From positions 1 through 48,613 of the forward strand of contig JAUWQY010000011.1 in the NCBI GenBank assembly GCA_030610855.1: a stretch of 48,613 nt of DNA, read 5' to 3'. Under the pieces are notes generated by a model, which saw nothing but the letters and a program-made list of their open reading frames with translations, was not told where the DNA came from and did no database searches. The translations under genes and the position numbers were made by a program. Below, one piece after another: positions 1 through 48,613 of the stretch. How positions within the stretch are numbered: position 1 is the stretch's first letter; every line of letters begins with the position of its first letter. This stretch comes from Dehalococcoidia bacterium. Lineage in GTDB: Bacteria; Chloroflexota; Dehalococcoidia; GIF9; AB-539-J10.

Positions 1-1
1 T

Positions 2-280
2 CTGAAGAGCATTCCCGGCCTGGAGCTGATAGAGTTTCCCGATGCGCGGGAGGATGGCCTATGTTGTGGCGGTGGTGGAGGTAGGATATGGATGGACACC
101 CCTAAAGGAGAGAGGTTCTCTGACATCAGGACGGAGCAGGCTCTTGAGAAGGGCGCCGACATAATAGCCGTGGCCTGCCCGTACTGCGCCCTTAACTACA
201 GGGATAGCGTGCTCTCCATGGGCAAGGCGGAGGCCATGCAGGTTAAAGATATCGCTGAGCTTGTTGCTCAGGCAATGTGA
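2..280 (+). CDS. CCG-domain Fe-S oxidoreductase, C-terminal fragment (5' end outside window)
   Basis: This is the last 92 residues of an iron-sulfur protein whose start lies before the window. The reading frame is open from base 2. It shows the second cysteine-rich motif of the HdrB/HdrD/GlpC family, LCCGGGGGRIW, followed about 40 residues later by CPYC, the usual spacing for the last ligands of a CCG domain. Family members bind a non-cubane or [4Fe-4S] cluster and reduce disulfides or pass electrons to quinones. It ends 15 bases before the HdrA-like gene that follows, so it is probably the first visible gene of the same operon. The exact subfamily cannot be set without the N-terminal part. 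Confidence 0.8.
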   Translation: MKSIPGLELIEFPDAREDGLCCGGGGGRIWMDTPKGERFSDIRTEQALEKGADIIAVACPYCALNYRDSVLSMGKAEAMQVKDIAELVAQAM

Positions 281-295
281 TGATGGAGTAGTGAC

Positions 296-3200
296 ATGGA
301 AGAGATAAGGATCGGCGTTTACATCTGCCACTGCGGACTGAACATCGCTGGCACGGTGAATGTGGAAGACGTAGCAAAGTACACTGCCACTCTGCCTAAC
401 GTAGTAGTCTCTCGTCACTACAGGTATATGTGTTCTGATCCGGGGCAGGACCTCATCAGGAGCGACATTAAGCACCTTGCGCTGAACCGCGTTGTGGTCG
501 CTTCCTGCTCCCCGAGAATGCATGAGCTCACATTTCGCAAGACTGTTGAGAGTGGAGGACTGAATCCCTATCTCTACGAGCATGCCAACATCAGGGAGCA
601 ATGTTCCTGGGTCCACGATGATAGGAAACTGGCTACCAATAAGGCGAAGGATTTGGTGAGGGCGGCCGTAATGCGAGTTCATCACCATGAGCCTCTGGTG
701 ATCAGGGAGGTGCCTCTTAATCCCAACGTGTTGGTTATTGGGGGTGGGATTGCAGGGATGCAGGCGTCGCTCGATATTGCCAATGGACAGAAGAAGGTGT
801 ATCTGGTAGAGAGGGAGCCCAGTATTGGCGGGCGTATGGCACAGCTGGACAGGACGTTTCCCACTCTCGACTGTGCTGAGTGTATTCTCACGCCGAAGAT
901 GTCCGATGTGGGGCATCATCCTTTTATCGAGCTCCTGGCCTATAGCGAGGTGGAGGAGGTCTCCGGCTCGATAGGTGATTTCAAGGTGAAGGTGAGGAAG
1001 AAAGCGCGTTACGTGGACGTGGACAAATGCGTCGGCTGCGGAGATTGCGAGGAGAAATGTCCCCGCAGGACAGGTAGTGAATATGAAATGGGTCTGGCAG
1101 AGCGGGGAATGGCCTATATTCCGTTTCCTCAAGCCATCCCCAATGTTGCCACCATCGATCGGAGGGAGGAAAGGCCCTGCAAGGCAGCCTGCAAGGAAGC
1201 CTGCCCGATTCATATGAATGTGCTGGGCTATGCCTCTTTGATCAAGGAAGGGAGATTCGAAGAGGCTTACGAGGTTATAAGAAGAACCAATCCGCTACCT
1301 GCGGTATGCGGTAGGGTCTGCTATGCCCCTTGTCAGGAGGCCTGTAACCGGGGGCAATTCGATGAACACATAGCCATCAGAGAGCTAAAACGCTTTGCTG
1401 CCGACCAGGAACTGAAGATGGGTAAGGGAAAGGCTGTACCGGTGGAAAGGACCAAAGAGGAACAGGTGGCCATTGTCGGCTCCGGTCCAGCCGGTCTAGC
1501 CTGTGCCTACGATCTGGTGAGGCAGGGCTATCCAGTTACGGTGTTTGAGTCTGGCCCTGAGGCCGGAGGTCTACTGCGCTGGGGTATCCCCGAATACCGA
1601 CTGCCCAAAAAGATGCTCAGTAACGATATAAGCTATATACAGGATTTGGGTGTAGAGATTAAGACGAATACCCCGGTGAAAAACCTCAGTGAGATCTTCG
1701 ACCAGGGCTACAAAGCCGTTTTCCTGGGCACGGGTGCTGGCATGAGTCAAAGGATGGGGATTCCGGGTGAGAATGCCCCCGGAGTCTTTCATGCCCTTGA
1801 TTTCCTGAAGCAGGTCAACTTTGGCGTTGAGGTCGACCTGGGAAGCAAAGTGGCGGTCATCGGTGGCGGTAATGCGGCTGTTGATGCGGCTCGAGTAGCC
1901 CGGCGCCTCGGTGTTGAAGATGTAACTGTGGTTTATCGTCGCGGCCGTGATGAGATGCCCGCTATCCCCAGTGAGATTGAAGAGATGGAACATGAAGGAG
2001 TGAAGATTGAGTTCCTGGCAGCGCCAGTCAAAGTACTATCTGACAATAAGGGGGTCACCGGGATTCAGTGTATTCGTATGGAGATGGGCGAACCTGATGC
2101 CAGCGGTCGCCGACGCCCCGTACCCGTCAAGGGCTCTGAATTCACGATAGAGGTTGACCATGTGATCATGGCTATCGGCCAGAGCGTGGATAAGGCCGTG
2201 CTACCCGAAGGTCTAGCCTACACTGACTGGGGGACCCTCTCCGTTGACCCGGTTACTCTGCAAACTAACATTGACGGCGTGTTCGCTGGGGGCGATGTAG
2301 TCTCGGGTCCGGCTGATGTTATTGGCGCAATAGCTACCGGTAAGAGGGCGGCTTGCTCCATAAACGCATACCTGAGAGGAGAGGAGCTAAGCATTGAGGA
2401 AGGCGGGAAGGTGGAAAAGCTCAGCGAAGAGGAACTCGCCAGAATCAAGCAGCGCTTTGCATCTCGAAAGAGGGTGAGAGCGGGCAAACTGGAGCCGGAG
2501 AAGCGGATCGATAGCTTTGAAGAAGTTGAGCAGACTTACTCGCCCGACGAAGCTCAGGAGGAAGCCGAGCGCTGTTTGGCCTCAATGGTGGAGGGATGTT
2601 TTGAGTGCGGTGAATGCAAGCAGGTATGTGAGGCCAAGGCCATAGATTTCGAGCAGACCGATCAGATCGTCGAGCTGGAGGTCGGCTCGATCATCGTAGC
2701 TACCGGCTACGACCAGTTTGATTCGTCGGTGATACCTCAATATGGATACAAGAGATACGCCAACGTCTTAACCGGGCTTGAATTTGAGAGACTAACCTGT
2801 GCCGCAGGCCCGACTGAAGGAAAGATCCTGTTGAAGGACGGTCGGCCGCCAGAAAGTGTGGCCATTGTGCACTGTGTGGGCAGCCGGGACCAAAACTATC
2901 ATGAGTACTGCTCCAGAGTATGCTGCATGTATGGGCTCAAATATGCTCATTTGATAAAAGAACTCGCCAATGCTGAAGTATATGAATTCTATATTGACAT
3001 GCGTTGCTTTGGAGAAGGCTACGAAGAGTTCTATAAGCGCGTGTCGGAGGAGGGGGTGAATTTCATACGGGGAAAGGTGGCCAAGATTACAGACGAGGCC
3101 GTGATCGATGAAGAGAAGGGCAAGCTGATTGTGGTCAGTGAGGATACTCTTCTCGGCAAGATGATACGGGTCCCGGTGGACATGGTTATACTGTGTTCTG

Positions 3201-3679
3201 CCCTGGAGGCACGCTCCGACGCCGAGAATGTGGCCAGGCTCTTCAATCTTAATCGTAGGGCGGATGGCTTCTTCCTTGAGAGGCATGTCAAGCTCGATCC
3301 TGTGGCCACCCCGACAGACGGCATTTTTATCGCTGGCTGCTGTGAAGCTCCAAGAGATATTCCTGATACTGTGGCGCAGGCCGAGGCAGCAGCCGCCAAA
3401 GTCCTGTCGCTGATAAGCAAGGGTACTGTGACACTTGAGGCTGCTATCTCAACTGTCGATGAAGCTATCTGCCACGGATGCGGACGCTGTGAAGAGGTGT
3501 GTACGTTTTCTGCTCCCAAGGTTATCAGCAAGGACGGCAATCTGGTCTCAAGCATAAACGAAGCCTTATGCAAAGGATGTGGTGCGTGTGCCGTGGTCTG
3601 CCCCACGGGAGCAATAACAATAAGGCATTTCACCCCGGATGAGATACTGGCTCAAGTTGCTGCTCTGACGGAGGCGTAA
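296..3679 (+). CDS. hdrA: HdrA-like flavoprotein with inserted GltD/NfnB-like module
   Basis: This 1127-residue protein is a heterodisulfide reductase subunit A, the flavin- and iron-sulfur subunit that bifurcates electrons in the soluble cytoplasmic HdrABC complex. Residues 1-140 are the HdrA N-terminal domain (GVYICHCG). The FAD site VLVIGGGIAG is near 146, the cluster motif DCAEC near 192, and a 4Fe-4S motif CVGCGDCEEKC near 245. Residues of about 288-768 are a glutamate-synthase small-subunit/NfnB-like insertion with its own cysteine clusters and two nucleotide sites (VAIVGSGPAG near 391, VAVIGGGNAAVD near 520). HdrA sequence then resumes at CFECGECKQVC. Two C-terminal 4Fe-4S motifs lie near 1059 and 1092. 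Ordinary HdrA is about 650 residues. MvhD follows 2 bases later. Assignment is firm; substrate and NAD(P) preference are not visible. Confidence 0.92.
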   Translation: MEEIRIGVYICHCGLNIAGTVNVEDVAKYTATLPNVVVSRHYRYMCSDPGQDLIRSDIKHLALNRVVVASCSPRMHELTFRKTVESGGLNPYLYEHANIREQCSWVHDDRKLATNKAKDLVRAAVMRVHHHEPLVIREVPLNPNVLVIGGGIAGMQASLDIANGQKKVYLVEREPSIGGRMAQLDRTFPTLDCAECILTPKMSDVGHHPFIELLAYSEVEEVSGSIGDFKVKVRKKARYVDVDKCVGCGDCEEKCPRRTGSEYEMGLAERGMAYIPFPQAIPNVATIDRREERPCKAACKEACPIHMNVLGYASLIKEGRFEEAYEVIRRTNPLPAVCGRVCYAPCQEACNRGQFDEHIAIRELKRFAADQELKMGKGKAVPVERTKEEQVAIVGSGPAGLACAYDLVRQGYPVTVFESGPEAGGLLRWGIPEYRLPKKMLSNDISYIQDLGVEIKTNTPVKNLSEIFDQGYKAVFLGTGAGMSQRMGIPGENAPGVFHALDFLKQVNFGVEVDLGSKVAVIGGGNAAVDAARVARRLGVEDVTVVYRRGRDEMPAIPSEIEEMEHEGVKIEFLAAPVKVLSDNKGVTGIQCIRMEMGEPDASGRRRPVPVKGSEFTIEVDHVIMAIGQSVDKAVLPEGLAYTDWGTLSVDPVTLQTNIDGVFAGGDVVSGPADVIGAIATGKRAACSINAYLRGEELSIEEGGKVEKLSEEELARIKQRFASRKRVRAGKLEPEKRIDSFEEVEQTYSPDEAQEEAERCLASMVEGCFECGECKQVCEAKAIDFEQTDQIVELEVGSIIVATGYDQFDSSVIPQYGYKRYANVLTGLEFERLTCAAGPTEGKILLKDGRPPESVAIVHCVGSRDQNYHEYCSRVCCMYGLKYAHLIKELANAEVYEFYIDMRCFGEGYEEFYKRVSEEGVNFIRGKVAKITDEAVIDEEKGKLIVVSEDTLLGKMIRVPVDMVILCSALEARSDAENVARLFNLNRRADGFFLERHVKLDPVATPTDGIFIAGCCEAPRDIPDTVAQAEAAAAKVLSLISKGTVTLEAAISTVDEAICHGCGRCEEVCTFSAPKVISKDGNLVSSINEALCKGCGACAVVCPTGAITIRHFTPDEILAQVAALTEA

Positions 3680-3681
3680 TA

Positions 3682-4110
3682 ATGGCTGGATTTGAACCTC
3701 AAATCATTGCTTTTTGCTGCAATTGGTGCACCTATGCTGCTGCTGACCTGGCTGGGACAAGCCGCGTTCAGTATCCGGCGAATGTCAGGATTGTACGGGT
3801 GATGTGCAGTGGCATGGTGAATCCTATATACGTGCTGAAGGCCTTTGAGGGTGGTGCCGACGGCGTTCTAATCGCGGGTTGTCATCTTACCGATTGTCAC
3901 TATATAGACGGCCCTGTGAAGTGCGATGCCGCGGTTGACAAACTGAGAAAGATGCTGCATGTGCTCGGTCTGGAAGATGAACGTTTGAGGCGCGAGATGA
4001 TATCTACCTCTGAAGGAGTGGTATTCGCTCGGGTAATCAAGGAAATGGTAGAGCAACTCAAGAAGTCGGGTCCCTCACCTCTCAAAGTCAAGATGGAGGC
4101 TCTGGCGTGA
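3682..4110 (+). CDS. mvhD: MvhD/FlpD-type [2Fe-2S] electron-transfer subunit
   Basis: A 142-residue protein of the MvhD (methyl-viologen-reducing hydrogenase delta) family, which docks on HdrA and delivers electrons to it from a hydrogenase, formate dehydrogenase or Flx-type dehydrogenase. The family pattern is plain: FCCNWCTYAAADLAGTSR near the start, then MCSGM and AGCHLTDCHY, giving the five or so cysteines expected for a [2Fe-2S] cluster. It starts 2 bases after the preceding HdrA stop and overlaps the next gene by 4 bases, so it is translationally coupled to both. No hydrogenase large subunit is present in the window. A fused version of this gene and the next occurs at 11908-13491. Confidence 0.93.
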   Translation: MAGFEPQIIAFCCNWCTYAAADLAGTSRVQYPANVRIVRVMCSGMVNPIYVLKAFEGGADGVLIAGCHLTDCHYIDGPVKCDAAVDKLRKMLHVLGLEDERLRREMISTSEGVVFARVIKEMVEQLKKSGPSPLKVKMEALA

Positions 4111-5255
4111 ACTTAGAGGACATTATTCAGAAGACCAAGACTTACTATTGCCTGGAGTGCGGCAAGTGCACAAGCATATGTCCCGTCGCTAGATATGATT
4201 CAGGGTTCTCTCCGCGGATGATTATTGAGCATGCCCTTCTGGGCTTTGAGGATGACTTGGTTCAGAACAAGAAACTCTTTTCCTGCCTGACCTGCTATAC
4301 CTGCCAGCCGGAATGTCCCAGTGATGTTGACTTTCCCGTCTTCGTGCGTGAAGCAAGGAGCATAGCGCAGGACAACGGGCAATACGGTATCTGTGCTCAC
4401 TCCGGACAACTGCAGTCTCTGGCGAGGCTCATGACAAGCCCCGCTATCAAGCAGAACAGACTGGAATGGCTTTCCAAGGAGTACCGCGTTTCAGAAGACA
4501 GTGACGTCCTTCTCTGGGTGGGGTGTGCCCCCTATTTCGAGCCCATCTTTGAGGACCTGGAGTTCAGTGCTCTCGACATAATCAGGGCGAGCCTCAAGAT
4601 CATGAACCTGTTGGGAATCGAGCCCAAGCTACTTCCTAATGAGCGGTGCTGCGGTCATGATGCACTCTGGACTGGCGACGTCGAGACATTTAAGAGACTG
4701 GCTGAGCACAATGCCACACAGATCAAGGAGGCAAAGGTCAAGAAGATAGTCTTTTCCTGTCCCGAGGGTTATCGCACATTCAAACTGGACTACCCCAACC
4801 ATGTCGACCTGGGTTGTGAAGTACAGCATCTTTCTGAATTCTTGGCCGAGAAGATGGGGCAAAACGGACTGAAGTTTAAGGAGATCAAGAAGAAGGTCAC
4901 CTATCAGGACCCTTGCAGGTTAGGAAGGCACTTAGGCGTCTATGATGCCCCGCGGAAGGTGCTTGAGTCGATTCCTGGCATAGAACTGATTGAGATGAAA
5001 CACAGCGGACGGGAGTCCATTTGCTGCGGCACCAGTGCCTTTACTAATTGCGACTCGTATTCCAATTTGCTGAGAGCTGAGAGGTTATCTGAGGCCGCGG
5101 CCACGGGAGCAGACGTGCTCATAACTGCCTGTCCTAAATGCCAGACCCATTTTAGATGCGCCATGACGGACAAAGGGGAGGAGCATCGACCAACTCCGAA
5201 GATTGAGATTATGGATCTGGCAAACCTGGTAGCAGATGCCATTGGAGAGGAATAA
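4107..5255 (+). CDS. hdrD: HdrC-HdrB fusion (HdrD-like) disulfide reductase subunit
   Basis: A 382-residue protein that joins HdrC and HdrB, the parts carrying electrons to, and catalysing, disulfide reduction. Residues 1-95 are HdrC-like with two 4Fe-4S motifs (CLECGKCTSICP, CLTCYTCQPECP). Two CCG domains follow, WVGC...CCGHDALW and DPCRLGRH...CCGTSAF...CPKC, which in HdrB hold the non-cubane clusters. The start is GTG at 4107, overlapping the mvhD stop. The last base of its stop codon is the first base of the next start. Methanogen HdrD is also an HdrC-HdrB fusion but sits with a membrane cytochrome, which is absent here. The native disulfide is unknown in a bacterium lacking coenzymes M and B. 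Confidence 0.9.
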   Translation: MNLEDIIQKTKTYYCLECGKCTSICPVARYDSGFSPRMIIEHALLGFEDDLVQNKKLFSCLTCYTCQPECPSDVDFPVFVREARSIAQDNGQYGICAHSGQLQSLARLMTSPAIKQNRLEWLSKEYRVSEDSDVLLWVGCAPYFEPIFEDLEFSALDIIRASLKIMNLLGIEPKLLPNERCCGHDALWTGDVETFKRLAEHNATQIKEAKVKKIVFSCPEGYRTFKLDYPNHVDLGCEVQHLSEFLAEKMGQNGLKFKEIKKKVTYQDPCRLGRHLGVYDAPRKVLESIPGIELIEMKHSGRESICCGTSAFTNCDSYSNLLRAERLSEAAATGADVLITACPKCQTHFRCAMTDKGEEHRPTPKIEIMDLANLVADAIGEE

Positions 5256-7987
5256 TGACTAACGGTGAGAATGGACGCAAATCCGTACTAGTAGTCGGTG
5301 GTGGCATAGCCGGGATGCAGTCTTCAATTGACCTGGCTAATATGGGCTTTCAGGTCTATCTGGTGGAAAAGGCACCCAGCATCGGGGGCAGAATGGCGCA
5401 ATTGGACAAGACGTTTCCCACCAACGATTGCGCTATGTGCATCCTTGCCCCCAAGATGATGGAGGCTAATTCGCATCCCAATATTGATCTCCTCACTTAT
5501 TCTGAGGTGGAAAAGGTCTCCGGTGAGGTGGGCAAGTTCGAAGTCAAGATAAGGAAGAAACCAGCTTTTGTTGATTGGGACAAATGCACGGGATGTGGCC
5601 TCTGCGTGGAAGGGTGCCCCGTCACCATACCAAACGAATTCGACGTTGGGGTGGGAACAAGAAAAGCTATCTACATATTCTTTGCTCAGGCTGTTCCCAA
5701 GAAATGTGTGATAGACAAGAGGGAAGATAGACCCTGTAAAGCGGCATGCATAGACGCTTGCCCGGTGCATACCAATGTGCCCGGATATCTCAAGCTCATT
5801 GCAGAGGGGGAGTTCAAAGCGGCGTATAAGCTCATCAGGGAGACGAATCCTTTCCCCGCCGTTGTCGGGCGGGTATGCTATGCACCTTGTGAAAAGGCCT
5901 GTAATCGCGGAGAACTAGATGAGCCGCTGTGTATCCGCGACCTGAAGAGGGTTCCCTCCGATCAGTGGAATATCGAAGAACTGGAAGTGCCGGTGGTTGC
6001 GAAGACGGACAAGAAAGTAGCGGTCATAGGTGCAGGCCCTGCCGGTCTTGCGGCTGCCAATGATCTGGCCCTGAAGGGTCACAGTGTGACGGTTCTGGAA
6101 GCCCTTCCCGAACCCGGAGGTATGCTTCGTGTTGGCATACCTGAGTATCGCCTTCCCAACGGCATTCTGCGCCAGGAAATAGGCTACATTGAAAAGCTTG
6201 GCGTGGATATAAAGACCGGCGTGCAAGTTGGCAGGGATATTACCCTCAAGAAACTGAAGGAAGACTACGATGCCGTCTTCCTTGCTGTTGGAGCACACGG
6301 CGGCATGCGGCTGGGAGTGGAGGGAGAGGATATTCCCGGAGTAATGGAGGGGATAGGATTTCTCCGTGCGGCAAGTCTCGGGCAGAAGGTGAATGTTGGA
6401 AAGCAGGTGGCGGTGATCGGCGGCGGAAATACGGCTATCGACTGTGCCTGCACGGCAATGCGACTGGGAGCAAAAGAAGTAACCATCGTTTATCGTCGTT
6501 CGCGCGCTGAGATGCCTGCCTCCGCGGAGGAAGTAACGGCAGCAGAAAAGGAAGGGATAAAGATCGAGTTCTTGACTACTCCGATCGGCTTCTCTGCCAG
6601 GAACAAGAAGCTGGCCGGTATGGAGTGTGTGCGGATGAAACTCGGGGAGCCAGATGCCAGCGGTCGTCCCCGACCTATCCCCATCGAAGGTTCTGAATTC
6701 ACCATTCCGGTGGATACGGTGATTGCTGCCTTGGGACAAGTGGCGGAAACAGATTTCGTTGAGGAGTTAGGAGTTTCGCTTTCCAAGAGAGGCACGATAG
6801 AAACCGATCCTAAGACCGGGGCCACCAACGTTGAAGGGTTATTTGCCGGCGGCGATGTAGTTACCGGACCAGCTTACGTGATCGATGCTATTGCGGCAGG
6901 GAAGAAGGCAGCTCGATCTATCGACCAATACTTGAACGGACAAGCTCTTGAACCTGAGGAACCGGCAAAGGAACCGGAGAAGTTTTCGAAGGAAGAGATA
7001 GAAGACCGCAAGAAGCGCTTTCCTGCTAGAGACAGGGTGAAGGTGAGGGAGGAGCCCGTTAAGAAGAGGGTGCAGGACTTCCGTGAAGTGGCTCTGGGAT
7101 ACTCGGTAGAGGAAGGCAGAGAGGAAGCTTCACGCTGTCTTGCCGGACAAATAGAAGGATGTATTGAATGCCGTGAATGTGAACGGCGATGTGAGCCGGA
7201 TGCGATAGTCTATACGATGAAGGATGAGACCATTGAACTCGACGTAAGCGCGATAATAGTCGCTACGGGACTCGGCCTATACGATATCTCACCACTAACT
7301 GAGTACGGCTATGGAAAGATCAAGAACGTGATTACTGCCATGGAATTCGAGAGATTGACTGCGGCATCCGGCCCCACTATGGGAGAATTGAGGCGAGCTT
7401 CGGATGGCAGGATACCTGAGAATATAGCTTTTATCCAATGTGTCGGCTCTCGGGATCACAGGCATAAGGTTTATTGTTCCAGCGTCTGCTGCATGCATGC
7501 CACCAAGGAGGCGATGCTTGCCTACGAGCATCGTCCAGGGACAAAATCGACTATATTCTACATGGATATGAGAGCTGTAGGTAAGAGATTTCAGGAGTAC
7601 ATTCTGAGGGCGAAGAAAGACTACAATGTCACGTATATCAGGGGGCGGCCGGGCAGGATTGAGGTTAACCCTGAAAATGAGAACCCGATTATCTGGTATG
7701 AGGAAACTACGAGCGGAGAAGTGAAGAAGTTTGAGGCAGAACTAGTGGTTCTTGCCCAGGCCATGGTGCCTCAAATCAGCGAAGAACTGGCAAGAACACT
7801 AGGTGTAGAGTTAGATGAAGAAGGCTTTGTAAAGACTCCCGACAAGTTGCTTCGGCCGCTGGATACTACAAGGCCTGGCATATTTGCCTGTGGCTATGTC
7901 CATAGTCCCCGCGATATCCCGGATTCAGTAACTCAGGCCTCGGGGGCAGCAGGCAGGGCAGCTGAAGCGATAGCAGGAGGCAAGTAA
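5255..7987 (+). CDS. HdrA core with GltD-like insertion, lacking N-terminal and C-terminal HdrA domains
   Basis: A 910-residue flavoprotein that starts directly at the HdrA FAD domain (VLVVGGGIAGMQ near residue 11), so the usual 140-residue HdrA N-terminal domain is missing. DCAMCILAPKM near 58 and CTGCGLCVEGC near 111 are HdrA signatures. Residues of about 154-636 are a GltD/NfnB-like insertion at the same position as in the 296-3679 protein, with KVAVIGAGPAG and VAVIGGGNTAIDC. HdrA sequence resumes at CIECRECERRC near 637 and ends without the C-terminal double ferredoxin. The gene is coupled to the preceding hdrD by a one-base overlap. The next gene carries exactly the missing end domains, so the two probably act together, in a way that recalls QmoA and QmoB. 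Function is inferred from domains only. Confidence 0.87.
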   Translation: MTNGENGRKSVLVVGGGIAGMQSSIDLANMGFQVYLVEKAPSIGGRMAQLDKTFPTNDCAMCILAPKMMEANSHPNIDLLTYSEVEKVSGEVGKFEVKIRKKPAFVDWDKCTGCGLCVEGCPVTIPNEFDVGVGTRKAIYIFFAQAVPKKCVIDKREDRPCKAACIDACPVHTNVPGYLKLIAEGEFKAAYKLIRETNPFPAVVGRVCYAPCEKACNRGELDEPLCIRDLKRVPSDQWNIEELEVPVVAKTDKKVAVIGAGPAGLAAANDLALKGHSVTVLEALPEPGGMLRVGIPEYRLPNGILRQEIGYIEKLGVDIKTGVQVGRDITLKKLKEDYDAVFLAVGAHGGMRLGVEGEDIPGVMEGIGFLRAASLGQKVNVGKQVAVIGGGNTAIDCACTAMRLGAKEVTIVYRRSRAEMPASAEEVTAAEKEGIKIEFLTTPIGFSARNKKLAGMECVRMKLGEPDASGRPRPIPIEGSEFTIPVDTVIAALGQVAETDFVEELGVSLSKRGTIETDPKTGATNVEGLFAGGDVVTGPAYVIDAIAAGKKAARSIDQYLNGQALEPEEPAKEPEKFSKEEIEDRKKRFPARDRVKVREEPVKKRVQDFREVALGYSVEEGREEASRCLAGQIEGCIECRECERRCEPDAIVYTMKDETIELDVSAIIVATGLGLYDISPLTEYGYGKIKNVITAMEFERLTAASGPTMGELRRASDGRIPENIAFIQCVGSRDHRHKVYCSSVCCMHATKEAMLAYEHRPGTKSTIFYMDMRAVGKRFQEYILRAKKDYNVTYIRGRPGRIEVNPENENPIIWYEETTSGEVKKFEAELVVLAQAMVPQISEELARTLGVELDEEGFVKTPDKLLRPLDTTRPGIFACGYVHSPRDIPDSVTQASGAAGRAAEAIAGGK

Positions 7988-7988
7988 A

Positions 7989-9668
7989 GTGGAAGAACCT
8001 CGCGTAGGTGTTTTTGTCTGCCATTGCGGCATCAATATCGGGGCATATGTGAAGGTTCCGGACCTTGTCGAATATGCCAAGAAGCTACCAAATGTAGTGC
8101 ATGCCGAGCGCAACCTGTTTACCTGCTCCGAGGAAGGGATTTCAGCGATAAAGAAAGCGATCAAGGAGCACAATCTAAACCGGGTCGTAGTAGCTTCCTG
8201 TACCCCCAGAACCCATGAGCAGCTCTTCCGAGCTGCCTGCGAAGAGGCGGGCCTGAACAAATACCTCTTCGAGTTTGTTAACATAAGAGACCAATGCTCT
8301 TGGGTGCATATGCGTGAGCCTGAGAAAGCTACGGAAAAGGCCGGAGACCTCATAAGAATGGGAATAGCCAAGGCCAGGTTGCTGGAGCCGCTGCAAGAGA
8401 TTGAGATAAAGGTGACTCCTGCTGCCCTGGTGATTGGAGGGGGAGTTGTCGGGATGGAGGCAGCTTTGAACTTGGCCAGACAGGATTTCGACGTTCATCT
8501 GGTGGAGAAGGAATCAGAGCTCGGGGGGACTCTTCGCAGTATCAACAAGCTCTTTCAAACAAGCGAGGAAGCAGAGAAACTGATCAAGACGCTTGTTGAA
8601 CAGGTCAAAAGCCATCCCAAGATTTACACTCATCTTTCATCTAAGGCCAAAGAGGTAACCGGATTTATAGGCAACTTCGATGTCAATGTGGATGAGAAGG
8701 GAGAGGAGTGCAAATTCAACGTGGGTACTATTATAGTAGCCATCGGAGCTGAATCGTTAAGACCGACGGGTCAGTATGGCTATGGGAAGATGACTAATGT
8801 ACTCACTCAGCTTGAGCTTGAGGATCACATGAAGAGAGGCGAGCCCGTGGGCGAGAATATTGTAATGGTGAATTGTGTCGGCGCTCGTGTTCCTGAGAGA
8901 ACCTACTGCGGTAGAATCTGCTGCATGACGGCAATAAAGAATGCCTCCCTCATTAAGGAATCAAATCCAAAGGCGAAGGTCTGGATATTGCATCGAGACC
9001 TCATGACGTATGGTGTGGATTTCGAGAGATACTATCGAAAAGCCATGGAACTGGGGGTCAGATTCATCAGGTATAGCTTAGAAAGGCCTCCCGAAGTCAT
9101 CGGCGAGGGAAAGGTCGAAAGGATAAGAGTGTACCATGAATTATGGAGAAGGGAAATAGAACTCCCCTGCGATATGCTTGTTTTGACTACTCCCCTAATC
9201 CCCGCCGAGGATAGTCAGAACATCTCCAAGATGCTTAAGGTCTCCTTGGACGAGTTCGGTTTTTTTCTGGAGGCACACCTGAAGCTCCGTCCTGTGGAGT
9301 TTGCCATGGACGGAGTCTATGTCTGTGGCTCAGCACGCTGGCCTACAGATGTAACTGAGGGAGTTTCGCAAGCGTATGCGGCTGCTGCCAAGGCGGCCGG
9401 CCCACTGAGAATGGGCTATGTCAAGGCTGAGGCGATAAACGCGTCTGTTAATGAGGTTGAATGCACAGGCTGTGGGCTTTGCGAACTCCTGTGTCCCTTT
9501 CAGGCTATTGAGCTTCAGCTCAAACGTGACAGGATGGTGTCCCACGTCAATGAAGCGGTGTGTAAAGGCTGCGGCACGTGTTGTGCTGCCTGCCGCTCAG
9601 GAGCTATCACCATGCACCACTTCACTGATGAGCAGATTCTAGCACAGGTAGAAGCTCTATTTGGCTAA
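7989..9668 (+). CDS. HdrA/QmoB-like flavoprotein with N-terminal domain and C-terminal ferredoxin
   Basis: A 559-residue HdrA relative with a GTG start one base after the preceding stop. It has the N-terminal HdrA domain (GVFVCHCGINIG), a FAD site ALVIGGGVVGME near 146, and a C-terminal pair of 4Fe-4S motifs (CTGCGLCELLC near 492, CKGCGTCCAAC near 525). It lacks the cysteine-rich CILTPKM segment and the internal ferredoxin present in ordinary HdrA. This makes it complementary to the preceding 910-residue protein. The layout is nearer to QmoB than to HdrA, but there is no MvhD domain at its end and no QmoC in the window. It is probably an electron relay in the same complex. It is the last gene of the first Hdr set. 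Confidence 0.87.
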   Translation: MEEPRVGVFVCHCGINIGAYVKVPDLVEYAKKLPNVVHAERNLFTCSEEGISAIKKAIKEHNLNRVVVASCTPRTHEQLFRAACEEAGLNKYLFEFVNIRDQCSWVHMREPEKATEKAGDLIRMGIAKARLLEPLQEIEIKVTPAALVIGGGVVGMEAALNLARQDFDVHLVEKESELGGTLRSINKLFQTSEEAEKLIKTLVEQVKSHPKIYTHLSSKAKEVTGFIGNFDVNVDEKGEECKFNVGTIIVAIGAESLRPTGQYGYGKMTNVLTQLELEDHMKRGEPVGENIVMVNCVGARVPERTYCGRICCMTAIKNASLIKESNPKAKVWILHRDLMTYGVDFERYYRKAMELGVRFIRYSLERPPEVIGEGKVERIRVYHELWRREIELPCDMLVLTTPLIPAEDSQNISKMLKVSLDEFGFFLEAHLKLRPVEFAMDGVYVCGSARWPTDVTEGVSQAYAAAAKAAGPLRMGYVKAEAINASVNEVECTGCGLCELLCPFQAIELQLKRDRMVSHVNEAVCKGCGTCCAACRSGAITMHHFTDEQILAQVEALFG

Positions 9669-9920
9669 GGGAATTATGACGACTAATGCCGATTACCATG
9701 GTTCCGGAACAGGCGGTTACTGAGTTATCTTCGGTTTGTCTACGACCAGGTACTTACTGCCCCATAGTTGACTGCATGAATCAGATTGGTTCTCCTTCCC
9801 CGGTAGGTGGAAATCAGAGGGGAGTTGGCGGAGTGCACCCCAACACTAACCCTGAACCCTCCCTCAACGGAGAGGAATCTTGTGCGAGATTATGCCGGCG
9901 GACGTAACTAGAAAGCGACT
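9669..9920. other. 252-base gap inside the Hdr locus with a degenerate palindromic repeat
   Basis: The gap separates the first and second Hdr gene sets. A 73-codon open frame at 9686-9907 has no family likeness and no convincing ribosome binding site, so I do not call it. Around 9833-9880 the sequence AACCCTCCCTCAACGGAGAG resembles a worn copy of the CCCTAACCC/CTCCC-loop-GGGAG palindromic repeats spread through many bacterial genomes. A related copy lies at 36420-36450. A TTGACT occurs at 9767 but I see no good -10 behind it, so a promoter here is possible but unproven. Confidence 0.4.
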
Positions 9921-9926
9921 GTGCAT

Positions 9927-11915
9927 ATGGAAGATGAGAAGAGGATCGGAGTCTACATCTGTCACTGTGGGCTGAACATCGCCGGCACGGTTGACGTGGA
10001 AGAGCTAGCGCAATATGCTGCTGCGTTGCCTAACGTAGTGGTCTCCCGTGACTATCGGTATCTATGCTCGGATCCCGGGCAGGACCTTCTTAAGAATGAT
10101 ATCAAGGAACTGGGGCTCAATCGGGTCGTCGTCGCCTCTTGTTCGCCAAGAATGCATGAACATACCTTCCGCAAAGCTTGTCAGGCTGCCGGTTTGAACC
10201 CTTATCTATATGAGCATGCCAATATCAGGGAGCATTGTTCATGGGTGCATGCCGATAAGGAGCAGGCTACCCAGAAAGCCAAGGACCTGCTTCGGGCTGC
10301 TGTGCAACGTGTTCACTATCATGAGCCTCTGGAGGTTAGAGAGGTACCGGTCAATCCTAACACTCTGGTTGTGGGTGCCGGCATTGCCGGTATAGAGGCG
10401 GCCCTGAAGATAGCCAACGGGGGCCACAAGGTGTACTTAGTGGAGAAAGAGGCATCAATTGGCGGGCATATGATTCAACTCGATACTACTTTTCCCACCC
10501 TTGATTGCTCTGAATGTATTATGACCCCTAAGATGAGCGAAGTAGGGCATCATCCCAATATCGAGCTTCTGGCTTATAGCGAGGTGGAGGAGGTATCGGG
10601 GTCTGTGGGCAACTTCAAGGTAAAAGTAAGGAAGAAGGCGAGATATGTGGATGAAGACAAGTGTATTGGATGCGGTATTTGTGAGCAAAAATGCCCCTGG
10701 AAGGTGCCAAGCGAGTTCGAAGTGGGCCTGGGAAAGAGGGGGGCCGTTTATATTCCTTTTGCTCAAGCCATTCCCAATATCGCCACAATAGACAAAGACC
10801 ACTGTGTCTATATCCAGTCGGAGGGAAAGAAATGCGGCGCCTGTATCAAGTTCTGTGACGCTGGGGCCATAGATTTCGAGCAGAGGGACCAGATCGTTGA
10901 GTTAGAAGCAGGTGCCATTATCCTCGCTACAGGATATGATGTTTTCGACCCGAGTCAGATACCTCAATATGGCTACCGGAAATACGATAACGTCATCACC
11001 GCTCTTGAATTTGAGAGGATGACCTGTGCCTCGGGACCGACTTCGGGGACAATCCGGCTTAAAGATGGGAAAACACCCCGGAGCGCGGCTATCATTCATT
11101 GCGTTGGCAGCCGCGATAAGAACTACTGTGAGTACTGCTCCAGAATCTGCTGCATGTATGCACTGAAACACGCTCATCATCTCAAGGAGAAAACAAATGC
11201 CGATGTCTATGGACTGTATATCGATATGCGCTGCACGGGGGATGGTTATGAGGAGTTCTATAAGCGTGTTTCCGAGGAAGGTGTCATCTTCATAAAAGGT
11301 AAGGTAGCTAATGTGACTGATAGGGCCATTACGGAGGAAGAGAAGGGAAAACTGGTCGTGATAGCCGAGGATACCCTACTGGGGAAGATGATGCGCATCC
11401 CCGTGGATATGGTTATTCTATGTCCCGCCATGATACCCCGGTCTGATGCTACGGATGTCGCCAGGAAGTTCTCCATCACTCAGAAAGCGACTGGTTTCTT
11501 TCTGGAACGTCATGCCAAGCTTGAGCCTCAAGCTACAGCCGTAGACGGGATATTCATCGCGGGTTGCTGCCAGTTTCCCAAGGACATTCCTGACTCTGTA
11601 TCTCACGGGAGGGCCGCGGCTGCGGCTGCGCTGGAACTAATAGATAAAGGCAGTGTTACAACTGAGGCCGCAATATCCTGTGTGGATGAGACTCTATGCC
11701 ATGGCTGTGGAATATGCGAGGAAATCTGTGAATTTCAGGCTCCCAGGGTGGTGCTCAAAGATGGGAAGAGGGTATCCACAGTAAATGAGGCGTTGTGCAA
11801 GGGGTGCGGTGTCTGTGCTGTGGCCTGTCCTAGCGGAGCGATGTCCATAAAGCACTTCACCCGTGATGAGATAGCTACCATGATCGAGGCGCTGACTGCG
11901 GTAGAAAATGGCTGA
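9927..11915 (+). CDS. hdrA: HdrA, heterodisulfide reductase subunit A (uninterrupted form)
   Basis: A full-length ordinary HdrA of 662 residues. It has the N-terminal domain (GVYICHCG), FAD site TLVVGAGIAGIE near 150, DCSEC, CIGCGICEQKC near 246, KCGACIKFC near 303, and the C-terminal ferredoxin pair CHGCGICEEIC and CKGCGVCAVAC. It is close to the 296-3679 protein over its whole length but lacks the GltD-like insertion. The sequence passes straight from IPNIATID to the KKCGACIKFCDAGAIDFEQ stretch. A GTG lies two codons earlier at 9921, but the ATG at 9927 matches the start of the paralog better. It overlaps the next gene by 8 bases. It should hold the bifurcating FAD and pass electrons between ferredoxin, the MvhD domain and HdrB. 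Confidence 0.93.
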   Translation: MEDEKRIGVYICHCGLNIAGTVDVEELAQYAAALPNVVVSRDYRYLCSDPGQDLLKNDIKELGLNRVVVASCSPRMHEHTFRKACQAAGLNPYLYEHANIREHCSWVHADKEQATQKAKDLLRAAVQRVHYHEPLEVREVPVNPNTLVVGAGIAGIEAALKIANGGHKVYLVEKEASIGGHMIQLDTTFPTLDCSECIMTPKMSEVGHHPNIELLAYSEVEEVSGSVGNFKVKVRKKARYVDEDKCIGCGICEQKCPWKVPSEFEVGLGKRGAVYIPFAQAIPNIATIDKDHCVYIQSEGKKCGACIKFCDAGAIDFEQRDQIVELEAGAIILATGYDVFDPSQIPQYGYRKYDNVITALEFERMTCASGPTSGTIRLKDGKTPRSAAIIHCVGSRDKNYCEYCSRICCMYALKHAHHLKEKTNADVYGLYIDMRCTGDGYEEFYKRVSEEGVIFIKGKVANVTDRAITEEEKGKLVVIAEDTLLGKMMRIPVDMVILCPAMIPRSDATDVARKFSITQKATGFFLERHAKLEPQATAVDGIFIAGCCQFPKDIPDSVSHGRAAAAAALELIDKGSVTTEAAISCVDETLCHGCGICEEICEFQAPRVVLKDGKRVSTVNEALCKGCGVCAVACPSGAMSIKHFTRDEIATMIEALTAVENG

Positions 11916-13491
11916 ATTTGAACCTCGTATTATCGCTTTTGCCTGCAACTGGTGCACGTATGCGGCAGCAGATATAGCTGGCACAAGCCGTATCCAGTAC
12001 CCTCCCAATGTAAGAATCATAAGGGTTATGTGCAGCGGCATGGTGGCTCCCGAGCATATTTCCCTGGCGCTTGAGAATGGGGCTGACGGCGTTTTGGTGG
12101 CCGGTTGTCATCCTGGAGACTGTCACTATATTTCGGGCAACTTAAAGGCGGACGAGAGGTTCCAGATGGTCAGCAAGGTGGTCAGCATCCTCGGTGTTGA
12201 GAGCCAAAGGGTAAGGCTTAAGTGGATAGCCACGTCGGAAGGACCGGTATTTGCCCAGACTATCAAAGACATGGTAAACGAGCTCAAGGAATTGGGCCCT
12301 TCGCCCTTCAAGGAATCTCGATCAGCTGACCGAGCAAGACCTGCTCTCGCGCTAGAGGACATGCTTCAGGAAACCAAGGCTTACTACTGTCTGGAGTGTA
12401 GCAAATGCACCAGCATATGTCCCGTGGCCAGGTATGATCCGTCCTACTCTCCGCGAGCTATGATTGAGAACGCTGTGTTGGGGTTGGGAAGTGAGAATAT
12501 TCATGATAAGAAGCTCTTCTCTTGTCTTGCTTGTTATGCCTGCTCTCTGAGATGTCCCAGTGACGTTGACTATCCGGCTTTCATGCGGAGGACTAGAGAG
12601 ATGGCCTTTCGGAGTGGTGAGTATGGCTGTCCGGCTCACGGTGGCTTCCTGCACTCCGTCACACGGCTCATGTCAAGGTCCCCTTATAAGCAGAAGAGAC
12701 TGGGATGGCTTACTGGGAAATACAAAGTCTCTGACCAGAGCGATACAATGTTCTTCGTCGGGTGCACCCCTTATTTTGAACCTATTTTCGGGTATCTGGG
12801 GGTGAGAGCACTCGACATCACAGAGGCAAGTCTGAAGATACTCAACAGTTCGGGAGTGGAGCCCATGTTACTTGCGGATGAAAAATGCTGCGGACACGAT
12901 GCGCTGTGGACTGGCGATACAGAGACCTTTCAGAGGCTGGCCGGGCACAATACAAAGCTAATCAAAGAGGCCGGAACAAAGAAAATCGTATTCTCGTGTC
13001 CTGAGGGTTATCGGACACTTAAGCTGGACTATCCTGCGCACGGGTTTGAACTTGGCTGTGAATTGCAGCATATTTCCGAGTTTGCAGCCGAGAAGATAGA
13101 GAAGGGGGAATTGAAATTCAAGGAGTTCAGCAAGAAGGTAACTTACCAGGACCCATGCCGATTAGGGAGACATCTGGGCGTCTATGACTCGCCGAGAAAA
13201 GTGCTTGAGGCTATTCCCGGGTTAGAGTTGATCGAGATGGAGAAGAATAGAGAATGCGCTCTTTGCTGCGGGACGAGCGCTTTCACCAACTGCGGTCTGT
13301 ACTCTCATGAGATGAGGGTGGATCGATTGCGCGAAGCAGAAGCCAGTGGTGCTGAAATCCTGGTGACTAGCTGCCCGAAGTGCCAGGTGCACTTTGAATG
13401 TGCCATGAATAACAGGAGTGAGGAAAAGGGCCCTGATATAGACATCGAGGTAGTGGACCTGGCGAACCTTGTGGCGGGTGCTTTAGCATAA
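11908..13491 (+). CDS. MvhD-HdrC-HdrB triple fusion
   Basis: A 527-residue single chain. Residues 1-135 are MvhD (FACNWCTYAAADIAGTSR, MCSGM, AGCHPGDCHY). A short linker follows, then HdrC-like 4Fe-4S motifs (CLECSKCTSICP near 161, CLACYACSLRC near 206) and two HdrB CCG domains (CCGHDALW near 328, CCGTSAF near 453, then CPKC). It matches, end to end, the two overlapping genes at 3682-5255. It starts 8 bases inside the HdrA gene before it. Fusing the electron entry subunit to the disulfide reductase subunit fixes their stoichiometry at one to one. A gap of 49 bases separates it from nfnA. The family is clear; the physiological disulfide is not known. Confidence 0.92.
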   Translation: MAEFEPRIIAFACNWCTYAAADIAGTSRIQYPPNVRIIRVMCSGMVAPEHISLALENGADGVLVAGCHPGDCHYISGNLKADERFQMVSKVVSILGVESQRVRLKWIATSEGPVFAQTIKDMVNELKELGPSPFKESRSADRARPALALEDMLQETKAYYCLECSKCTSICPVARYDPSYSPRAMIENAVLGLGSENIHDKKLFSCLACYACSLRCPSDVDYPAFMRRTREMAFRSGEYGCPAHGGFLHSVTRLMSRSPYKQKRLGWLTGKYKVSDQSDTMFFVGCTPYFEPIFGYLGVRALDITEASLKILNSSGVEPMLLADEKCCGHDALWTGDTETFQRLAGHNTKLIKEAGTKKIVFSCPEGYRTLKLDYPAHGFELGCELQHISEFAAEKIEKGELKFKEFSKKVTYQDPCRLGRHLGVYDSPRKVLEAIPGLELIEMEKNRECALCCGTSAFTNCGLYSHEMRVDRLREAEASGAEILVTSCPKCQVHFECAMNNRSEEKGPDIDIEVVDLANLVAGALA

Positions 13492-13540
13492 GAGTAGTCT
13501 AGTATCTCAGGGTCAAGAAGCAGAGTTCTGGAGGCTGATA

Positions 13541-14419
13541 ATGTACAAAATAGTGAAGAAGGAGGTTCTTGTACCCAACACAGTTTACCTTAAAGCAGAG
13601 GCTCCGGAGATTGCCCGCAAGGCTGAACCGGGGCAGTTCGTAATATTGCGGGTGGATGAGGTTGGGGAGAGGTTCCCTTTGTCGCTCGCTGGTTGGGATA
13701 AGAAGGCAGGGACGCTCGAAGTCCTCTTTCTTATCATGGGCAGAAGCACGATGAAACTCTCCGCTCTTGGAGAGGGCGACTGTATTAGGGATATAGTGGG
13801 CCCCCTGGGTAGGCCCACGGAAATCGAATCCTACGGCGACACTCTGTGTGTCTGTAGCACATTTGGTGTCGGTCCCATGATACCGCTGATCAAGGCTCTC
13901 AAGAAGAAAGGCAACAAGGTCACGTCAGTCATGGAAGCAAAAGACGAGGCCTTTCTATTCTGGGAGGATAGGTTGAAGAGCGTGAGCGATGAGACACACG
14001 TGGTTCTGGGAGATGGGAGTCGCGGGGAATACAGGCGGGCGAGCGAGTTCCTCACAAAGCACCTGAAATCGGGGAACAAGGTTGACAGGGTCTTTGCGTT
14101 CGGGCGCGTATTTATGATGATGGAATGTTCACAGGCGACAAAGCCGTTTGGGGTCAAGACGATTGTTGGTCTCACTCCGATAATGGTTGATGGTACAGGC
14201 ATGTGCGGCTGCTGCCGGGTCTCTGTGGGTGGCGAAACGAAGTTTACCTGTGTTGATGGTCCTGAATTCGATGGCCATTCGGTGGACTGGGGACTCCTCG
14301 TCAAGCGGAAACGAGCTTATTTGAGAGAAGAGGCGCTCGCATTTGATCTATGGCAACTTGATAAATTGCGTCGGATCGCCGAATTATCGGAACTGCCCGG
14401 GCGGGTCTCTGTGGTGTGA
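13541..14419 (+). CDS. nfnA: NfnA/SudB-type FAD, NAD-binding and [2Fe-2S] subunit
   Basis: A 292-residue protein of the dihydroorotate-dehydrogenase electron-transfer (PyrK)/NfnA/SudB family. It has an N-terminal FAD-binding barrel (GQFVILRV, FPLSLAG), a nucleotide-binding middle (STFGVGPMIPLIKAL), and a C-terminal [2Fe-2S] motif GMCGCCRVSVGG with a last cysteine in FTCVDGPEF. With the next gene it forms the NfnAB pair, which bifurcates electrons from NADPH to NAD+ and ferredoxin, or runs in reverse. The same pair is also described as sulfide dehydrogenase SudAB, and sequence alone does not separate the two roles. It overlaps the next gene by 4 bases. Confidence 0.88.
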   Translation: MYKIVKKEVLVPNTVYLKAEAPEIARKAEPGQFVILRVDEVGERFPLSLAGWDKKAGTLEVLFLIMGRSTMKLSALGEGDCIRDIVGPLGRPTEIESYGDTLCVCSTFGVGPMIPLIKALKKKGNKVTSVMEAKDEAFLFWEDRLKSVSDETHVVLGDGSRGEYRRASEFLTKHLKSGNKVDRVFAFGRVFMMMECSQATKPFGVKTIVGLTPIMVDGTGMCGCCRVSVGGETKFTCVDGPEFDGHSVDWGLLVKRKRAYLREEALAFDLWQLDKLRRIAELSELPGRVSVV

Positions 14420-15834
14420 AAATGACGGAAAAACCAAAACTGAATTTGAATCGTGTGCCGATACCGAAGCAGGCTCCGGAAGCGAGAAGAGAGAACTTCA
14501 GTGAAGTAGCCCTGGGATATGCCGAAGAGCAGGCTCTTGAAGAAGCCAGTCGTTGCATTGACTGCAAGAAACCCGGCTGCAAGGACGGTTGCCCGGTTTA
14601 TGTAGACATTCCCGGGTTCATAAAGGCAATACAGAATGGCGATATGCCTGAGGCGGTAAGGATACTCAAGAGCAAGAACAGCCTGCCCGGAATCTGCGGT
14701 CGTGTTTGCCCTCAGGAAACACAGTGCGAGCTGACCTGTAACCTGGCCAAGAAGGATGCGCCCATTGCTATCGGCAGGCTGGAGCGCTATGTAGCTGATT
14801 GGGAAATAGCTCACCCGGAAGCTATTAGACGAGGAGAGGAGGGGGTGAACTGCAATGGCAGGAGGGTGGCCGTTGTCGGTTCCGGTCCGGCAGGACTAAC
14901 CTGCGCCGCCGACCTGGCCAGGTTGGGATATGAAGCCGTTATCTTTGAGGCACTTCATGTTGCTGGTGGAGTACTCATGTATGGCATCCCCGAGTTCAGG
15001 TTGCCCAAGACGATCGTTCAGGGTGAGGTTGATTATGTCAAATCACTGGGCGTGGAAATCAGACTCAACCATGTGATCGGCAAAATAGCTACCGTCGATG
15101 AGCTTCTGGAAAACGGATTTGATGCTGTCTTCTTGGCTCCCGGGGCCGGGGCGCCAATGTTCCTGGATATACCCGGGGAGAACCTGAGCGGCATATACTC
15201 TGCCAACGAGTTCCTTACTCGGACAAACCTGATGAAAGCATATCTCTTTCCTCAGTATGATACTCCGATACAGGTGGGAAAACGGGTGGCAGTGTTCGGT
15301 GCCGGAAACGTAGCTATGGATGCCTCAAGATGTGCACTGAGACTTGGGGCAGAAGAAGTATACATTGTCTATCGGCGCTCCAGGACGGAGATGCCTGCCA
15401 GACTTGAAGAGAGGGAAAATGCTGAAGAGGAGGGAGTCATTTTCAAGCTTTTGACCAATCCGAGCAGGTTTCTTGGTGATCAACGAAGTATAGTCAGGGC
15501 GGTGCAGTTACATGAAATGGAACTGGGTGAGCCTGATGCTAGTGGTCGGCGACGGCCTATCCGAAAGCCGGACTCTGAGTTCATGATGGAGATAGATACC
15601 GCGATTCCCGCTCTGGGCACAAGGCCTAATCCCATCATTCCCTCAACGACCAAAGGGCTTGAACTCACTAAGTGGGGCACCGTACTGACCGATGAGGCCA
15701 CCGGTAGAACAAGCAAAGAGAGAGTCTGGTGTGGCGGAGATATGGCTACTGGGGCAGCTACCGTTATCAGCGCCATGGGAGCAGCACGGCGAGCAGCTAT
15801 CTCAATTGACATCTACTTAAAGGGGGGCAACTGA
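14416..15834 (+). CDS. nfnB: NfnB/SudA, GltD-like NADPH-binding subunit
   Basis: A 472-residue protein of the NADPH-dependent glutamate synthase small-chain family, the NfnB partner of the preceding gene. The N-terminal cysteine domain (CIDCKKPGCKDGCP, CGRVCPQETQCELTC) holds two 4Fe-4S clusters. The FAD site is VAVVGSGPAGLTCAAD near 154, and the NADPH site VAVFGAGNVAMDASRC near 293 is followed by the family stretch YIVYRRSRTEMPAR. No glutamine amidotransferase large subunit is nearby, so a role in glutamate synthesis is unlikely. The start may be GTG 14416 or ATG 14422. It is the free-standing form of the module inserted in the HdrA-like proteins at 296 and 5255. Confidence 0.9.
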   Translation: MKMTEKPKLNLNRVPIPKQAPEARRENFSEVALGYAEEQALEEASRCIDCKKPGCKDGCPVYVDIPGFIKAIQNGDMPEAVRILKSKNSLPGICGRVCPQETQCELTCNLAKKDAPIAIGRLERYVADWEIAHPEAIRRGEEGVNCNGRRVAVVGSGPAGLTCAADLARLGYEAVIFEALHVAGGVLMYGIPEFRLPKTIVQGEVDYVKSLGVEIRLNHVIGKIATVDELLENGFDAVFLAPGAGAPMFLDIPGENLSGIYSANEFLTRTNLMKAYLFPQYDTPIQVGKRVAVFGAGNVAMDASRCALRLGAEEVYIVYRRSRTEMPARLEERENAEEEGVIFKLLTNPSRFLGDQRSIVRAVQLHEMELGEPDASGRRRPIRKPDSEFMMEIDTAIPALGTRPNPIIPSTTKGLELTKWGTVLTDEATGRTSKERVWCGGDMATGAATVISAMGAARRAAISIDIYLKGGN

Positions 15835-15901
15835 GCGGGGCGTTCGGTAATCTGGATTGGCAGAAGATGAAGGGCACGGTAAAAATGCCAGCTAGGAACG
15901 C

Positions 15902-15930
15902 TTGCCTCTTCTCGGTGTATGTGCTATGCT
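15902..15930 (+). promoter_or_regulatory. Candidate promoter for the flx operon
   Basis: TTGCCT at 15902-15907 and TATGCT at 15925-15930 are 17 bases apart, each matching the sigma-70 consensus at four of six positions. Transcription would begin near 15937, before the hairpin at 15960-15982 and flxD at 16003. This is pattern matching only. Confidence 0.35.
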
Positions 15931-15959
15931 GTCGGCGTCATGTTGTCAGGCTGGCAAGC

Positions 15960-15986
15960 AAGGGTGGGCTCGAACCACCCTTTTTG
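15960..15986 (+). terminator. Intrinsic terminator hairpin between nfnB and flxD
   Basis: The 8-base-pair stem AAGGGTGG / CCACCCTT with a 7-base loop is followed at once by further T residues (TTTGTT). It lies 126 bases past nfnB and 17 before flxD. It may end the nfnB transcript. If the promoter at 15902 is real, it may instead act as an attenuator in the flx leader. Confidence 0.65.
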
Positions 15987-16002
15987 TTCACTGGGATGAT
16001 AG

Positions 16003-16416
16003 ATGAACAACTCTGAACCAAAGATAGTAGCTTTCTGCTGCAACTGGTGTTCATATGCGGGTGCTGACCTGGCCGGTACATCAAGAATGCAGTACCCTGC
16101 CAACCTGAGAATAATCAGAGTGATGTGTAGCGGTAGAGTGAATCCCGTTTTTGTCCTCAAGGCGCTTCGTGTTGGCGCTGACGGGGTGCTGGTGCTTGGT
16201 TGCCATCCGGGTGATTGCCACTATCTGACCGGCAACTACCGTACCCGCCGTCGGCTGTCTATCACCATGAAATTCATGGAGTATATGGGAATCGAACCCG
16301 AACGTATACAGGTCAGCTGGTGTTCTGCCTCGGAAGGAAGCAGATTTGCCGAGGTGGTTACCGAAGTAACGGCTGATCTGAAGAGAATAAGCCCCAATCG
16401 ATTATTCAATGACTAG
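16003..16416 (+). CDS. flxD: FlxD, MvhD-type [2Fe-2S] subunit
   Basis: A 137-residue MvhD-family protein (FCCNWCSYAGADLAGTSR, MCSGR, LGCHPGDCHYLTGN), the third such domain in the window. In this place, directly before flxC, flxB and flxA, it fits FlxD, the subunit that hands electrons from the NADH-oxidising Flx part to HdrA. The ribosome binding site GGGATG lies 5 bases before the ATG, just past the terminator-like hairpin. It overlaps flxC by 8 bases. In known flxABCD-hdrABC clusters flxD is last in the group; here it is first. Confidence 0.88.
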   Translation: MNNSEPKIVAFCCNWCSYAGADLAGTSRMQYPANLRIIRVMCSGRVNPVFVLKALRVGADGVLVLGCHPGDCHYLTGNYRTRRRLSITMKFMEYMGIEPERIQVSWCSASEGSRFAEVVTEVTADLKRISPNRLFND

Positions 16417-17371
16417 AGAGATAGAAAAGAAACTACGAGACGCAGTCCGCGAGCTTCTGGAGAAGGGAACGATCGACCGTATTGTCGGCTATGAGGCTGG
16501 GAGCCTCAAATTCTCGACCACTCCGCTGATAACCAGCAACAAAGCTGACGTTGACCGATTGGTTATCAATCCCTTCACTCACAGTAACCTCAGCGTTTTC
16601 CTGCGCGATTTGTGCGGCAAAGTGGGCATTGTTGCTAAAGGATGCGACGCCCGCTCTATCATCAGCCTTATCCAGGACAGACAGATTGCTCGCAAGGATG
16701 TCTTCGTTATCGGTGCCCCCTGTGGCGGCGTCATCGACCTGGCCAAAGTGGAAAAACTGACCGGTCTGGATCGGGATGAGGTTGATGATATCGTCTGGCA
16801 GGGAGAAAAGGCGGCCATCACCTTCGCCGGGAGCACCCAGAAGTTCTCGGCCAAGGAAGTGCTGGCTGATTCTTGTCTTGGCTGTGATCCCTCCGATTTC
16901 AAGGAATGCGATATGCTCATTGGGGAGATCGAACCCATCGTTGGCGGCAAAGAGCTCGGCCAAGACAGGATTAGAGAGATGGAGGCGATGGCTCCGGCGC
17001 AGCGCTGGGAGTTCTGGAAGAAAGAGTTCTCCCGTTGTATCCGGTGCTACGGTTGCCGCCAGGTCTGTCCAGCCTGCTTCTGCGATCGTTGCTTTGTGGA
17101 GGAAACCGAACCACGATGGATATCACCGTTGCCGAAGTGGCAGGATAACCTCATCTTTCAAGTAGTAAGGATGATGCATGTTGCCGGCCGTTGTACCAAT
17201 TGCGGCGAATGTGAGCGTATTTGCCCTGCGAATATCCCGCTGGGAAGTCTCACAAAGAAGATGGAAGAGATTGTGGACGAACTATTTCAATACCGGGCAG
17301 GCACGGACAAAGATGCTCCGCCGCTGATGGCAGCTTATCAACCCGACGAACTCGAAGACTTGATGCGGTAG
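16409..17371 (+). CDS. flxC: FlxC-like ferredoxin-type subunit (FrhB/FdhB-related)
   Basis: A 320-residue iron-sulfur protein. The N-terminal 200 residues resemble the F420-hydrogenase beta-subunit fold (VGIVAKGCDARSIISLIQD, IGAPCGG). The C-terminal part carries cysteine clusters CIRCYGCRQVCPACFC near 210 and CTNCGECERICP near 262. It matches the 4Fe-4S subunit that sits between FlxD and FlxB in Flx and related formate-dehydrogenase-linked clusters. Its role should be electron relay inside the Flx complex. The gene starts inside the end of flxD and is 4 bases from flxB. The name FlxC rests on context, and similar proteins are also annotated as FdhB-like. Confidence 0.75.
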   Translation: MTREIEKKLRDAVRELLEKGTIDRIVGYEAGSLKFSTTPLITSNKADVDRLVINPFTHSNLSVFLRDLCGKVGIVAKGCDARSIISLIQDRQIARKDVFVIGAPCGGVIDLAKVEKLTGLDRDEVDDIVWQGEKAAITFAGSTQKFSAKEVLADSCLGCDPSDFKECDMLIGEIEPIVGGKELGQDRIREMEAMAPAQRWEFWKKEFSRCIRCYGCRQVCPACFCDRCFVEETEPRWISPLPKWQDNLIFQVVRMMHVAGRCTNCGECERICPANIPLGSLTKKMEEIVDELFQYRAGTDKDAPPLMAAYQPDELEDLMR

Positions 17372-17375
17372 ATAC

Positions 17376-18431
17376 ATGAAGAAGATTAAGAAACAGAGCA
17401 TTCCCGAATTGCTTGAAAAATGGCAGAAGGAGTTTGCGGTGTTCGTGCCATCGAAAGCCAGCGGTGTGTCGCAGATGGAGGTCTGGGACGGGCAGGATAC
17501 GGCTTTCCTTAACCGCAACCGTAATACGGCTGTCCCTCCCAAGGAGAAATTCCTCCCCGGCATGGAGAAGATGTTCGGGTTTCGTAAAGAGGAGGGTAGC
17601 TATGTAGTGGAACCGACAGACGGCGAACCTCCTAAGCAGCTTCTCTTCGGCATCCATCCCTGCGATGCCAGGGCGATAGGCATCATCGATATGGTATTCA
17701 AAGATGCCTATGATGATAAATACTATCTCAGCCGCCGTGAGAACACTGTGCTGGTCGGTATGGCCTGTACCAGTCCTTATGACAGTTGTTTCTGCACCTC
17801 GCTAGGCTTTGGCCCGGCCGATGCGATGGATGTCGATATCATGCTGATTGATATTGGAGACGCTTTTCTGATAGAGGAGGTCACCGAAAAGGGCAGAGGG
17901 ATATTAGCGGGAGCGAAGGGTGTTATCGAAGCAACCGAGAAGGATGAGAAGGAGGCCGCAGCGGCCAGGGAATCCGCCAACGCCAAGGTGAGCAGGAAGA
18001 TCGATACCGCTGAGATTAGCAGGCGGCTACCACTTGTGTTTAACGATCGGGAGTTCTGGGAGGAAGTCTCGGCCAAATGCGTGAGTTGCGGAATCTGCAC
18101 TTTTCTTTGTCCTACGTGCTACTGCTTCGATATCAACGACGAGATGCTTCAGGATGGCAGTGGAGCGCGCTACCGTAACTGGGACTGCTGTAGCTTCGCG
18201 ATTTATACCAGGATGCCGGCTGAGAATCCCCGGGAGGAGAAGTGGCGCCGGGTACGTCAGAAGGTATATCACAAGTATCTCTTCTACCCGGAACTATTCA
18301 ATGTTATCGCCTGTACCGGCTGCGGTCGCTGTATCCGGCAGTGTCCGGTGAACTGGGATATTACGCAAACACTGAGCAATCTGCCTGCCGGAAGCCCGGG
18401 GAAGGCAGAGGAGAAAAAGAAAGCATCATGA
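17376..18431 (+). CDS. flxB: FlxB-like 4Fe-4S subunit (AsrA-related)
   Basis: A 351-residue protein of the anaerobic sulfite reductase subunit A/hydrogenase beta family. The N-terminal region includes the family stretch LLFGIHPCDARAIGIIDMVF. The C-terminal region has CVSCGICTFLCPTCYC near 235 and CTGCGRCIRQCPVNWDIT near 313. It relays electrons between the flavin subunit FlxA and the rest of the complex. The ATGA overlap with the next gene shows tight coupling. I considered AsrA, but no siroheme AsrC gene follows and an MvhD precedes, so FlxB is the better reading. Confidence 0.82.
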   Translation: MKKIKKQSIPELLEKWQKEFAVFVPSKASGVSQMEVWDGQDTAFLNRNRNTAVPPKEKFLPGMEKMFGFRKEEGSYVVEPTDGEPPKQLLFGIHPCDARAIGIIDMVFKDAYDDKYYLSRRENTVLVGMACTSPYDSCFCTSLGFGPADAMDVDIMLIDIGDAFLIEEVTEKGRGILAGAKGVIEATEKDEKEAAAARESANAKVSRKIDTAEISRRLPLVFNDREFWEEVSAKCVSCGICTFLCPTCYCFDINDEMLQDGSGARYRNWDCCSFAIYTRMPAENPREEKWRRVRQKVYHKYLFYPELFNVIACTGCGRCIRQCPVNWDITQTLSNLPAGSPGKAEEKKKAS

Positions 18432-19300
18432 CTATCAGCGATATCAGCCACCGCAAGAGATACCTGCCGGAAGGGAATGTTTACCTCCCCCACATCGCGG
18501 TCATAGAGAAGATAATCTATGAGACGCCCAACGTCAAGACCTTTCATTTCAGCTTTAAGGATGAGAAACTCAAGGAGGGATTCACCTTCGAGTCCGGCCA
18601 GTTCGGCGAGTATTCCGTACTTGGAATCGGGGAGGCTACCTTCTGTATGTCCTCCAGTCCTACCCGTCGAGATAACCTGGAGTGTACCGTCGCGCGGGTC
18701 GGTAAGGTCACAAATGCCTTGCACCGGCTGGGTGAAGGGGCGGAGATAGGTTTTCGCGGGCCGTTTGGCAACAGTTTTCCTCTGGACTACATGGCGGGCA
18801 AGAACCTGGTTCTTGTCGCAGGCGGCATAGGTCTGGCGCCGCTACGCTCGCTTATCTGGAATGCGCTCGACAACCGCGCTCAATACGGTAGCATTGACAT
18901 AATATACGGGGCGCGCACTCCTGGAGACCTTTGCTTCAAATATGATCTGGAGAGCTGGGAGAAAGATAGCTCGGTGAACATGACTACCACGGTTGACCGT
19001 GAGGCGCCCGACTGGCAAGGTAACGTCGGCTTCGTGCCCGCCATTACAGAGAAGGTGGCACCCTCGGCCAAGAATGCGGTGGCGATCGTCTGCGGTCCGC
19101 CCATTATGATACGTTTCACCTTTCCCGTGCTGGAGAAACTGGGGTTCACCCCGGCACAGATGATAACCACTCTGGAAAAGAGAATGAAATGCGGCATCGG
19201 CAAATGTGGTCGGTGTAATATCGGGGACATTTACGTCTGCCGGGATGGTCCGGTCTTCAGCTACGAGCAGATCAAGAATTTCAGCTCGGACGAATATTAG
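18428..19300 (+). CDS. flxA: FlxA-like FAD/NAD(H)-binding [2Fe-2S] subunit (AsrB-related)
   Basis: A 290-residue oxidoreductase of the ferredoxin-NADP reductase fold. The FAD part contains ESGQFGEYSVLG and the NAD part LVAGGIGLAPLRSLIW. The C-terminal [2Fe-2S] motif is MKCGIGKCGRCNIGDIYVC near 253. FlxA oxidises NADH for Hdr-linked electron bifurcation. An open frame extends upstream to 18242, but that part lies inside flxB in another frame. The ATG at 18428 overlapping the flxB stop is the proper start. It ends the long + strand locus, and moaC lies convergent 141 bases on. Confidence 0.88.
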   Translation: MTISDISHRKRYLPEGNVYLPHIAVIEKIIYETPNVKTFHFSFKDEKLKEGFTFESGQFGEYSVLGIGEATFCMSSSPTRRDNLECTVARVGKVTNALHRLGEGAEIGFRGPFGNSFPLDYMAGKNLVLVAGGIGLAPLRSLIWNALDNRAQYGSIDIIYGARTPGDLCFKYDLESWEKDSSVNMTTTVDREAPDWQGNVGFVPAITEKVAPSAKNAVAIVCGPPIMIRFTFPVLEKLGFTPAQMITTLEKRMKCGIGKCGRCNIGDIYVCRDGPVFSYEQIKNFSSDEY

Positions 19301-19441
19301 AGGGGCTTTCGCTCTCCAGACATACGGGATTTCAGGCCTGTCCATTCCCAGCTATCAGGCGTAAGAGCCTTGACGTGGGCTTCGGCTTTCAGGTTTGTGC
19401 TTGACCGTTTCAGAGATCTAGATCCTTTCCCGATTTGGGGT

Positions 19442-19906
19442 TTATTCGGTAAGGTGGAAATCGCTCTTGCCTCCGCTCTTCCTTACCAGATGAATTTCTC
19501 CGATGGTCATGCTCTGATCCACTGCCTTGCACATATCATAGATGGTCAGAGCGCTTATAGCCACAGCAACCAGTGCTTCCATTTCGAATCCCGTCTTTCC
19601 TATCCCTTTGGCGCTGGCGGTGATCTCGACTCCGATGAAGTCGGAGCCATTTCCAGGGATGTTGAACTCAACGGCAATGCTGGTGAGATGTAGAGGGTGG
19701 CAGAGCGGTATGAGACGGTGAGTTTCTTTTGCGGCCATGATTCCGGCCGTTTTAGCCACGGCCAAGACATCTCCTTTCTCTAGCTCCCCTCTACGGATAA
19801 GCTCTAAGGTAGCGGGCTTCATCTGCACCTTGCCTCTAGCTACGGCGCGGCGTTCCGTTTCTTTCTTGTTAGTAACGTCTATCATGTGAATTTGCCCTAG
19901 CTCCAT
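19442..19906 (-). CDS. moaC: MoaC, cyclic pyranopterin monophosphate synthase
   Basis: A 154-residue MoaC, which converts the MoaA product 3',8-cyclo-dihydro-GTP to cyclic pyranopterin monophosphate, the first stable intermediate of the molybdenum/tungsten cofactor. Visible signatures are IPLCHPLHLTS and SAKGIGKTGFEMEALVAV. GGAGG stands 7 bases before the ATG at 19906, only 2 bases past the moaA stop. It is the last gene of the tup-moa operon. Confidence 0.96.
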   Translation of the reverse strand: MELGQIHMIDVTNKKETERRAVARGKVQMKPATLELIRRGELEKGDVLAVAKTAGIMAAKETHRLIPLCHPLHLTSIAVEFNIPGNGSDFIGVEITASAKGIGKTGFEMEALVAVAISALTIYDMCKAVDQSMTIGEIHLVRKSGGKSDFHLTE

Positions 19907-19908
19907 TT

Positions 19909-20922
19909 CTAGCCTCCGATCTGCGACATTTTTCGGTTCATAGCTCCCCTTCGCCCTCTTGCCCTAAGGGGGGCAGCATCGCCTCCCTCGAGGTCATGAT
20001 GCTCCTGCTTAGAAGCAACGGCCTTTAGAATCAGGCGTTCTAGCTCCGCCGGTGGAGCACTGTTGCGTAGCGGCGTTTTCAGGTCAATCTCATCTTCGGA
20101 CAGAAGGCAGGGTCGTAGTCTGCCATCGGGACTGAGGCGGATGCGGTTACACCTGGAACAAAAGGAAGGCTCGGTGCGGGGACTGATGAAGCCTATAGTG
20201 CCCCTGGCCCCGGCTAATCGGTAGTAGCTAGCAGGTCCGTTGCCAGTTATCCCGGTTCCGTCTGGACAGGGTTCAAGCCTGCCGAGCAAACCGACATGTT
20301 CTCGTAGTTCAGCGGAGGGCACGAACTCCACACCACCGCTAAATGGCATAAGCTCGATGAATCGGACATGCCATTCCTCCGTAAGGGTCATCCTGGCGAA
20401 ATCCAGTATCTCCTCATCGTTCATGCCTCGCATAATCACAACGTTTGTTTTGACCGGGTTGAGGCCAGCATCTCTCGCCGCCTCAATACCCTCAAGAACG
20501 TCTCCCAGTTCTCCAAGACGTGTTATGTCACGGAATTTATCGGCCTTGAGCGTATCCAGGCTGACATTAACTCTGGTCAAGCCTGCCTGCCTAAGTTCCG
20601 GGGCACTTCTCTTGAGAAACGTCCCATTTGTCGTCAACGATAGTTCTTCAATTCCTTCGGTCTCAGATAGCATCTTAATCAGCCTGGGTAATTCGGCTCT
20701 AACCAGGGGCTCGCCGCCGGTGAGCCGTATCCTGTTGATGCCGACCCCTGCCGCTGCCCGGACAACAGCCCGAATCTCTTCGTAGGAGAGAATCTCGCTC
20801 TGGGGTATTAAGGGGACACCTCCTGGTGGCATGCAATAGATGCAGCGCAGATTACAGCGGTCGGTAACAGAAATGCGGAGGTAATCTATGCTCCGTCCGA
20901 AAGAATCAAGAATTCCGCTCAT
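19909..20922 (-). CDS. moaA: MoaA, GTP 3',8-cyclase (radical SAM)
   Basis: A 337-residue radical SAM enzyme that starts molybdopterin synthesis. The SAM-binding cluster motif is CNLRCIYCMPPGG near residue 22. The second, substrate-binding cluster is CSRCNRIRLSPDGRLRPC near 254. The chain ends in the IGG tail typical of MoaA, whose final two glycines are needed for activity. It overlaps the ABC ATPase gene by 4 bases. No moaB, mogA, moeA, moaD or moaE is in the window, so the pathway must be completed elsewhere. Confidence 0.96.
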   Translation of the reverse strand: MSGILDSFGRSIDYLRISVTDRCNLRCIYCMPPGGVPLIPQSEILSYEEIRAVVRAAAGVGINRIRLTGGEPLVRAELPRLIKMLSETEGIEELSLTTNGTFLKRSAPELRQAGLTRVNVSLDTLKADKFRDITRLGELGDVLEGIEAARDAGLNPVKTNVVIMRGMNDEEILDFARMTLTEEWHVRFIELMPFSGGVEFVPSAELREHVGLLGRLEPCPDGTGITGNGPASYYRLAGARGTIGFISPRTEPSFCSRCNRIRLSPDGRLRPCLLSEDEIDLKTPLRNSAPPAELERLILKAVASKQEHHDLEGGDAAPLRARGRRGAMNRKMSQIGG

Positions 20923-22031
20923 CGGCTGGCGTTCCTCTCCATAATATGTACTGCCGTGGCCTTGAAGTCGGCGTAAACTTCACTGCCCTCCTGTAAGTTC
21001 AACTCCTCTGCTGATACTCTGGTGACCAGGGCCACGAGACGGAAGCCGCAGTCGATTTGCACGCGGCTAAGGGGGCCATTAGATGCCACCCGCGCAACTC
21101 TGCCTTGCAGGGAATTCCTGGCCGAACTCCGATGCATCATCGGAGCTAAAGTGATATCCTCAGGCCTGATGCAAGCATACACTTCCTGTCGTGCCGGGTA
21201 GTTAGAGACTGCCTGTATCCCGATTCCATCAGGGTTGCTACCTACGCTTACCGTGGCTATACCTTCGTTGTTGGCAACTACTACCCCTTCTATGATGTTC
21301 TCCATACCAACAAAATGAGCCACCTCCTCGTTCCGGGGTGAACGGAATATGTCGGTGGCATTGCCTGTTTGGAGGAGTGTGCCGTCAATGAGCACCCCTA
21401 TCCTGTCAGCGAGTTGCTGCCCTTGAGCCATATCATGCGTTGCCATTATCATGGTAGTGTTATGTCGCCTGGCAACGTCCCCAATCAAGTGCTCAATCTT
21501 TGCTGTGGAAACCGGGTCAAGATTAGCTGTCGGCTCATCCAATAACAATACTTCGGGTTCTAGCACCAGAGCCCTGGCCAAAGCTACTCTCTGTGCCTCC
21601 CCGCCGGAAAGTGTGCGGGCGTCTCTACTATCGTAGCCTTCTAATCCAACGGTTTCCAGAATGCCGTCGACTTTCTCGGCAATCCTGTCCCTTTCCTCTC
21701 CCCTCCACCTTAAGCCGCAGGCAACGTTGTCATAGACACTCGAATTGAAGACCTGAGGTTTCTGGTGAATGAATGACATCCGACGGCGTATCTCCAATCT
21801 TTGTTTCCCCGACCGGGGAACGCATATGCCATCGAAATAGATTTCCCCCGAGCCAGGAGTTTCCAGAAGGTCTATGATACGTAGAAGCGTTGTTTTGCCC
21901 GCTCCGGTAGGGCCGATCAAGGCGAAAACTTCACCCCTTGCAATGCTCAAGTTGAGGCCTTTCAATATCTCCTTCCCACCATAGCTATGGGTCAGATCAG
22001 CCACTTCGATCATTGAAGATAAGGAGTTCAT
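20919..22031 (-). CDS. tupC: Tungstate/molybdate ABC transporter ATP-binding protein
   Basis: An ABC ATPase of about 370 residues with Walker A GPTGAGKTT, signature LSGGEAQRVALARAL and Walker B VLLLDEPTANLDP. A C-terminal TOBE-like regulatory domain follows from about residue 290, as in WtpC/ModC. It energises oxyanion uptake through TupB. The open frame begins at 22037, but AGGAG lies right against that codon. The third codon, ATG at 22031, has a properly spaced ribosome binding site, so I start there. Tungstate is favoured over molybdate because of the TupA type of the binding protein; the difference cannot be proved from sequence. Confidence 0.9.
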   Translation of the reverse strand: MNSLSSMIEVADLTHSYGGKEILKGLNLSIARGEVFALIGPTGAGKTTLLRIIDLLETPGSGEIYFDGICVPRSGKQRLEIRRRMSFIHQKPQVFNSSVYDNVACGLRWRGEERDRIAEKVDGILETVGLEGYDSRDARTLSGGEAQRVALARALVLEPEVLLLDEPTANLDPVSTAKIEHLIGDVARRHNTTMIMATHDMAQGQQLADRIGVLIDGTLLQTGNATDIFRSPRNEEVAHFVGMENIIEGVVVANNEGIATVSVGSNPDGIGIQAVSNYPARQEVYACIRPEDITLAPMMHRSSARNSLQGRVARVASNGPLSRVQIDCGFRLVALVTRVSAEELNLQEGSEVYADFKATAVHIMERNASR

Positions 22032-22033
22032 TA

Positions 22034-22723
22034 TCATCTCCTCTGCTGTAGCCTGTTCAAGACGATGTTGATGACGAGTGCCAGGAACAGAAGAATGATG
22101 CCCAGCGCCAGAGCCATTTCTAGTTCACCTCTGGTTGTCGCCAGCGAGAGGGCTGTAGTCATCACCCTGGTAAACCCTCGTATATTGCCGCCGACCATCA
22201 TGGCAACCCCGAGCTCTGACAGGGCTCTACCGAAGCCCAGTATAAGTGCGGCCAGAACGGCATATCTTGCTTCTCTTAGTACAAGCAGCACGAGTTGAAA
22301 GCCGCTGGCGCCAAGCGAGGTAGCTGTCTCTACAACCTCTTTGCTTACTCCGCTCAAAGCCGAAATGGTCAAGCCAAGCAATATAGGTGTGATGAGTATC
22401 ATCTGGCCAATCACCATGGCAGCGGGAGTAAAGAGTATGCCAAGCTCACCGAGCGGTCCGGCCCGGGAAAGGAGTACGAAAACGAACAGGCCAACGATCA
22501 CGGTGGGTACGCTGAATAATGTCTGGATGATATTTATTAAGACCCTTTTTCCATGGAACCGACGGAAGTGTATCAAGCTCGCCAGTGGTAGGCTGATAAG
22601 AGAGGCCAGAAGACAAGAGGTCCCCGCGATCCTCAAGGTCCTTGCGGCTATCTCCATGACCTCGGGGTCGAAGGAGATTATGAGTTCCATGGCCTTGGTA
22701 AGGCCGTACCATATTTCAGTCAA
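22034..22723 (-). CDS. tupB: Tungstate/molybdate ABC transporter permease
   Basis: A 229-residue membrane permease with about five hydrophobic segments and the ABC-docking EAA loop around SLGASGFQLVLLVLREARYAV. It pairs with TupA and TupC. The frame opens with a TTG at 22723; an ATG at 22690 is the alternative, neither with a strong ribosome binding site. It ends inside the start region of tupC. The substrate-binding gene lies 76 bases upstream. Confidence 0.9.
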   Translation of the reverse strand: MTEIWYGLTKAMELIISFDPEVMEIAARTLRIAGTSCLLASLISLPLASLIHFRRFHGKRVLINIIQTLFSVPTVIVGLFVFVLLSRAGPLGELGILFTPAAMVIGQMILITPILLGLTISALSGVSKEVVETATSLGASGFQLVLLVLREARYAVLAALILGFGRALSELGVAMMVGGNIRGFTRVMTTALSLATTRGELEMALALGIILLFLALVINIVLNRLQQRR

Positions 22724-22799
22724 TTGCTGTCACCCACTTTGATATGCTATCTCTGACAACAGGCTTCGTATTTGCCATTGGACGTAGTCCTGATTCCTG

Positions 22800-23690
22800 C
22801 TACTCTTCCGGTTCTGCGCCGGCACAGGGAATAAATAACGGCACGCCATACTCCTCGACTCCATAATTACCAATAAGCTCCTGTATCTCAGGCGAGATAA
22901 GAAAAGCCACGAGGTTATTTGCCATCTCAAGGTCAGTTCCAGGATGCTTTTCCGGATTTATGGCAATAACAGAGTAAACGTTAAGCAATAGCTCTCCCGT
23001 TTCTACCAGGGGCACCAGGGCCAAGCCACCCTTATAGGCCAGGAAAGTGCCACTATCGGTTAGCGTATAAGCGTTCATCTCATTGGTCATCAGCAGGGTC
23101 GGCCCCATTCCGCTTCCCACCTCTGCATAGCCTTCTCTAGCCTGAGCCCAACTGGATTCTTGCACGGTGGCATAGGCAAAGCCGGCTGCTCGCCAGATAT
23201 CCTTCTCCTTAGCATGAGTTCCGGAATCATCTCCCCGGGAAACAAATCTGATTCGATCTGGGTCTTCTGATCCCTCTTCCATCAATTTCTTGCAGGCATC
23301 TTCTGGGGTAAGCCCCTTGATACCTGCGGGGTCATCGGGCGGACCTACGATGAGGAAATAGTTATAGGCAAAAGGAACTCGTTCCACACCGTAGCCGTCC
23401 GCTACAAACTGTAGCTCACGAGCTTTGTCGTGAATGGCGACAGCATGTACATCTCCCCTTTTGCCATATTCAAGAGCTATGCCGGTGCCAGCATAGAGAA
23501 TATGGAGTTTCACACCATATTTCTCCTCGAATCTGGGCTGCAGATATCCCCACAAGCCAGTGTCGTAAAGGCTGGAAGTGGTAGCCACCTTCAAGGCAGG
23601 AACACGTGCCATTAGGATGATGCTAACGATAATGGCAATCGCTATTACAGCCAGTGCGATCACTTTCGTCTTGATACTCATCTTCCTCAT
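22800..23690 (-). CDS. tupA: Tungstate/molybdate-binding protein TupA
   Basis: A solute-binding protein of about 296 residues. An N-terminal hydrophobic segment (VIALAVIAIAIIVSIILMA) serves as signal or anchor. The mature start LKVATTSSLYDTGLWGYL matches the TupA/PBP-like family, whose TTS stretch binds tungstate, and it lacks a lipobox. The open frame runs 24 codons further up; I start at ATG 23690, right before the basic residues of the signal. It is the first gene of the operon and lies behind a promoter, a structured RNA and a terminator. TupA-type proteins usually prefer tungstate, which would suit tungsten enzymes of anaerobes. Confidence 0.9.
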   Translation of the reverse strand: MRKMSIKTKVIALAVIAIAIIVSIILMARVPALKVATTSSLYDTGLWGYLQPRFEEKYGVKLHILYAGTGIALEYGKRGDVHAVAIHDKARELQFVADGYGVERVPFAYNYFLIVGPPDDPAGIKGLTPEDACKKLMEEGSEDPDRIRFVSRGDDSGTHAKEKDIWRAAGFAYATVQESSWAQAREGYAEVGSGMGPTLLMTNEMNAYTLTDSGTFLAYKGGLALVPLVETGELLLNVYSVIAINPEKHPGTDLEMANNLVAFLISPEIQELIGNYGVEEYGVPLFIPCAGAEPEE

Positions 23691-23766
23691 GCTAATTTCC
23701 AGAGCGATAGAGGCTTCTCTTTGACGAATTGGCGAGATTACGGCGCGGTTTGGAGGAAGCAACGAA

Positions 23767-23806
23767 CAGGAACAAAAACAGCACCATCACAAAAGCAGTG
23801 CTGTTT
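23767..23806 (-). terminator. Intrinsic terminator in the tup-moa leader
   Basis: On the minus strand the 9-base-pair stem AAACAGCAC / GTGCTGTTT with a 13-base loop runs straight into TTG TTCC, giving a U-rich tail. It lies 16 bases after the structured RNA at 23823-23936 and about 80 bases before tupA, where an attenuator would be expected. Confidence 0.75.
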
Positions 23807-23822
23807 ACAAACTAGACTTCAT

Positions 23823-23936
23823 CCCTCTCCTTTCCAAGCACGGGAGGCATAGATATTTCTGTCTATACCGTCGAGGCTTTTCAGCCCACCGGCTGCTTGC
23901 CATGGATTCTCTTTAGGCAAAACAGCTCGGAGAGAG
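23823..23936 (-). promoter_or_regulatory. Candidate Moco/Tuco riboswitch
   Basis: On the minus strand the region is closed by an 8-base-pair helix, CTCTCTCC (23936-23929) with GGAGAGGG (23830-23823). Inside are three hairpins: TTGCC/GGCAA, CAGCC-GGTG-GGCTG, and the 8-base-pair GGTATAGA/TCTATGCC. The pieces AAGCAGCCGGTGGGCTG, GCCTCCCG and GGAAAGGAG are like those I recall from the Moco RNA motif. Its place before tungstate uptake and moaA/moaC genes fits a molybdenum or tungsten cofactor sensor. Family membership is from memory and not from a covariance search. Confidence 0.6.
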
Positions 23937-23955
23937 CTAGCATTTGATTCCGGGT

Positions 23956-23984
23956 ATCATATCAGGGATTTGCCACCCAGGCAA
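23956..23984 (-). promoter_or_regulatory. Promoter of the tup-moa operon
   Basis: On the minus strand TTGCCT (23984-23979) and TATGAT (23961-23956) are separated by exactly 17 bases. Transcription would begin near 23949, a dozen bases before the riboswitch-like structure. The -35 box lies in one arm of the inverted repeat at 23966-23988. Confidence 0.6.
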
Positions 23985-24011
23985 ATCCGGCGAATCCGTA
24001 TAGATACGGAA
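23966..24011. repeat. Two inverted repeats between rplY and the tup operon
   Basis: GGATTTGCC-ACCCA-GGCAAATCC (23966-23988) is a perfect 9-base-pair hairpin with a 5-base loop. TCCGTA-TAGA-TACGGA (23996-24011) is a second, shorter one. Neither has a T-run, so they are weak terminators at best. The first overlaps the tup -35 box and could be an operator. They stand just after the rplY stop. Confidence 0.55.
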
Positions 24012-24035
24012 GCAGTTGCCAGGTAAACCAGATGA

Positions 24036-24704
24036 TTACGCTTCTCTTGATTTTTCTTTATCGTGCCCAGCCTCGTCGGGACCTTCAATCGCTTCCTCCG
24101 CCACTTCTGCCGCCTCCTCTACTGCTTCCTCTTCTACCTCTGCCACAGCTCGCTTGCTGATTTTCACCAGGACCAACTCCGGATCGTTAAGAATGGTAAT
24201 CCCCTCACCCAGGGCAACATCCTTGACTCTTATCGCCTGCCCCGACTGGGTGAGGGAACTGATGTCCACTTCTATGCTGGTGGGGATTTTGGCTGGCAAG
24301 CACTCTACACTCAAAGCGTCGAGCTCATGGTCCAGCATATTGTCTTTCGCGTTAAGGGCTGGTGCTTCTCCAACCGTGATAACGGGAACCTCTAGCTTTA
24401 TCTTTTCCCCCATTTGCACCTGGTAAAAGTCTACATGGAGCAATTGCCCCTTCCGCCAATCTCTGTTAAATTTACGAACCACAACAGTCCTTGGTTTCTT
24501 CTCCTTATCAAGGTTGAGGTTAATAAGCCCTGTATGCCCGGCTTGCGCTAACACCCGCTCCAGTTCACCGGTGCTGCACTGTAGTGCCAGAGACTCGATA
24601 CCGTGCCCGAAAAGATGCACCGGGGTGATTCCCTGGCGGCGCAAATGCTTGACTTTCTTACCGAGAGTCTCTCGGTTAGCGACCTCCAGCACTATCTTGT
24701 CCAT
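24036..24704 (-). CDS. rplY: 50S ribosomal protein L25/general stress protein Ctc
   Basis: A 222-residue L25 of the long (TL5/Ctc) type that binds 5S rRNA. The N-terminal half is the L25 domain (TPVHLFGHGIESLALQCS, LLHVDFYQV). The second half is the beta domain of Ctc, and the tail is rich in Glu and Ala. GGAG is 6 bases before the ATG. It stands alone, divergent from the small anchored protein at 25020 and upstream of the tup leader. Confidence 0.95.
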   Translation of the reverse strand: MDKIVLEVANRETLGKKVKHLRRQGITPVHLFGHGIESLALQCSTGELERVLAQAGHTGLINLNLDKEKKPRTVVVRKFNRDWRKGQLLHVDFYQVQMGEKIKLEVPVITVGEAPALNAKDNMLDHELDALSVECLPAKIPTSIEVDISSLTQSGQAIRVKDVALGEGITILNDPELVLVKISKRAVAEVEEEAVEEAAEVAEEAIEGPDEAGHDKEKSREA

Positions 24705-25019
24705 ATTGTCGCTCCAATCATATCAAAGAAGACTCCTCCCTGCAACAAAGCGCGTGCCTCTCCGGAGTGACGGTTAACACTCTCTCACTCCGCTAACGGG
24801 AAGAGAGAAGGAGCCATAGAGTCCTCGCCCCGCGGCGTGGTGCAGCAACTATAAGATAAGGCGAGCGATGCAACCTTTTTCGACCCTGTGTTATACTCAT
24901 AAAGGGGGCGCGGCTGAATGCGGTGACCGAAATGCCGGACGGGTGTGACTGGGTGTCGCCTATTTACGGCACAAGAGGCAGCCGGACAGCCCGCAAGACT
25001 CGATGGGAGGTGAGATGAT
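24705..25019. other. 315-base divergent gap between rplY and the gene at 25020
   Basis: The rplY promoter lies at the left end. A TATACT at 24892-24897 could be a -10 box for the rightward gene, but no good -35 stands 16-18 bases before it. I see no RNA gene or repeat. Confidence 0.4.
24717..24745 (-). promoter_or_regulatory. Candidate rplY promoter
   Basis: On the minus strand TTGCAG (24745-24740) and TATGAT (24722-24717) are 17 bases apart. The -10 box ends 12 bases before the ATG, so the leader would be only about half a dozen bases. Confidence 0.4.
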
Positions 25020-25484
25020 ATGAATGAGAAACGCAGGGCCGGGCGGGTGAAAAGGGGTCTGCTGATCGCAGCTCTGGTCCTGGCTGTGCTGGTCGTTGTC
25101 GCGACCGTGGTGGTCACCGGCGTCGTTCCCATGGGCACCGTGATCCTTCGCCTGGATCAGGAGACTTATAGCCCCAACGAGACTGTCACCCTAACCATTA
25201 GAAGTCTCCGCACGGGATCGGTCTGCTTCGGGAGTCCCTTTCGGGTGCAGCGGTTTGAGAACGGCAACTGGGTTGATGTTCCGCTGGACCGGTTCTGGAC
25301 CATGGAGCTGATAGGCATCGGCCCGGGAGGAGCCTGCCGTCAGAGCTTCGTCCCCGCTCAGGATTTCTTCGAGACGCCTATCCCCGGAAGATACCGGGTT
25401 GTCAAAGAAGTCCAGGTCGGCATGATTCACGCTGGGGCAAATCGTGAAACGCGAATCCTTATTGCGGAGTTCCGCATAAGATAG
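25020..25484 (+). CDS. Membrane-anchored or secreted Ig-like domain protein
   Basis: A 154-residue protein of unknown function. After a basic start there is one hydrophobic segment at residues 13-36 (LLIAALVLAVLVVVATVVVT), then an extracellular beta-rich domain opening VILRLDQETYSPNETVTLTI. This opening resembles bacterial Ig-like domains that often trail off with YRVVKEVQV-type strands, as here. Two cysteines (near 68 and 102) could form a disulfide. GGGAGGTGA a few bases before the ATG is a strong ribosome binding site. It is a single + strand gene among minus-strand neighbours. Confidence 0.75.
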   Translation: MNEKRRAGRVKRGLLIAALVLAVLVVVATVVVTGVVPMGTVILRLDQETYSPNETVTLTIRSLRTGSVCFGSPFRVQRFENGNWVDVPLDRFWTMELIGIGPGGACRQSFVPAQDFFETPIPGRYRVVKEVQVGMIHAGANRETRILIAEFRIR

Positions 25485-25590
25485 AGGCGCGGACCTCAGT
25501 TCAACAAGGGGCAGAATCGTAAGCACGCCGTCTGCGCAGGAGGTGCAGTAGAGGATGCCCCCGACGGACGCACGTGTGTGACAGGGCCGA

Positions 25591-26511
25591 TTACGACCTC
25601 TTGAGGTGTTTCAGAGCCTGCTCAAGGTCCGTGGGCAAGGGCGAAGTGAATTCCCGGTATTCTTCGGTTGACGGCAGGCGAAAACCGAGGCGATAGGCGT
25701 GGACGAATTGCCTCTTGAGATAAGCCGATCTTACTCCATAAACGGGGTCGCCGACCACCGGACAACCGATAGCTGACAGGTGCACCCTGATTTGATGTGT
25801 GCGCCCTGTTACAGGGGTGACTTCGAGCAAAGTGTAGTCATCCAGATACTTGCGTACTCGATACTGGGTGCTAGCCTCTTTTCCTGTTTCTACTATTGCC
25901 ATTCTCCGTCTCTGATGCAGGTCTCGCCCGATAGGCGCTTCAATTATCCCCTGTTCGGGGGATAGCTTTCCTTTAACAAGGACGAGGTATCCTTTGGTTA
26001 CAGTGCGGCTTTTGAACTGTGCCGCCAGATATTCCCGGGCAGAGTCATTTTTGGCGATGACTATGAGCCCCGACGTATCTTTATCCAGTCTGTGGACAAT
26101 GCCCGGGCGCATCAGGTCGCTGCTCATAGCCAGGTCGGGGCAATGAGCTAGAACGGCATTGACCAGAGTATGGCTGGCATGCCCCGGCGCAGGGTGAGTT
26201 GTCAACCCTGCAGGTTTGTCTACAATCAGTATGTCTGTATCTTCATAGATGACGGCCAAAGGAATCAGTTCAGCCAAGGGACGGGTAGCCAAGGGGGGGA
26301 GCTCGACCGTTACTCTATCCGTGTCGTTCAACCTCCGGCTTGCCTTTGTCTTCTGCCCGTTGACGAGAACACAACCCTGGACAATTAACTTCTGCAAATA
26401 GCCGCGTGAGAATTGCGGAAGAACACGAGCTAAATACTTGTCAAGGCGGATGTCGCCAGCAGGCGGGCTGAATTGAAGCTTCTCAATCTTTGGGCCTGTG
26501 GGTGCGTTCAT
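25591..26511 (-). CDS. rluD: RluD-family 23S rRNA pseudouridine synthase
   Basis: A 306-residue RluA/RluD-type pseudouridine synthase. The N-terminal S4 RNA-binding domain is IRLDKYLARVLPQFSRGYLQ. The catalytic motif GIVHRLDKDTSGLIVIAK holds the active-site aspartate, and GRTHQIRVHLS is the C-terminal family motif. It probably modifies helix 69 of 23S rRNA. It overlaps the lspA end by 29 bases; dksA-like, lspA and rluD form one operon. The lspA-rluD pairing is common in bacteria. Confidence 0.93.
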   Translation of the reverse strand: MNAPTGPKIEKLQFSPPAGDIRLDKYLARVLPQFSRGYLQKLIVQGCVLVNGQKTKASRRLNDTDRVTVELPPLATRPLAELIPLAVIYEDTDILIVDKPAGLTTHPAPGHASHTLVNAVLAHCPDLAMSSDLMRPGIVHRLDKDTSGLIVIAKNDSAREYLAAQFKSRTVTKGYLVLVKGKLSPEQGIIEAPIGRDLHQRRRMAIVETGKEASTQYRVRKYLDDYTLLEVTPVTGRTHQIRVHLSAIGCPVVGDPVYGVRSAYLKRQFVHAYRLGFRLPSTEEYREFTSPLPTDLEQALKHLKRS

Positions 26512-27070
26512 GTACTTTTCTAAATACGCCCGACCTATGAAAGTAATAAATGAGGGCCAAGATACCCACGGTCATAGCTGCGTCAGCGATATTGAAGGCA
26601 GGCCACGAGAAGAGCGGGTGCAGGTGGACACGGACGAAATCGGTTACGTAGTGAGGAGGACGGAAGCGGTCTACCAGATTGCCAACAGTCCCGCCCACAA
26701 TCAAAGCGAAGGACGTTATGCCCAGGCTGTTAGCCGGTGGGAAGCGATGAAGAAAGAGGGAGATAATCAACAGACCAGCTATGCTGACAGTGATGATAAG
26801 GCCAGTTTGATGGGGAAACAGACCGAAGGCGGCGCCGTAATTCCTGACGAGCACTAGGTCGAGAAAGCCCGGCAGCAACTCCAGTTGGCTTGTGGGAGAC
26901 AGATTGGCCCTTACCCACAGCTTACTCAGTTGGTCAAGAGTAACCACGAGAGCAGCGACAATCAGTAACAGCCTGAACTCTCGCCTATGCCTGCTCAGAG
27001 AAACGGTTGACTTATCTTCGCCCACCAAACCTGTTGTTATGCAATCCGCCTGCTCTACTTGGGGACCCAT
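26483..27070 (-). CDS. lspA: Lipoprotein signal peptidase (signal peptidase II)
   Basis: A 195-residue membrane protease that removes lipoprotein signal peptides. It has four hydrophobic segments and the two catalytic aspartates in GNLVDRFR and FNIADAAM. The family motif RNYGAAFGLF lies between. A 30-residue N-terminal extension before the first membrane segment is longer than usual, so a later start is possible. ATG 27070 overlaps the end of the preceding zinc-finger gene by 16 bases. The lipoproteins at 44796 and 46121 are likely clients. Confidence 0.95.
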   Translation of the reverse strand: MGPQVEQADCITTGLVGEDKSTVSLSRHRREFRLLLIVAALVVTLDQLSKLWVRANLSPTSQLELLPGFLDLVLVRNYGAAFGLFPHQTGLIITVSIAGLLIISLFLHRFPPANSLGITSFALIVGGTVGNLVDRFRPPHYVTDFVRVHLHPLFSWPAFNIADAAMTVGILALIYYFHRSGVFRKVHERTHRPKD

Positions 27071-27432
27071 TCTCCTCTTGCATCCTTTACCCGACTTGCC
27101 TTACAACTCAGGCATAAGCTTGCTTGAGGTATAGCTTCAAGGCGGGCCTCCTCTATGGCTTGTCCGCAGGCATCGCACAGTCCATAGGTGCTGGCTTCGT
27201 ATTTCTCCAAGGCGTGCTCCACATCGCTAAGAGACTCTACCAGTCTTTTCTCCAGGACGAGTCTCTTCTCTAGTTCGGAGGCTTCATCGGCTCCTTCCTC
27301 TCTCTTGCCGAATGGACTGCCTTCTCTTCCCTCTGCTGACGGTTGCCCGCGAGCTCTCAACTGCTCTATCTTCGCCAGCAGTTCTGTTTTTTCGCTTTTT
27401 AGCCTTTCATGAAGTTTAGTATGTTTAGCCAC
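27055..27432 (-). CDS. DksA/TraR-type zinc-finger regulator
   Basis: A 125-residue protein with a long charged coiled-coil N-terminal half and a C-terminal C4 zinc finger (CDACGQAIEEARLEAI then CLSC). This is the layout of DksA/TraR/YteA proteins, which reach into the RNA polymerase secondary channel. The start is GTG 27432 behind a purine-rich stretch. It is first in the operon with lspA and rluD. Whether it responds to ppGpp as DksA does cannot be told, since the acidic tip pair is not obvious. Confidence 0.85.
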   Translation of the reverse strand: MAKHTKLHERLKSEKTELLAKIEQLRARGQPSAEGREGSPFGKREEGADEASELEKRLVLEKRLVESLSDVEHALEKYEASTYGLCDACGQAIEEARLEAIPQASLCLSCKASRVKDARGEWVPK

Positions 27433-27718
27433 TTCCTTTCTTCCTCCTTAGGTGGTTATTCTAAGCCAGTGTCAGTTGTCGAGCAGGCCGTGAGAAGCGA
27501 GATTGCCAAGTATCATCCACCTAATACTCTGAGCTCGCGCAGAAGCCCTGTCGAAGGGCAAGGAGTCTCACCTCTGCTAAGGACGTTCTCTGCTGCGAAT
27601 GCCTTAGAATCTCCATCGGGCCTATTCGGACTCCTGTAGATAACACTGCCAAATATGCTCCCGAAATCGCTAGATATTGAAGAGACTCTTCTAAAGATCT
27701 GGACCGGTATTATGTTGA

Positions 27719-29614
27719 CTAGACCTCGCGGAACTCACCTTCCACTGTGCCTTCGTCTCCTTCACCAGTCCCTTGTTGGTCAGTTCCCTGCTCGCCAGGC
27801 GAGGGCTGCCCTGGCTGCTGGTAAACTGACTCTCCGACCTTCTGCATAGCCTGCGACAGCTCCTGCGTGGCATTGCGAATGGCACTAACGTCCTTCCCTT
27901 GAAGAGCTGACTTCACGCTGGCTATCTTGGCATCGATATCCTGCTTCACGTCGGCGGATATCTTGTCTCCGTGGTCACGGAGCGTCTTCTCTGCCGTGTA
28001 AGCCAGGCTATCGGCAGAATTGCGCACCTCCACTTCCTCTTTGCGTTTAGCATCCTGAGCAGCGTGCTGCTCAGCCTCTTGTCTCATCTTTTCCACTTCC
28101 TCTTTGCTCAGTCCGCTAGAGGCGGTAATGGTAATCTTCTGTTCCTTGCCTGTGCCCTTATCACGGGCGCTAACATTGATAATGCCGTTGGCGTCTATAT
28201 CGAAAGTCACTTCAATCTGGGGCACACCTCGCGGCGCAGGCAGAATGCCGTCCAGCATGAAGCGTCCCAGAGTTCGGTTGTCAGCTGCCATAGGGCGCTC
28301 CCCTTGTAGAACATGTATTTCGACACCTGGCTGGCTGTCGCTGGCGGTGCTGAAGATCTGGCTCTTCGCAGTAGGTATAGTAGTATTGCGAGGAATCAGT
28401 GGGGTAGCCACGCCTCCCAGCGTTTCTATACCCAGAGTGAGCGGAGTGACATCGAGAAGAAGGACTTCTCTGATTTCCTGCCTAAGCACCCCGGCCTGAA
28501 TGGCAGCACCTAAAGCTACTGCCTCATCGGGATTGACTCCCTTGACAGGCTCCCTGCCAAAGAACTGCTTCAGAATATCCTGGATCTTGGGCATCCTTGT
28601 CTGACCGCCGACAAGAATCACATTATCGATCTGGCCTGGCTTGAGCTTGGCATCCTTCAGTGCCTTGCCGCAGGGTTCGATGGTCTTGTCCAGTAAATCA
28701 GAGGACAGTTGTTCGAGCTTGGCCCGAGCCAGTGTCATGCTGAGATGTTTGGGACCGCTGGCGTCCGCGGTAATGAAGGGTAGGCTTATCTCTGTTTGAG
28801 ATACTGTAGATAGCTCCTTCTTCGCCTTTTCGGCAGCGTCTTTCAACCTCTGCAATGCCATCTTGTCCTGCTTCAGGTCGATGCCTTGCTCCTTCTTGAA
28901 CTCATCACAGACCCAGTCCATAATCCTCTGGTCGATGTCGTCACCACCGAGGTGGGTATCGCCATTGGTTGACTTAACCTGAAAGGTGCCCTCACCCAGT
29001 TCAAGGATGGAAATGTCGAAAGTTCCGCCACCCAGGTCATAGACGGCAATAGTCTGATCCTGTGTCTTGTCCATCCCATAGGCCAGCGCCGATGCTGTGG
29101 GTTCATTGATGATACGCAAAACGTTGAGTCCGGCTATAGCCCCTGCATCCTTAGTGGCATTTCGCTGGCTATCGTTGAAATAGGCTGGCACGGTGATGAC
29201 GGCGTCGGTGACCTTGTCCCCGAGATACGCCTCAGAGTCAGCCTTTAGTTTCTGCAATATCATAGCTGATATTTCCTGGGGACTATACTCCTTGCCTCCC
29301 ATCACCACCCGGCAATCGCCATTGGCGGCCTCGGTGATCTTATATGGCAGACGCTTTATATCGTGTTGAACTATGGCGTCCTTGAACTTACGCCCGATAA
29401 GGCGTTTGATACTGAATATCGTATTCTCAGGGTTGATTATTCCTTGCCGCTTGGCCAACTCCCCAACCAATCTTTCCCCGGTTTTGCCTATGGCTACCAC
29501 TGAGGGAACAAGATTGCCGCCTTCAGCACTGGGTATGATCTTGGGGTCGCCTCCCTCAATCACTGCTGCGGCACTTAAAGTGGTACCCAAATCAATCCCT
29601 ATAGCTCTTCCCAT
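27719..29614 (-). CDS. dnaK: Chaperone DnaK (Hsp70)
   Basis: A 631-residue Hsp70. The ATPase domain opens [13 protein letters not shown] and contains [17 protein letters not shown] and [17 protein letters not shown]. The substrate-binding domain and an acidic Gly/Gln/Glu-rich tail follow. The start [12 protein letters not shown] has GGAG 9 bases before it. It is third in the hrcA-grpE-dnaK operon; dnaJ is not in the window. The 286 bases after it hold no gene that I can support and no clear terminator. Confidence 0.98.
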
Positions 29615-29616
29615 TT

Positions 29617-30165
29617 CTACTTCTCCTTCTGAGTTCCTTGCGCTGTCTTTCCTTTTCCTCCTCCCATACCGACTGTCACGAGGCTGGGACGAATTACCTT
29701 GTCTTTGAATCTGTAGCCTTTCTGTGTTTCCTCGACAACCACCCCCTCCTGCCCCCTTCGCTGCATTATGGCTTCATGTACGCGAGGATCAAAAGGCTCT
29801 CCCCTGGCTTCAATCTCGGTTAAGCCTTGCCCCTCGAGGATTGCCTTGATTTTATTATAGATGAGCCTGATACCTTCTGTCCAGCTTGATTCAGCGAGTT
29901 CAGCAGGAACCGAAGCAATAGCCCTCTCCAGGTCGTCTATGACAGGCAATAAGCTACAGATAAGCGCGCCGTTGGCAAACTCAATGGTCTCCTTCTTCTC
30001 CTGCTCAGTACGCTGCTTATAGTTAGCAAAGTCCGCCTGGGTTCTCTGCCAATTGGCTAGATACCTCTCTGCCTTTTCCTTCTCCGCAGCTAGAGCTTGC
30101 TGTAACGATTCAATATCCTCAACTTGCTCGATTCCCGGTTCAGTTACCTCGTTGCTCTCAACCAA
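29617..30165 (-). CDS. grpE: GrpE nucleotide exchange factor
   Basis: A 182-residue co-chaperone that releases ADP from DnaK. It has a long N-terminal helix ([20 protein letters not shown]), the family stretch [12 protein letters not shown] and a C-terminal beta domain ([12 protein letters not shown]). The open frame extends to 30204, but that part lies within hrcA. AGGAGG just past the hrcA stop is 7 bases before a TTG at 30165, so I take TTG as the start. It ends 2 bases before dnaK. Confidence 0.93.
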
Positions 30166-30178
30166 CGGTAGACCTCCT

Positions 30179-31195
30179 TCAAGTATATTCAACCGCTGCG
30201 TCACTTAGCAACGCTGAGAGGCAGGTAAGCGAGGAGATGGTCTTGGCGTAGTCCATCCGTTTCGGTCCGATCACTCCCACAATGCCGCTTGCCCTATCAG
30301 GTTGTCCGTATTGGCTCGTTATCAGGCTTAAGTGTTGTAACGCGGGCTCTGGGTTCTCTTCGCCAATGACCACCTTCACCTCTCCCCTCTTGAATTCCTG
30401 GCGAAGTATGGTCCTGAGCCAGTCCTCCTTCTCCAGGACCTCCAGAATCCTGAGCATGCTGGGACTGCTGGTAAACTCCGGTTGACTCAACAGCAAATAC
30501 AGTCCCTCAAGGTGAGGCTCACCATATTCCAGCTTGTCTTCGGCAGTTATCACCTCTGCTAAGCACTCGGATATTCGCCTTTCTTCTGAAGAAAGGTCTT
30601 CCTTCTTGGCCAGGATCTCGCTGCTTGTCATTCCGGCGTAAGCAAGAGTAAGCTTGTTAGCTAGCCTCGTTAACTCATCCTGGCTGACCTTTCTTTGGAA
30701 AGACAGGACCTGCCGGCTTATCCTCGCTTCATACAAGACCACTATCAGCAAAGCCATGAAATCGTGCAGGGATACCAAATCGAGATGCTTGAAGCGGCAG
30801 CGAACTGGCTTGGGCGAGGTTATTACCACCAGGTTGCGAACAAGGCCAGCCAGAAGCGCGGCCACCGTCTTCAGCCATTGCTCCAGACCTTCTTTCGCTT
30901 CTTTGAGAATGTAAGAAGTCAGATACTCCTCAACGGGAGGGAAGTCAATGTCCTCTCCTATCAGTTCCACATAGTAGCGGTAAGCTTTGTCAGTAGGGAT
31001 ACTTCCGGCCGAATGGTGCGGGTGGATGATATATCCTTCTCGTTCCAGGTAAGCTGTATCATTGCGGACGGTAGCCGGGCTTACCTTCAAGCCATATTTC
31101 TCCACAATCGCCTTTGAAGCCACCGGCACCGCTCCGGTGATATAGTCTTCAACTATCACTCTGAGAACAGTCTCTCGTCTTTCCCCTACGGCCAT
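30179..31195 (-). CDS. hrcA: Heat-inducible transcription repressor HrcA
   Basis: A 338-residue HrcA, which binds CIRCE operators and is refolded to the active state by GroE. The N-terminal winged helix contains AIVEKYGLKVSPATVRNDTAYLEREGYI. The GAF-like middle and the C-terminal GVIGPKRMDYAKTISSL are standard. It is first in the operon, with a CIRCE-like site touching its own start codon and a promoter 34 bases before it, so it should repress itself. Confidence 0.97.
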   Translation of the reverse strand: MAVGERRETVLRVIVEDYITGAVPVASKAIVEKYGLKVSPATVRNDTAYLEREGYIIHPHHSAGSIPTDKAYRYYVELIGEDIDFPPVEEYLTSYILKEAKEGLEQWLKTVAALLAGLVRNLVVITSPKPVRCRFKHLDLVSLHDFMALLIVVLYEARISRQVLSFQRKVSQDELTRLANKLTLAYAGMTSSEILAKKEDLSSEERRISECLAEVITAEDKLEYGEPHLEGLYLLLSQPEFTSSPSMLRILEVLEKEDWLRTILRQEFKRGEVKVVIGEENPEPALQHLSLITSQYGQPDRASGIVGVIGPKRMDYAKTISSLTCLSALLSDAAVEYT

Positions 31196-31222
31196 TTGGC
31201 ACTCCTCCCTTTTGATTGCTAG
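31196..31222 (-). promoter_or_regulatory. Degenerate CIRCE operator abutting hrcA
   Basis: On the minus strand CTAGCAATC-N9-GAGTGCCAA matches the CIRCE consensus TTAGCACTC-N9-GAGTGCTAA at 7 of 9 and 8 of 9 positions. The right arm ends at the base before the hrcA ATG, and the spacer contains the ribosome binding site GGGAG. Confidence 0.75.
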
Positions 31223-31228
31223 GAGACC

Positions 31229-31257
31229 AATCTATCACTGTAAGCACGTTCTGTCAA
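31229..31257 (-). promoter_or_regulatory. hrcA-grpE-dnaK promoter
   Basis: On the minus strand a perfect TTGACA (31257-31252) is followed after 17 bases by TAGATT (31234-31229). The CIRCE-like site begins 6 bases further on, over the expected start of transcription. Confidence 0.7.
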
Positions 31258-31294
31258 CGGCGCTGTGGGCGCCAGCTTTCATAAGTACTGATTG

Positions 31295-31326
31295 TTGACC
31301 GAGAGTGAGATGTGGAGTAGTATTAT
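31295..31326 (+). promoter_or_regulatory. Candidate glyA promoter
   Basis: TTGACC at 31295-31300 is followed by TAGTAT at 31318 (17-base spacing) or TATTAT at 31321 (20-base spacing). Either -10 box places the transcript start within a few bases of the GTG at 31336. Confidence 0.45.
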
Positions 31327-31335
31327 AGCACAATC

Positions 31336-32592
31336 GTGAAGACAGCGAAGGCATTTTCCTTGCCGCAACGTGATGATAGGTTAGCTCAAATCCTGAAGCT
31401 GGAGGCAGAAAGGCAAGCAAGCACCATAAACCTTATTGCCTCTGAAAACCATGCCAGCCCGGCAGTGCTCGAGGCGCAAAGCTCTCTCATAATCGACAAA
31501 TATGCTGAAGGATACCCCGGCCGCCGCTATTATAGCGGCTGTGTTCACGTAGATGAAATTGAGAATCTGGCTATTGAGAGAGCCAGGGAGCTATTCAGAG
31601 CAGAGCATGCTAATGTCCAGGCTCATAGCGGCAGCCAGGCCAACATGGCAGCCTATTCCGTCCTGCTGAAACATGGAGACACCGTTATGGGGATGAGTCT
31701 CAGCCATGGCGGGCATCTAACCCATGGCTCTGAGGTCAACTTCTCCGGCAAGTGGTATCACTTTATCCCCTACGGAGTCGATCCCAAGACCGAGATGCTT
31801 AACTACGATGAACTTGAAAGGTTGGCTCTCAAGCACAAGCCCAGGTTGATAGTAGCTGGGGCAAGCAGCTACTCGCGCATCATCGATTTTGAGAGGTTCC
31901 GCCACATAGCTGATAGGGTGGGTGCCAGGCTACTGGCTGACATAGCTCACATAGCAGGAATAATAGCCGCTGGGCTCCACCCCTCCTCAGTGCCCTATGC
32001 GCAAGTTAGTACTGCCACTACACAGAAGACCCTGCGCGGCCCCAGGGGAGGGCTTATCTTGTGTGAAAAGGAGCTGGCTCCGGCCATTGATGCTGCGGTT
32101 TTCCCCGGGATGCAGGGCGGTCCTGCCATGCATACCATCGCTGCCAAAGCTGTGTGCTTCTTCGAAGCCATGCAACCTGAATTCGTCGATTACCAGAAAT
32201 CAGTGCTGGAGAACGCCTGTGCTCTGGCTTCCGAACTCCAGAGACACGGCATGCGTATCGTCTCCGGAGGCACGGATAATCACATTGTCCTGGTTGACCT
32301 TTCCCGTCTGGGTATCAGTGGCAAGGATGCTGACGAAGCTCTGGAGGCAGCGGGCATCACGGTAAACAGAAATGCCATCCCCTTTGATCCCAAGCCGCCG
32401 CGGATTACGACTGGTATCCGACTGGGCACCCCGGCGGTAACCACGAGAGGTTTCGGCCCCGAGGAGATGAAGCGCATCGCATCTCTCATTGTCAGTGTGC
32501 TTTCGCCCTCGGCGGACAAGCTTGCTCAGGAACAAGTCCGCCGGGAGGTGCGGGAGATGTGCCGGCAGTTTCCTATTGCCGGGCTGGCCTGA
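31336..32592 (+). CDS. glyA: Serine hydroxymethyltransferase
   Basis: A 418-residue PLP enzyme that interconverts serine and glycine with tetrahydrofolate, feeding one-carbon metabolism. [15 protein letters not shown] and the PLP-lysine region [14 protein letters not shown] are clear. The residue before the lysine is Gln, where E. coli GlyA has His228. The start is GTG 31336 with no ribosome binding site, close behind its promoter, so translation may be leaderless. Length is normal for the family. Confidence 0.96.
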
Positions 32593-32663
32593 GGCATCTC
32601 TCATCCCACTAACCTCTCTACTTGCTTCCGCGAACTCGTCCCCGCGAAACCGCGATGGTTTCA

Positions 32664-32672
32664 TGATATAAT
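32664..32672 (+). promoter_or_regulatory. Extended -10 promoter for prs
   Basis: TGATATAAT is a perfect extended -10 element. No -35 box is apparent. Transcription would start near 32679, which rules out the upstream TTG at 32672 as the prs start. Confidence 0.6.
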
Positions 32673-32701
32673 TGAGTCAGTTCTCAGATGAGGGAGAAGC
32701 A

Positions 32702-33643
32702 ATGATGGACGAGTTAAAGGTGTTCAGCGGCAGTTCCCATCCCGCCTTAGCAGGGGCTGTCTGTGGTTACTTGGGTATACCCCTGGGGAGAACCGAGGTC
32801 TTCGAGTTTAGCAATGAGAATATCTTCGTACGCATCCTGGAGAATGTCAGGCAGCGAGATGTTTTCATCATTCAGCCCATTTGCTCTCCGGTGAACAAGA
32901 GCCTGGTCGAGTTGCTTATCATGCTTGATGCCTTTAGGCGAGCCTCGGCAGAGCGAATCACCGCTGTTGTTCCTTACTATGGCTATGGCCGTACGGATAA
33001 GAAAGACCAACCCCGGGTCCCTATCACTGCTCGTCTGATTGCTGACCTGATTACCACCGCCGGAGCAAACAGATTGCTCACTGTGGACCTCCATGCGCCT
33101 CAGATTCAGGGCTTCTTCACCATACCTGTGGATGAACTCACCGCTCGGTCCATCTTGGCTCAGTACATCAGGGAAAAGGCTCTGGATAATCTGGTAGTTG
33201 TTGCTACTGATATTGGCATTTCCAAGGTAGCCCGTGATATGGCTGCTAAACTTGGAGCCCCCCTGGCTATTGTTGAGAAGAGGCGCTTGGGAAATATCGA
33301 TGCTACTGAGACCCTCAATGTGATCGGCGAGGTTGACGGCATGTGCGCCTTGACCGTTGACGATGAGATTGATACCGCCGGGTCTCTGGTTGGGGTGGTG
33401 GATGCTCTTCTGCAACACGGAGTTACCGAGGTTCATGCCTGCTGCACTCACCCTGTGTTCTCCGGACCCGCGATCCAGAGAATAGCCGCCAGCCCGGTGA
33501 AAGAGGTAGTCGTTGCCGATACCATACCTGTCAATGGTGCTAAGAAACTGGATAAGATCACTGTCCTGTCCATGGCTTCGCTCATCGGCGAAGCCATTCA
33601 CCGCATCCACACTGGCTTATCGGTGGGAGCAATGTTTGAGTGA
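32702..33643 (+). CDS. prs: Ribose-phosphate pyrophosphokinase
   Basis: A 313-residue PRPP synthetase, which makes phosphoribosyl pyrophosphate from ribose 5-phosphate and ATP for nucleotide, His and Trp synthesis. Visible motifs are FSNENIFVRI, VVPYYGYGRTDKKDQPR, the metal-binding VDLHAPQIQGFF and the PRPP loop LTVDDEIDTAGSL. The canonical loop reads VDDMIDTAGT. The frame opens earlier at a TTG (32672), but GAGGGAGA before the ATG pair at 32702/32705 fixes the start. Confidence 0.96.
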   Translation: MMDELKVFSGSSHPALAGAVCGYLGIPLGRTEVFEFSNENIFVRILENVRQRDVFIIQPICSPVNKSLVELLIMLDAFRRASAERITAVVPYYGYGRTDKKDQPRVPITARLIADLITTAGANRLLTVDLHAPQIQGFFTIPVDELTARSILAQYIREKALDNLVVVATDIGISKVARDMAAKLGAPLAIVEKRRLGNIDATETLNVIGEVDGMCALTVDDEIDTAGSLVGVVDALLQHGVTEVHACCTHPVFSGPAIQRIAASPVKEVVVADTIPVNGAKKLDKITVLSMASLIGEAIHRIHTGLSVGAMFE

Positions 33644-33720
33644 TAATCGCGTAGTCAGCGCTGCGCACTCCGCACTCAGCAGTCAGTGGTCAGCAGTTAG
33701 CTGAGAACTGAAGGCCAAGA
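33644..33720 (+). repeat. Short CAGT/GGTCAG-rich filler repeat between prs and secA
   Basis: The stretch CAGTCAGTGGTCAGCAGTTAG around 33680-33702 is made of imperfect CAGT/TCAGCAG units, of a kind that recurs between genes in many genomes. I see no promoter. The secA ribosome binding site (AAGG) is weak. Confidence 0.4.
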
Positions 33721-36411
33721 ATGCTCAAGTTATTCAAGGGTCTATTCGATTCTAACGAGAGGGAACTGAAGCGCCTAGAGCAGGATGTCGACGAGATTAA
33801 CCGGTTGGAGCCTCAGTATGAAGTGCTCAGCGACGCTGAGCTTCGGGCTAAGGCGGATGAATTCAAGGCACGGCTAGCTGAGGCTATTAGTAAGATTCAG
33901 CAACAATTGATTCAAGCACGCAAGAAGCAAGAGGAAACTTGGCAGCTAGAGCAAGAGCTTGCAAAAATCGAGAGCCGGGTTTTAAATGAGCTTCTTCCTG
34001 AGGCATTTGCCGTGGTTAGGGAAGCAGCTAAGCGGACGATAAAGCAGCGCCATTTTGATGTCCAGTTGCTGGGCGGCATTGTCCTTCACCAGGGGAAGAT
34101 ATCCGAGATGAAAACCGGTGAAGGAAAGACCCTTGTCGCTACCTTGCCCCTCTATCTCAATGCCCTTGGCGGGCAGGGCTGCCATCTGGTTACTGTCAAT
34201 GATTACCTTGCGCGGCGGGACTGCCGCTGGATGGGACCCATCTACGACGCCCTGGGTGTAAGGGTGGCATCCATCAACGCCCAGCAAACGATTGGCCAAC
34301 CTGCCCCTTCCTATATCTATGACCCTGGCTATGAGTCGGAAGACCAGAAGTGGAGTTTTCTCCGCCCCGTCACTCGGCATCAGGCCTATGAGGCGGATAT
34401 AACTTACGGCACCAACAATGAGTTTGGCTTCGATTACCTCAGAGACAATATGGTTATGGATCTATCTCAATGCGTGCAGCGTCGTTTGAACTATGCCATT
34501 GTCGATGAGGTCGACAACATCCTTATCGACGAAGCCCGTACCCCGCTGATTATTAGCGGGGCTGCCGAGGAGGCAGCCAGGAAGTATTATACCTTTGCTC
34601 AGTTAGTTGGTCGCCTGAGCAAAGACGAAGACTATACTATAGATGAGCGCACTCGTACGGCCAGCCTTACCGACGTGGGCATCACCAGAATTGAGAGCAT
34701 GCTGAAGAAAGAGGGGATACTCAAGGGACCCGATCTCTATGACCCTTCCAACTATTTCCTCACTCAATATCTGGAGAGTGCGCTTCAGGCTCGTGTCCTG
34801 TTCAAAAGAGACAAGGACTACGTGGTTAAGGATGGACAGGTCATCATCGTGGACGAATTCACGGGCAGATTGATGTTCGGCAGGAGGTATTCGGAGGGCT
34901 TGCACCAGGCCATCGAGGCCAAAGAAAGAGTGAAAATCCAGCGAGAGTCAGTTACTATGGCCACCATCACCTTCCAGAACTATTTTCGCCTCTATCAGAA
35001 ACTGGCGGGCATGACCGGAACCGCCGTCACGGAAGCCGAGGAGTTCCACAAGATCTACAAGCTGGAAGTGGTAGTCATACCTACAAATAAGCCATTGAGG
35101 CGCACGGCGCACCCTGACCAGATATACAAAGACGAGAAAGCCAAGTTTGCCGCCGTGGCCAGGGAAATCAAGCAGTTGCATGACCAGGGGAGACCTGTCC
35201 TTATCGGCACAACCTCTATTGAGAAGTCAGAGCATTTGTCTGACCTCCTGAAGAGAAACGGCATCCCCCATCAGGTGTTGAATGCCAAACACCATGAAAA
35301 AGAGGCAGCCATAATCGCTGAAGCCGGGCGACTCGAGGCGGTAACCGTGGCCACAAGTATGGCCGGGCGCGGTGTGGATATCATTTTGGGGGGCAATCCT
35401 GAGGAGCGCGATGAAACAGAATGGCAGGAAGAACATAAGAAGGTGATTGATCTTGACGGACTTCACATCATAGGTACCGAGCACCACGAAGCGAGACGCA
35501 TTGACCACCAGCTACAGGGGAGAGCAGGAAGGCAGGGAGATCCGGGCAGTTCCCGCTTTTATGCTTCGCTGGAAGATGAGATTGTTCGCCGCTTTGGCGG
35601 TGACCGTGTCAAGGGACTTATGCAGTGGGCGGGTATGGATGAGAACACGCCCATTGAGCACTCCATAGTCAGCAGGGCTATGGCCAATGCCCAGGTCCAG
35701 ACCGAAGGCCACAACTTCAATATTCGCAAACACCTGGTGGAATATGATGATGTCATCAACAAACACCGCGAGGTGATCTATGCCGAAAGGAGAAGAATCC
35801 TCAGCGGCGCCGACCTCAAGGCAAACATAATATCTATGGTTCAGGACGAGATCAGGAGTCTGGTAGCCAGACGTCTCGGAAATGCTGGCTCCGACCTGGA
35901 GGAAGAGCAGTCTAATCTGTCCGGCCTGCTAGAGGATGTATCCGCTATCCTTCCTTTACCGCCGCAATTCAGGCATGACGGGCTTGTGGAACTCGACGCC
36001 GGGCGAGTCGCAGAGAAGCTGAGTGATTACGCCGTCCAGCTTTATGACCAGCGGGAGCAAGAGATAGGTGGCGATAATATGCGAATGGTGGAGAGGGTGG
36101 TCATGTTGCGCGTTATTGATAGATTATGGATGGAACACCTTACAGGCATGGATGATGTGCGTCAGGGGATAGGTCTGCGGGCTGTGGGTCAAGAGCAGCC
36201 GCTTATAGTGTATAAGAAAGAAGGCCATGCCCTCTTCGATGCCCTTCTAGCCGGCATTCAACACGATGTCGCCGGCAGCATTTATCATGTCGGCATTACC
36301 AGGGAAGCTCCGCAGAAGAAGGAAGCAGTTATGGTGGGTAAGAAGGTCGGGCGCAATGACCCCTGCCCATGCGGCTCGGGCAAGAAATACAAGCATTGCT
36401 GCGGGAAATAG
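33721..36411 (+). CDS. secA: Preprotein translocase ATPase SecA
   Basis: An 896-residue SecA motor that drives proteins through SecYEG. Walker A is [16 protein letters not shown], the DEAD-type motif is [20 protein letters not shown], and GTDIILGG-like [16 protein letters not shown] and [16 protein letters not shown] are the later helicase motifs. The C-terminus has the zinc-binding [18 protein letters not shown] that contacts SecB or the ribosome. A stretch around residues 195-220 between NDYLARRD and the next conserved block is longer than in E. coli. Confidence 0.98.
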
Positions 36412-36419
36412 CTGGTCTC

Positions 36420-36450
36420 CTCTCCCTCGAAGGGAGAGTTAAAGTGAGGG
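36420..36450 (+). repeat. Palindromic repeat between secA and the FmdB gene
   Basis: CTCTCCCT-CGA-AGGGAGAG is a perfect 8-base-pair hairpin followed by TTAAAGTGAGGGTGGG. It resembles the common GGGAGAGGGTTAGGGTGAGGGTG family of intergenic repeats. The tail GAGGGTGGG doubles as the ribosome binding site for the next gene. Confidence 0.5.
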
Positions 36451-36454
36451 TGGG

Positions 36455-36718
36455 ATGCCGATTTATGAGTATAAGGCGATAGACGGTGCTCATTGCAAGC
36501 TGTGCAAGGGCGGGTTCGAGGTCAGGCAGGGGATGAATGATGAGCCGTTGAGAAAGTGCCCTGAGTGCGGCGCCGAGATAAGGAAGCTCTTTTCCCGTCC
36601 CTTCTTGTTCCGAAGGGAATCCCTCGGCGAGGAAGAGACCTGCGACAGGTATGCCGAGGAAGAGGGAGAGCTATCAGGGCCCGATGAAGACTTCGACGAA
36701 GATGAGGTTTGGGAGTGA
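36455..36718 (+). CDS. FmdB-family zinc ribbon protein
   Basis: An 87-residue protein starting MPIYEYKAIDGAHCKLCKGGFEV, with two CxxC pairs (CKLC, CPEC) forming a zinc ribbon of the FmdB/CxxC regulatory type, and an acidic tail. Members are thought to act in regulation, but the role is not established. It follows secA by 43 bases and may be co-transcribed. Confidence 0.88.
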   Translation: MPIYEYKAIDGAHCKLCKGGFEVRQGMNDEPLRKCPECGAEIRKLFSRPFLFRRESLGEEETCDRYAEEEGELSGPDEDFDEDEVWE

Positions 36719-36784
36719 GGACGGTCAGGAGGTTATCGTAAAGGACCTCACTGTCAATTCGAAACGGCCGCTCTGAAATAAACC

Positions 36785-38467
36785 TTAGATTCCTTGGCCT
36801 TCTCTCAGGGAGCCGAGGCGGCTGGTCTCTTGAGCGACAATATCCTCATCCAGCTTAACAAATAGGGGCTCGGGCTGGCGGAGCTTCTGCCCCGGAGGCA
36901 AGAACTGGGCTTTCCAGCCTATGTCCTTCACGCTGCCATCAAATCCAAGAAAGGAATGCAGCTTTTCAGAGCTGAAGGGAAGGAAGGGGTAGAAAATGGT
37001 TTTCAACACTGCCAGTACAGAGAGGACAGTATAGACGGACTTAGCCGAAGTCTCTCGGTTCGTCTTAATTGTCTTCCACGGAGCCTGCTCGTCAAGATAA
37101 CGATTAGCTTCCTGGGCCAGGGACATTGCTTCCTTGACCGCCGCTTTAAACTCACAACGATAAAGCAATTCATCCACACGGTCTAGAGTAGCTTCAGCCT
37201 CATGGAGCAGGCGTTGGCTTTGTTCATCCGGTTCGCCCGCTGGAGGCACGACTTCATCGAAATGGCGATGAGCAAAGGTGAGAACACGATGAGCCAGGTT
37301 GCCGTATGTAGCTACCAACTCGTTATTGTTACGCCGAAGGAATTCTCGCCAGGAAAAATCGCTGTCCCCGGTCTCAGGCATATTGGCCGCCAAAGCATAT
37401 CTTAGAGCATCCGGGTCATACCGTTCCAGGTAATCATGTAGCCAGACGGCCCAATTACGGCTGGTGGAGAGCTTCTTGCCTTCAATAGTTAGGAATTCAT
37501 TGGCCGGAACATCATAGGGAAGATTCAGGCCGCCATAGCCCATCAACATCGCCGGCCAGCTAAGAGCATGGAAGAAGATGTTATCCTTGCCGAGGAAGTA
37601 GAAGCTCCTGGCATCGCCCTGCCAGAAAGGCTGCCAGGCGGTATCATCCCCGTGCAGGCCCGCCCATTCCTTGCTTGCCGATAGATAACCGATTACATTC
37701 TCAAACCATACATAAAGGCGTTTACGCTCAAAGCCTGGTTGTGGCACAGTTACTCCCCAGTCCAGATCGCGAGTAATTGCTCTGTCCCTCAACCCTTCGT
37801 TGAGAAAATTCCATGCGCCGCCAAGCACGTTACGTCGCCAATGCGTTTGCTCTTTTATCCAGGCAGCCAGCTTGTCCTGAAAGGAAGAGAGGCGCAGGAA
37901 GAAATGCTCCGACGACTCAAAGCGAGGCGGGGTGGAACAAAGGTAGCAGCGAAGCTCCTTGAGCTCCGATGGACTCAGGGGCTTGCCACACTCATCACAT
38001 TCATCACCTCTTGCGTTATTGAAGTCGCAGTAAGGACAGGTACCCTCCACATAGCGGTCGGGAAGGAAACGCTGGCATTTAGGACAATAAGCCTGCAGCA
38101 TTTTATCTTTGTAGATGTAGTCCTTGTTGAGCAAAGTCAGGAACATATCATGAGCAACTTGAGTATGGTTGGCAGTGTCAGTAGTGGTGAACAGATCGAA
38201 GGAGATGCCCAATTTCCTCCAGCAATCGAGGAACTGTCTGTGGTATTTGTCCGCTACCTCCTGGGGGGTGGCAGATTCTTGTTCAGCACGAATGGCAACC
38301 GGCGTTCCGTGCTGGTCACTACCCGAAACCATCAGCACCTCATTGCCCTTAAGGCGATGATAGCGGGCAAAGATATCGGCCGGCAGATAGGCACCGGCGA
38401 TGTGTCCCAAATGCAGGGGACCGTTGGCATAGGGCCAGGCAACACCTATGAAAATGCGTTCGCTCAA
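36785..38467 (-). CDS. metG: Methionyl-tRNA synthetase
   Basis: A 560-residue class I synthetase that charges tRNA-Met. The HIGH motif is PLHLGHIAG and the KMSKS-loop counterpart is KKLSTSRNW. A zinc knuckle with four CxxC pairs (CPKC, CPYC, CDEC, CYLC) lies between residues 128 and 180. There is no C-terminal EMAP-type tRNA-binding domain. The start is TTG 38467 with GGAG 6 bases before it. It is last in a likely rsmI/zinc-ribbon/metG operon and convergent with the FmdB gene. Confidence 0.97.
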   Translation of the reverse strand: MSERIFIGVAWPYANGPLHLGHIAGAYLPADIFARYHRLKGNEVLMVSGSDQHGTPVAIRAEQESATPQEVADKYHRQFLDCWRKLGISFDLFTTTDTANHTQVAHDMFLTLLNKDYIYKDKMLQAYCPKCQRFLPDRYVEGTCPYCDFNNARGDECDECGKPLSPSELKELRCYLCSTPPRFESSEHFFLRLSSFQDKLAAWIKEQTHWRRNVLGGAWNFLNEGLRDRAITRDLDWGVTVPQPGFERKRLYVWFENVIGYLSASKEWAGLHGDDTAWQPFWQGDARSFYFLGKDNIFFHALSWPAMLMGYGGLNLPYDVPANEFLTIEGKKLSTSRNWAVWLHDYLERYDPDALRYALAANMPETGDSDFSWREFLRRNNNELVATYGNLAHRVLTFAHRHFDEVVPPAGEPDEQSQRLLHEAEATLDRVDELLYRCEFKAAVKEAMSLAQEANRYLDEQAPWKTIKTNRETSAKSVYTVLSVLAVLKTIFYPFLPFSSEKLHSFLGFDGSVKDIGWKAQFLPPGQKLRQPEPLFVKLDEDIVAQETSRLGSLREGQGI

Positions 38468-38555
38468 AGTCTCTCCACGAATACCCTGTTGTAGATCATC
38501 GATTGTTCCGTGTCATTGCCATGAGCCCAAGACCTGAGATGACTATTGGCAGTGT

Positions 38556-38759
38556 CTATTCCTCGGGGAGAAAGGTGTCAATCTGCTTTCCTTTCTGCGT
38601 TCTGTGTGTGATATAACCGCGGCTCAGGCAGCAATCAGTACAGAAGCGCTGCTTTTCTTCTCCCTCCCCATCGGTTACAAGATAGTGTTCTCCATACTTA
38701 AAAGGACGATGACAACCATTACACTCTATCTTTCCTATAGCAATACAACCTCGACGCAT
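38556..38759 (-). CDS. Small zinc-binding protein of unknown function
   Basis: A 67-residue protein with CNGC near residue 14 and CTDCC near 40, spaced as a zinc ribbon. It lies between rsmI (one base upstream) and metG, both concerned with translation, so a role near the ribosome or tRNA is possible but only a guess. I do not recognise the family. Confidence 0.7.
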   Translation of the reverse strand: MRRGCIAIGKIECNGCHRPFKYGEHYLVTDGEGEEKQRFCTDCCLSRGYITHRTQKGKQIDTFLPEE

Positions 38760-38760
38760 T

Positions 38761-39453
38761 TTAGCTCCTTTTCTCAGATTTCAACCAGGCTCGAGTCTTG
38801 CCCTCAATAACGAGAGTGAACTCTCCTCTCGGTTCGGCGAAATGCTCCCTGGCTTGGCTTACTCTGCTACGGAATATTTCTTCGTGAACTTTGGTAAGCT
38901 CACGGCATACGGATAGTCTTCTGTCTCCCAGGATTTCCTCGATGTCACTCAATGCTTCCCCAAGGCGGTGCCGTGTCTCGAAAGCCACCAGGGTCCTCGG
39001 TTCATCAACCAGAGAGCCGAGAAGGCGCTGCCTTTGTCCCTGGCGGCGAGGGAGAAAACCGAGGTAAAGAAACTGGTCGGTCGGCAGCCCCGAGACCACT
39101 AAGGATGTAATCACCGCTGAAGGACCAGGAACGGGTACGACACAGATTCCGCGCCCAACGGCAGCAATGATAAGCCTGTAACCGGGGTCACTCAGGCCCG
39201 GCATGCCGGCTTCCGAGACCAGGGCCACGTCTTCTTTCTCGAGATAATCCAGCAAATAATCAAGTTTAGCCTTTCTGCTATGCTCATGATAACTGGACAA
39301 TGGCGTTTTTATGTCATAGGCACTAAGCAGGCGGCGCGTAGTACGAGTGTCCTCAGCAGCAATGAGCTTCACCTCCTTCAAGAGGCGTAAGGCACGCAGC
39401 GAAATATCCTCCAAGTTGCCAATAGGAGTAGCAATGACATAAAGAGCAGGCAC
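38761..39453 (-). CDS. rsmI: 16S rRNA (cytidine1402-2'-O)-methyltransferase RsmI
   Basis: A 230-residue SAM-dependent methyltransferase of the tetrapyrrole-methylase fold. It opens LYVIATPIGNLEDISLRAL and has AEDTRTTRRLL, EAGMPGLSDPG and VPGPSAVITSLVVSGLP. It 2'-O-methylates C1402 in the decoding centre. It is about 50 residues shorter than E. coli RsmI, lacking the C-terminal domain, which is common in several phyla. The start is GTG 39453, only 8 bases behind a TATAAT box, so the mRNA may be leaderless. Confidence 0.94.
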   Translation of the reverse strand: MPALYVIATPIGNLEDISLRALRLLKEVKLIAAEDTRTTRRLLSAYDIKTPLSSYHEHSRKAKLDYLLDYLEKEDVALVSEAGMPGLSDPGYRLIIAAVGRGICVVPVPGPSAVITSLVVSGLPTDQFLYLGFLPRRQGQRQRLLGSLVDEPRTLVAFETRHRLGEALSDIEEILGDRRLSVCRELTKVHEEIFRSRVSQAREHFAEPRGEFTLVIEGKTRAWLKSEKRS

Positions 39454-39461
39454 GATGCGAA

Positions 39462-39490
39462 ATTATACTTGATCACCGGGATTTTATCTA
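39462..39490 (-). promoter_or_regulatory. rsmI promoter
   Basis: On the minus strand TAGATA (39490-39485), 17 bases, then a perfect TATAAT (39467-39462). The expected transcript start falls about two bases before the GTG start codon. Confidence 0.55.
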
Positions 39491-39499
39491 CGGATCTTC

Positions 39500-39528
39500 T
39501 TGACTTCAGGGCGCCATGCTTGTATAGT
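39500..39528 (+). promoter_or_regulatory. guaB3 promoter
   Basis: TTGACT (39500-39505), 17 bases, TATAGT (39523-39528): each matches the sigma-70 consensus at five of six positions. It is divergent from the rsmI promoter. Confidence 0.65.
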
Positions 39529-39557
39529 TTGTGACACCTTCTATCAGGTAGTCAAGA

Positions 39558-40703
39558 ATGCCTCGCCCTAAACTCAGAGAAATGGAACGCGCTTACGGAT
39601 TCGATGAAGTTGCGCTTGTCCCCGGTGATGTAACCATCAACCCTGACCAGGCCGACATAAACTTCGCAGTAGGAAATCACACCTTGTCCATCCCCATTCT
39701 GGCCTCGGCTATGGACGCTATTGTCGACGCTGCCTTTGCCATAAGGCTTAACATGCTTGGCGGGCTGGCCGTCCTTAATCTCGAAGGCGTACAGACAAGG
39801 TATGAGAACTCCGGTGAGATCCTAGACCAGATTGCCCGGACTCCCGAGAAAGAAGTCACTTCGCTGCTTCAGAGAATCTACAGTGAGCCGATAAAGGAGA
39901 CACTAGTTAGCCAGCGGATTGGAGCGATAAAGGAGGCGGGAGCCATCTGCGCAGTATCCATAACCCCGGCCAACACGAAACGGCTGGCTCCCATAGCTAA
40001 GGATGCCGGGATGGATATACTTGTTGTGCAATCTACCGTCACCACAGCTCGACACATATCCAAGAGCTACCGGGGGCTTGTCCTGCCTGAGCTATGCCAG
40101 CAAATGTCCGTGCCTATCATAGTGGGCAATTGTTGCAGCTACAGCGCGGCATTAGAGCTGATGAGAACGGGGATCGATGGCATCTTAGTCGGAGTGGGGC
40201 CTGGGGCTGCCTGTACCACGAGAGAGGTCATCGGCGTCGGTGTTCCTCAGATAACTGCGACCCTGGATTGTGCCGCTGCCAGAGAAGCATATCTCAAGGA
40301 AAGCGATAAATACGTATCGGTGATAACCGACGGAGGGATTCGTACCGGTGGCGATCTGTGCAAGGCGTTCGCCGCAGGCGCTGATGCTGTTATGATCGGC
40401 TCGCCTTTAGCTCAGGCAACTGAGGCGCCAGGAAAAGGCTATCACTGGGGCATGTCGCATTCCCATCCGGCATTACCGAGAGGGACGCGGATTAAGGTGG
40501 GCACTACCGCTCCGCTGGAGCGAATTCTCTTCGGTCCCACTTCTGCCACCAACGGCACTCAGAACCTGGTCGGTGCTCTACGTACCGGCATGGGAGTATG
40601 CAGCGCTCGGACTATTAGAGAAATGCATAAGGTTAAGATGGTCATTGCCCCATCTATAAGGACTGAAGGGAAATACTTCCAGGCAATCCAGAACGCTCCC
40701 TGA
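39558..40703 (+). CDS. guaB3: GuaB3-family IMP dehydrogenase-like protein
   Basis: A 381-residue TIM-barrel protein of the IMPDH/GMP reductase family, without the CBS domain pair of ordinary GuaB. The catalytic loop GVGPGAACTTREVIGVGVPQ includes the active cysteine. The phosphate-binding VITDGGIRTGGDLCKAFAAG and ADAVMIGSPLA are present. The GuaB3 form is typical of Actinobacteria, Chloroflexota and Cyanobacteria. The reaction may be IMP to XMP, but some GuaB3 proteins have not been shown to be active. It is convergent with the LysE gene. Confidence 0.9.
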   Translation: MPRPKLREMERAYGFDEVALVPGDVTINPDQADINFAVGNHTLSIPILASAMDAIVDAAFAIRLNMLGGLAVLNLEGVQTRYENSGEILDQIARTPEKEVTSLLQRIYSEPIKETLVSQRIGAIKEAGAICAVSITPANTKRLAPIAKDAGMDILVVQSTVTTARHISKSYRGLVLPELCQQMSVPIIVGNCCSYSAALELMRTGIDGILVGVGPGAACTTREVIGVGVPQITATLDCAAAREAYLKESDKYVSVITDGGIRTGGDLCKAFAAGADAVMIGSPLAQATEAPGKGYHWGMSHSHPALPRGTRIKVGTTAPLERILFGPTSATNGTQNLVGALRTGMGVCSARTIREMHKVKMVIAPSIRTEGKYFQAIQNAP

Positions 40704-40705
40704 GT

Positions 40706-41320
40706 TCATAGAAACGCAGTAAGGCAGAACCACATACCAAAACCGGCCAGAACCAGGGCGCAAACCCTGAACACAACCCTTTGCACCTTCTGTGTCCACC
40801 ATCGCCTTGACTCGAATGTGCCTACGGAGAGGAACTCACTCCAGACCAGGTCGCAAGGCAAATGCACGAGCGCCAGCAGAACAATGCCGATATGGCCGAA
40901 CGTGGCGGCCCCGGCAATTAGAGCTATACCCACAGTGACCCACCATATGTAGAAGGCAGGGTTAGTCGCCGTAATTACAATGCCTGTGATCAGAGCGCTG
41001 GCCGGCAGACCGCTCACCTCACCAGATGTTCGACCGGTGGCTCGGAACATGCGGAACCCCAGGTAGAGCAGCATCAGGCCACCTACAAGATATATACCCT
41101 GTACCACCTGGGGAGAGCCGATGAAATGCCCGAATCCCAGATAAATCGCAACTATAAGCGGTATCTCGACGACAGCGTGCCCTGCCGCAATCAGAGCGCC
41201 CGCATGTTTGTTATTGTAACCCTTGGCTACGGTAGCCGCAGTGAGTGGCCCGGGCAACATGACGCCGGTGAGAGAAATCCCAGCCGCTGACAACAGGAAT
41301 AGACGCAAGCTTGGGTCCAT
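40706..41320 (-). CDS. LysE-family amino acid exporter
   Basis: A 204-residue membrane protein with about six hydrophobic segments and the LysE/RhtB opening (GVMLPGPLTAATVAKGYNNK). The family exports lysine, threonine, homoserine lactones or other small molecules; the substrate is not visible. It ends 2 bases from the guaB3 stop and lies 29 bases downstream of the TIM-barrel gene, with which it may be co-transcribed. Confidence 0.87.
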   Translation of the reverse strand: MDPSLRLFLLSAAGISLTGVMLPGPLTAATVAKGYNNKHAGALIAAGHAVVEIPLIVAIYLGFGHFIGSPQVVQGIYLVGGLMLLYLGFRMFRATGRTSGEVSGLPASALITGIVITATNPAFYIWWVTVGIALIAGAATFGHIGIVLLALVHLPCDLVWSEFLSVGTFESRRWWTQKVQRVVFRVCALVLAGFGMWFCLTAFL

Positions 41321-41349
41321 GACTTAGTTTGGGTTCGACTCGATAAAGT

Positions 41350-42117
41350 CTAGATTTCCTCTTCTTCCACATCCTCTTCTGCAGGCGCAACCCCGCCTTG
41401 ACGAGGAAGCATGACACTTACTTTAGCTCGGCGTCCCCTGGCTCCTCTGGGTAATTCGCCGATTATCTTCTTTAGCTCTGCCAACGTCTCGATCGACTGC
41501 GGTGAGGGAGCAACTACGCCATCCACTCCCAATCGCCATAAGCTGGCAAGCTCAGCGCTCGTGACTGGAGAAGGCAGAGTTATCATGACCGGCTTCTCTA
41601 AGAGCTCGACGAACCTTCGACAAGTAAGCAGATGCTCCACAGTAAGAAAAGGCTCTCCACCTGCGGTGTTGATGAACACGCCGTCTACTTCAAGGCTATT
41701 AATGGCCCTGACCAGACCCTGGTCTAATGAAGGTTCAATCATCAGGAACTTGCCTATCTCTTCCTTGTGCAGGATTGCCGCGGCTACCTTGGTGTCAAAA
41801 ACCACGAAATCACACCCTGAATCCACAAGCTTATTCGTATCTTCCTGACTTATGCCCTTCACAAATACGCCCAGAGGAACGTCGCCCGCGGCTTCCACCA
41901 TTTGCTTGACAGTCCCGGCGCTTGGTACGCGGCCCAGTATCAGCCCGGCATCGGCATTGACATCGGCCGCCGTCCTGGCCTCCTTGACCTGCGACCCCGA
42001 CAATCCCGCAATGAGCAGCAGGGCCGGGCCTTTTGATTCAGAGGCAGAGGCACGAAAACCTATGGGCGCGGTTGAAGACTCAGAGAGGCTCTGTAATCTA
42101 TCTACGAATTTGCTCAT
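41350..42117 (-). CDS. TIM-barrel-like protein of unknown function
   Basis: A 255-residue protein whose repeated strand-helix units (LLLIAGLSG, AGLILGRVPS, PLGVFVKG, FVVFDTKV, VDGVFINTAGG, VMITLPSP, GVDGVVAPSP) look like a beta/alpha barrel. The C-terminus is acidic (EEDVEEEEI). I do not recognise a named family or catalytic motif. The ribosome binding site GGAGAT begins at the base right after the tRNA-Thr discriminator, 9 bases before the ATG, so its mRNA seems to share a transcript with the tRNA. Confidence 0.75.
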   Translation of the reverse strand: MSKFVDRLQSLSESSTAPIGFRASASESKGPALLLIAGLSGSQVKEARTAADVNADAGLILGRVPSAGTVKQMVEAAGDVPLGVFVKGISQEDTNKLVDSGCDFVVFDTKVAAAILHKEEIGKFLMIEPSLDQGLVRAINSLEVDGVFINTAGGEPFLTVEHLLTCRRFVELLEKPVMITLPSPVTSAELASLWRLGVDGVVAPSPQSIETLAELKKIIGELPRGARGRRAKVSVMLPRQGGVAPAEEDVEEEEI

Positions 42118-42126
42118 ATGATCTCC

Positions 42127-42198
42127 AGCCAGCGGTCGGATTCGAACCGACGACCGGCGGTTTACGAAACCGCTGCTCTACCCCTGAGCTACGCTGGC
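42127..42198 (-). tRNA. tRNA-Thr (anticodon CGT)
   Basis: A complete 72-base cloverleaf on the minus strand: acceptor GCCAGCG/CGCTGGC, D arm GCTC/GAGC, anticodon stem GCGGT/ACCGC with loop TTCGTAA, T arm GTCGG-TTCGAAT-CCGAC, discriminator T. CCA is not encoded. Anticodon CGT reads ACG, threonine. Confidence 0.96.
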
Positions 42199-42807
42199 AT
42201 CGAAGCAGAGTTTTAGGTCTGATGCAACTTCATGTCTGCTCTTGGCGGCAAACCGACGAGAGTTAGGCAACAGCGCTGCCGGCGGCAGAACCTCGCCTTG
42301 CTGTGCCGTATCATCTGCTTGCATCCCCTCAATTATATGGGAGCAGATGTCCATTGTAAAGGCAACTGAGGAATGCCCCACTGGTTGCTGTGCCACACCT
42401 TCCGCTGACATTCCCGGCGGGTATGACGTGACAGTCGAGTCCAGATTTCAGTAACATGATAGTCGGGCTTGTCAGCATCGGTTCTGATATTACCCAGCCA
42501 GCTAAGATACCTCATCCATACTGTGGTGAAGAGACGGTGCCGAAGTGTCGAGGTCTGAGCCGTCATCTCCGTCTTTCTCGGCTGGATGAGGACTGGGTGT
42601 AGAAAGGGTATGCTCAGGCGTTCAATGGGCTTTCTTGAGCCTCTAAGCGTCCAATTAGAGCATCCTGGGCTCCTCCCGGGGGGCAGAAATCTATGGAATA
42701 TGTTTAGCTGCCCTGGCGTGCGGCATGGACCTGTAATCCGTGCAGGCCATTGTCAGGGCAGCGTTTCTTCTTTCCACTGACAGTGGGGACAGGCATTATG
42801 CATGATG
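42199..42807. other. 609-base gap beside tRNA-Thr with decayed repeats
   Basis: I find no supportable gene. Two pieces recur elsewhere in the accessory region: GCTTGCATCCCCTCAATTAT (near 42317) is echoed near 43371 as GCTTGCATGGCCTCAACTAT, and TTGCTGTGCCACACCTTCCG (near 42384) is echoed near 44034. These look like worn duplications. An inverted repeat AGGCATT...AATGCCT lies at 42793-42818, just past the end of the HTH gene. Confidence 0.5.
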
Positions 42808-43149
42808 CTAATGCCTGAATAGCCTATGCCACCATCTGTGTTTAGGGGCCTGTTTAGGGGCTTCCAAGAGCAATAATCGCTCTTGAAGCCATTCTGCTTT
42901 AGCTTTCCAGTAGCCGACTTCCTGGGACAGTTGCTCGATTCTATTGATAAGGGGTTGGGTCGGTGTGGCATTATCAGATGAGGGCTTAGTGAGCAGGGGA
43001 AGGTCGTCGATAAGGTATGACTCGCCGAACTTGGAAGTGACTAGCCTGGCCTTGAGCTTGCCGGACTTGATATAGCGGCGAATCGTAATCGTTGATACGC
43101 CTAGAGCTTCAGCAGCCTCTCTCAATGTATAGCCCTGTCTGTCGCTCAT
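42808..43149 (-). CDS. Excisionase/MerR-type helix-turn-helix protein
   Basis: A 113-residue DNA-binding protein. Residues 6-50 are an excisionase/MerR-like winged helix (YTLREAAEALGVSTITIRRY, IKSGKLKARLV, then YLIDDLPLL). A coiled coil follows (LSQEVGYWKAKAEWLQERLL), then a basic tail KHRWWHRLFRH. Such proteins often belong to integrated elements or plasmids. The frame could start at GTG 43167; I prefer ATG 43149, where the helix-turn-helix domain begins soon after. A copy of the 71-base element lies directly upstream. Confidence 0.78.
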   Translation of the reverse strand: MSDRQGYTLREAAEALGVSTITIRRYIKSGKLKARLVTSKFGESYLIDDLPLLTKPSSDNATPTQPLINRIEQLSQEVGYWKAKAEWLQERLLLLEAPKQAPKHRWWHRLFRH

Positions 43150-43167
43150 TGAGAGACATTGTATCAC

Positions 43168-43639
43168 CTCTGTCAGTGCTCTGTACTCGTTCAGGTGATT
43201 AGTGACACGGAAGGTTACTACCCAATGTTACAAGCACATGAAGTGTCACCCGTCTATCTGAACTAGATCATGCTCGTGCTTTGGCCGTCGGATAGTGTCG
43301 CTTGCTGTTAGCGGCTCACGGTGGAACCAGGGTATGGTAGGTTGTCGCCCGGCTGTATCATGGCTTGTGCTTGCATGGCCTCAACTATATGGGAGGCGAG
43401 GTTCGGCGGAAAGGCTGTGCCGGCTCAGCGTCAGGCGAAGACATGAAGGCCAGGGTTTCTGATGGGATTAGCTTTACCCGCGAATGCGACGCATTATGCC
43501 AGCTATGGACACGCTCTGAGAGGCGATTGTGCGCGGGTTTCGGGGTTGGCCTTACTTGGGGTACTCGCAAGGAGGCTAAACCGCTGCTGTTGCCACGAGA
43601 ACGGTAACAGAGACGGCATTATGGCAAGGTTGAGGGGCG
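43168..43639. other. 472-base gap holding repeat copy 1
   Basis: Besides the 71-base element at 43170-43240 and the GCTTGCAT...TATATGGGAG echo near 43371, I see no gene. Short open frames on both strands here have no family likeness or ribosome binding site. Confidence 0.5.
43170..43240 (-). repeat. 71-base dispersed element, copy 1
   Basis: Read on the minus strand it runs from CATGTGCTTGTAACATTGGG through CGTGTCACTAATCACCTGAA to GAGTAC-N6-CTGACAG. It lies immediately upstream of the HTH gene. Copies 2 (45884-45954) and 3 (48476-48613) have the same orientation, the same N6 spacing and the same YTGACAG end. Confidence 0.85.
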
Positions 43640-43939
43640 CTAGGCATCCTCGACTGCGCAGGGGAAGATGACTACGAAGGGAACCTCCTTCTTGTGTAGC
43701 GATTGATATAGATGCATCGCTTCGCTTATCTCAAGTGGTTTAATGTTGTCAGCCTCGCCTGGCGCCAGCGTTTGATGTTGGGCAAAGAAATTCCCTCGTG
43801 ACGTTCTGAATAAGAACGTATTCCGGCCACCTTGCTCCCAGTTGTAGTTGTTCCAGTATGCGTCATGGGCTACTAGCGTGGCTTTGTCCGTGCGGTATCG
43901 CTTACCTGCGACAACCCAGTTCATGTTTCGTGCCTGCAT
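43640..43939 (-). CDS. Small conserved protein of unknown function
   Basis: A 99-residue protein with the stretch WVVAGKRYRTDKATLVAHDA and GGRNTFLFRTSRGNFFAQHQ. I recall similar short proteins, often about 80-100 residues, widely scattered in Chloroflexota and other bacteria and without known function. GGAGGTGA a few bases before ATG 43939 is a strong ribosome binding site, which supports a real gene in this sparse region. Confidence 0.75.
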   Translation of the reverse strand: MQARNMNWVVAGKRYRTDKATLVAHDAYWNNYNWEQGGRNTFLFRTSRGNFFAQHQTLAPGEADNIKPLEISEAMHLYQSLHKKEVPFVVIFPCAVEDA

Positions 43940-44216
43940 CGGTTCACCTCCAATTATGCTTTAGGCCGGGCTATGCCAGTATTGCCGGGGCCTTGCCGTT
44001 ATCCTCTCATATTATAACTCAAGGATGTGTCCTGTTGCTGTGCCACAACCTGCGCAGCGGTCATCTGACATTGATAGCGGTTTTTGGACTGGAGGATCTT
44101 CCGTACTGCTGCCGTGCCTGTGCAAGTGGCTATACTAAAGCAAGGTGAAATGATTGACAGTTATCAATTCCGGGAATACGTTGATGCAGCGAACGTAACG
44201 GAAGGAGGAGAAACAA

Positions 44217-44444
44217 ATGAAAGGGGAAATACTGGACAAAATAGCTGCGTTGGTTACCGCTGCGTTCGGTCTGGTCGCGGCACTGGCATGGAACGGAGCG
44301 ATACTGGCAATATTCAGGGCCATCTTCGGCGAGGCCGAGAGCATTCCCGCCATGCTTATCTACGCTGTTATCATCACCGTAATAGCGGTGCTGGTAACTA
44401 TCCAGATAGCGCGTGCCGCAAAGAGGGCCAAGGACGAGAAATAG
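44217..44444 (+). CDS. DUF5654-like small membrane protein
   Basis: A 75-residue protein with two hydrophobic segments (ALVTAAFGLVAALAWNGAIL and AMLIYAVIITVIAVLVTI) and a basic-acidic tail. The LVAALAWNGAI motif recalls the DUF5654 family found in bacteria and archaea; function unknown. GGAAGGAGGAG 8 bases before the ATG is a very strong ribosome binding site. A TTGACA at 44154 may be part of its promoter, but the -10 (TACGTT) is weak. Confidence 0.8.
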   Translation: MKGEILDKIAALVTAAFGLVAALAWNGAILAIFRAIFGEAESIPAMLIYAVIITVIAVLVTIQIARAAKRAKDEK

Positions 44445-44795
44445 CTCGCGGCATACTGAGGTAGGCAGCGCCCCGGCAGAATCGAAGCCCGCAGACAGCA
44501 CCTGGTCTCTAGCATTGCCTTCGGTCTCAGGGCGAAGTTAGGAAATCGGCCTTGTTCTGGTGTTAATATCCGTGTGGGCAGGTGCTGGCAGATGGTCATC
44601 TGCGAGCGAATTCAGCCGGCGGAGTCAGAAGAGGCCGACCAAGGTATGCCTGAGATGGAAACAGGGCCGAGGTTAACTCCTCGACCCTGTTCTCATGTCT
44701 CTTCAGCAATGGTCCCGGCACTTGTGACTAATCGAGCCACCCCTGCTAGAACTGGTACTGAGCACCGTCCAATCAACCTGAACCGGTGCAGTATC
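44445..44795. other. 351-base convergent gap
   Basis: It lies between the DUF5654-like gene and the lipoprotein gene facing it. It contains the CAGATG-GT-CATCTG palindrome near 44587 and the terminator at 44661-44690. I see no gene. Confidence 0.5.
44661..44690. terminator. Bidirectional terminator between convergent genes
   Basis: ACAGGGCCGAGG-TTAACT-CCTCGACCCTGT forms a 12-pair stem with one mismatch and a 6-base loop. It is followed by TTCTC on the plus strand and TTTCC on the minus strand. It stands between two convergent genes. Confidence 0.6.
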
Positions 44796-45728
44796 TTATA
44801 GTGGTGCCTGGATTACTATGGTCAGCGTGGGACACGGTTCGGTGCAGTCATTGTCCGGGTTTACATCCCCTTCGAGCTCAACACAACCCCAGGAAGTAAG
44901 GTCGAAGACCCGGTCGGGCCCCGGGAACAACGGCAGAATGTCGAATAGGATCGGCGCGCCGTTTGCCTCCGGGAAATGGAGCCAGTTGATTGTCTTTGTG
45001 TAGTCAGTGCATATCTCCAGCTCCCATTCTATTTCTACATCCAGGTTCACGGGCTCGCACTTTAAGAGGGGAACCTCCGTGCAATACGGGGCGTCTACCC
45101 CCTCCACGGTGGTCATCTGGTACAATTTCGTTGCCGGAGGGTCCATGAATACGGCACCGTCGGCATTAACAGCGTGAAGCCAGATCACCTCATCTTCTCC
45201 CTCGACGTAGTGAATCCGGAGCCAACACGTCTGGTATACGGTGACCACCTCTCCTTCCGGCCCGTCCACATGCTCCTTGTATCTGATATCGATGATTGTA
45301 TCCGGGGGCACAAAGTGAATGCCGGGATCAACGGGCACCCCGTTGATGGTCCAGGTGTCGAAAACAATGGAGGCATCCAGTGGCGGCGGTGGTGTCACGA
45401 AATTCAAAGTAAAGGTGATTGTGCCGCCATCAACCAAAGCTTGAGTTGCTGAGGGTGTGATATCAACGAAGTTCGCCCCGGCGGGACCGCCGGACACGTA
45501 GGCACAGGTCCACGTATCGGGGGTCACATTAAAGGATTTCTCAACTGAGGCACCGGTAAGGTTCTGCCCCGTTCTGGTTAACGTATATTCCACTGCTCCT
45601 GTCCAGGGTGCGCCGTCAAGGGTAGCTTTAACGTCAATAGTGCCTTGAGGACCTGGTTCGCAGCTCAGCCAGAAAACCGCAATTAAGGCAACTAGAACCA
45701 AACCAATAGCTATGGGCTTCTTTTTCAT
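44796..45728 (-). CDS. Secreted, probably lipid-anchored protein of unknown function
   Basis: A 310-residue exported protein. MKKKPIAIGLVLVALIAVFW is a clear signal, ending in LSC at residue 23, which may be a loose lipobox. The mature part begins with an Ig-like or carboxypeptidase-regulatory-like beta domain (GTIDVKATLDGAPWTGAVEY). The rest contains several cysteine-bearing beta strands. I recognise no enzyme motif. AGGAG is well placed before the ATG. The promoter probably lies at 45863-45890, at the end of the 71-base element copy 2. Confidence 0.75.
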   Translation of the reverse strand: MKKKPIAIGLVLVALIAVFWLSCEPGPQGTIDVKATLDGAPWTGAVEYTLTRTGQNLTGASVEKSFNVTPDTWTCAYVSGGPAGANFVDITPSATQALVDGGTITFTLNFVTPPPPLDASIVFDTWTINGVPVDPGIHFVPPDTIIDIRYKEHVDGPEGEVVTVYQTCWLRIHYVEGEDEVIWLHAVNADGAVFMDPPATKLYQMTTVEGVDAPYCTEVPLLKCEPVNLDVEIEWELEICTDYTKTINWLHFPEANGAPILFDILPLFPGPDRVFDLTSWGCVELEGDVNPDNDCTEPCPTLTIVIQAPL

Positions 45729-45862
45729 CTTTATCTCCTTTCGGGATACTTCATTCTTGCCAATATCCTAGCTTAACAGAAAACAGAGAAGTATCTTTGT
45801 CACCTTCCCCTCCTTTAGGAGTACTTCAGTTGTACCGAGAGCGGGAAGTGCTCCATAGCTTC

Positions 45863-45890
45863 ATGATATCACATTATCCCCTGCTGTCAA
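45863..45890 (-). promoter_or_regulatory. Promoter at the end of repeat copy 2
   Basis: On the minus strand a perfect TTGACA (45890-45885) belongs to the conserved YTGACAG end of the 71-base element. TATCAT (45868-45863) follows after 16 unique bases. The leader to the lipoprotein ATG would be about 128 bases. Confidence 0.5.
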
Positions 45891-45954
45891 GTGTTTGTAC
45901 TCGTTCCGGTGATTAGTGACACGGAAGGTTATTACCCAATGCTGCAAGGACATG
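45884..45954 (-). repeat. 71-base dispersed element, copy 2
   Basis: It is the same length and orientation as copy 1, with a handful of substitutions, and ends GAGTAC-AAACAC-TTGACAG on the minus strand. It is upstream of the 310-residue lipoprotein gene and downstream of the repeat-rich lipoprotein gene. Confidence 0.85.
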
Positions 45955-46037
45955 CTTCCACTGCTTTCGAAGTGGCTTGCCAGAGCTCGGTTCTCATCTC
46001 GAATCCCTTTTCGGCGATGCCGATGCCCCCGGGATGC

Positions 46038-46070
46038 GCGTAGGGGCGAGGAGAATCCCCGCCCCTACGC
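46038..46070. repeat. GC-rich palindrome GCGTAGGGGC / GCCCCTACGC
   Basis: A perfect 10-base-pair stem around a 13-base centre that is itself partly complementary. GTAGGGGCG-type palindromes are common dispersed repeats in bacterial genomes. It stands 50 bases past the end of the repeat-rich lipoprotein and could also help end its transcript. Confidence 0.6.
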
Positions 46071-46120
46071 CCGCCGGGAGTGGTCACCGAGCCGCCGGCA
46101 GTGCTGGACATGGTGAGGTC

Positions 46121-47992
46121 TTATAGAATTATTGGCCAGTAATCCAGCTTCACGGACGGCACGGCGAGGAGCTGGTTAAGTGGGGTCAAGAAGAGAGGAA
46201 CTCCCATTTGGAACTGATTGTTAACCACTACCTCCGGAAGGAAATTGGCGCCTGATGTCGCGTAGAATACCAGATGCTCATCCGGGTTCCAGACCCCCGT
46301 TACATCTTCCCCGTGCCATTTATAGAGGACGGGGTTAGCGAAGAAAACGGGTTCGTACACCAAGACACCTGGTTCAGGGCCGAACTGGTCGACAAGATCG
46401 ACAACCACGTCCATGGGCGTGCCTTCGATGACCTCGTAGAGCAAGAAGTGGTCGAGATACATCGGCGGTCCGTGCTCCCCCGGTACCAACTTCTGTGTCG
46501 GTACAGCCAGCGCGACCGGACCGAACACGGTCAGCTGCTGGGACCCGAACTGGTTTTCGACTACCACTTCCCACGACGACATAGGCGCATCTATGATGTA
46601 GATCGTGAGGTGGTTGTCGGGGTTCAGAATCGGCGTCGGCACCGCGGCGTGCTCCTTCGCGACAGGATTACAGAACCACTGGGCCGACCCAACGAATGCC
46701 TCGACATCGCCGAACTGGTCCTTGACGTACACAGGCTCGTTTACAGACGGCGCGTCATCCGTGAAGTAGCACTTGAAGTGGTCGAGCAGGGGCGGCTCGA
46801 GCTCGGTCTTCGTGGACGGCACGGCGAGGAGAGTTGGGTCGTACACGTCGAGGGTCTGCTCACCGAACTGATTAACAACCTGTACCTGCCTGTCGGGAGA
46901 CTCGCCTTCTATGTATATGTCGTAGAATACCAGATGCTCCTCCGGGTTCACGATCTCCGTTACAGTACCTGCGTGTGTTTTCTTAACGGGATTAGCGAAG
47001 AAGATGGGCTCGCCCACCCAGGCATCTGGTTCATCCTCGAACTGGTCGTTCAGAACGACAAGCACTTCCACGGGCGTGCCTGCGATGACCTCGTAGAGGA
47101 GGAAGTGGTCGAGAGCCAGCGGCGGTTCGTGGTCCCCCTTCTGGGTTGGTACAGCCAGCGCGACCGGACCGGACACGGTCAGCTGCTGGGTCCCAAACTG
47201 GTTTTTCACCTCCACAGACTGTATCTGAGGCTCTCCTTCGTAGTTTAGGTCGTACACCGTGAAGTGGTGGTCGGGGTTCGAGATCGGCGTCAGCACATCG
47301 TTGTGCCACTTCGTTGCAGGGTTGCCGAAGCCCCAGGCCCACTCCACCTTAGCATCGATGTCTACGAACTGGTCCTGGAGGGACACGTCCGCACCTAGGG
47401 GTTCGCCCACCGTGTCCGCCGCAAAGTAGCACTTGAAGTGGTCGAGCGGCCCTACAAAATGAGCGGTGACGGTTACATCTTCTGCGGGCATGGTGAAGAT
47501 AGTCGTAGCCGCATTCGCATCGGCGAATGTGCCCGTCGGCGCCGTCCAATTCACAAACTGGTAACCGACAGCGGCTGCTGCCTGAATGTTGACGCCAGTT
47601 CCCGCTCCCTGAGGAGTCGTTCCGGTAGGTATTGTCGTTCCGCCGCCGGCAGGAGCTACTGTCATGGTGAGGTCATAAACCGGCACGAAATTGGCGGTGA
47701 CGGTCACGTCTTCTGCGGGCATGGTGAAGATAGTCGTAGCCGCATTCGCATCGGCGAATGTGCCGGCTGGCGCCGTCCAGTTAAGAAACTGGTAACCGGC
47801 AGCGGCTGCTGCCTGAATGTTGACGTGCGTGCCGGATGCGTAGGCGGTGGTTCCGGTAGGGGTTGTCGTTCCCGCACCGGCAGGATCCACCGCCATGGTC
47901 AGGTTGTACAGCGTCGATGGTGTGCAACCGGGAACCACCAAGGCTATGATGGTCACTGCTGCCACCACTAGTAGCAAGAGCCTTCTTATCAT
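46121..47992 (-). CDS. Repeat-rich lipoprotein with InlB-like and DUF7450-like domains
   Basis: A 623-residue surface lipoprotein. After a signal (MIRRLLLLVVAAVTIIALVV) the lipobox is VPGC. Two InlB/Listeria-Bacteroides-type repeats of about 79 residues follow (GYQFLNWTAP, TTIFTMPAEDVTVTANF). Then come four beta-rich units of about 100 residues, each opening LDHF and closing LAVP(T/S)xK, with VxNQFG inside, as I recall for DUF7450. Units 1 and 3 begin LDHFKCYF; units 2 and 4 begin LDHFLLYEV. A GTG at 48004 extends the frame 4 codons but lies inside the AGGAGGTG ribosome binding site, so I start at the ATG. Adhesion or matrix binding is a guess. Confidence 0.82.
   Translation of the reverse strand: MIRRLLLLVVAAVTIIALVVPGCTPSTLYNLTMAVDPAGAGTTTPTGTTAYASGTHVNIQAAAAAGYQFLNWTAPAGTFADANAATTIFTMPAEDVTVTANFVPVYDLTMTVAPAGGGTTIPTGTTPQGAGTGVNIQAAAAVGYQFVNWTAPTGTFADANAATTIFTMPAEDVTVTAHFVGPLDHFKCYFAADTVGEPLGADVSLQDQFVDIDAKVEWAWGFGNPATKWHNDVLTPISNPDHHFTVYDLNYEGEPQIQSVEVKNQFGTQQLTVSGPVALAVPTQKGDHEPPLALDHFLLYEVIAGTPVEVLVVLNDQFEDEPDAWVGEPIFFANPVKKTHAGTVTEIVNPEEHLVFYDIYIEGESPDRQVQVVNQFGEQTLDVYDPTLLAVPSTKTELEPPLLDHFKCYFTDDAPSVNEPVYVKDQFGDVEAFVGSAQWFCNPVAKEHAAVPTPILNPDNHLTIYIIDAPMSSWEVVVENQFGSQQLTVFGPVALAVPTQKLVPGEHGPPMYLDHFLLYEVIEGTPMDVVVDLVDQFGPEPGVLVYEPVFFANPVLYKWHGEDVTGVWNPDEHLVFYATSGANFLPEVVVNNQFQMGVPLFLTPLNQLLAVPSVKLDYWPIIL
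46261..47260. repeat. Tandem duplication of a two-domain unit inside the lipoprotein gene
   Basis: Stretches such as CGTAGAATACCAGATGCTC at 46261 and at 46921, and GTCGGTACAGCCAGCGCGAC (46498) against the near-identical sequence at 47150, are about 650-660 bases apart. They mark a duplicated pair of about 100-residue domains. Confidence 0.75.
47459..47780. repeat. Near-identical 237-base tandem repeat (InlB-like units)
   Basis: The stretch GCGGTGACGGTTACATCTTC at 47462 and its counterpart at 47699 continue nearly unchanged for about 80 bases. The spacing of 237 bases equals 79 codons, one InlB-like unit. Confidence 0.8.
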
Positions 47993-48324
47993 TTCCCTTT
48001 TCACCTCCTGTAGATTTGCTCAATCGATTGTTCTAGCGCAAACCGCGTTTATCGAATGCCTTCACCTCCTCGCATCTTGATTTCTTGTCCCTGTCTCCAG
48101 CAGACCGTAGCTGCCAAGACCCAGCCTGGCGGATGACTAACGCATTACCTGTTGTCGCTCTAGCCCTGTCACCTGTCATAATGGTCTCACGCTCCCGCGA
48201 GGGTAGGCCCTCTTTGTCTGTCATTGCCCGATTACGCCAAAGATCGGGCAACTGCACGCCTGAACGATCCAGGTATCCGGAGCGAGCCCTGCCTTTCGTG
48301 ACGTAACTGGAGGCCGAGAATGAA

Positions 48325-48365
48325 GAGCCATCTGAAGATGGCTCCCGGTGCTCGCAAGAGCACCG
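48325..48365 (+). repeat. Two adjacent tetraloop hairpins
   Basis: GAGCCATC-TGAA-GATGGCTC (48325-48344) and CGGTGCTC-GCAA-GAGCACCG (48346-48365) are perfect 8-base-pair stems one base apart. The second has a GNRA loop on the plus strand. There is no T-run. Confidence 0.65.
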
Positions 48366-48475
48366 CGGGCACTATGACAACACCCGACGAACATTTAACT
48401 GCCAACCCTGTACCTGTCTTCCTGCTGTTGTTGTCGTATTCCCTATACAAATAACGGTACTACTCTTCTTACGAT

Positions 48476-48613
48476 CTGTCAACAGTTCGTACTCGTTCAG
48501 GTCATTAGTGACACTTCTTTTCTGTCATTGCGAGGAGGGAGATTCCTCACCTGCGGTTCGGAACAGGCTCCGCAATGACACAGAAGGGTATTACCCGATG
48601 TTACAAGCACATG
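48476..48613 (-). repeat. 71-base dispersed element, copy 3, interrupted and ending at the window edge
   Basis: The two parts, 48476-48514 and about 48583-48613, match copies 1 and 2. On the minus strand the end reads GAGTAC-GAACTG-TTGACAG. A 68-base palindromic insertion splits it. The match stops exactly at the last base of the window. Confidence 0.82.
48515..48582. mobile_element. Palindromic insertion (MITE/REP-like) inside repeat copy 3
   Basis: The insert is bounded by perfect inverted ends TGTCATTGCG (48523-48532) and CGCAATGACA (48571-48580). TGTCATTGCGAGG...CGCAATGACA palindromes are abundant intergenic repeats in many bacteria. It is absent from copies 1 and 2, which shows it arrived later. 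Confidence 0.7.

Follow-up and report, generated by a model that had tools for sequence, protein, structure and literature searches.

Gene organization of the hdrA locus

The window, i.e. the whole analyzed stretch of 48,613 nucleotides from a Dehalococcoidia bacterium, contains an operon in which two HdrA proteins carry a GltD-type module inside the ferredoxin domain. All genes described here lie on the forward strand. The open reading frames at 296–3679, 5255–7987, 9921–11915 and 14416–15834 were re-checked and found to be as earlier described.

The first gene (296–3679) encodes an HdrA of 1127 amino acids, which was classified as type III, A10-like and HdrL-like using Pfam/NCBIfam and an alignment with the structure 5odc. 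Its first HdrA half (residues 1–289; 296–1162) comprises the N-terminal Fe-S domain, the start of the FAD/thioredoxin-reductase-like domain and ferredoxin motif 1 (C245–C255), with C196 at the position of M. wolfeii Cys197. The inserted module follows with a length of 478 amino acids (residues 290–767; 1163–2596; Pfam/NCBIfam). The second half (residues 768–1127; 2597–3676) contains ferredoxin motif 2 (C768–C778), the bifurcation residues E831 and K882 and the C-terminal 2[4Fe-4S] domain. Next are mvhD (3682–4110) and an HdrD-like hdrCB with one 4Fe-4S and two CCG domains (4107–5255; Pfam/NCBIfam).

The second GltD-inserted HdrA is A9-like and 910 amino acids long (5255–7987), and its module spans residues 156–634 (5720–7156). 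It lacks the N-terminal domain and the C-terminal ferredoxin, while the equivalent of Cys197 is present. The adjacent HdrA of 559 amino acids (7989–9668) is its complementary partner: the N-terminal domain is present, and insert, ferredoxin domain and Cys197 are missing. Further downstream, an uninserted HdrA of 664 amino acids, a type I paralog (9921–11915; Pfam/NCBIfam), and an mvhD-hdrCB fusion (11908–13491; Pfam/NCBIfam) were identified.

The genes nfnA (13541–14419) and nfnB (14416–15834) encode a separate transhydrogenase (13541–15834), which is not the source of the HdrA inserts. As described in the initial annotation, this NfnB is a free protein; it has 472 amino acids, a Glu ligand and an unpermuted fold order. 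An Flx-like gene set (16003–19300) consists of mvhD/flxD, a candidate flxC, a HydB-like flxB and a HydG-like flxA. The candidate flxC (16409–17371) had no family match and was named from its position alone. The genome also encodes a tandem HdrA carrying the same module, located inside a MetV-MetF-HdrC-MvhD operon, which corresponds to the Moorella-type MTHFR context. A DsrC as partner of HdrB was not found in this genome, which is 95% complete.

Insertion site and junctions

According to Pfam and NCBIfam, the GltD-type block of the 1127-residue chain is flanked by HdrA on both sides, with Fer4_20 at residues 295–376 and Pyr_redox_2 at 390–682. The solved HdrA structure 5odc aligns to residues 1–290 and 766–1122 and skips exactly the intervening block. 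The three sources agree with the previously described block of approximately 480 residues between the HdrA halves, its size being about 478 residues. The second module proposed for the same point of the 910-residue HdrA was confirmed as well, since both databases again place HdrA around a GltD-type block.

The insert is positioned between the two cluster motifs of the HdrA ferredoxin domain, both of which are kept. The junctions read IPNVATID/RREERPCKAAC and MVEG/CFECGECKQVC, compared to IPNIATID/KDHC...KKCGACIKFC in the uninserted 664-residue paralog, and the letters quoted before match the sequence on both sides. This paralog had served as a map of the insert edges. It is indeed uninserted, but the better reference is provided by relatives with the same operon and an empty site, whose syntenic uninserted orthologs are 79–83% identical compared to 71% for the paralog.

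The genome is of metagenome type with 76 contigs, and an assembly error at 1157 and 2597 had been suspected. The same junctions were found in L021, L022, G300 and G307, which come from other assemblies (whole-chain identity of 87% and 84%), and an assembly error at these positions is therefore excluded. That the inserted HdrA is an artefact of assembly or annotation has next to no probability, considering also the single open frame throughout, the long-range identity of 84–87% and the recurrence of the inserted architecture in many further genomes.

Identity of the inserted module

The block had been described as a whole GltD/NfnB unit with FAD and NAD(P) sites. Its GltD type and both sites were verified: the core (residues 385–695; 1448–2380) contains the FAD motif GSGPAG and an NADP-type nucleotide site, GGGNAA plus YRR. 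The pattern GxGxxA plus YRR of the inserts is the same in NfnB and StnC.

The assignment to NfnB did not hold. The insert is permuted, as the helix that is N-terminal in NfnB has its counterpart at the C-terminus of the module, in its right end (residues 700–767; 2393–2596). In the left end (residues 290–380; 1163–1435), defined by its cluster ligands, C295/C299/C303, C342/C346/C350 and Lys365 were identified, the latter at the position of StnC K170. A Lys occupies this position in all HdrA inserts analyzed (24, plus the newly fetched ones), and a Glu in all free NfnB. The free NfnB proteins, including the one at 14416, form a clade of their own (support 100), and none of the inserts of the window falls within it. 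The phylogeny of GltD modules and HdrA cores, which had been suggested as a check, is consistent with insertion into HdrA, and places the inserts outside of the NfnB clade. NfnB was rejected as donor because of the Lys instead of Glu ligand and the separate clade; the latter also rules out that the inserts stem from the free NfnB at 14416.

Judged from its sequence, the inserted module is of the StnC/PRK12771 type and not NfnB. It differs from StnC proper in that the NuoG fusion is absent and the module is fused into HdrA instead. The GltD of StnC oxidises NADPH, is non-bifurcating and requires K170. The permuted helix together with the Lys365 ligand speaks for an NADP(H) relay without bifurcation. 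With the NfnB label corrected, the ligand pattern is available for the recognition of such inserts.

Cluster ligands at the insert ends

In the right end of the module, C760 is kept and the second Cys of the CxxC is lost. The loss of a Cys at one end of the insert was always paired with the gain of a Cys at the other end. Among the newly fetched sequences, both changes were present in 7 and neither in 17, with no mixed case. By this pairing, the two ends together are predicted to build one cluster. The putative assignment of individual cluster ligands follows the pattern of DPD and StnC.

Recurrent insertion and mosaic origin of the module

Within one genus and at one operon position, the insert is present in the window, G300 and G307 and the site is empty in G166 and G306. 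In the core tree, the HdrA core of the window groups with plain Dehalococcoidia HdrA (support 99). A single origin was rejected both for all GltD inserts, based on the GltD region (AU p=0.00026), and for all A10 HdrA cores (AU p=2.7e-8). As judged from these trees, insertion into HdrA has recurred.

The left end of the module has a common ancestry with the C54/910-type inserts, and the core with the A10 HdrA of L023 and with L044. The module of the window thus appears as a mosaic, in which the core and the cluster-forming ends differ in ancestry. In other relatives NuoEF-HoxU is plugged into the same HdrA domain, by gene split in L039 and A6-type HdrA.

The initial annotation had proposed that one chain joins the HdrA FAD site and a pyridine-nucleotide module by insertion. 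This was supported, and the syntenic empty sites make the case for module insertion stronger; the name NfnB and the novelty could not be retained. There is an even chance that the HdrA ferredoxin domain acts as a recurrent plug-in socket, into which lineages separately spliced different pyridine-nucleotide modules, the StnC-type GltD on several occasions and also NuoEF-HoxU, and that these modules recombine, with a compensating Cys swap. If so, ferredoxin and NAD(P)H could replace one another at the low-potential arm of HdrA inside a single genus.

Comparison with known systems

The architecture as a kind has been published before, for HdrL (2009), ANME-1 HdrA9-11 (2022) and type III HdrA (2025). 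The type III classes A9, A10 and A9-TRX-C were described for nine archaeal sequences, with NAD+ inferred and separate insertion events (PMC12054007). In the window, the GltD domain likewise lies between the ferredoxin motifs, within the inserted-ferredoxin domain, and the HdrA core falls among type I HdrA without insert. The 1127-residue protein keeps the type I A1 pattern of A10 (N-terminal, FAD, ferredoxin and C-terminal ferredoxin domains), and the 910-residue protein has the A6 pattern of A9, without N-terminal and C-terminal Fe-S domains. Whereas the published set is archaeal, the window is bacterial and shows an NADP-type motif, the Lys ligand, the ligand swap, a mosaic module and syntenic empty sites. 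The GXGXXG reported for the nucleotide site of the archaeal set, which is not type-defining, is absent from that site here; the site reads GGGNAA or GGGNTA plus YRR, and the motif GXGXXG belongs to the FAD site.

HdrL1-3 of Desulfobacterium autotrophicum HRM2 are Hdr/glutamate-synthase fusions with adjoining mvhD (PMC2702500), and an HdrL-like protein, RS08730, is known from Desulfurivibrio dismutans (PMC12142623). The same fusion and an adjoining mvhD were found in the window, the likeness to HRM2 HdrL being one by description. In contrast to the window proteins, HdrL1 and HdrL3 contain selenocysteine, and HdrL1 adjoins dsrABC (PMC2702500), while no DsrC was detected in the window genome. The inserted architecture was also found in L038 and in the Desulfobacterales relative L029.

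For ANME-1, an NfnB-like insertion of about 500 amino acids in the ferredoxin domain of HdrA9, 10 and 11 was interpreted as an NfnB that might add a second site of bifurcation (PMC9012536), whereas the ligands in the window point to a StnC-type module. StnC/NfnABC (8oh5, 9bov, 9n5u) shares the permuted GltD, the proximal Lys ligand and the feeding of clusters of a separate bifurcating unit, but StnC is fused to NuoG and works with HydBC-type FMN bifurcation, not with HdrA. The MvhD and the downstream Flx-like genes resemble FlxABCD-HdrABC, in which, as far as it is cited in PMC12054007 (Ramos 2015), Flx feeds HdrA indirectly, while the HdrA of the window also has a built-in pyridine-nucleotide module. 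Additions of this study are the StnC-type identity, the linked Cys swap, the syntenic empty sites, recurrence and mosaic structure, and NuoEF-HoxU in the same domain.

Proposed function of the inserted HdrA

The protein is probably a type III HdrA of an HdrABC-MvhD complex with a spliced GltD-type module, in which NADP(H) has its port at the ferredoxin arm and bifurcation is confined to the HdrA FAD. The relatives with an empty site and the changed Fe-S ligand suggest that the module would be an electron port and not a second electron splitter. NADP(H) would exchange a hydride with the GltD FAD, from where electrons would cross the cluster [C303, C342, C346, K365] and next a cluster [C295, C299, C350, C760] assembled from both insert ends. 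They may then pass the ferredoxin clusters [C768, C771, C774, C255] and [C245, C248, C251, C778] on to the HdrA FAD, so that the ferredoxin arm would be turned into an NADP(H) port. Bifurcation or confurcation would still take place at the HdrA FAD alone, whose other two exits would be MvhD and HdrCB. The tandem HdrA in the Moorella-type MTHFR context and the predicted structure described below speak for this reading.

Alternatively, bifurcation may have been lost in a linear oxidoreductase between NAD(P)H and the HdrB substrate, or an MvhD partner; electrons would then enter at the GltD FAD and be relayed by the HdrA FAD. Electron flow from NADPH to a disulfide is downhill without bifurcation, and some bacterial HdrABC complexes are probably non-bifurcating according to a review (PMC5861303). 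Moreover, the GltD takes over the ferredoxin arm, so the low-potential exit may be gone, and ferredoxin access is expected to be blocked (PMC12054007). This is nevertheless rather unlikely, as E831 and K882, the counterparts of M. wolfeii E356 and K409 at the FAD, are invariant in 39 sequences, the ferredoxin cluster motifs are kept and the genes for MvhD and HdrCB still adjoin. Two bifurcation sites per polypeptide with the insert as a bifurcating NfnB, as proposed for ANME-1 HdrA9-11 (PMC9012536), are more doubtful still. The GltD fold and the presence of both an FAD and an NAD(P) site would fit, and Arg435, at the position of Pf NfnL R201 and StnC R239 (the counterpart of the N5-contacting bifurcation Arg of NfnB), is conserved, so that by sequence alone the GltD FAD might bifurcate. 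However, all inserts have a Lys in place of the Glu at the proximal cluster, the segment is permuted as in StnC, the inserts stand apart from the NfnB clade and no NfnA-like domain is fused within the chain. StnC itself, with the same Lys and Arg, is non-bifurcating at this FAD. Given the Lys ligand and the relatives that differ by the insert at one operon position, a second bifurcation site and a mere pyridine-nucleotide port can be compared directly as roles of the module.

In the AlphaFold2 model of the inserted HdrA (pLDDT 89.7, pTM 0.76), the HdrA fold is preserved around the insert (8rvu, TMt 0.91). The nearest structures to the GltD part of the model by E-value were the NfnABC and StnC chains.

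Architecture of the inserted HdrA

The open reading frames and junction letters of the initial annotation were correct on re-reading. Its claim that HdrA lies on both sides of a GltD-type block was confirmed with Pfam and NCBIfam for the 1127-aa (296-3679) and 910-aa (5255-7987) proteins (HdrA / Fer4_20 + Pyr_redox_2 / HdrA), and the block was absent from the 664-aa (9921-11915) and 559-aa (7989-9668) HdrA. The insert of the 1127-aa protein comprises residues 290-767 (1163-2596) and is flanked by the two cluster motifs of the HdrA ferredoxin domain (C245-C255 and C768-C778); the 5odc HdrA aligned to residues 1-290 and 766-1122 only. An assembly error at the junctions, a possibility raised earlier, was ruled out by identical junctions in relatives (L021, L022, G300, G307), with 87% and 84% identity across the full chain. 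The inserted HdrA is real and well formed. Its AlphaFold2 model (39 sequences) reached a pLDDT of 89.7 and a pTM of 0.76, and in Foldseek the 8rvu HdrA matched across the insert (TMt 0.91). The nearest named relatives are Dehalococcoidia; the architecture was also found in Anaerolineales, Zixibacteria, WOR-3, Desulfobacterales, Syntrophobacteraceae and Thermoplasmata.

The protein belongs to a kind already described. ANME-1 HdrA9-11 carry a 500-aa NfnB-like insertion within the ferredoxin domain (PMC9012536). An inserted GltD is the defining feature of type III HdrA, for which two separate insertions, a structural model placing GltD by the ferredoxin domain, and a hypothesis of NADH use have been published (PMC12054007). 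Of the classes in this type, A10 is matched by the 1127-aa protein and A9 by the 910-aa one. HdrL of D. autotrophicum (PMC2702500) is counted as prior art for an HdrA with a built-in module, and an HdrL-like protein is known from Desulfurivibrio (PMC12142623). The ligand, synteny and mosaic evidence is what is added here.

Module type and cluster ligands

The insert had been taken for NfnB, but it is of StnC type. The helix at the N-terminus of NfnB (T. maritima 10-47) aligns with the C-terminus of the insert, a placement shared with StnC and 9bov, while the remainder aligns in order. The proximal [4Fe-4S] ligand position is Glu in free NfnB (LERY in the copy at 14416-15834), in contrast to Lys170 in StnC and Lys in 24/24 HdrA inserts first examined (Lys365 in the 1127-aa protein) and in newly fetched fusions. 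The GltD of StnC is NADPH-using, K170-dependent and non-bifurcating (PMC10482914). The Arg tied to NfnB bifurcation was kept in all sequences compared and therefore does not discriminate. In the proposed phylogeny of GltD modules, NfnB formed a single clade (support 100) with the window inserts outside. For the GltD region, Foldseek ranked NfnABC and StnC nearest by E-value, with NfnB behind.

The DPD/StnC ligand pattern is established and was used, together with the paired Cys changes described below, for ligand assignment. The proximal cluster is predicted to be bound by C303, C342, C346 and K365, and the distal cluster, which adjoins the ferredoxin motif C768-C778, by C295, C299, C350 and C760. 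One cluster would thus be formed by both ends of the insert. Most fusions start with PCxxxCP and end with RCLxCGxC. Fusions that lack the second Cys at the right end (RCLA[SGAP]xxxGC), among them the 1127-aa and 910-aa proteins, have an extra left-end Cys (CKAACxxACP). This pattern, noticed in the initial set, was then tried on newly fetched fusions: 7 showed both changes, 17 neither and 0 a mixture, although these sequences are related and the counts are therefore not independent events.

Origin of the insert

Except for the 664-aa/MvhD-HdrCB pair, the operon HdrB-HdrA-MvhD-HdrCB-910-559-NfnA-NfnB-MvhD of relatives L035 and L037 is collinear with the window; no insert is present in the first HdrA of this operon. 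Identity of the window protein to the first HdrA of L033, L034, L035, L037, L040 and L042 was 79-83%. At the 910 position, L045 has a 445-aa gene without insert. The suggested HdrA-core phylogeny placed the insert-excised window core with plain Dehalococcoidia HdrA (support 99), while a single clade of all A10 fusions was rejected.

The insert is a mosaic. Residues ~290-360 and 700-770 are nearest to the C54/910 type (77% to contig C54 of the same genome vs. 46% to the A10 protein of L023), and residues ~375-690 to L023 A10 and L044 (75% vs. ~60%). Trees of insert ends and core were in conflict (AU p=8e-7 and 3.3e-5), with partitions picked after the identity scan had been viewed.

GltD modules were also observed inside AcsV/RamA-like corrinoid activation proteins (L044:785-4267, L046:2330-5104); there, His replaces the Lys ligand, and the GltD is close to the core of the 1127-aa module. 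A Bathyarchaeota protein near HdrA genes (L067:7758-9245) has GltD similarity and Gln at this position.

Other modules in the same HdrA domain

In L039 (7989-12991), nuoE and nuoF interrupt the first HdrA gene of the same operon within its ferredoxin domain, and the C-terminal half of this HdrA is fused behind a HoxU/NuoG-like 2Fe-2S domain. G273, G197 and G229 share this arrangement, and G214, G128 and G298 have related forms. No report of a NuoEF-HoxU insertion into HdrA was found in the literature searched, which does not in itself prove novelty. Similar arrangements were seen in L174, L176 and L178, and in L175 a single frame encodes HdrA with HoxU-like sequence inside it.

Genomic context and putative function

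The nucleotide site of the insert (GGGNAA with YRR) is of NADP type, YRR being absent in a few relatives. The insert is best interpreted as an NADP(H) port on the ferredoxin arm of HdrA, while HdrA's own FAD would bifurcate or confurcate. The main rival is a non-bifurcating linear enzyme.

On contig C54 of the same genome (L203:2169-11189), a tandem HdrA of 1491 aa that also carries this GltD module is encoded in an operon MvhD-MetV-MetF-HdrC-HdrA-MvhD. The operon resembles a Moorella-type MTHFR complex into which an NAD(P)H module has been built. Four genes for MTHFR and matches to the CODH-type Prismane family are present in the genome; DsrC was not found in it. On contig C16 (L204:2933-7680), a NuoF-GltD fusion adjoins MetV and MetF.

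Further downstream in the window operon, MvhD, HydB-like and HydG-like genes form a Flx-like set; the Fe-S protein at 16409-17371, called flxC by position only, had no NCBIfam match at E 1e-10. Close to the Hdr operon, a tungstate ABC transporter (TupA, TupB, WtpC-like) with adjoining moaA is encoded at 20919-23762 (-).

Follow-up and report, generated by a model that had tools for sequence, protein, structure and literature searches.

The molybdenum and tungsten cofactors (Moco and Tuco) are too labile for routine binding tests. The only guide to Mo/W discrimination in the Moco riboswitch family has been one correlation, reported by Regulski et al. in 2008 (PMC2408646), in which RNAs with the P3 stem precede Moco genes only and RNAs without it precede Tuco genes. 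This P3 rule is still repeated in a 2022 review (PMC9481103); the 2008 survey did not cover Chloroflexota (PMC2408646). The same study names the tetraloop receptor of the Moco RNA and describes the moa RNA of Escherichia coli, which represses when Moco is made, and every comparison of P3 outside Chloroflexota made here rests on it (PMC2408646). Closer to the present locus, a Moco riboswitch before moaA-moaC has been reported in Dehalogenimonas (PMC13390414).

Here we analyse a contig stretch of 48,613 nucleotides from a Dehalococcoidia bacterium, the whole of which is called the window below. A first-pass annotation had proposed on its minus strand a promoter, a Moco/Tuco-like aptamer and a terminator in series before genes for tungstate uptake and for MoaA and MoaC.

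The aptamer and its operon

The predicted aptamer was borne out by a search with RF01055, the Moco/Tuco riboswitch model, which matches positions 23811-23944 (minus strand) over its full length (model 1-135) with 72.1 bits and an E-value of 1.5e-15, twice the curators' cut-off of 36 bits. The source genome (1.63 Mb, 95% complete) has no second RF01055 match. Beyond the aptamer, the window has a single Rfam match, a tRNA gene at 42127-42198 (minus strand). The RNA is closed by an outer helix with three internal hairpins, much as the first-pass annotation had drawn it. P1, assigned from structure and covariation, pairs CTCTCTCC (23929-23936) with GGAGAGGG (23823-23830) on the minus strand, and its 3' strand also holds a Shine-Dalgarno sequence (GGAG). 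Inside P1 lie P2, P3, P4 and a P5 of 2 bp. P2 (23892-23926) carries the receptor for a GAAA tetraloop (CCTAAAG at 23917-23911 and ATGG at 23903-23900), P3 (23874-23887) is the stem GGGCU/AGCCU, and P4 (23846-23869) bears the GAAA tetraloop itself at 23859-23856; P2 and P4 follow from the model together with covariation, and all three are on the minus strand. The hallmarks of the family are present in this RNA, namely P1-P5, the conserved core, the GNRA tetraloop on P4 and its receptor in P2.

Compensatory changes in the helices of relatives, which had been named as a check on the proposal, were found in an alignment of 44 P3-containing relatives: 91.1% of cells are paired, against 81.3% in shuffled and at most 48% in slid alignments, and covariation reaches 0.417, against 0.231 and at most 0.120, respectively. 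Changes on both sides affect 23 of 35 pairs and occur in each of P1-P4; in P3 they involve four of the five pairs, with 93.4% of cells paired. Covariance support is present and the helices are kept upstream of tupA, the two points on which the proposal had been staked. By sequence and modelled structure, the window RNA is confirmed as a member of the established family RF01055 in its P3-containing form.

The operon tupABC-moaA-moaC lies behind the terminator in the predicted order, all on the minus strand. The gene for a tupA-like solute-binding protein (22800-23690) probably starts with the ATG at 23690, the frame being open from a TTG at 23762 as well. It is followed by a tupB permease gene (22034-22723; NF038017, 226.7 bits; NF041773 TupB, 180.7 bits), a gene for a tupC-like ATPase with a TOBE domain (20919-22037; NF040840 WtpC, 305.3 bits; PF03459), moaA (19909-20922; TIGR02666, 357.7 bits, cut-off 284) and moaC (19442-19906; TIGR00581, 191.7 bits, cut-off 141.5). 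The TupA protein scores 163.8 bits against NF041772, under the equivalog cut-off of 400 bits, and its best solved relative is the tungstate-binding protein PDB 3lr1 (E 9e-52). Residues H59, R118, T124, D170 and S12, linked to oxyanion binding in TupA (PMC5517513), are invariant in an alignment of the window protein with 82 relatives. A loose regular-expression check had suggested a loss of binding residues in TupA proteins linked to P3-containing RNAs; proper alignment showed them to be kept, except for T11S in nine rows. This exchange in the oxyanion-binding TTTS motif (TTSS in the window) occurs in 9 of the 83 TupA proteins, all under P3-containing RNAs, and is confined to the TupA clade of the window and to single P3-containing relatives.

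The aptamer stands upstream of genes for Mo/W cofactor synthesis and oxyanion transport, as expected of the family, and it is a well-placed and very probably functional riboswitch with ordinary feedback logic. Of 100 relatives, 57 have an RF01055 match; within the genus, the genome of the window included, matches occur in 18 of 20. Wherever contigs of the genus are long enough, the RNA is followed by tup or wtp genes and then by moaA-moaC. WtpA is found in two of these genomes, where wtp genes replace tup under the same switch; within one genus, two divergent TupA lineages and WtpA have been exchanged under one P3-containing RNA. In one genome bin of the sample (G011), the switch with its tup operon is present in two nearly identical versions on separate contigs (C55 and C155), reflecting either paralogy or strain mixture. 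The other side of the window operon is occupied by a long convergent array on the plus strand (296-19300), which encodes HdrA-like flavin/iron-sulfur proteins, HdrC/HdrB-like proteins and proteins resembling sulfhydrogenase beta and gamma subunits.

Promoter, terminator and possible coupling to the aptamer

The sigma-70-like promoter was found as described, at 23984-23956 on the minus strand: a -35 box TTGCCT, a spacer of 17 nt with an extended TG, and a -10 box TATGAT. The two boxes agree with the consensus at 9 of 12 positions, and 11 nt separate the promoter from the aptamer. Shuffled sequences contain 0.4 such sites per 500 bases by chance; judged by eye, 17 of the 19 genus RNAs have a TA(N3)T -10 box at the equivalent position. 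Downstream, an intrinsic terminator spans 23771-23806 (minus strand), with a stem formed by 23806-23796 and 23786-23776 and a U-run. The stem and U-run stand as first annotated and the count of nine pairs does not: there are 11, including two G-U pairs (-13.1 kcal/mol, z -3.15; none of 200 shuffles equally stable). A terminator is equivalently placed in all 19 RNAs of the genus, and the minimum free-energy fold of the full leader keeps both aptamer and terminator.

How could ligand binding reach this terminator? The first-pass annotation had recognised here the layout of a transcription-attenuating riboswitch, of which promoter, aptamer and conserved terminator hold; antiterminator pairing above chance was not found in the genus. 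In duplex folding of the aptamer against the terminator arm and loop, with 100 shuffles each, none of the 19 genus RNAs ranks with the best 10 of its 100 shuffles, and for the window 38 of 100 shuffles pair equally well. A classical antiterminator, in which the ligand-free RNA would pair GCUGUUU of the P2 5' strand with AAACAGC in the 5' arm of the terminator, is accordingly improbable. It can point to seven Watson-Crick pairs in the window and to five to seven in most leaders of the genus that were inspected, and also to P3-lacking relatives, many of which show aptamer/terminator complementarity that beats nearly all shuffles (0, 0 and 2 of 100 doing as well in G030, L043 and L045). Set against this are not only the shuffles within the genus but also the geometry of the pairing, whose segment shares just two bases with the terminator stem in most congeners, and the need to open P2, which the free-energy minimum leaves folded along with the terminator. 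The same want of pairing above chance could be taken to mean that the terminator stands outside the switch, as a constitutive element or as the ordinary end of upstream transcription (from the L25 gene at 24704-24036). This we regard as very improbable, given that in all 19 RNAs of the genus the terminator follows promoter and aptamer and precedes the genes, and that terminators behind Moco RNAs are already known (PMC2408646). Since it lies between the promoter and aptamer on one side and the genes on the other, no transcript started at this promoter can reach tup without crossing it.

As antiterminator pairing above chance was not found, a ribosome may provide the link instead. Four nucleotides behind the Shine-Dalgarno sequence in P1 begins a possible leader ORF of five codons, ATG AAG TCT AGT TTG TAA (MKSSL*; 23805-23822, minus strand), whose stop touches the 5' arm of the terminator. 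The leader ORF of the genus reads M(K/E)LGFWTAPFL* and ends within the terminator loop; sister genera have longer leader ORFs that reach into the terminator. In most P3-containing RNAs, the 3' strand of P1 likewise carries a Shine-Dalgarno sequence, followed after 4-6 nt by an AUG. From this AUG, the GCA of the terminator arm is reached after 21 nt in the genus and after 24 nt, one codon more, in sister genera. Within the genus, 5 of 19 members have lost the start codon and 14 of 18 keep the stop; a codon permutation test on the leader ORF was not significant, 237 of 1000 permutations being as good. Among order-level relatives with P3-containing RNAs, one family (f2) has seven operons in which the AUG or GUG that follows P1 stands at or near the tupA start, an arrangement like that of E. 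coli that fits sequestration of the Shine-Dalgarno sequence. In another relative (G026; L126:955-1422), a start-less frame right behind P1 reads as the N-terminus of an oxyanion-binding protein, a signal peptide followed by LTIFHAGSLAVPFE. The leader ORF of the relatives may descend from a gene start of this kind. Ribosome-gated attenuation via the P1 Shine-Dalgarno sequence and the tiny ORF is a possible form of coupling.

We consider it likely that this P3-containing member of RF01055 serves as a feedback OFF switch on the tupABC-moaA-moaC operon, acting most likely by premature termination; the OFF direction is proposed by analogy with the E. coli RNA. The leader would be transcribed from the promoter at 23984-23956. 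When a pterin metal cofactor is plentiful, the aptamer would be held folded with P1 closed, the terminator at 23806-23771 would form, and transcription would halt before tupA. When the cofactor is short, RNA polymerase would read through, yielding more oxyanion importer and more cyclic pyranopterin. With less certainty, a ribosome would load at the Shine-Dalgarno sequence of the P1 3' strand only while P1 is open and would then occupy the terminator's 5' arm, and P1 closed by ligand would keep it off the leader AUG. The natural ligand would be a cofactor containing molybdenum, tungsten or either.

P3 as a marker of the metal in Chloroflexota

The window RNA has a genuine, covarying P3, yet the first genes behind it encode a tungstate-type importer, an arrangement that contradicts the split drawn in 2008. 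Of the two features of the Tuco variant it shows the tungsten genes (tupA and tupB being the best models) and not the absence of P3; of those of the Moco variant it has P3, but not the freedom from tungsten genes.

The window is one of many such cases. Among 117 Chloroflexota RNAs that precede tungstate-type importers (tup or wtp), 57 have kept P3. Sorted by first gene, the P3-containing and P3-lacking RNAs collected number 43 and 55 at tup, 14 and 5 at wtp, 8 and 1 at mod, 0 and 4 at AOR and 10 and 6 where moaA or moaC comes first; these counts are not independent, as they comprise near relatives and a tup set gathered with the TupA of the window as query, and therefore establish that there are many exceptions without giving their frequency. 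A phylum-wide sample of 400 genomes gave matches in 52. A model built from the P3-containing set finds Moco RNAs at 55 of 80 tupA loci, most of them without P3. On the TupA tree, where the P3-containing clade of the window is sister to a P3-lacking clade, the P3 state changes at least seven times (five of these forced by well-supported branches), compared with 25 when states are shuffled.

Genus g50, whose genomes are nearly complete and in six cases single contigs, combines both types in a cell. P3-containing RNAs precede tupABC in seven of its genomes, four of these seven also have P3-lacking RNAs before moaA-moaC, and none of the seven contains a ModA over cut-off or an AOR homologue. In a further 34 Chloroflexota genomes, only P3-containing RNAs were found, at tup or wtp, together with an AOR homologue and no ModA. 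We also considered whether P3 state tracks the presence of AOR, with which it shows no correlation, AOR being nearly universal in the genomes tested, and whether operon content might explain it; both P3 types precede tupABC-moaA.

As far as the collected RNAs tell, the old rule holds at its ends, where RNAs of AOR genes lack P3 and those of ModA mostly have it, and fails in the middle. Because of the 57 P3-containing importer RNAs among 117, the seven or more changes of state and the arrangement in g50, P3 as judged from these comparisons is no usable Mo/W marker in Chloroflexota, and labelling such RNAs 'Moco' or 'Wco' from P3 alone is unsafe. The exceptions span tungstate importers across a phylum that had not been surveyed, including genomes that hold both types in the opposite arrangement. 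Cells that pair a P3-containing RNA at tup with a P3-lacking one at moaAC offer a natural starting point for identifying what truly discriminates the two metals.

Other settings of the family were met in the same genomes. P3-containing and P3-lacking RNAs stand in series on one strand in G427 (L249:3627-4135), about 250 nt apart before the gene of an 891-aa CARDB protein, and in G470 (L239), 1.3 kb apart; should P3 matter for ligand choice, these tandems would be natural two-input leaders. In g50, a P3-containing RNA lies upstream of genes for the small and large subunits of a [NiFe] hydrogenase (L252:51-3571), proteins that need neither molybdenum nor tungsten. Moco-family RNAs of both P3 types also precede FecCD permeases (L248, L247) and cobalt-ECF-type permeases (L227, L237, L238), and these FecCD-type and ECF-type transporters are possibly unrecognised Mo/W importers.

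Which cofactor is sensed?

Sequence cannot decide the metal of the ligand, for which the first-pass annotation had considered the tungsten cofactor, because P3 points to Moco and the P3 criterion itself fails in the phylum: either P3-containing RNAs can report the tungsten cofactor, or these cells would use Tup for molybdenum under Moco control. Similarity of formate dehydrogenases to solved enzymes was tried as an indicator and does not separate molybdenum from tungsten.

That the aptamer senses Tuco despite its P3, which then would not be the Mo/W discriminator, is a reading we hold tentatively. It agrees with the control of a Tup-type importer in which all tungstate-site residues are conserved, with a genus whose 20 genomes lack any ModA over cut-off and in 17 cases have homologues of the tungsten-type aldehyde oxidoreductase AOR (PF01314), with the 34 genomes described above, and with the exchange of two divergent TupA lineages and WtpA under one P3-containing switch. 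Against it, no AOR homologue is present in the genome of the window, which is 95% complete, and the best structural relatives of that genome's three formate dehydrogenases include tungsten and molybdenum enzymes alike; moreover, the RNAs linked to AOR (P3-lacking in 4 of 4) and to ModA (P3-containing in 8 of 9) behave as the old rule predicts, and tungstate does not trigger the P3-containing RNA of E. coli (PMC2408646).

The aptamer might equally well follow the P3 rule and sense Moco, with Tup serving in practice as the cell's importer of molybdate or of both oxyanions, a possibility to which we would give less than even weight. Its premise is the assignment of P3-containing RNAs to Moco in 2008 (PMC2408646). 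As the genome of the window has neither ModA nor WtpA, Tup must supply any molybdenum, and TupA does bind molybdate too, with a nanomolar Kd (PMC5517513). The lack of AOR in this genome and in the closed g50 genomes points the same way, as does T11S in the TTTS motif, which in all nine rows accompanies a P3-containing RNA and has a putative effect on Mo/W choice. Harder to reconcile with Moco sensing are the AOR homologues in 17 of 20 congeners, the sister TupA lineages that keep the same binding residues under P3-lacking RNAs, and the P3-lacking type before moaA-moaC in g50, which the rule leaves unexplained. A broader proposal, in which P3-containing aptamers of Chloroflexota would recognise the tungsten cofactor or fail to discriminate and in which the switch of the genus would gate a ribosome at the P1 Shine-Dalgarno sequence, the leader-ORF ribosome holding the terminator open, is rather unlikely. 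If true, it would mean that P3 is not the Mo/W selector it was taken for.

Comparison with known systems

The E. coli moaA-type Moco riboswitch shares with the window P1-P5, the GAAA tetraloop and its receptor, P3, an RBS-like sequence in the P1 3' strand, and moaA and moaC in the operon. The window differs in its host, a member of Chloroflexota, in its first controlled genes, which encode a tungstate-type ABC importer, and in having a terminator and a tiny ORF where E. coli has the moaA start right behind P1. The pairing of a riboswitch with a short upstream ORF recalls the B12 riboswitches of Mycobacterium tuberculosis (PMC11260477), which have another aptamer and whose uORF translation was shown, whereas here translation is proposed from the position of the ORF. 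The P3-lacking Tuco (Wco) variant (PMC2408646) resembles the window in its tungstate transporter and in a genus with tungsten-type enzymes, and many sister lineages have P3-lacking RNAs before tup; the window RNA, however, has a genuine P3 and so does not show the defining feature of that variant. The riboswitch of Dehalogenimonas moaA-moaC (PMC13390414) belongs to the same bacterial class and RNA family, but the g50 RNAs before moaA-moaC lack P3, whereas that of the window contains it and precedes tupABC. What this RNA adds to a routine annotation is that, on the comparisons made here, it is one of the natural exceptions that remove P3 as a ligand marker in the phylum.
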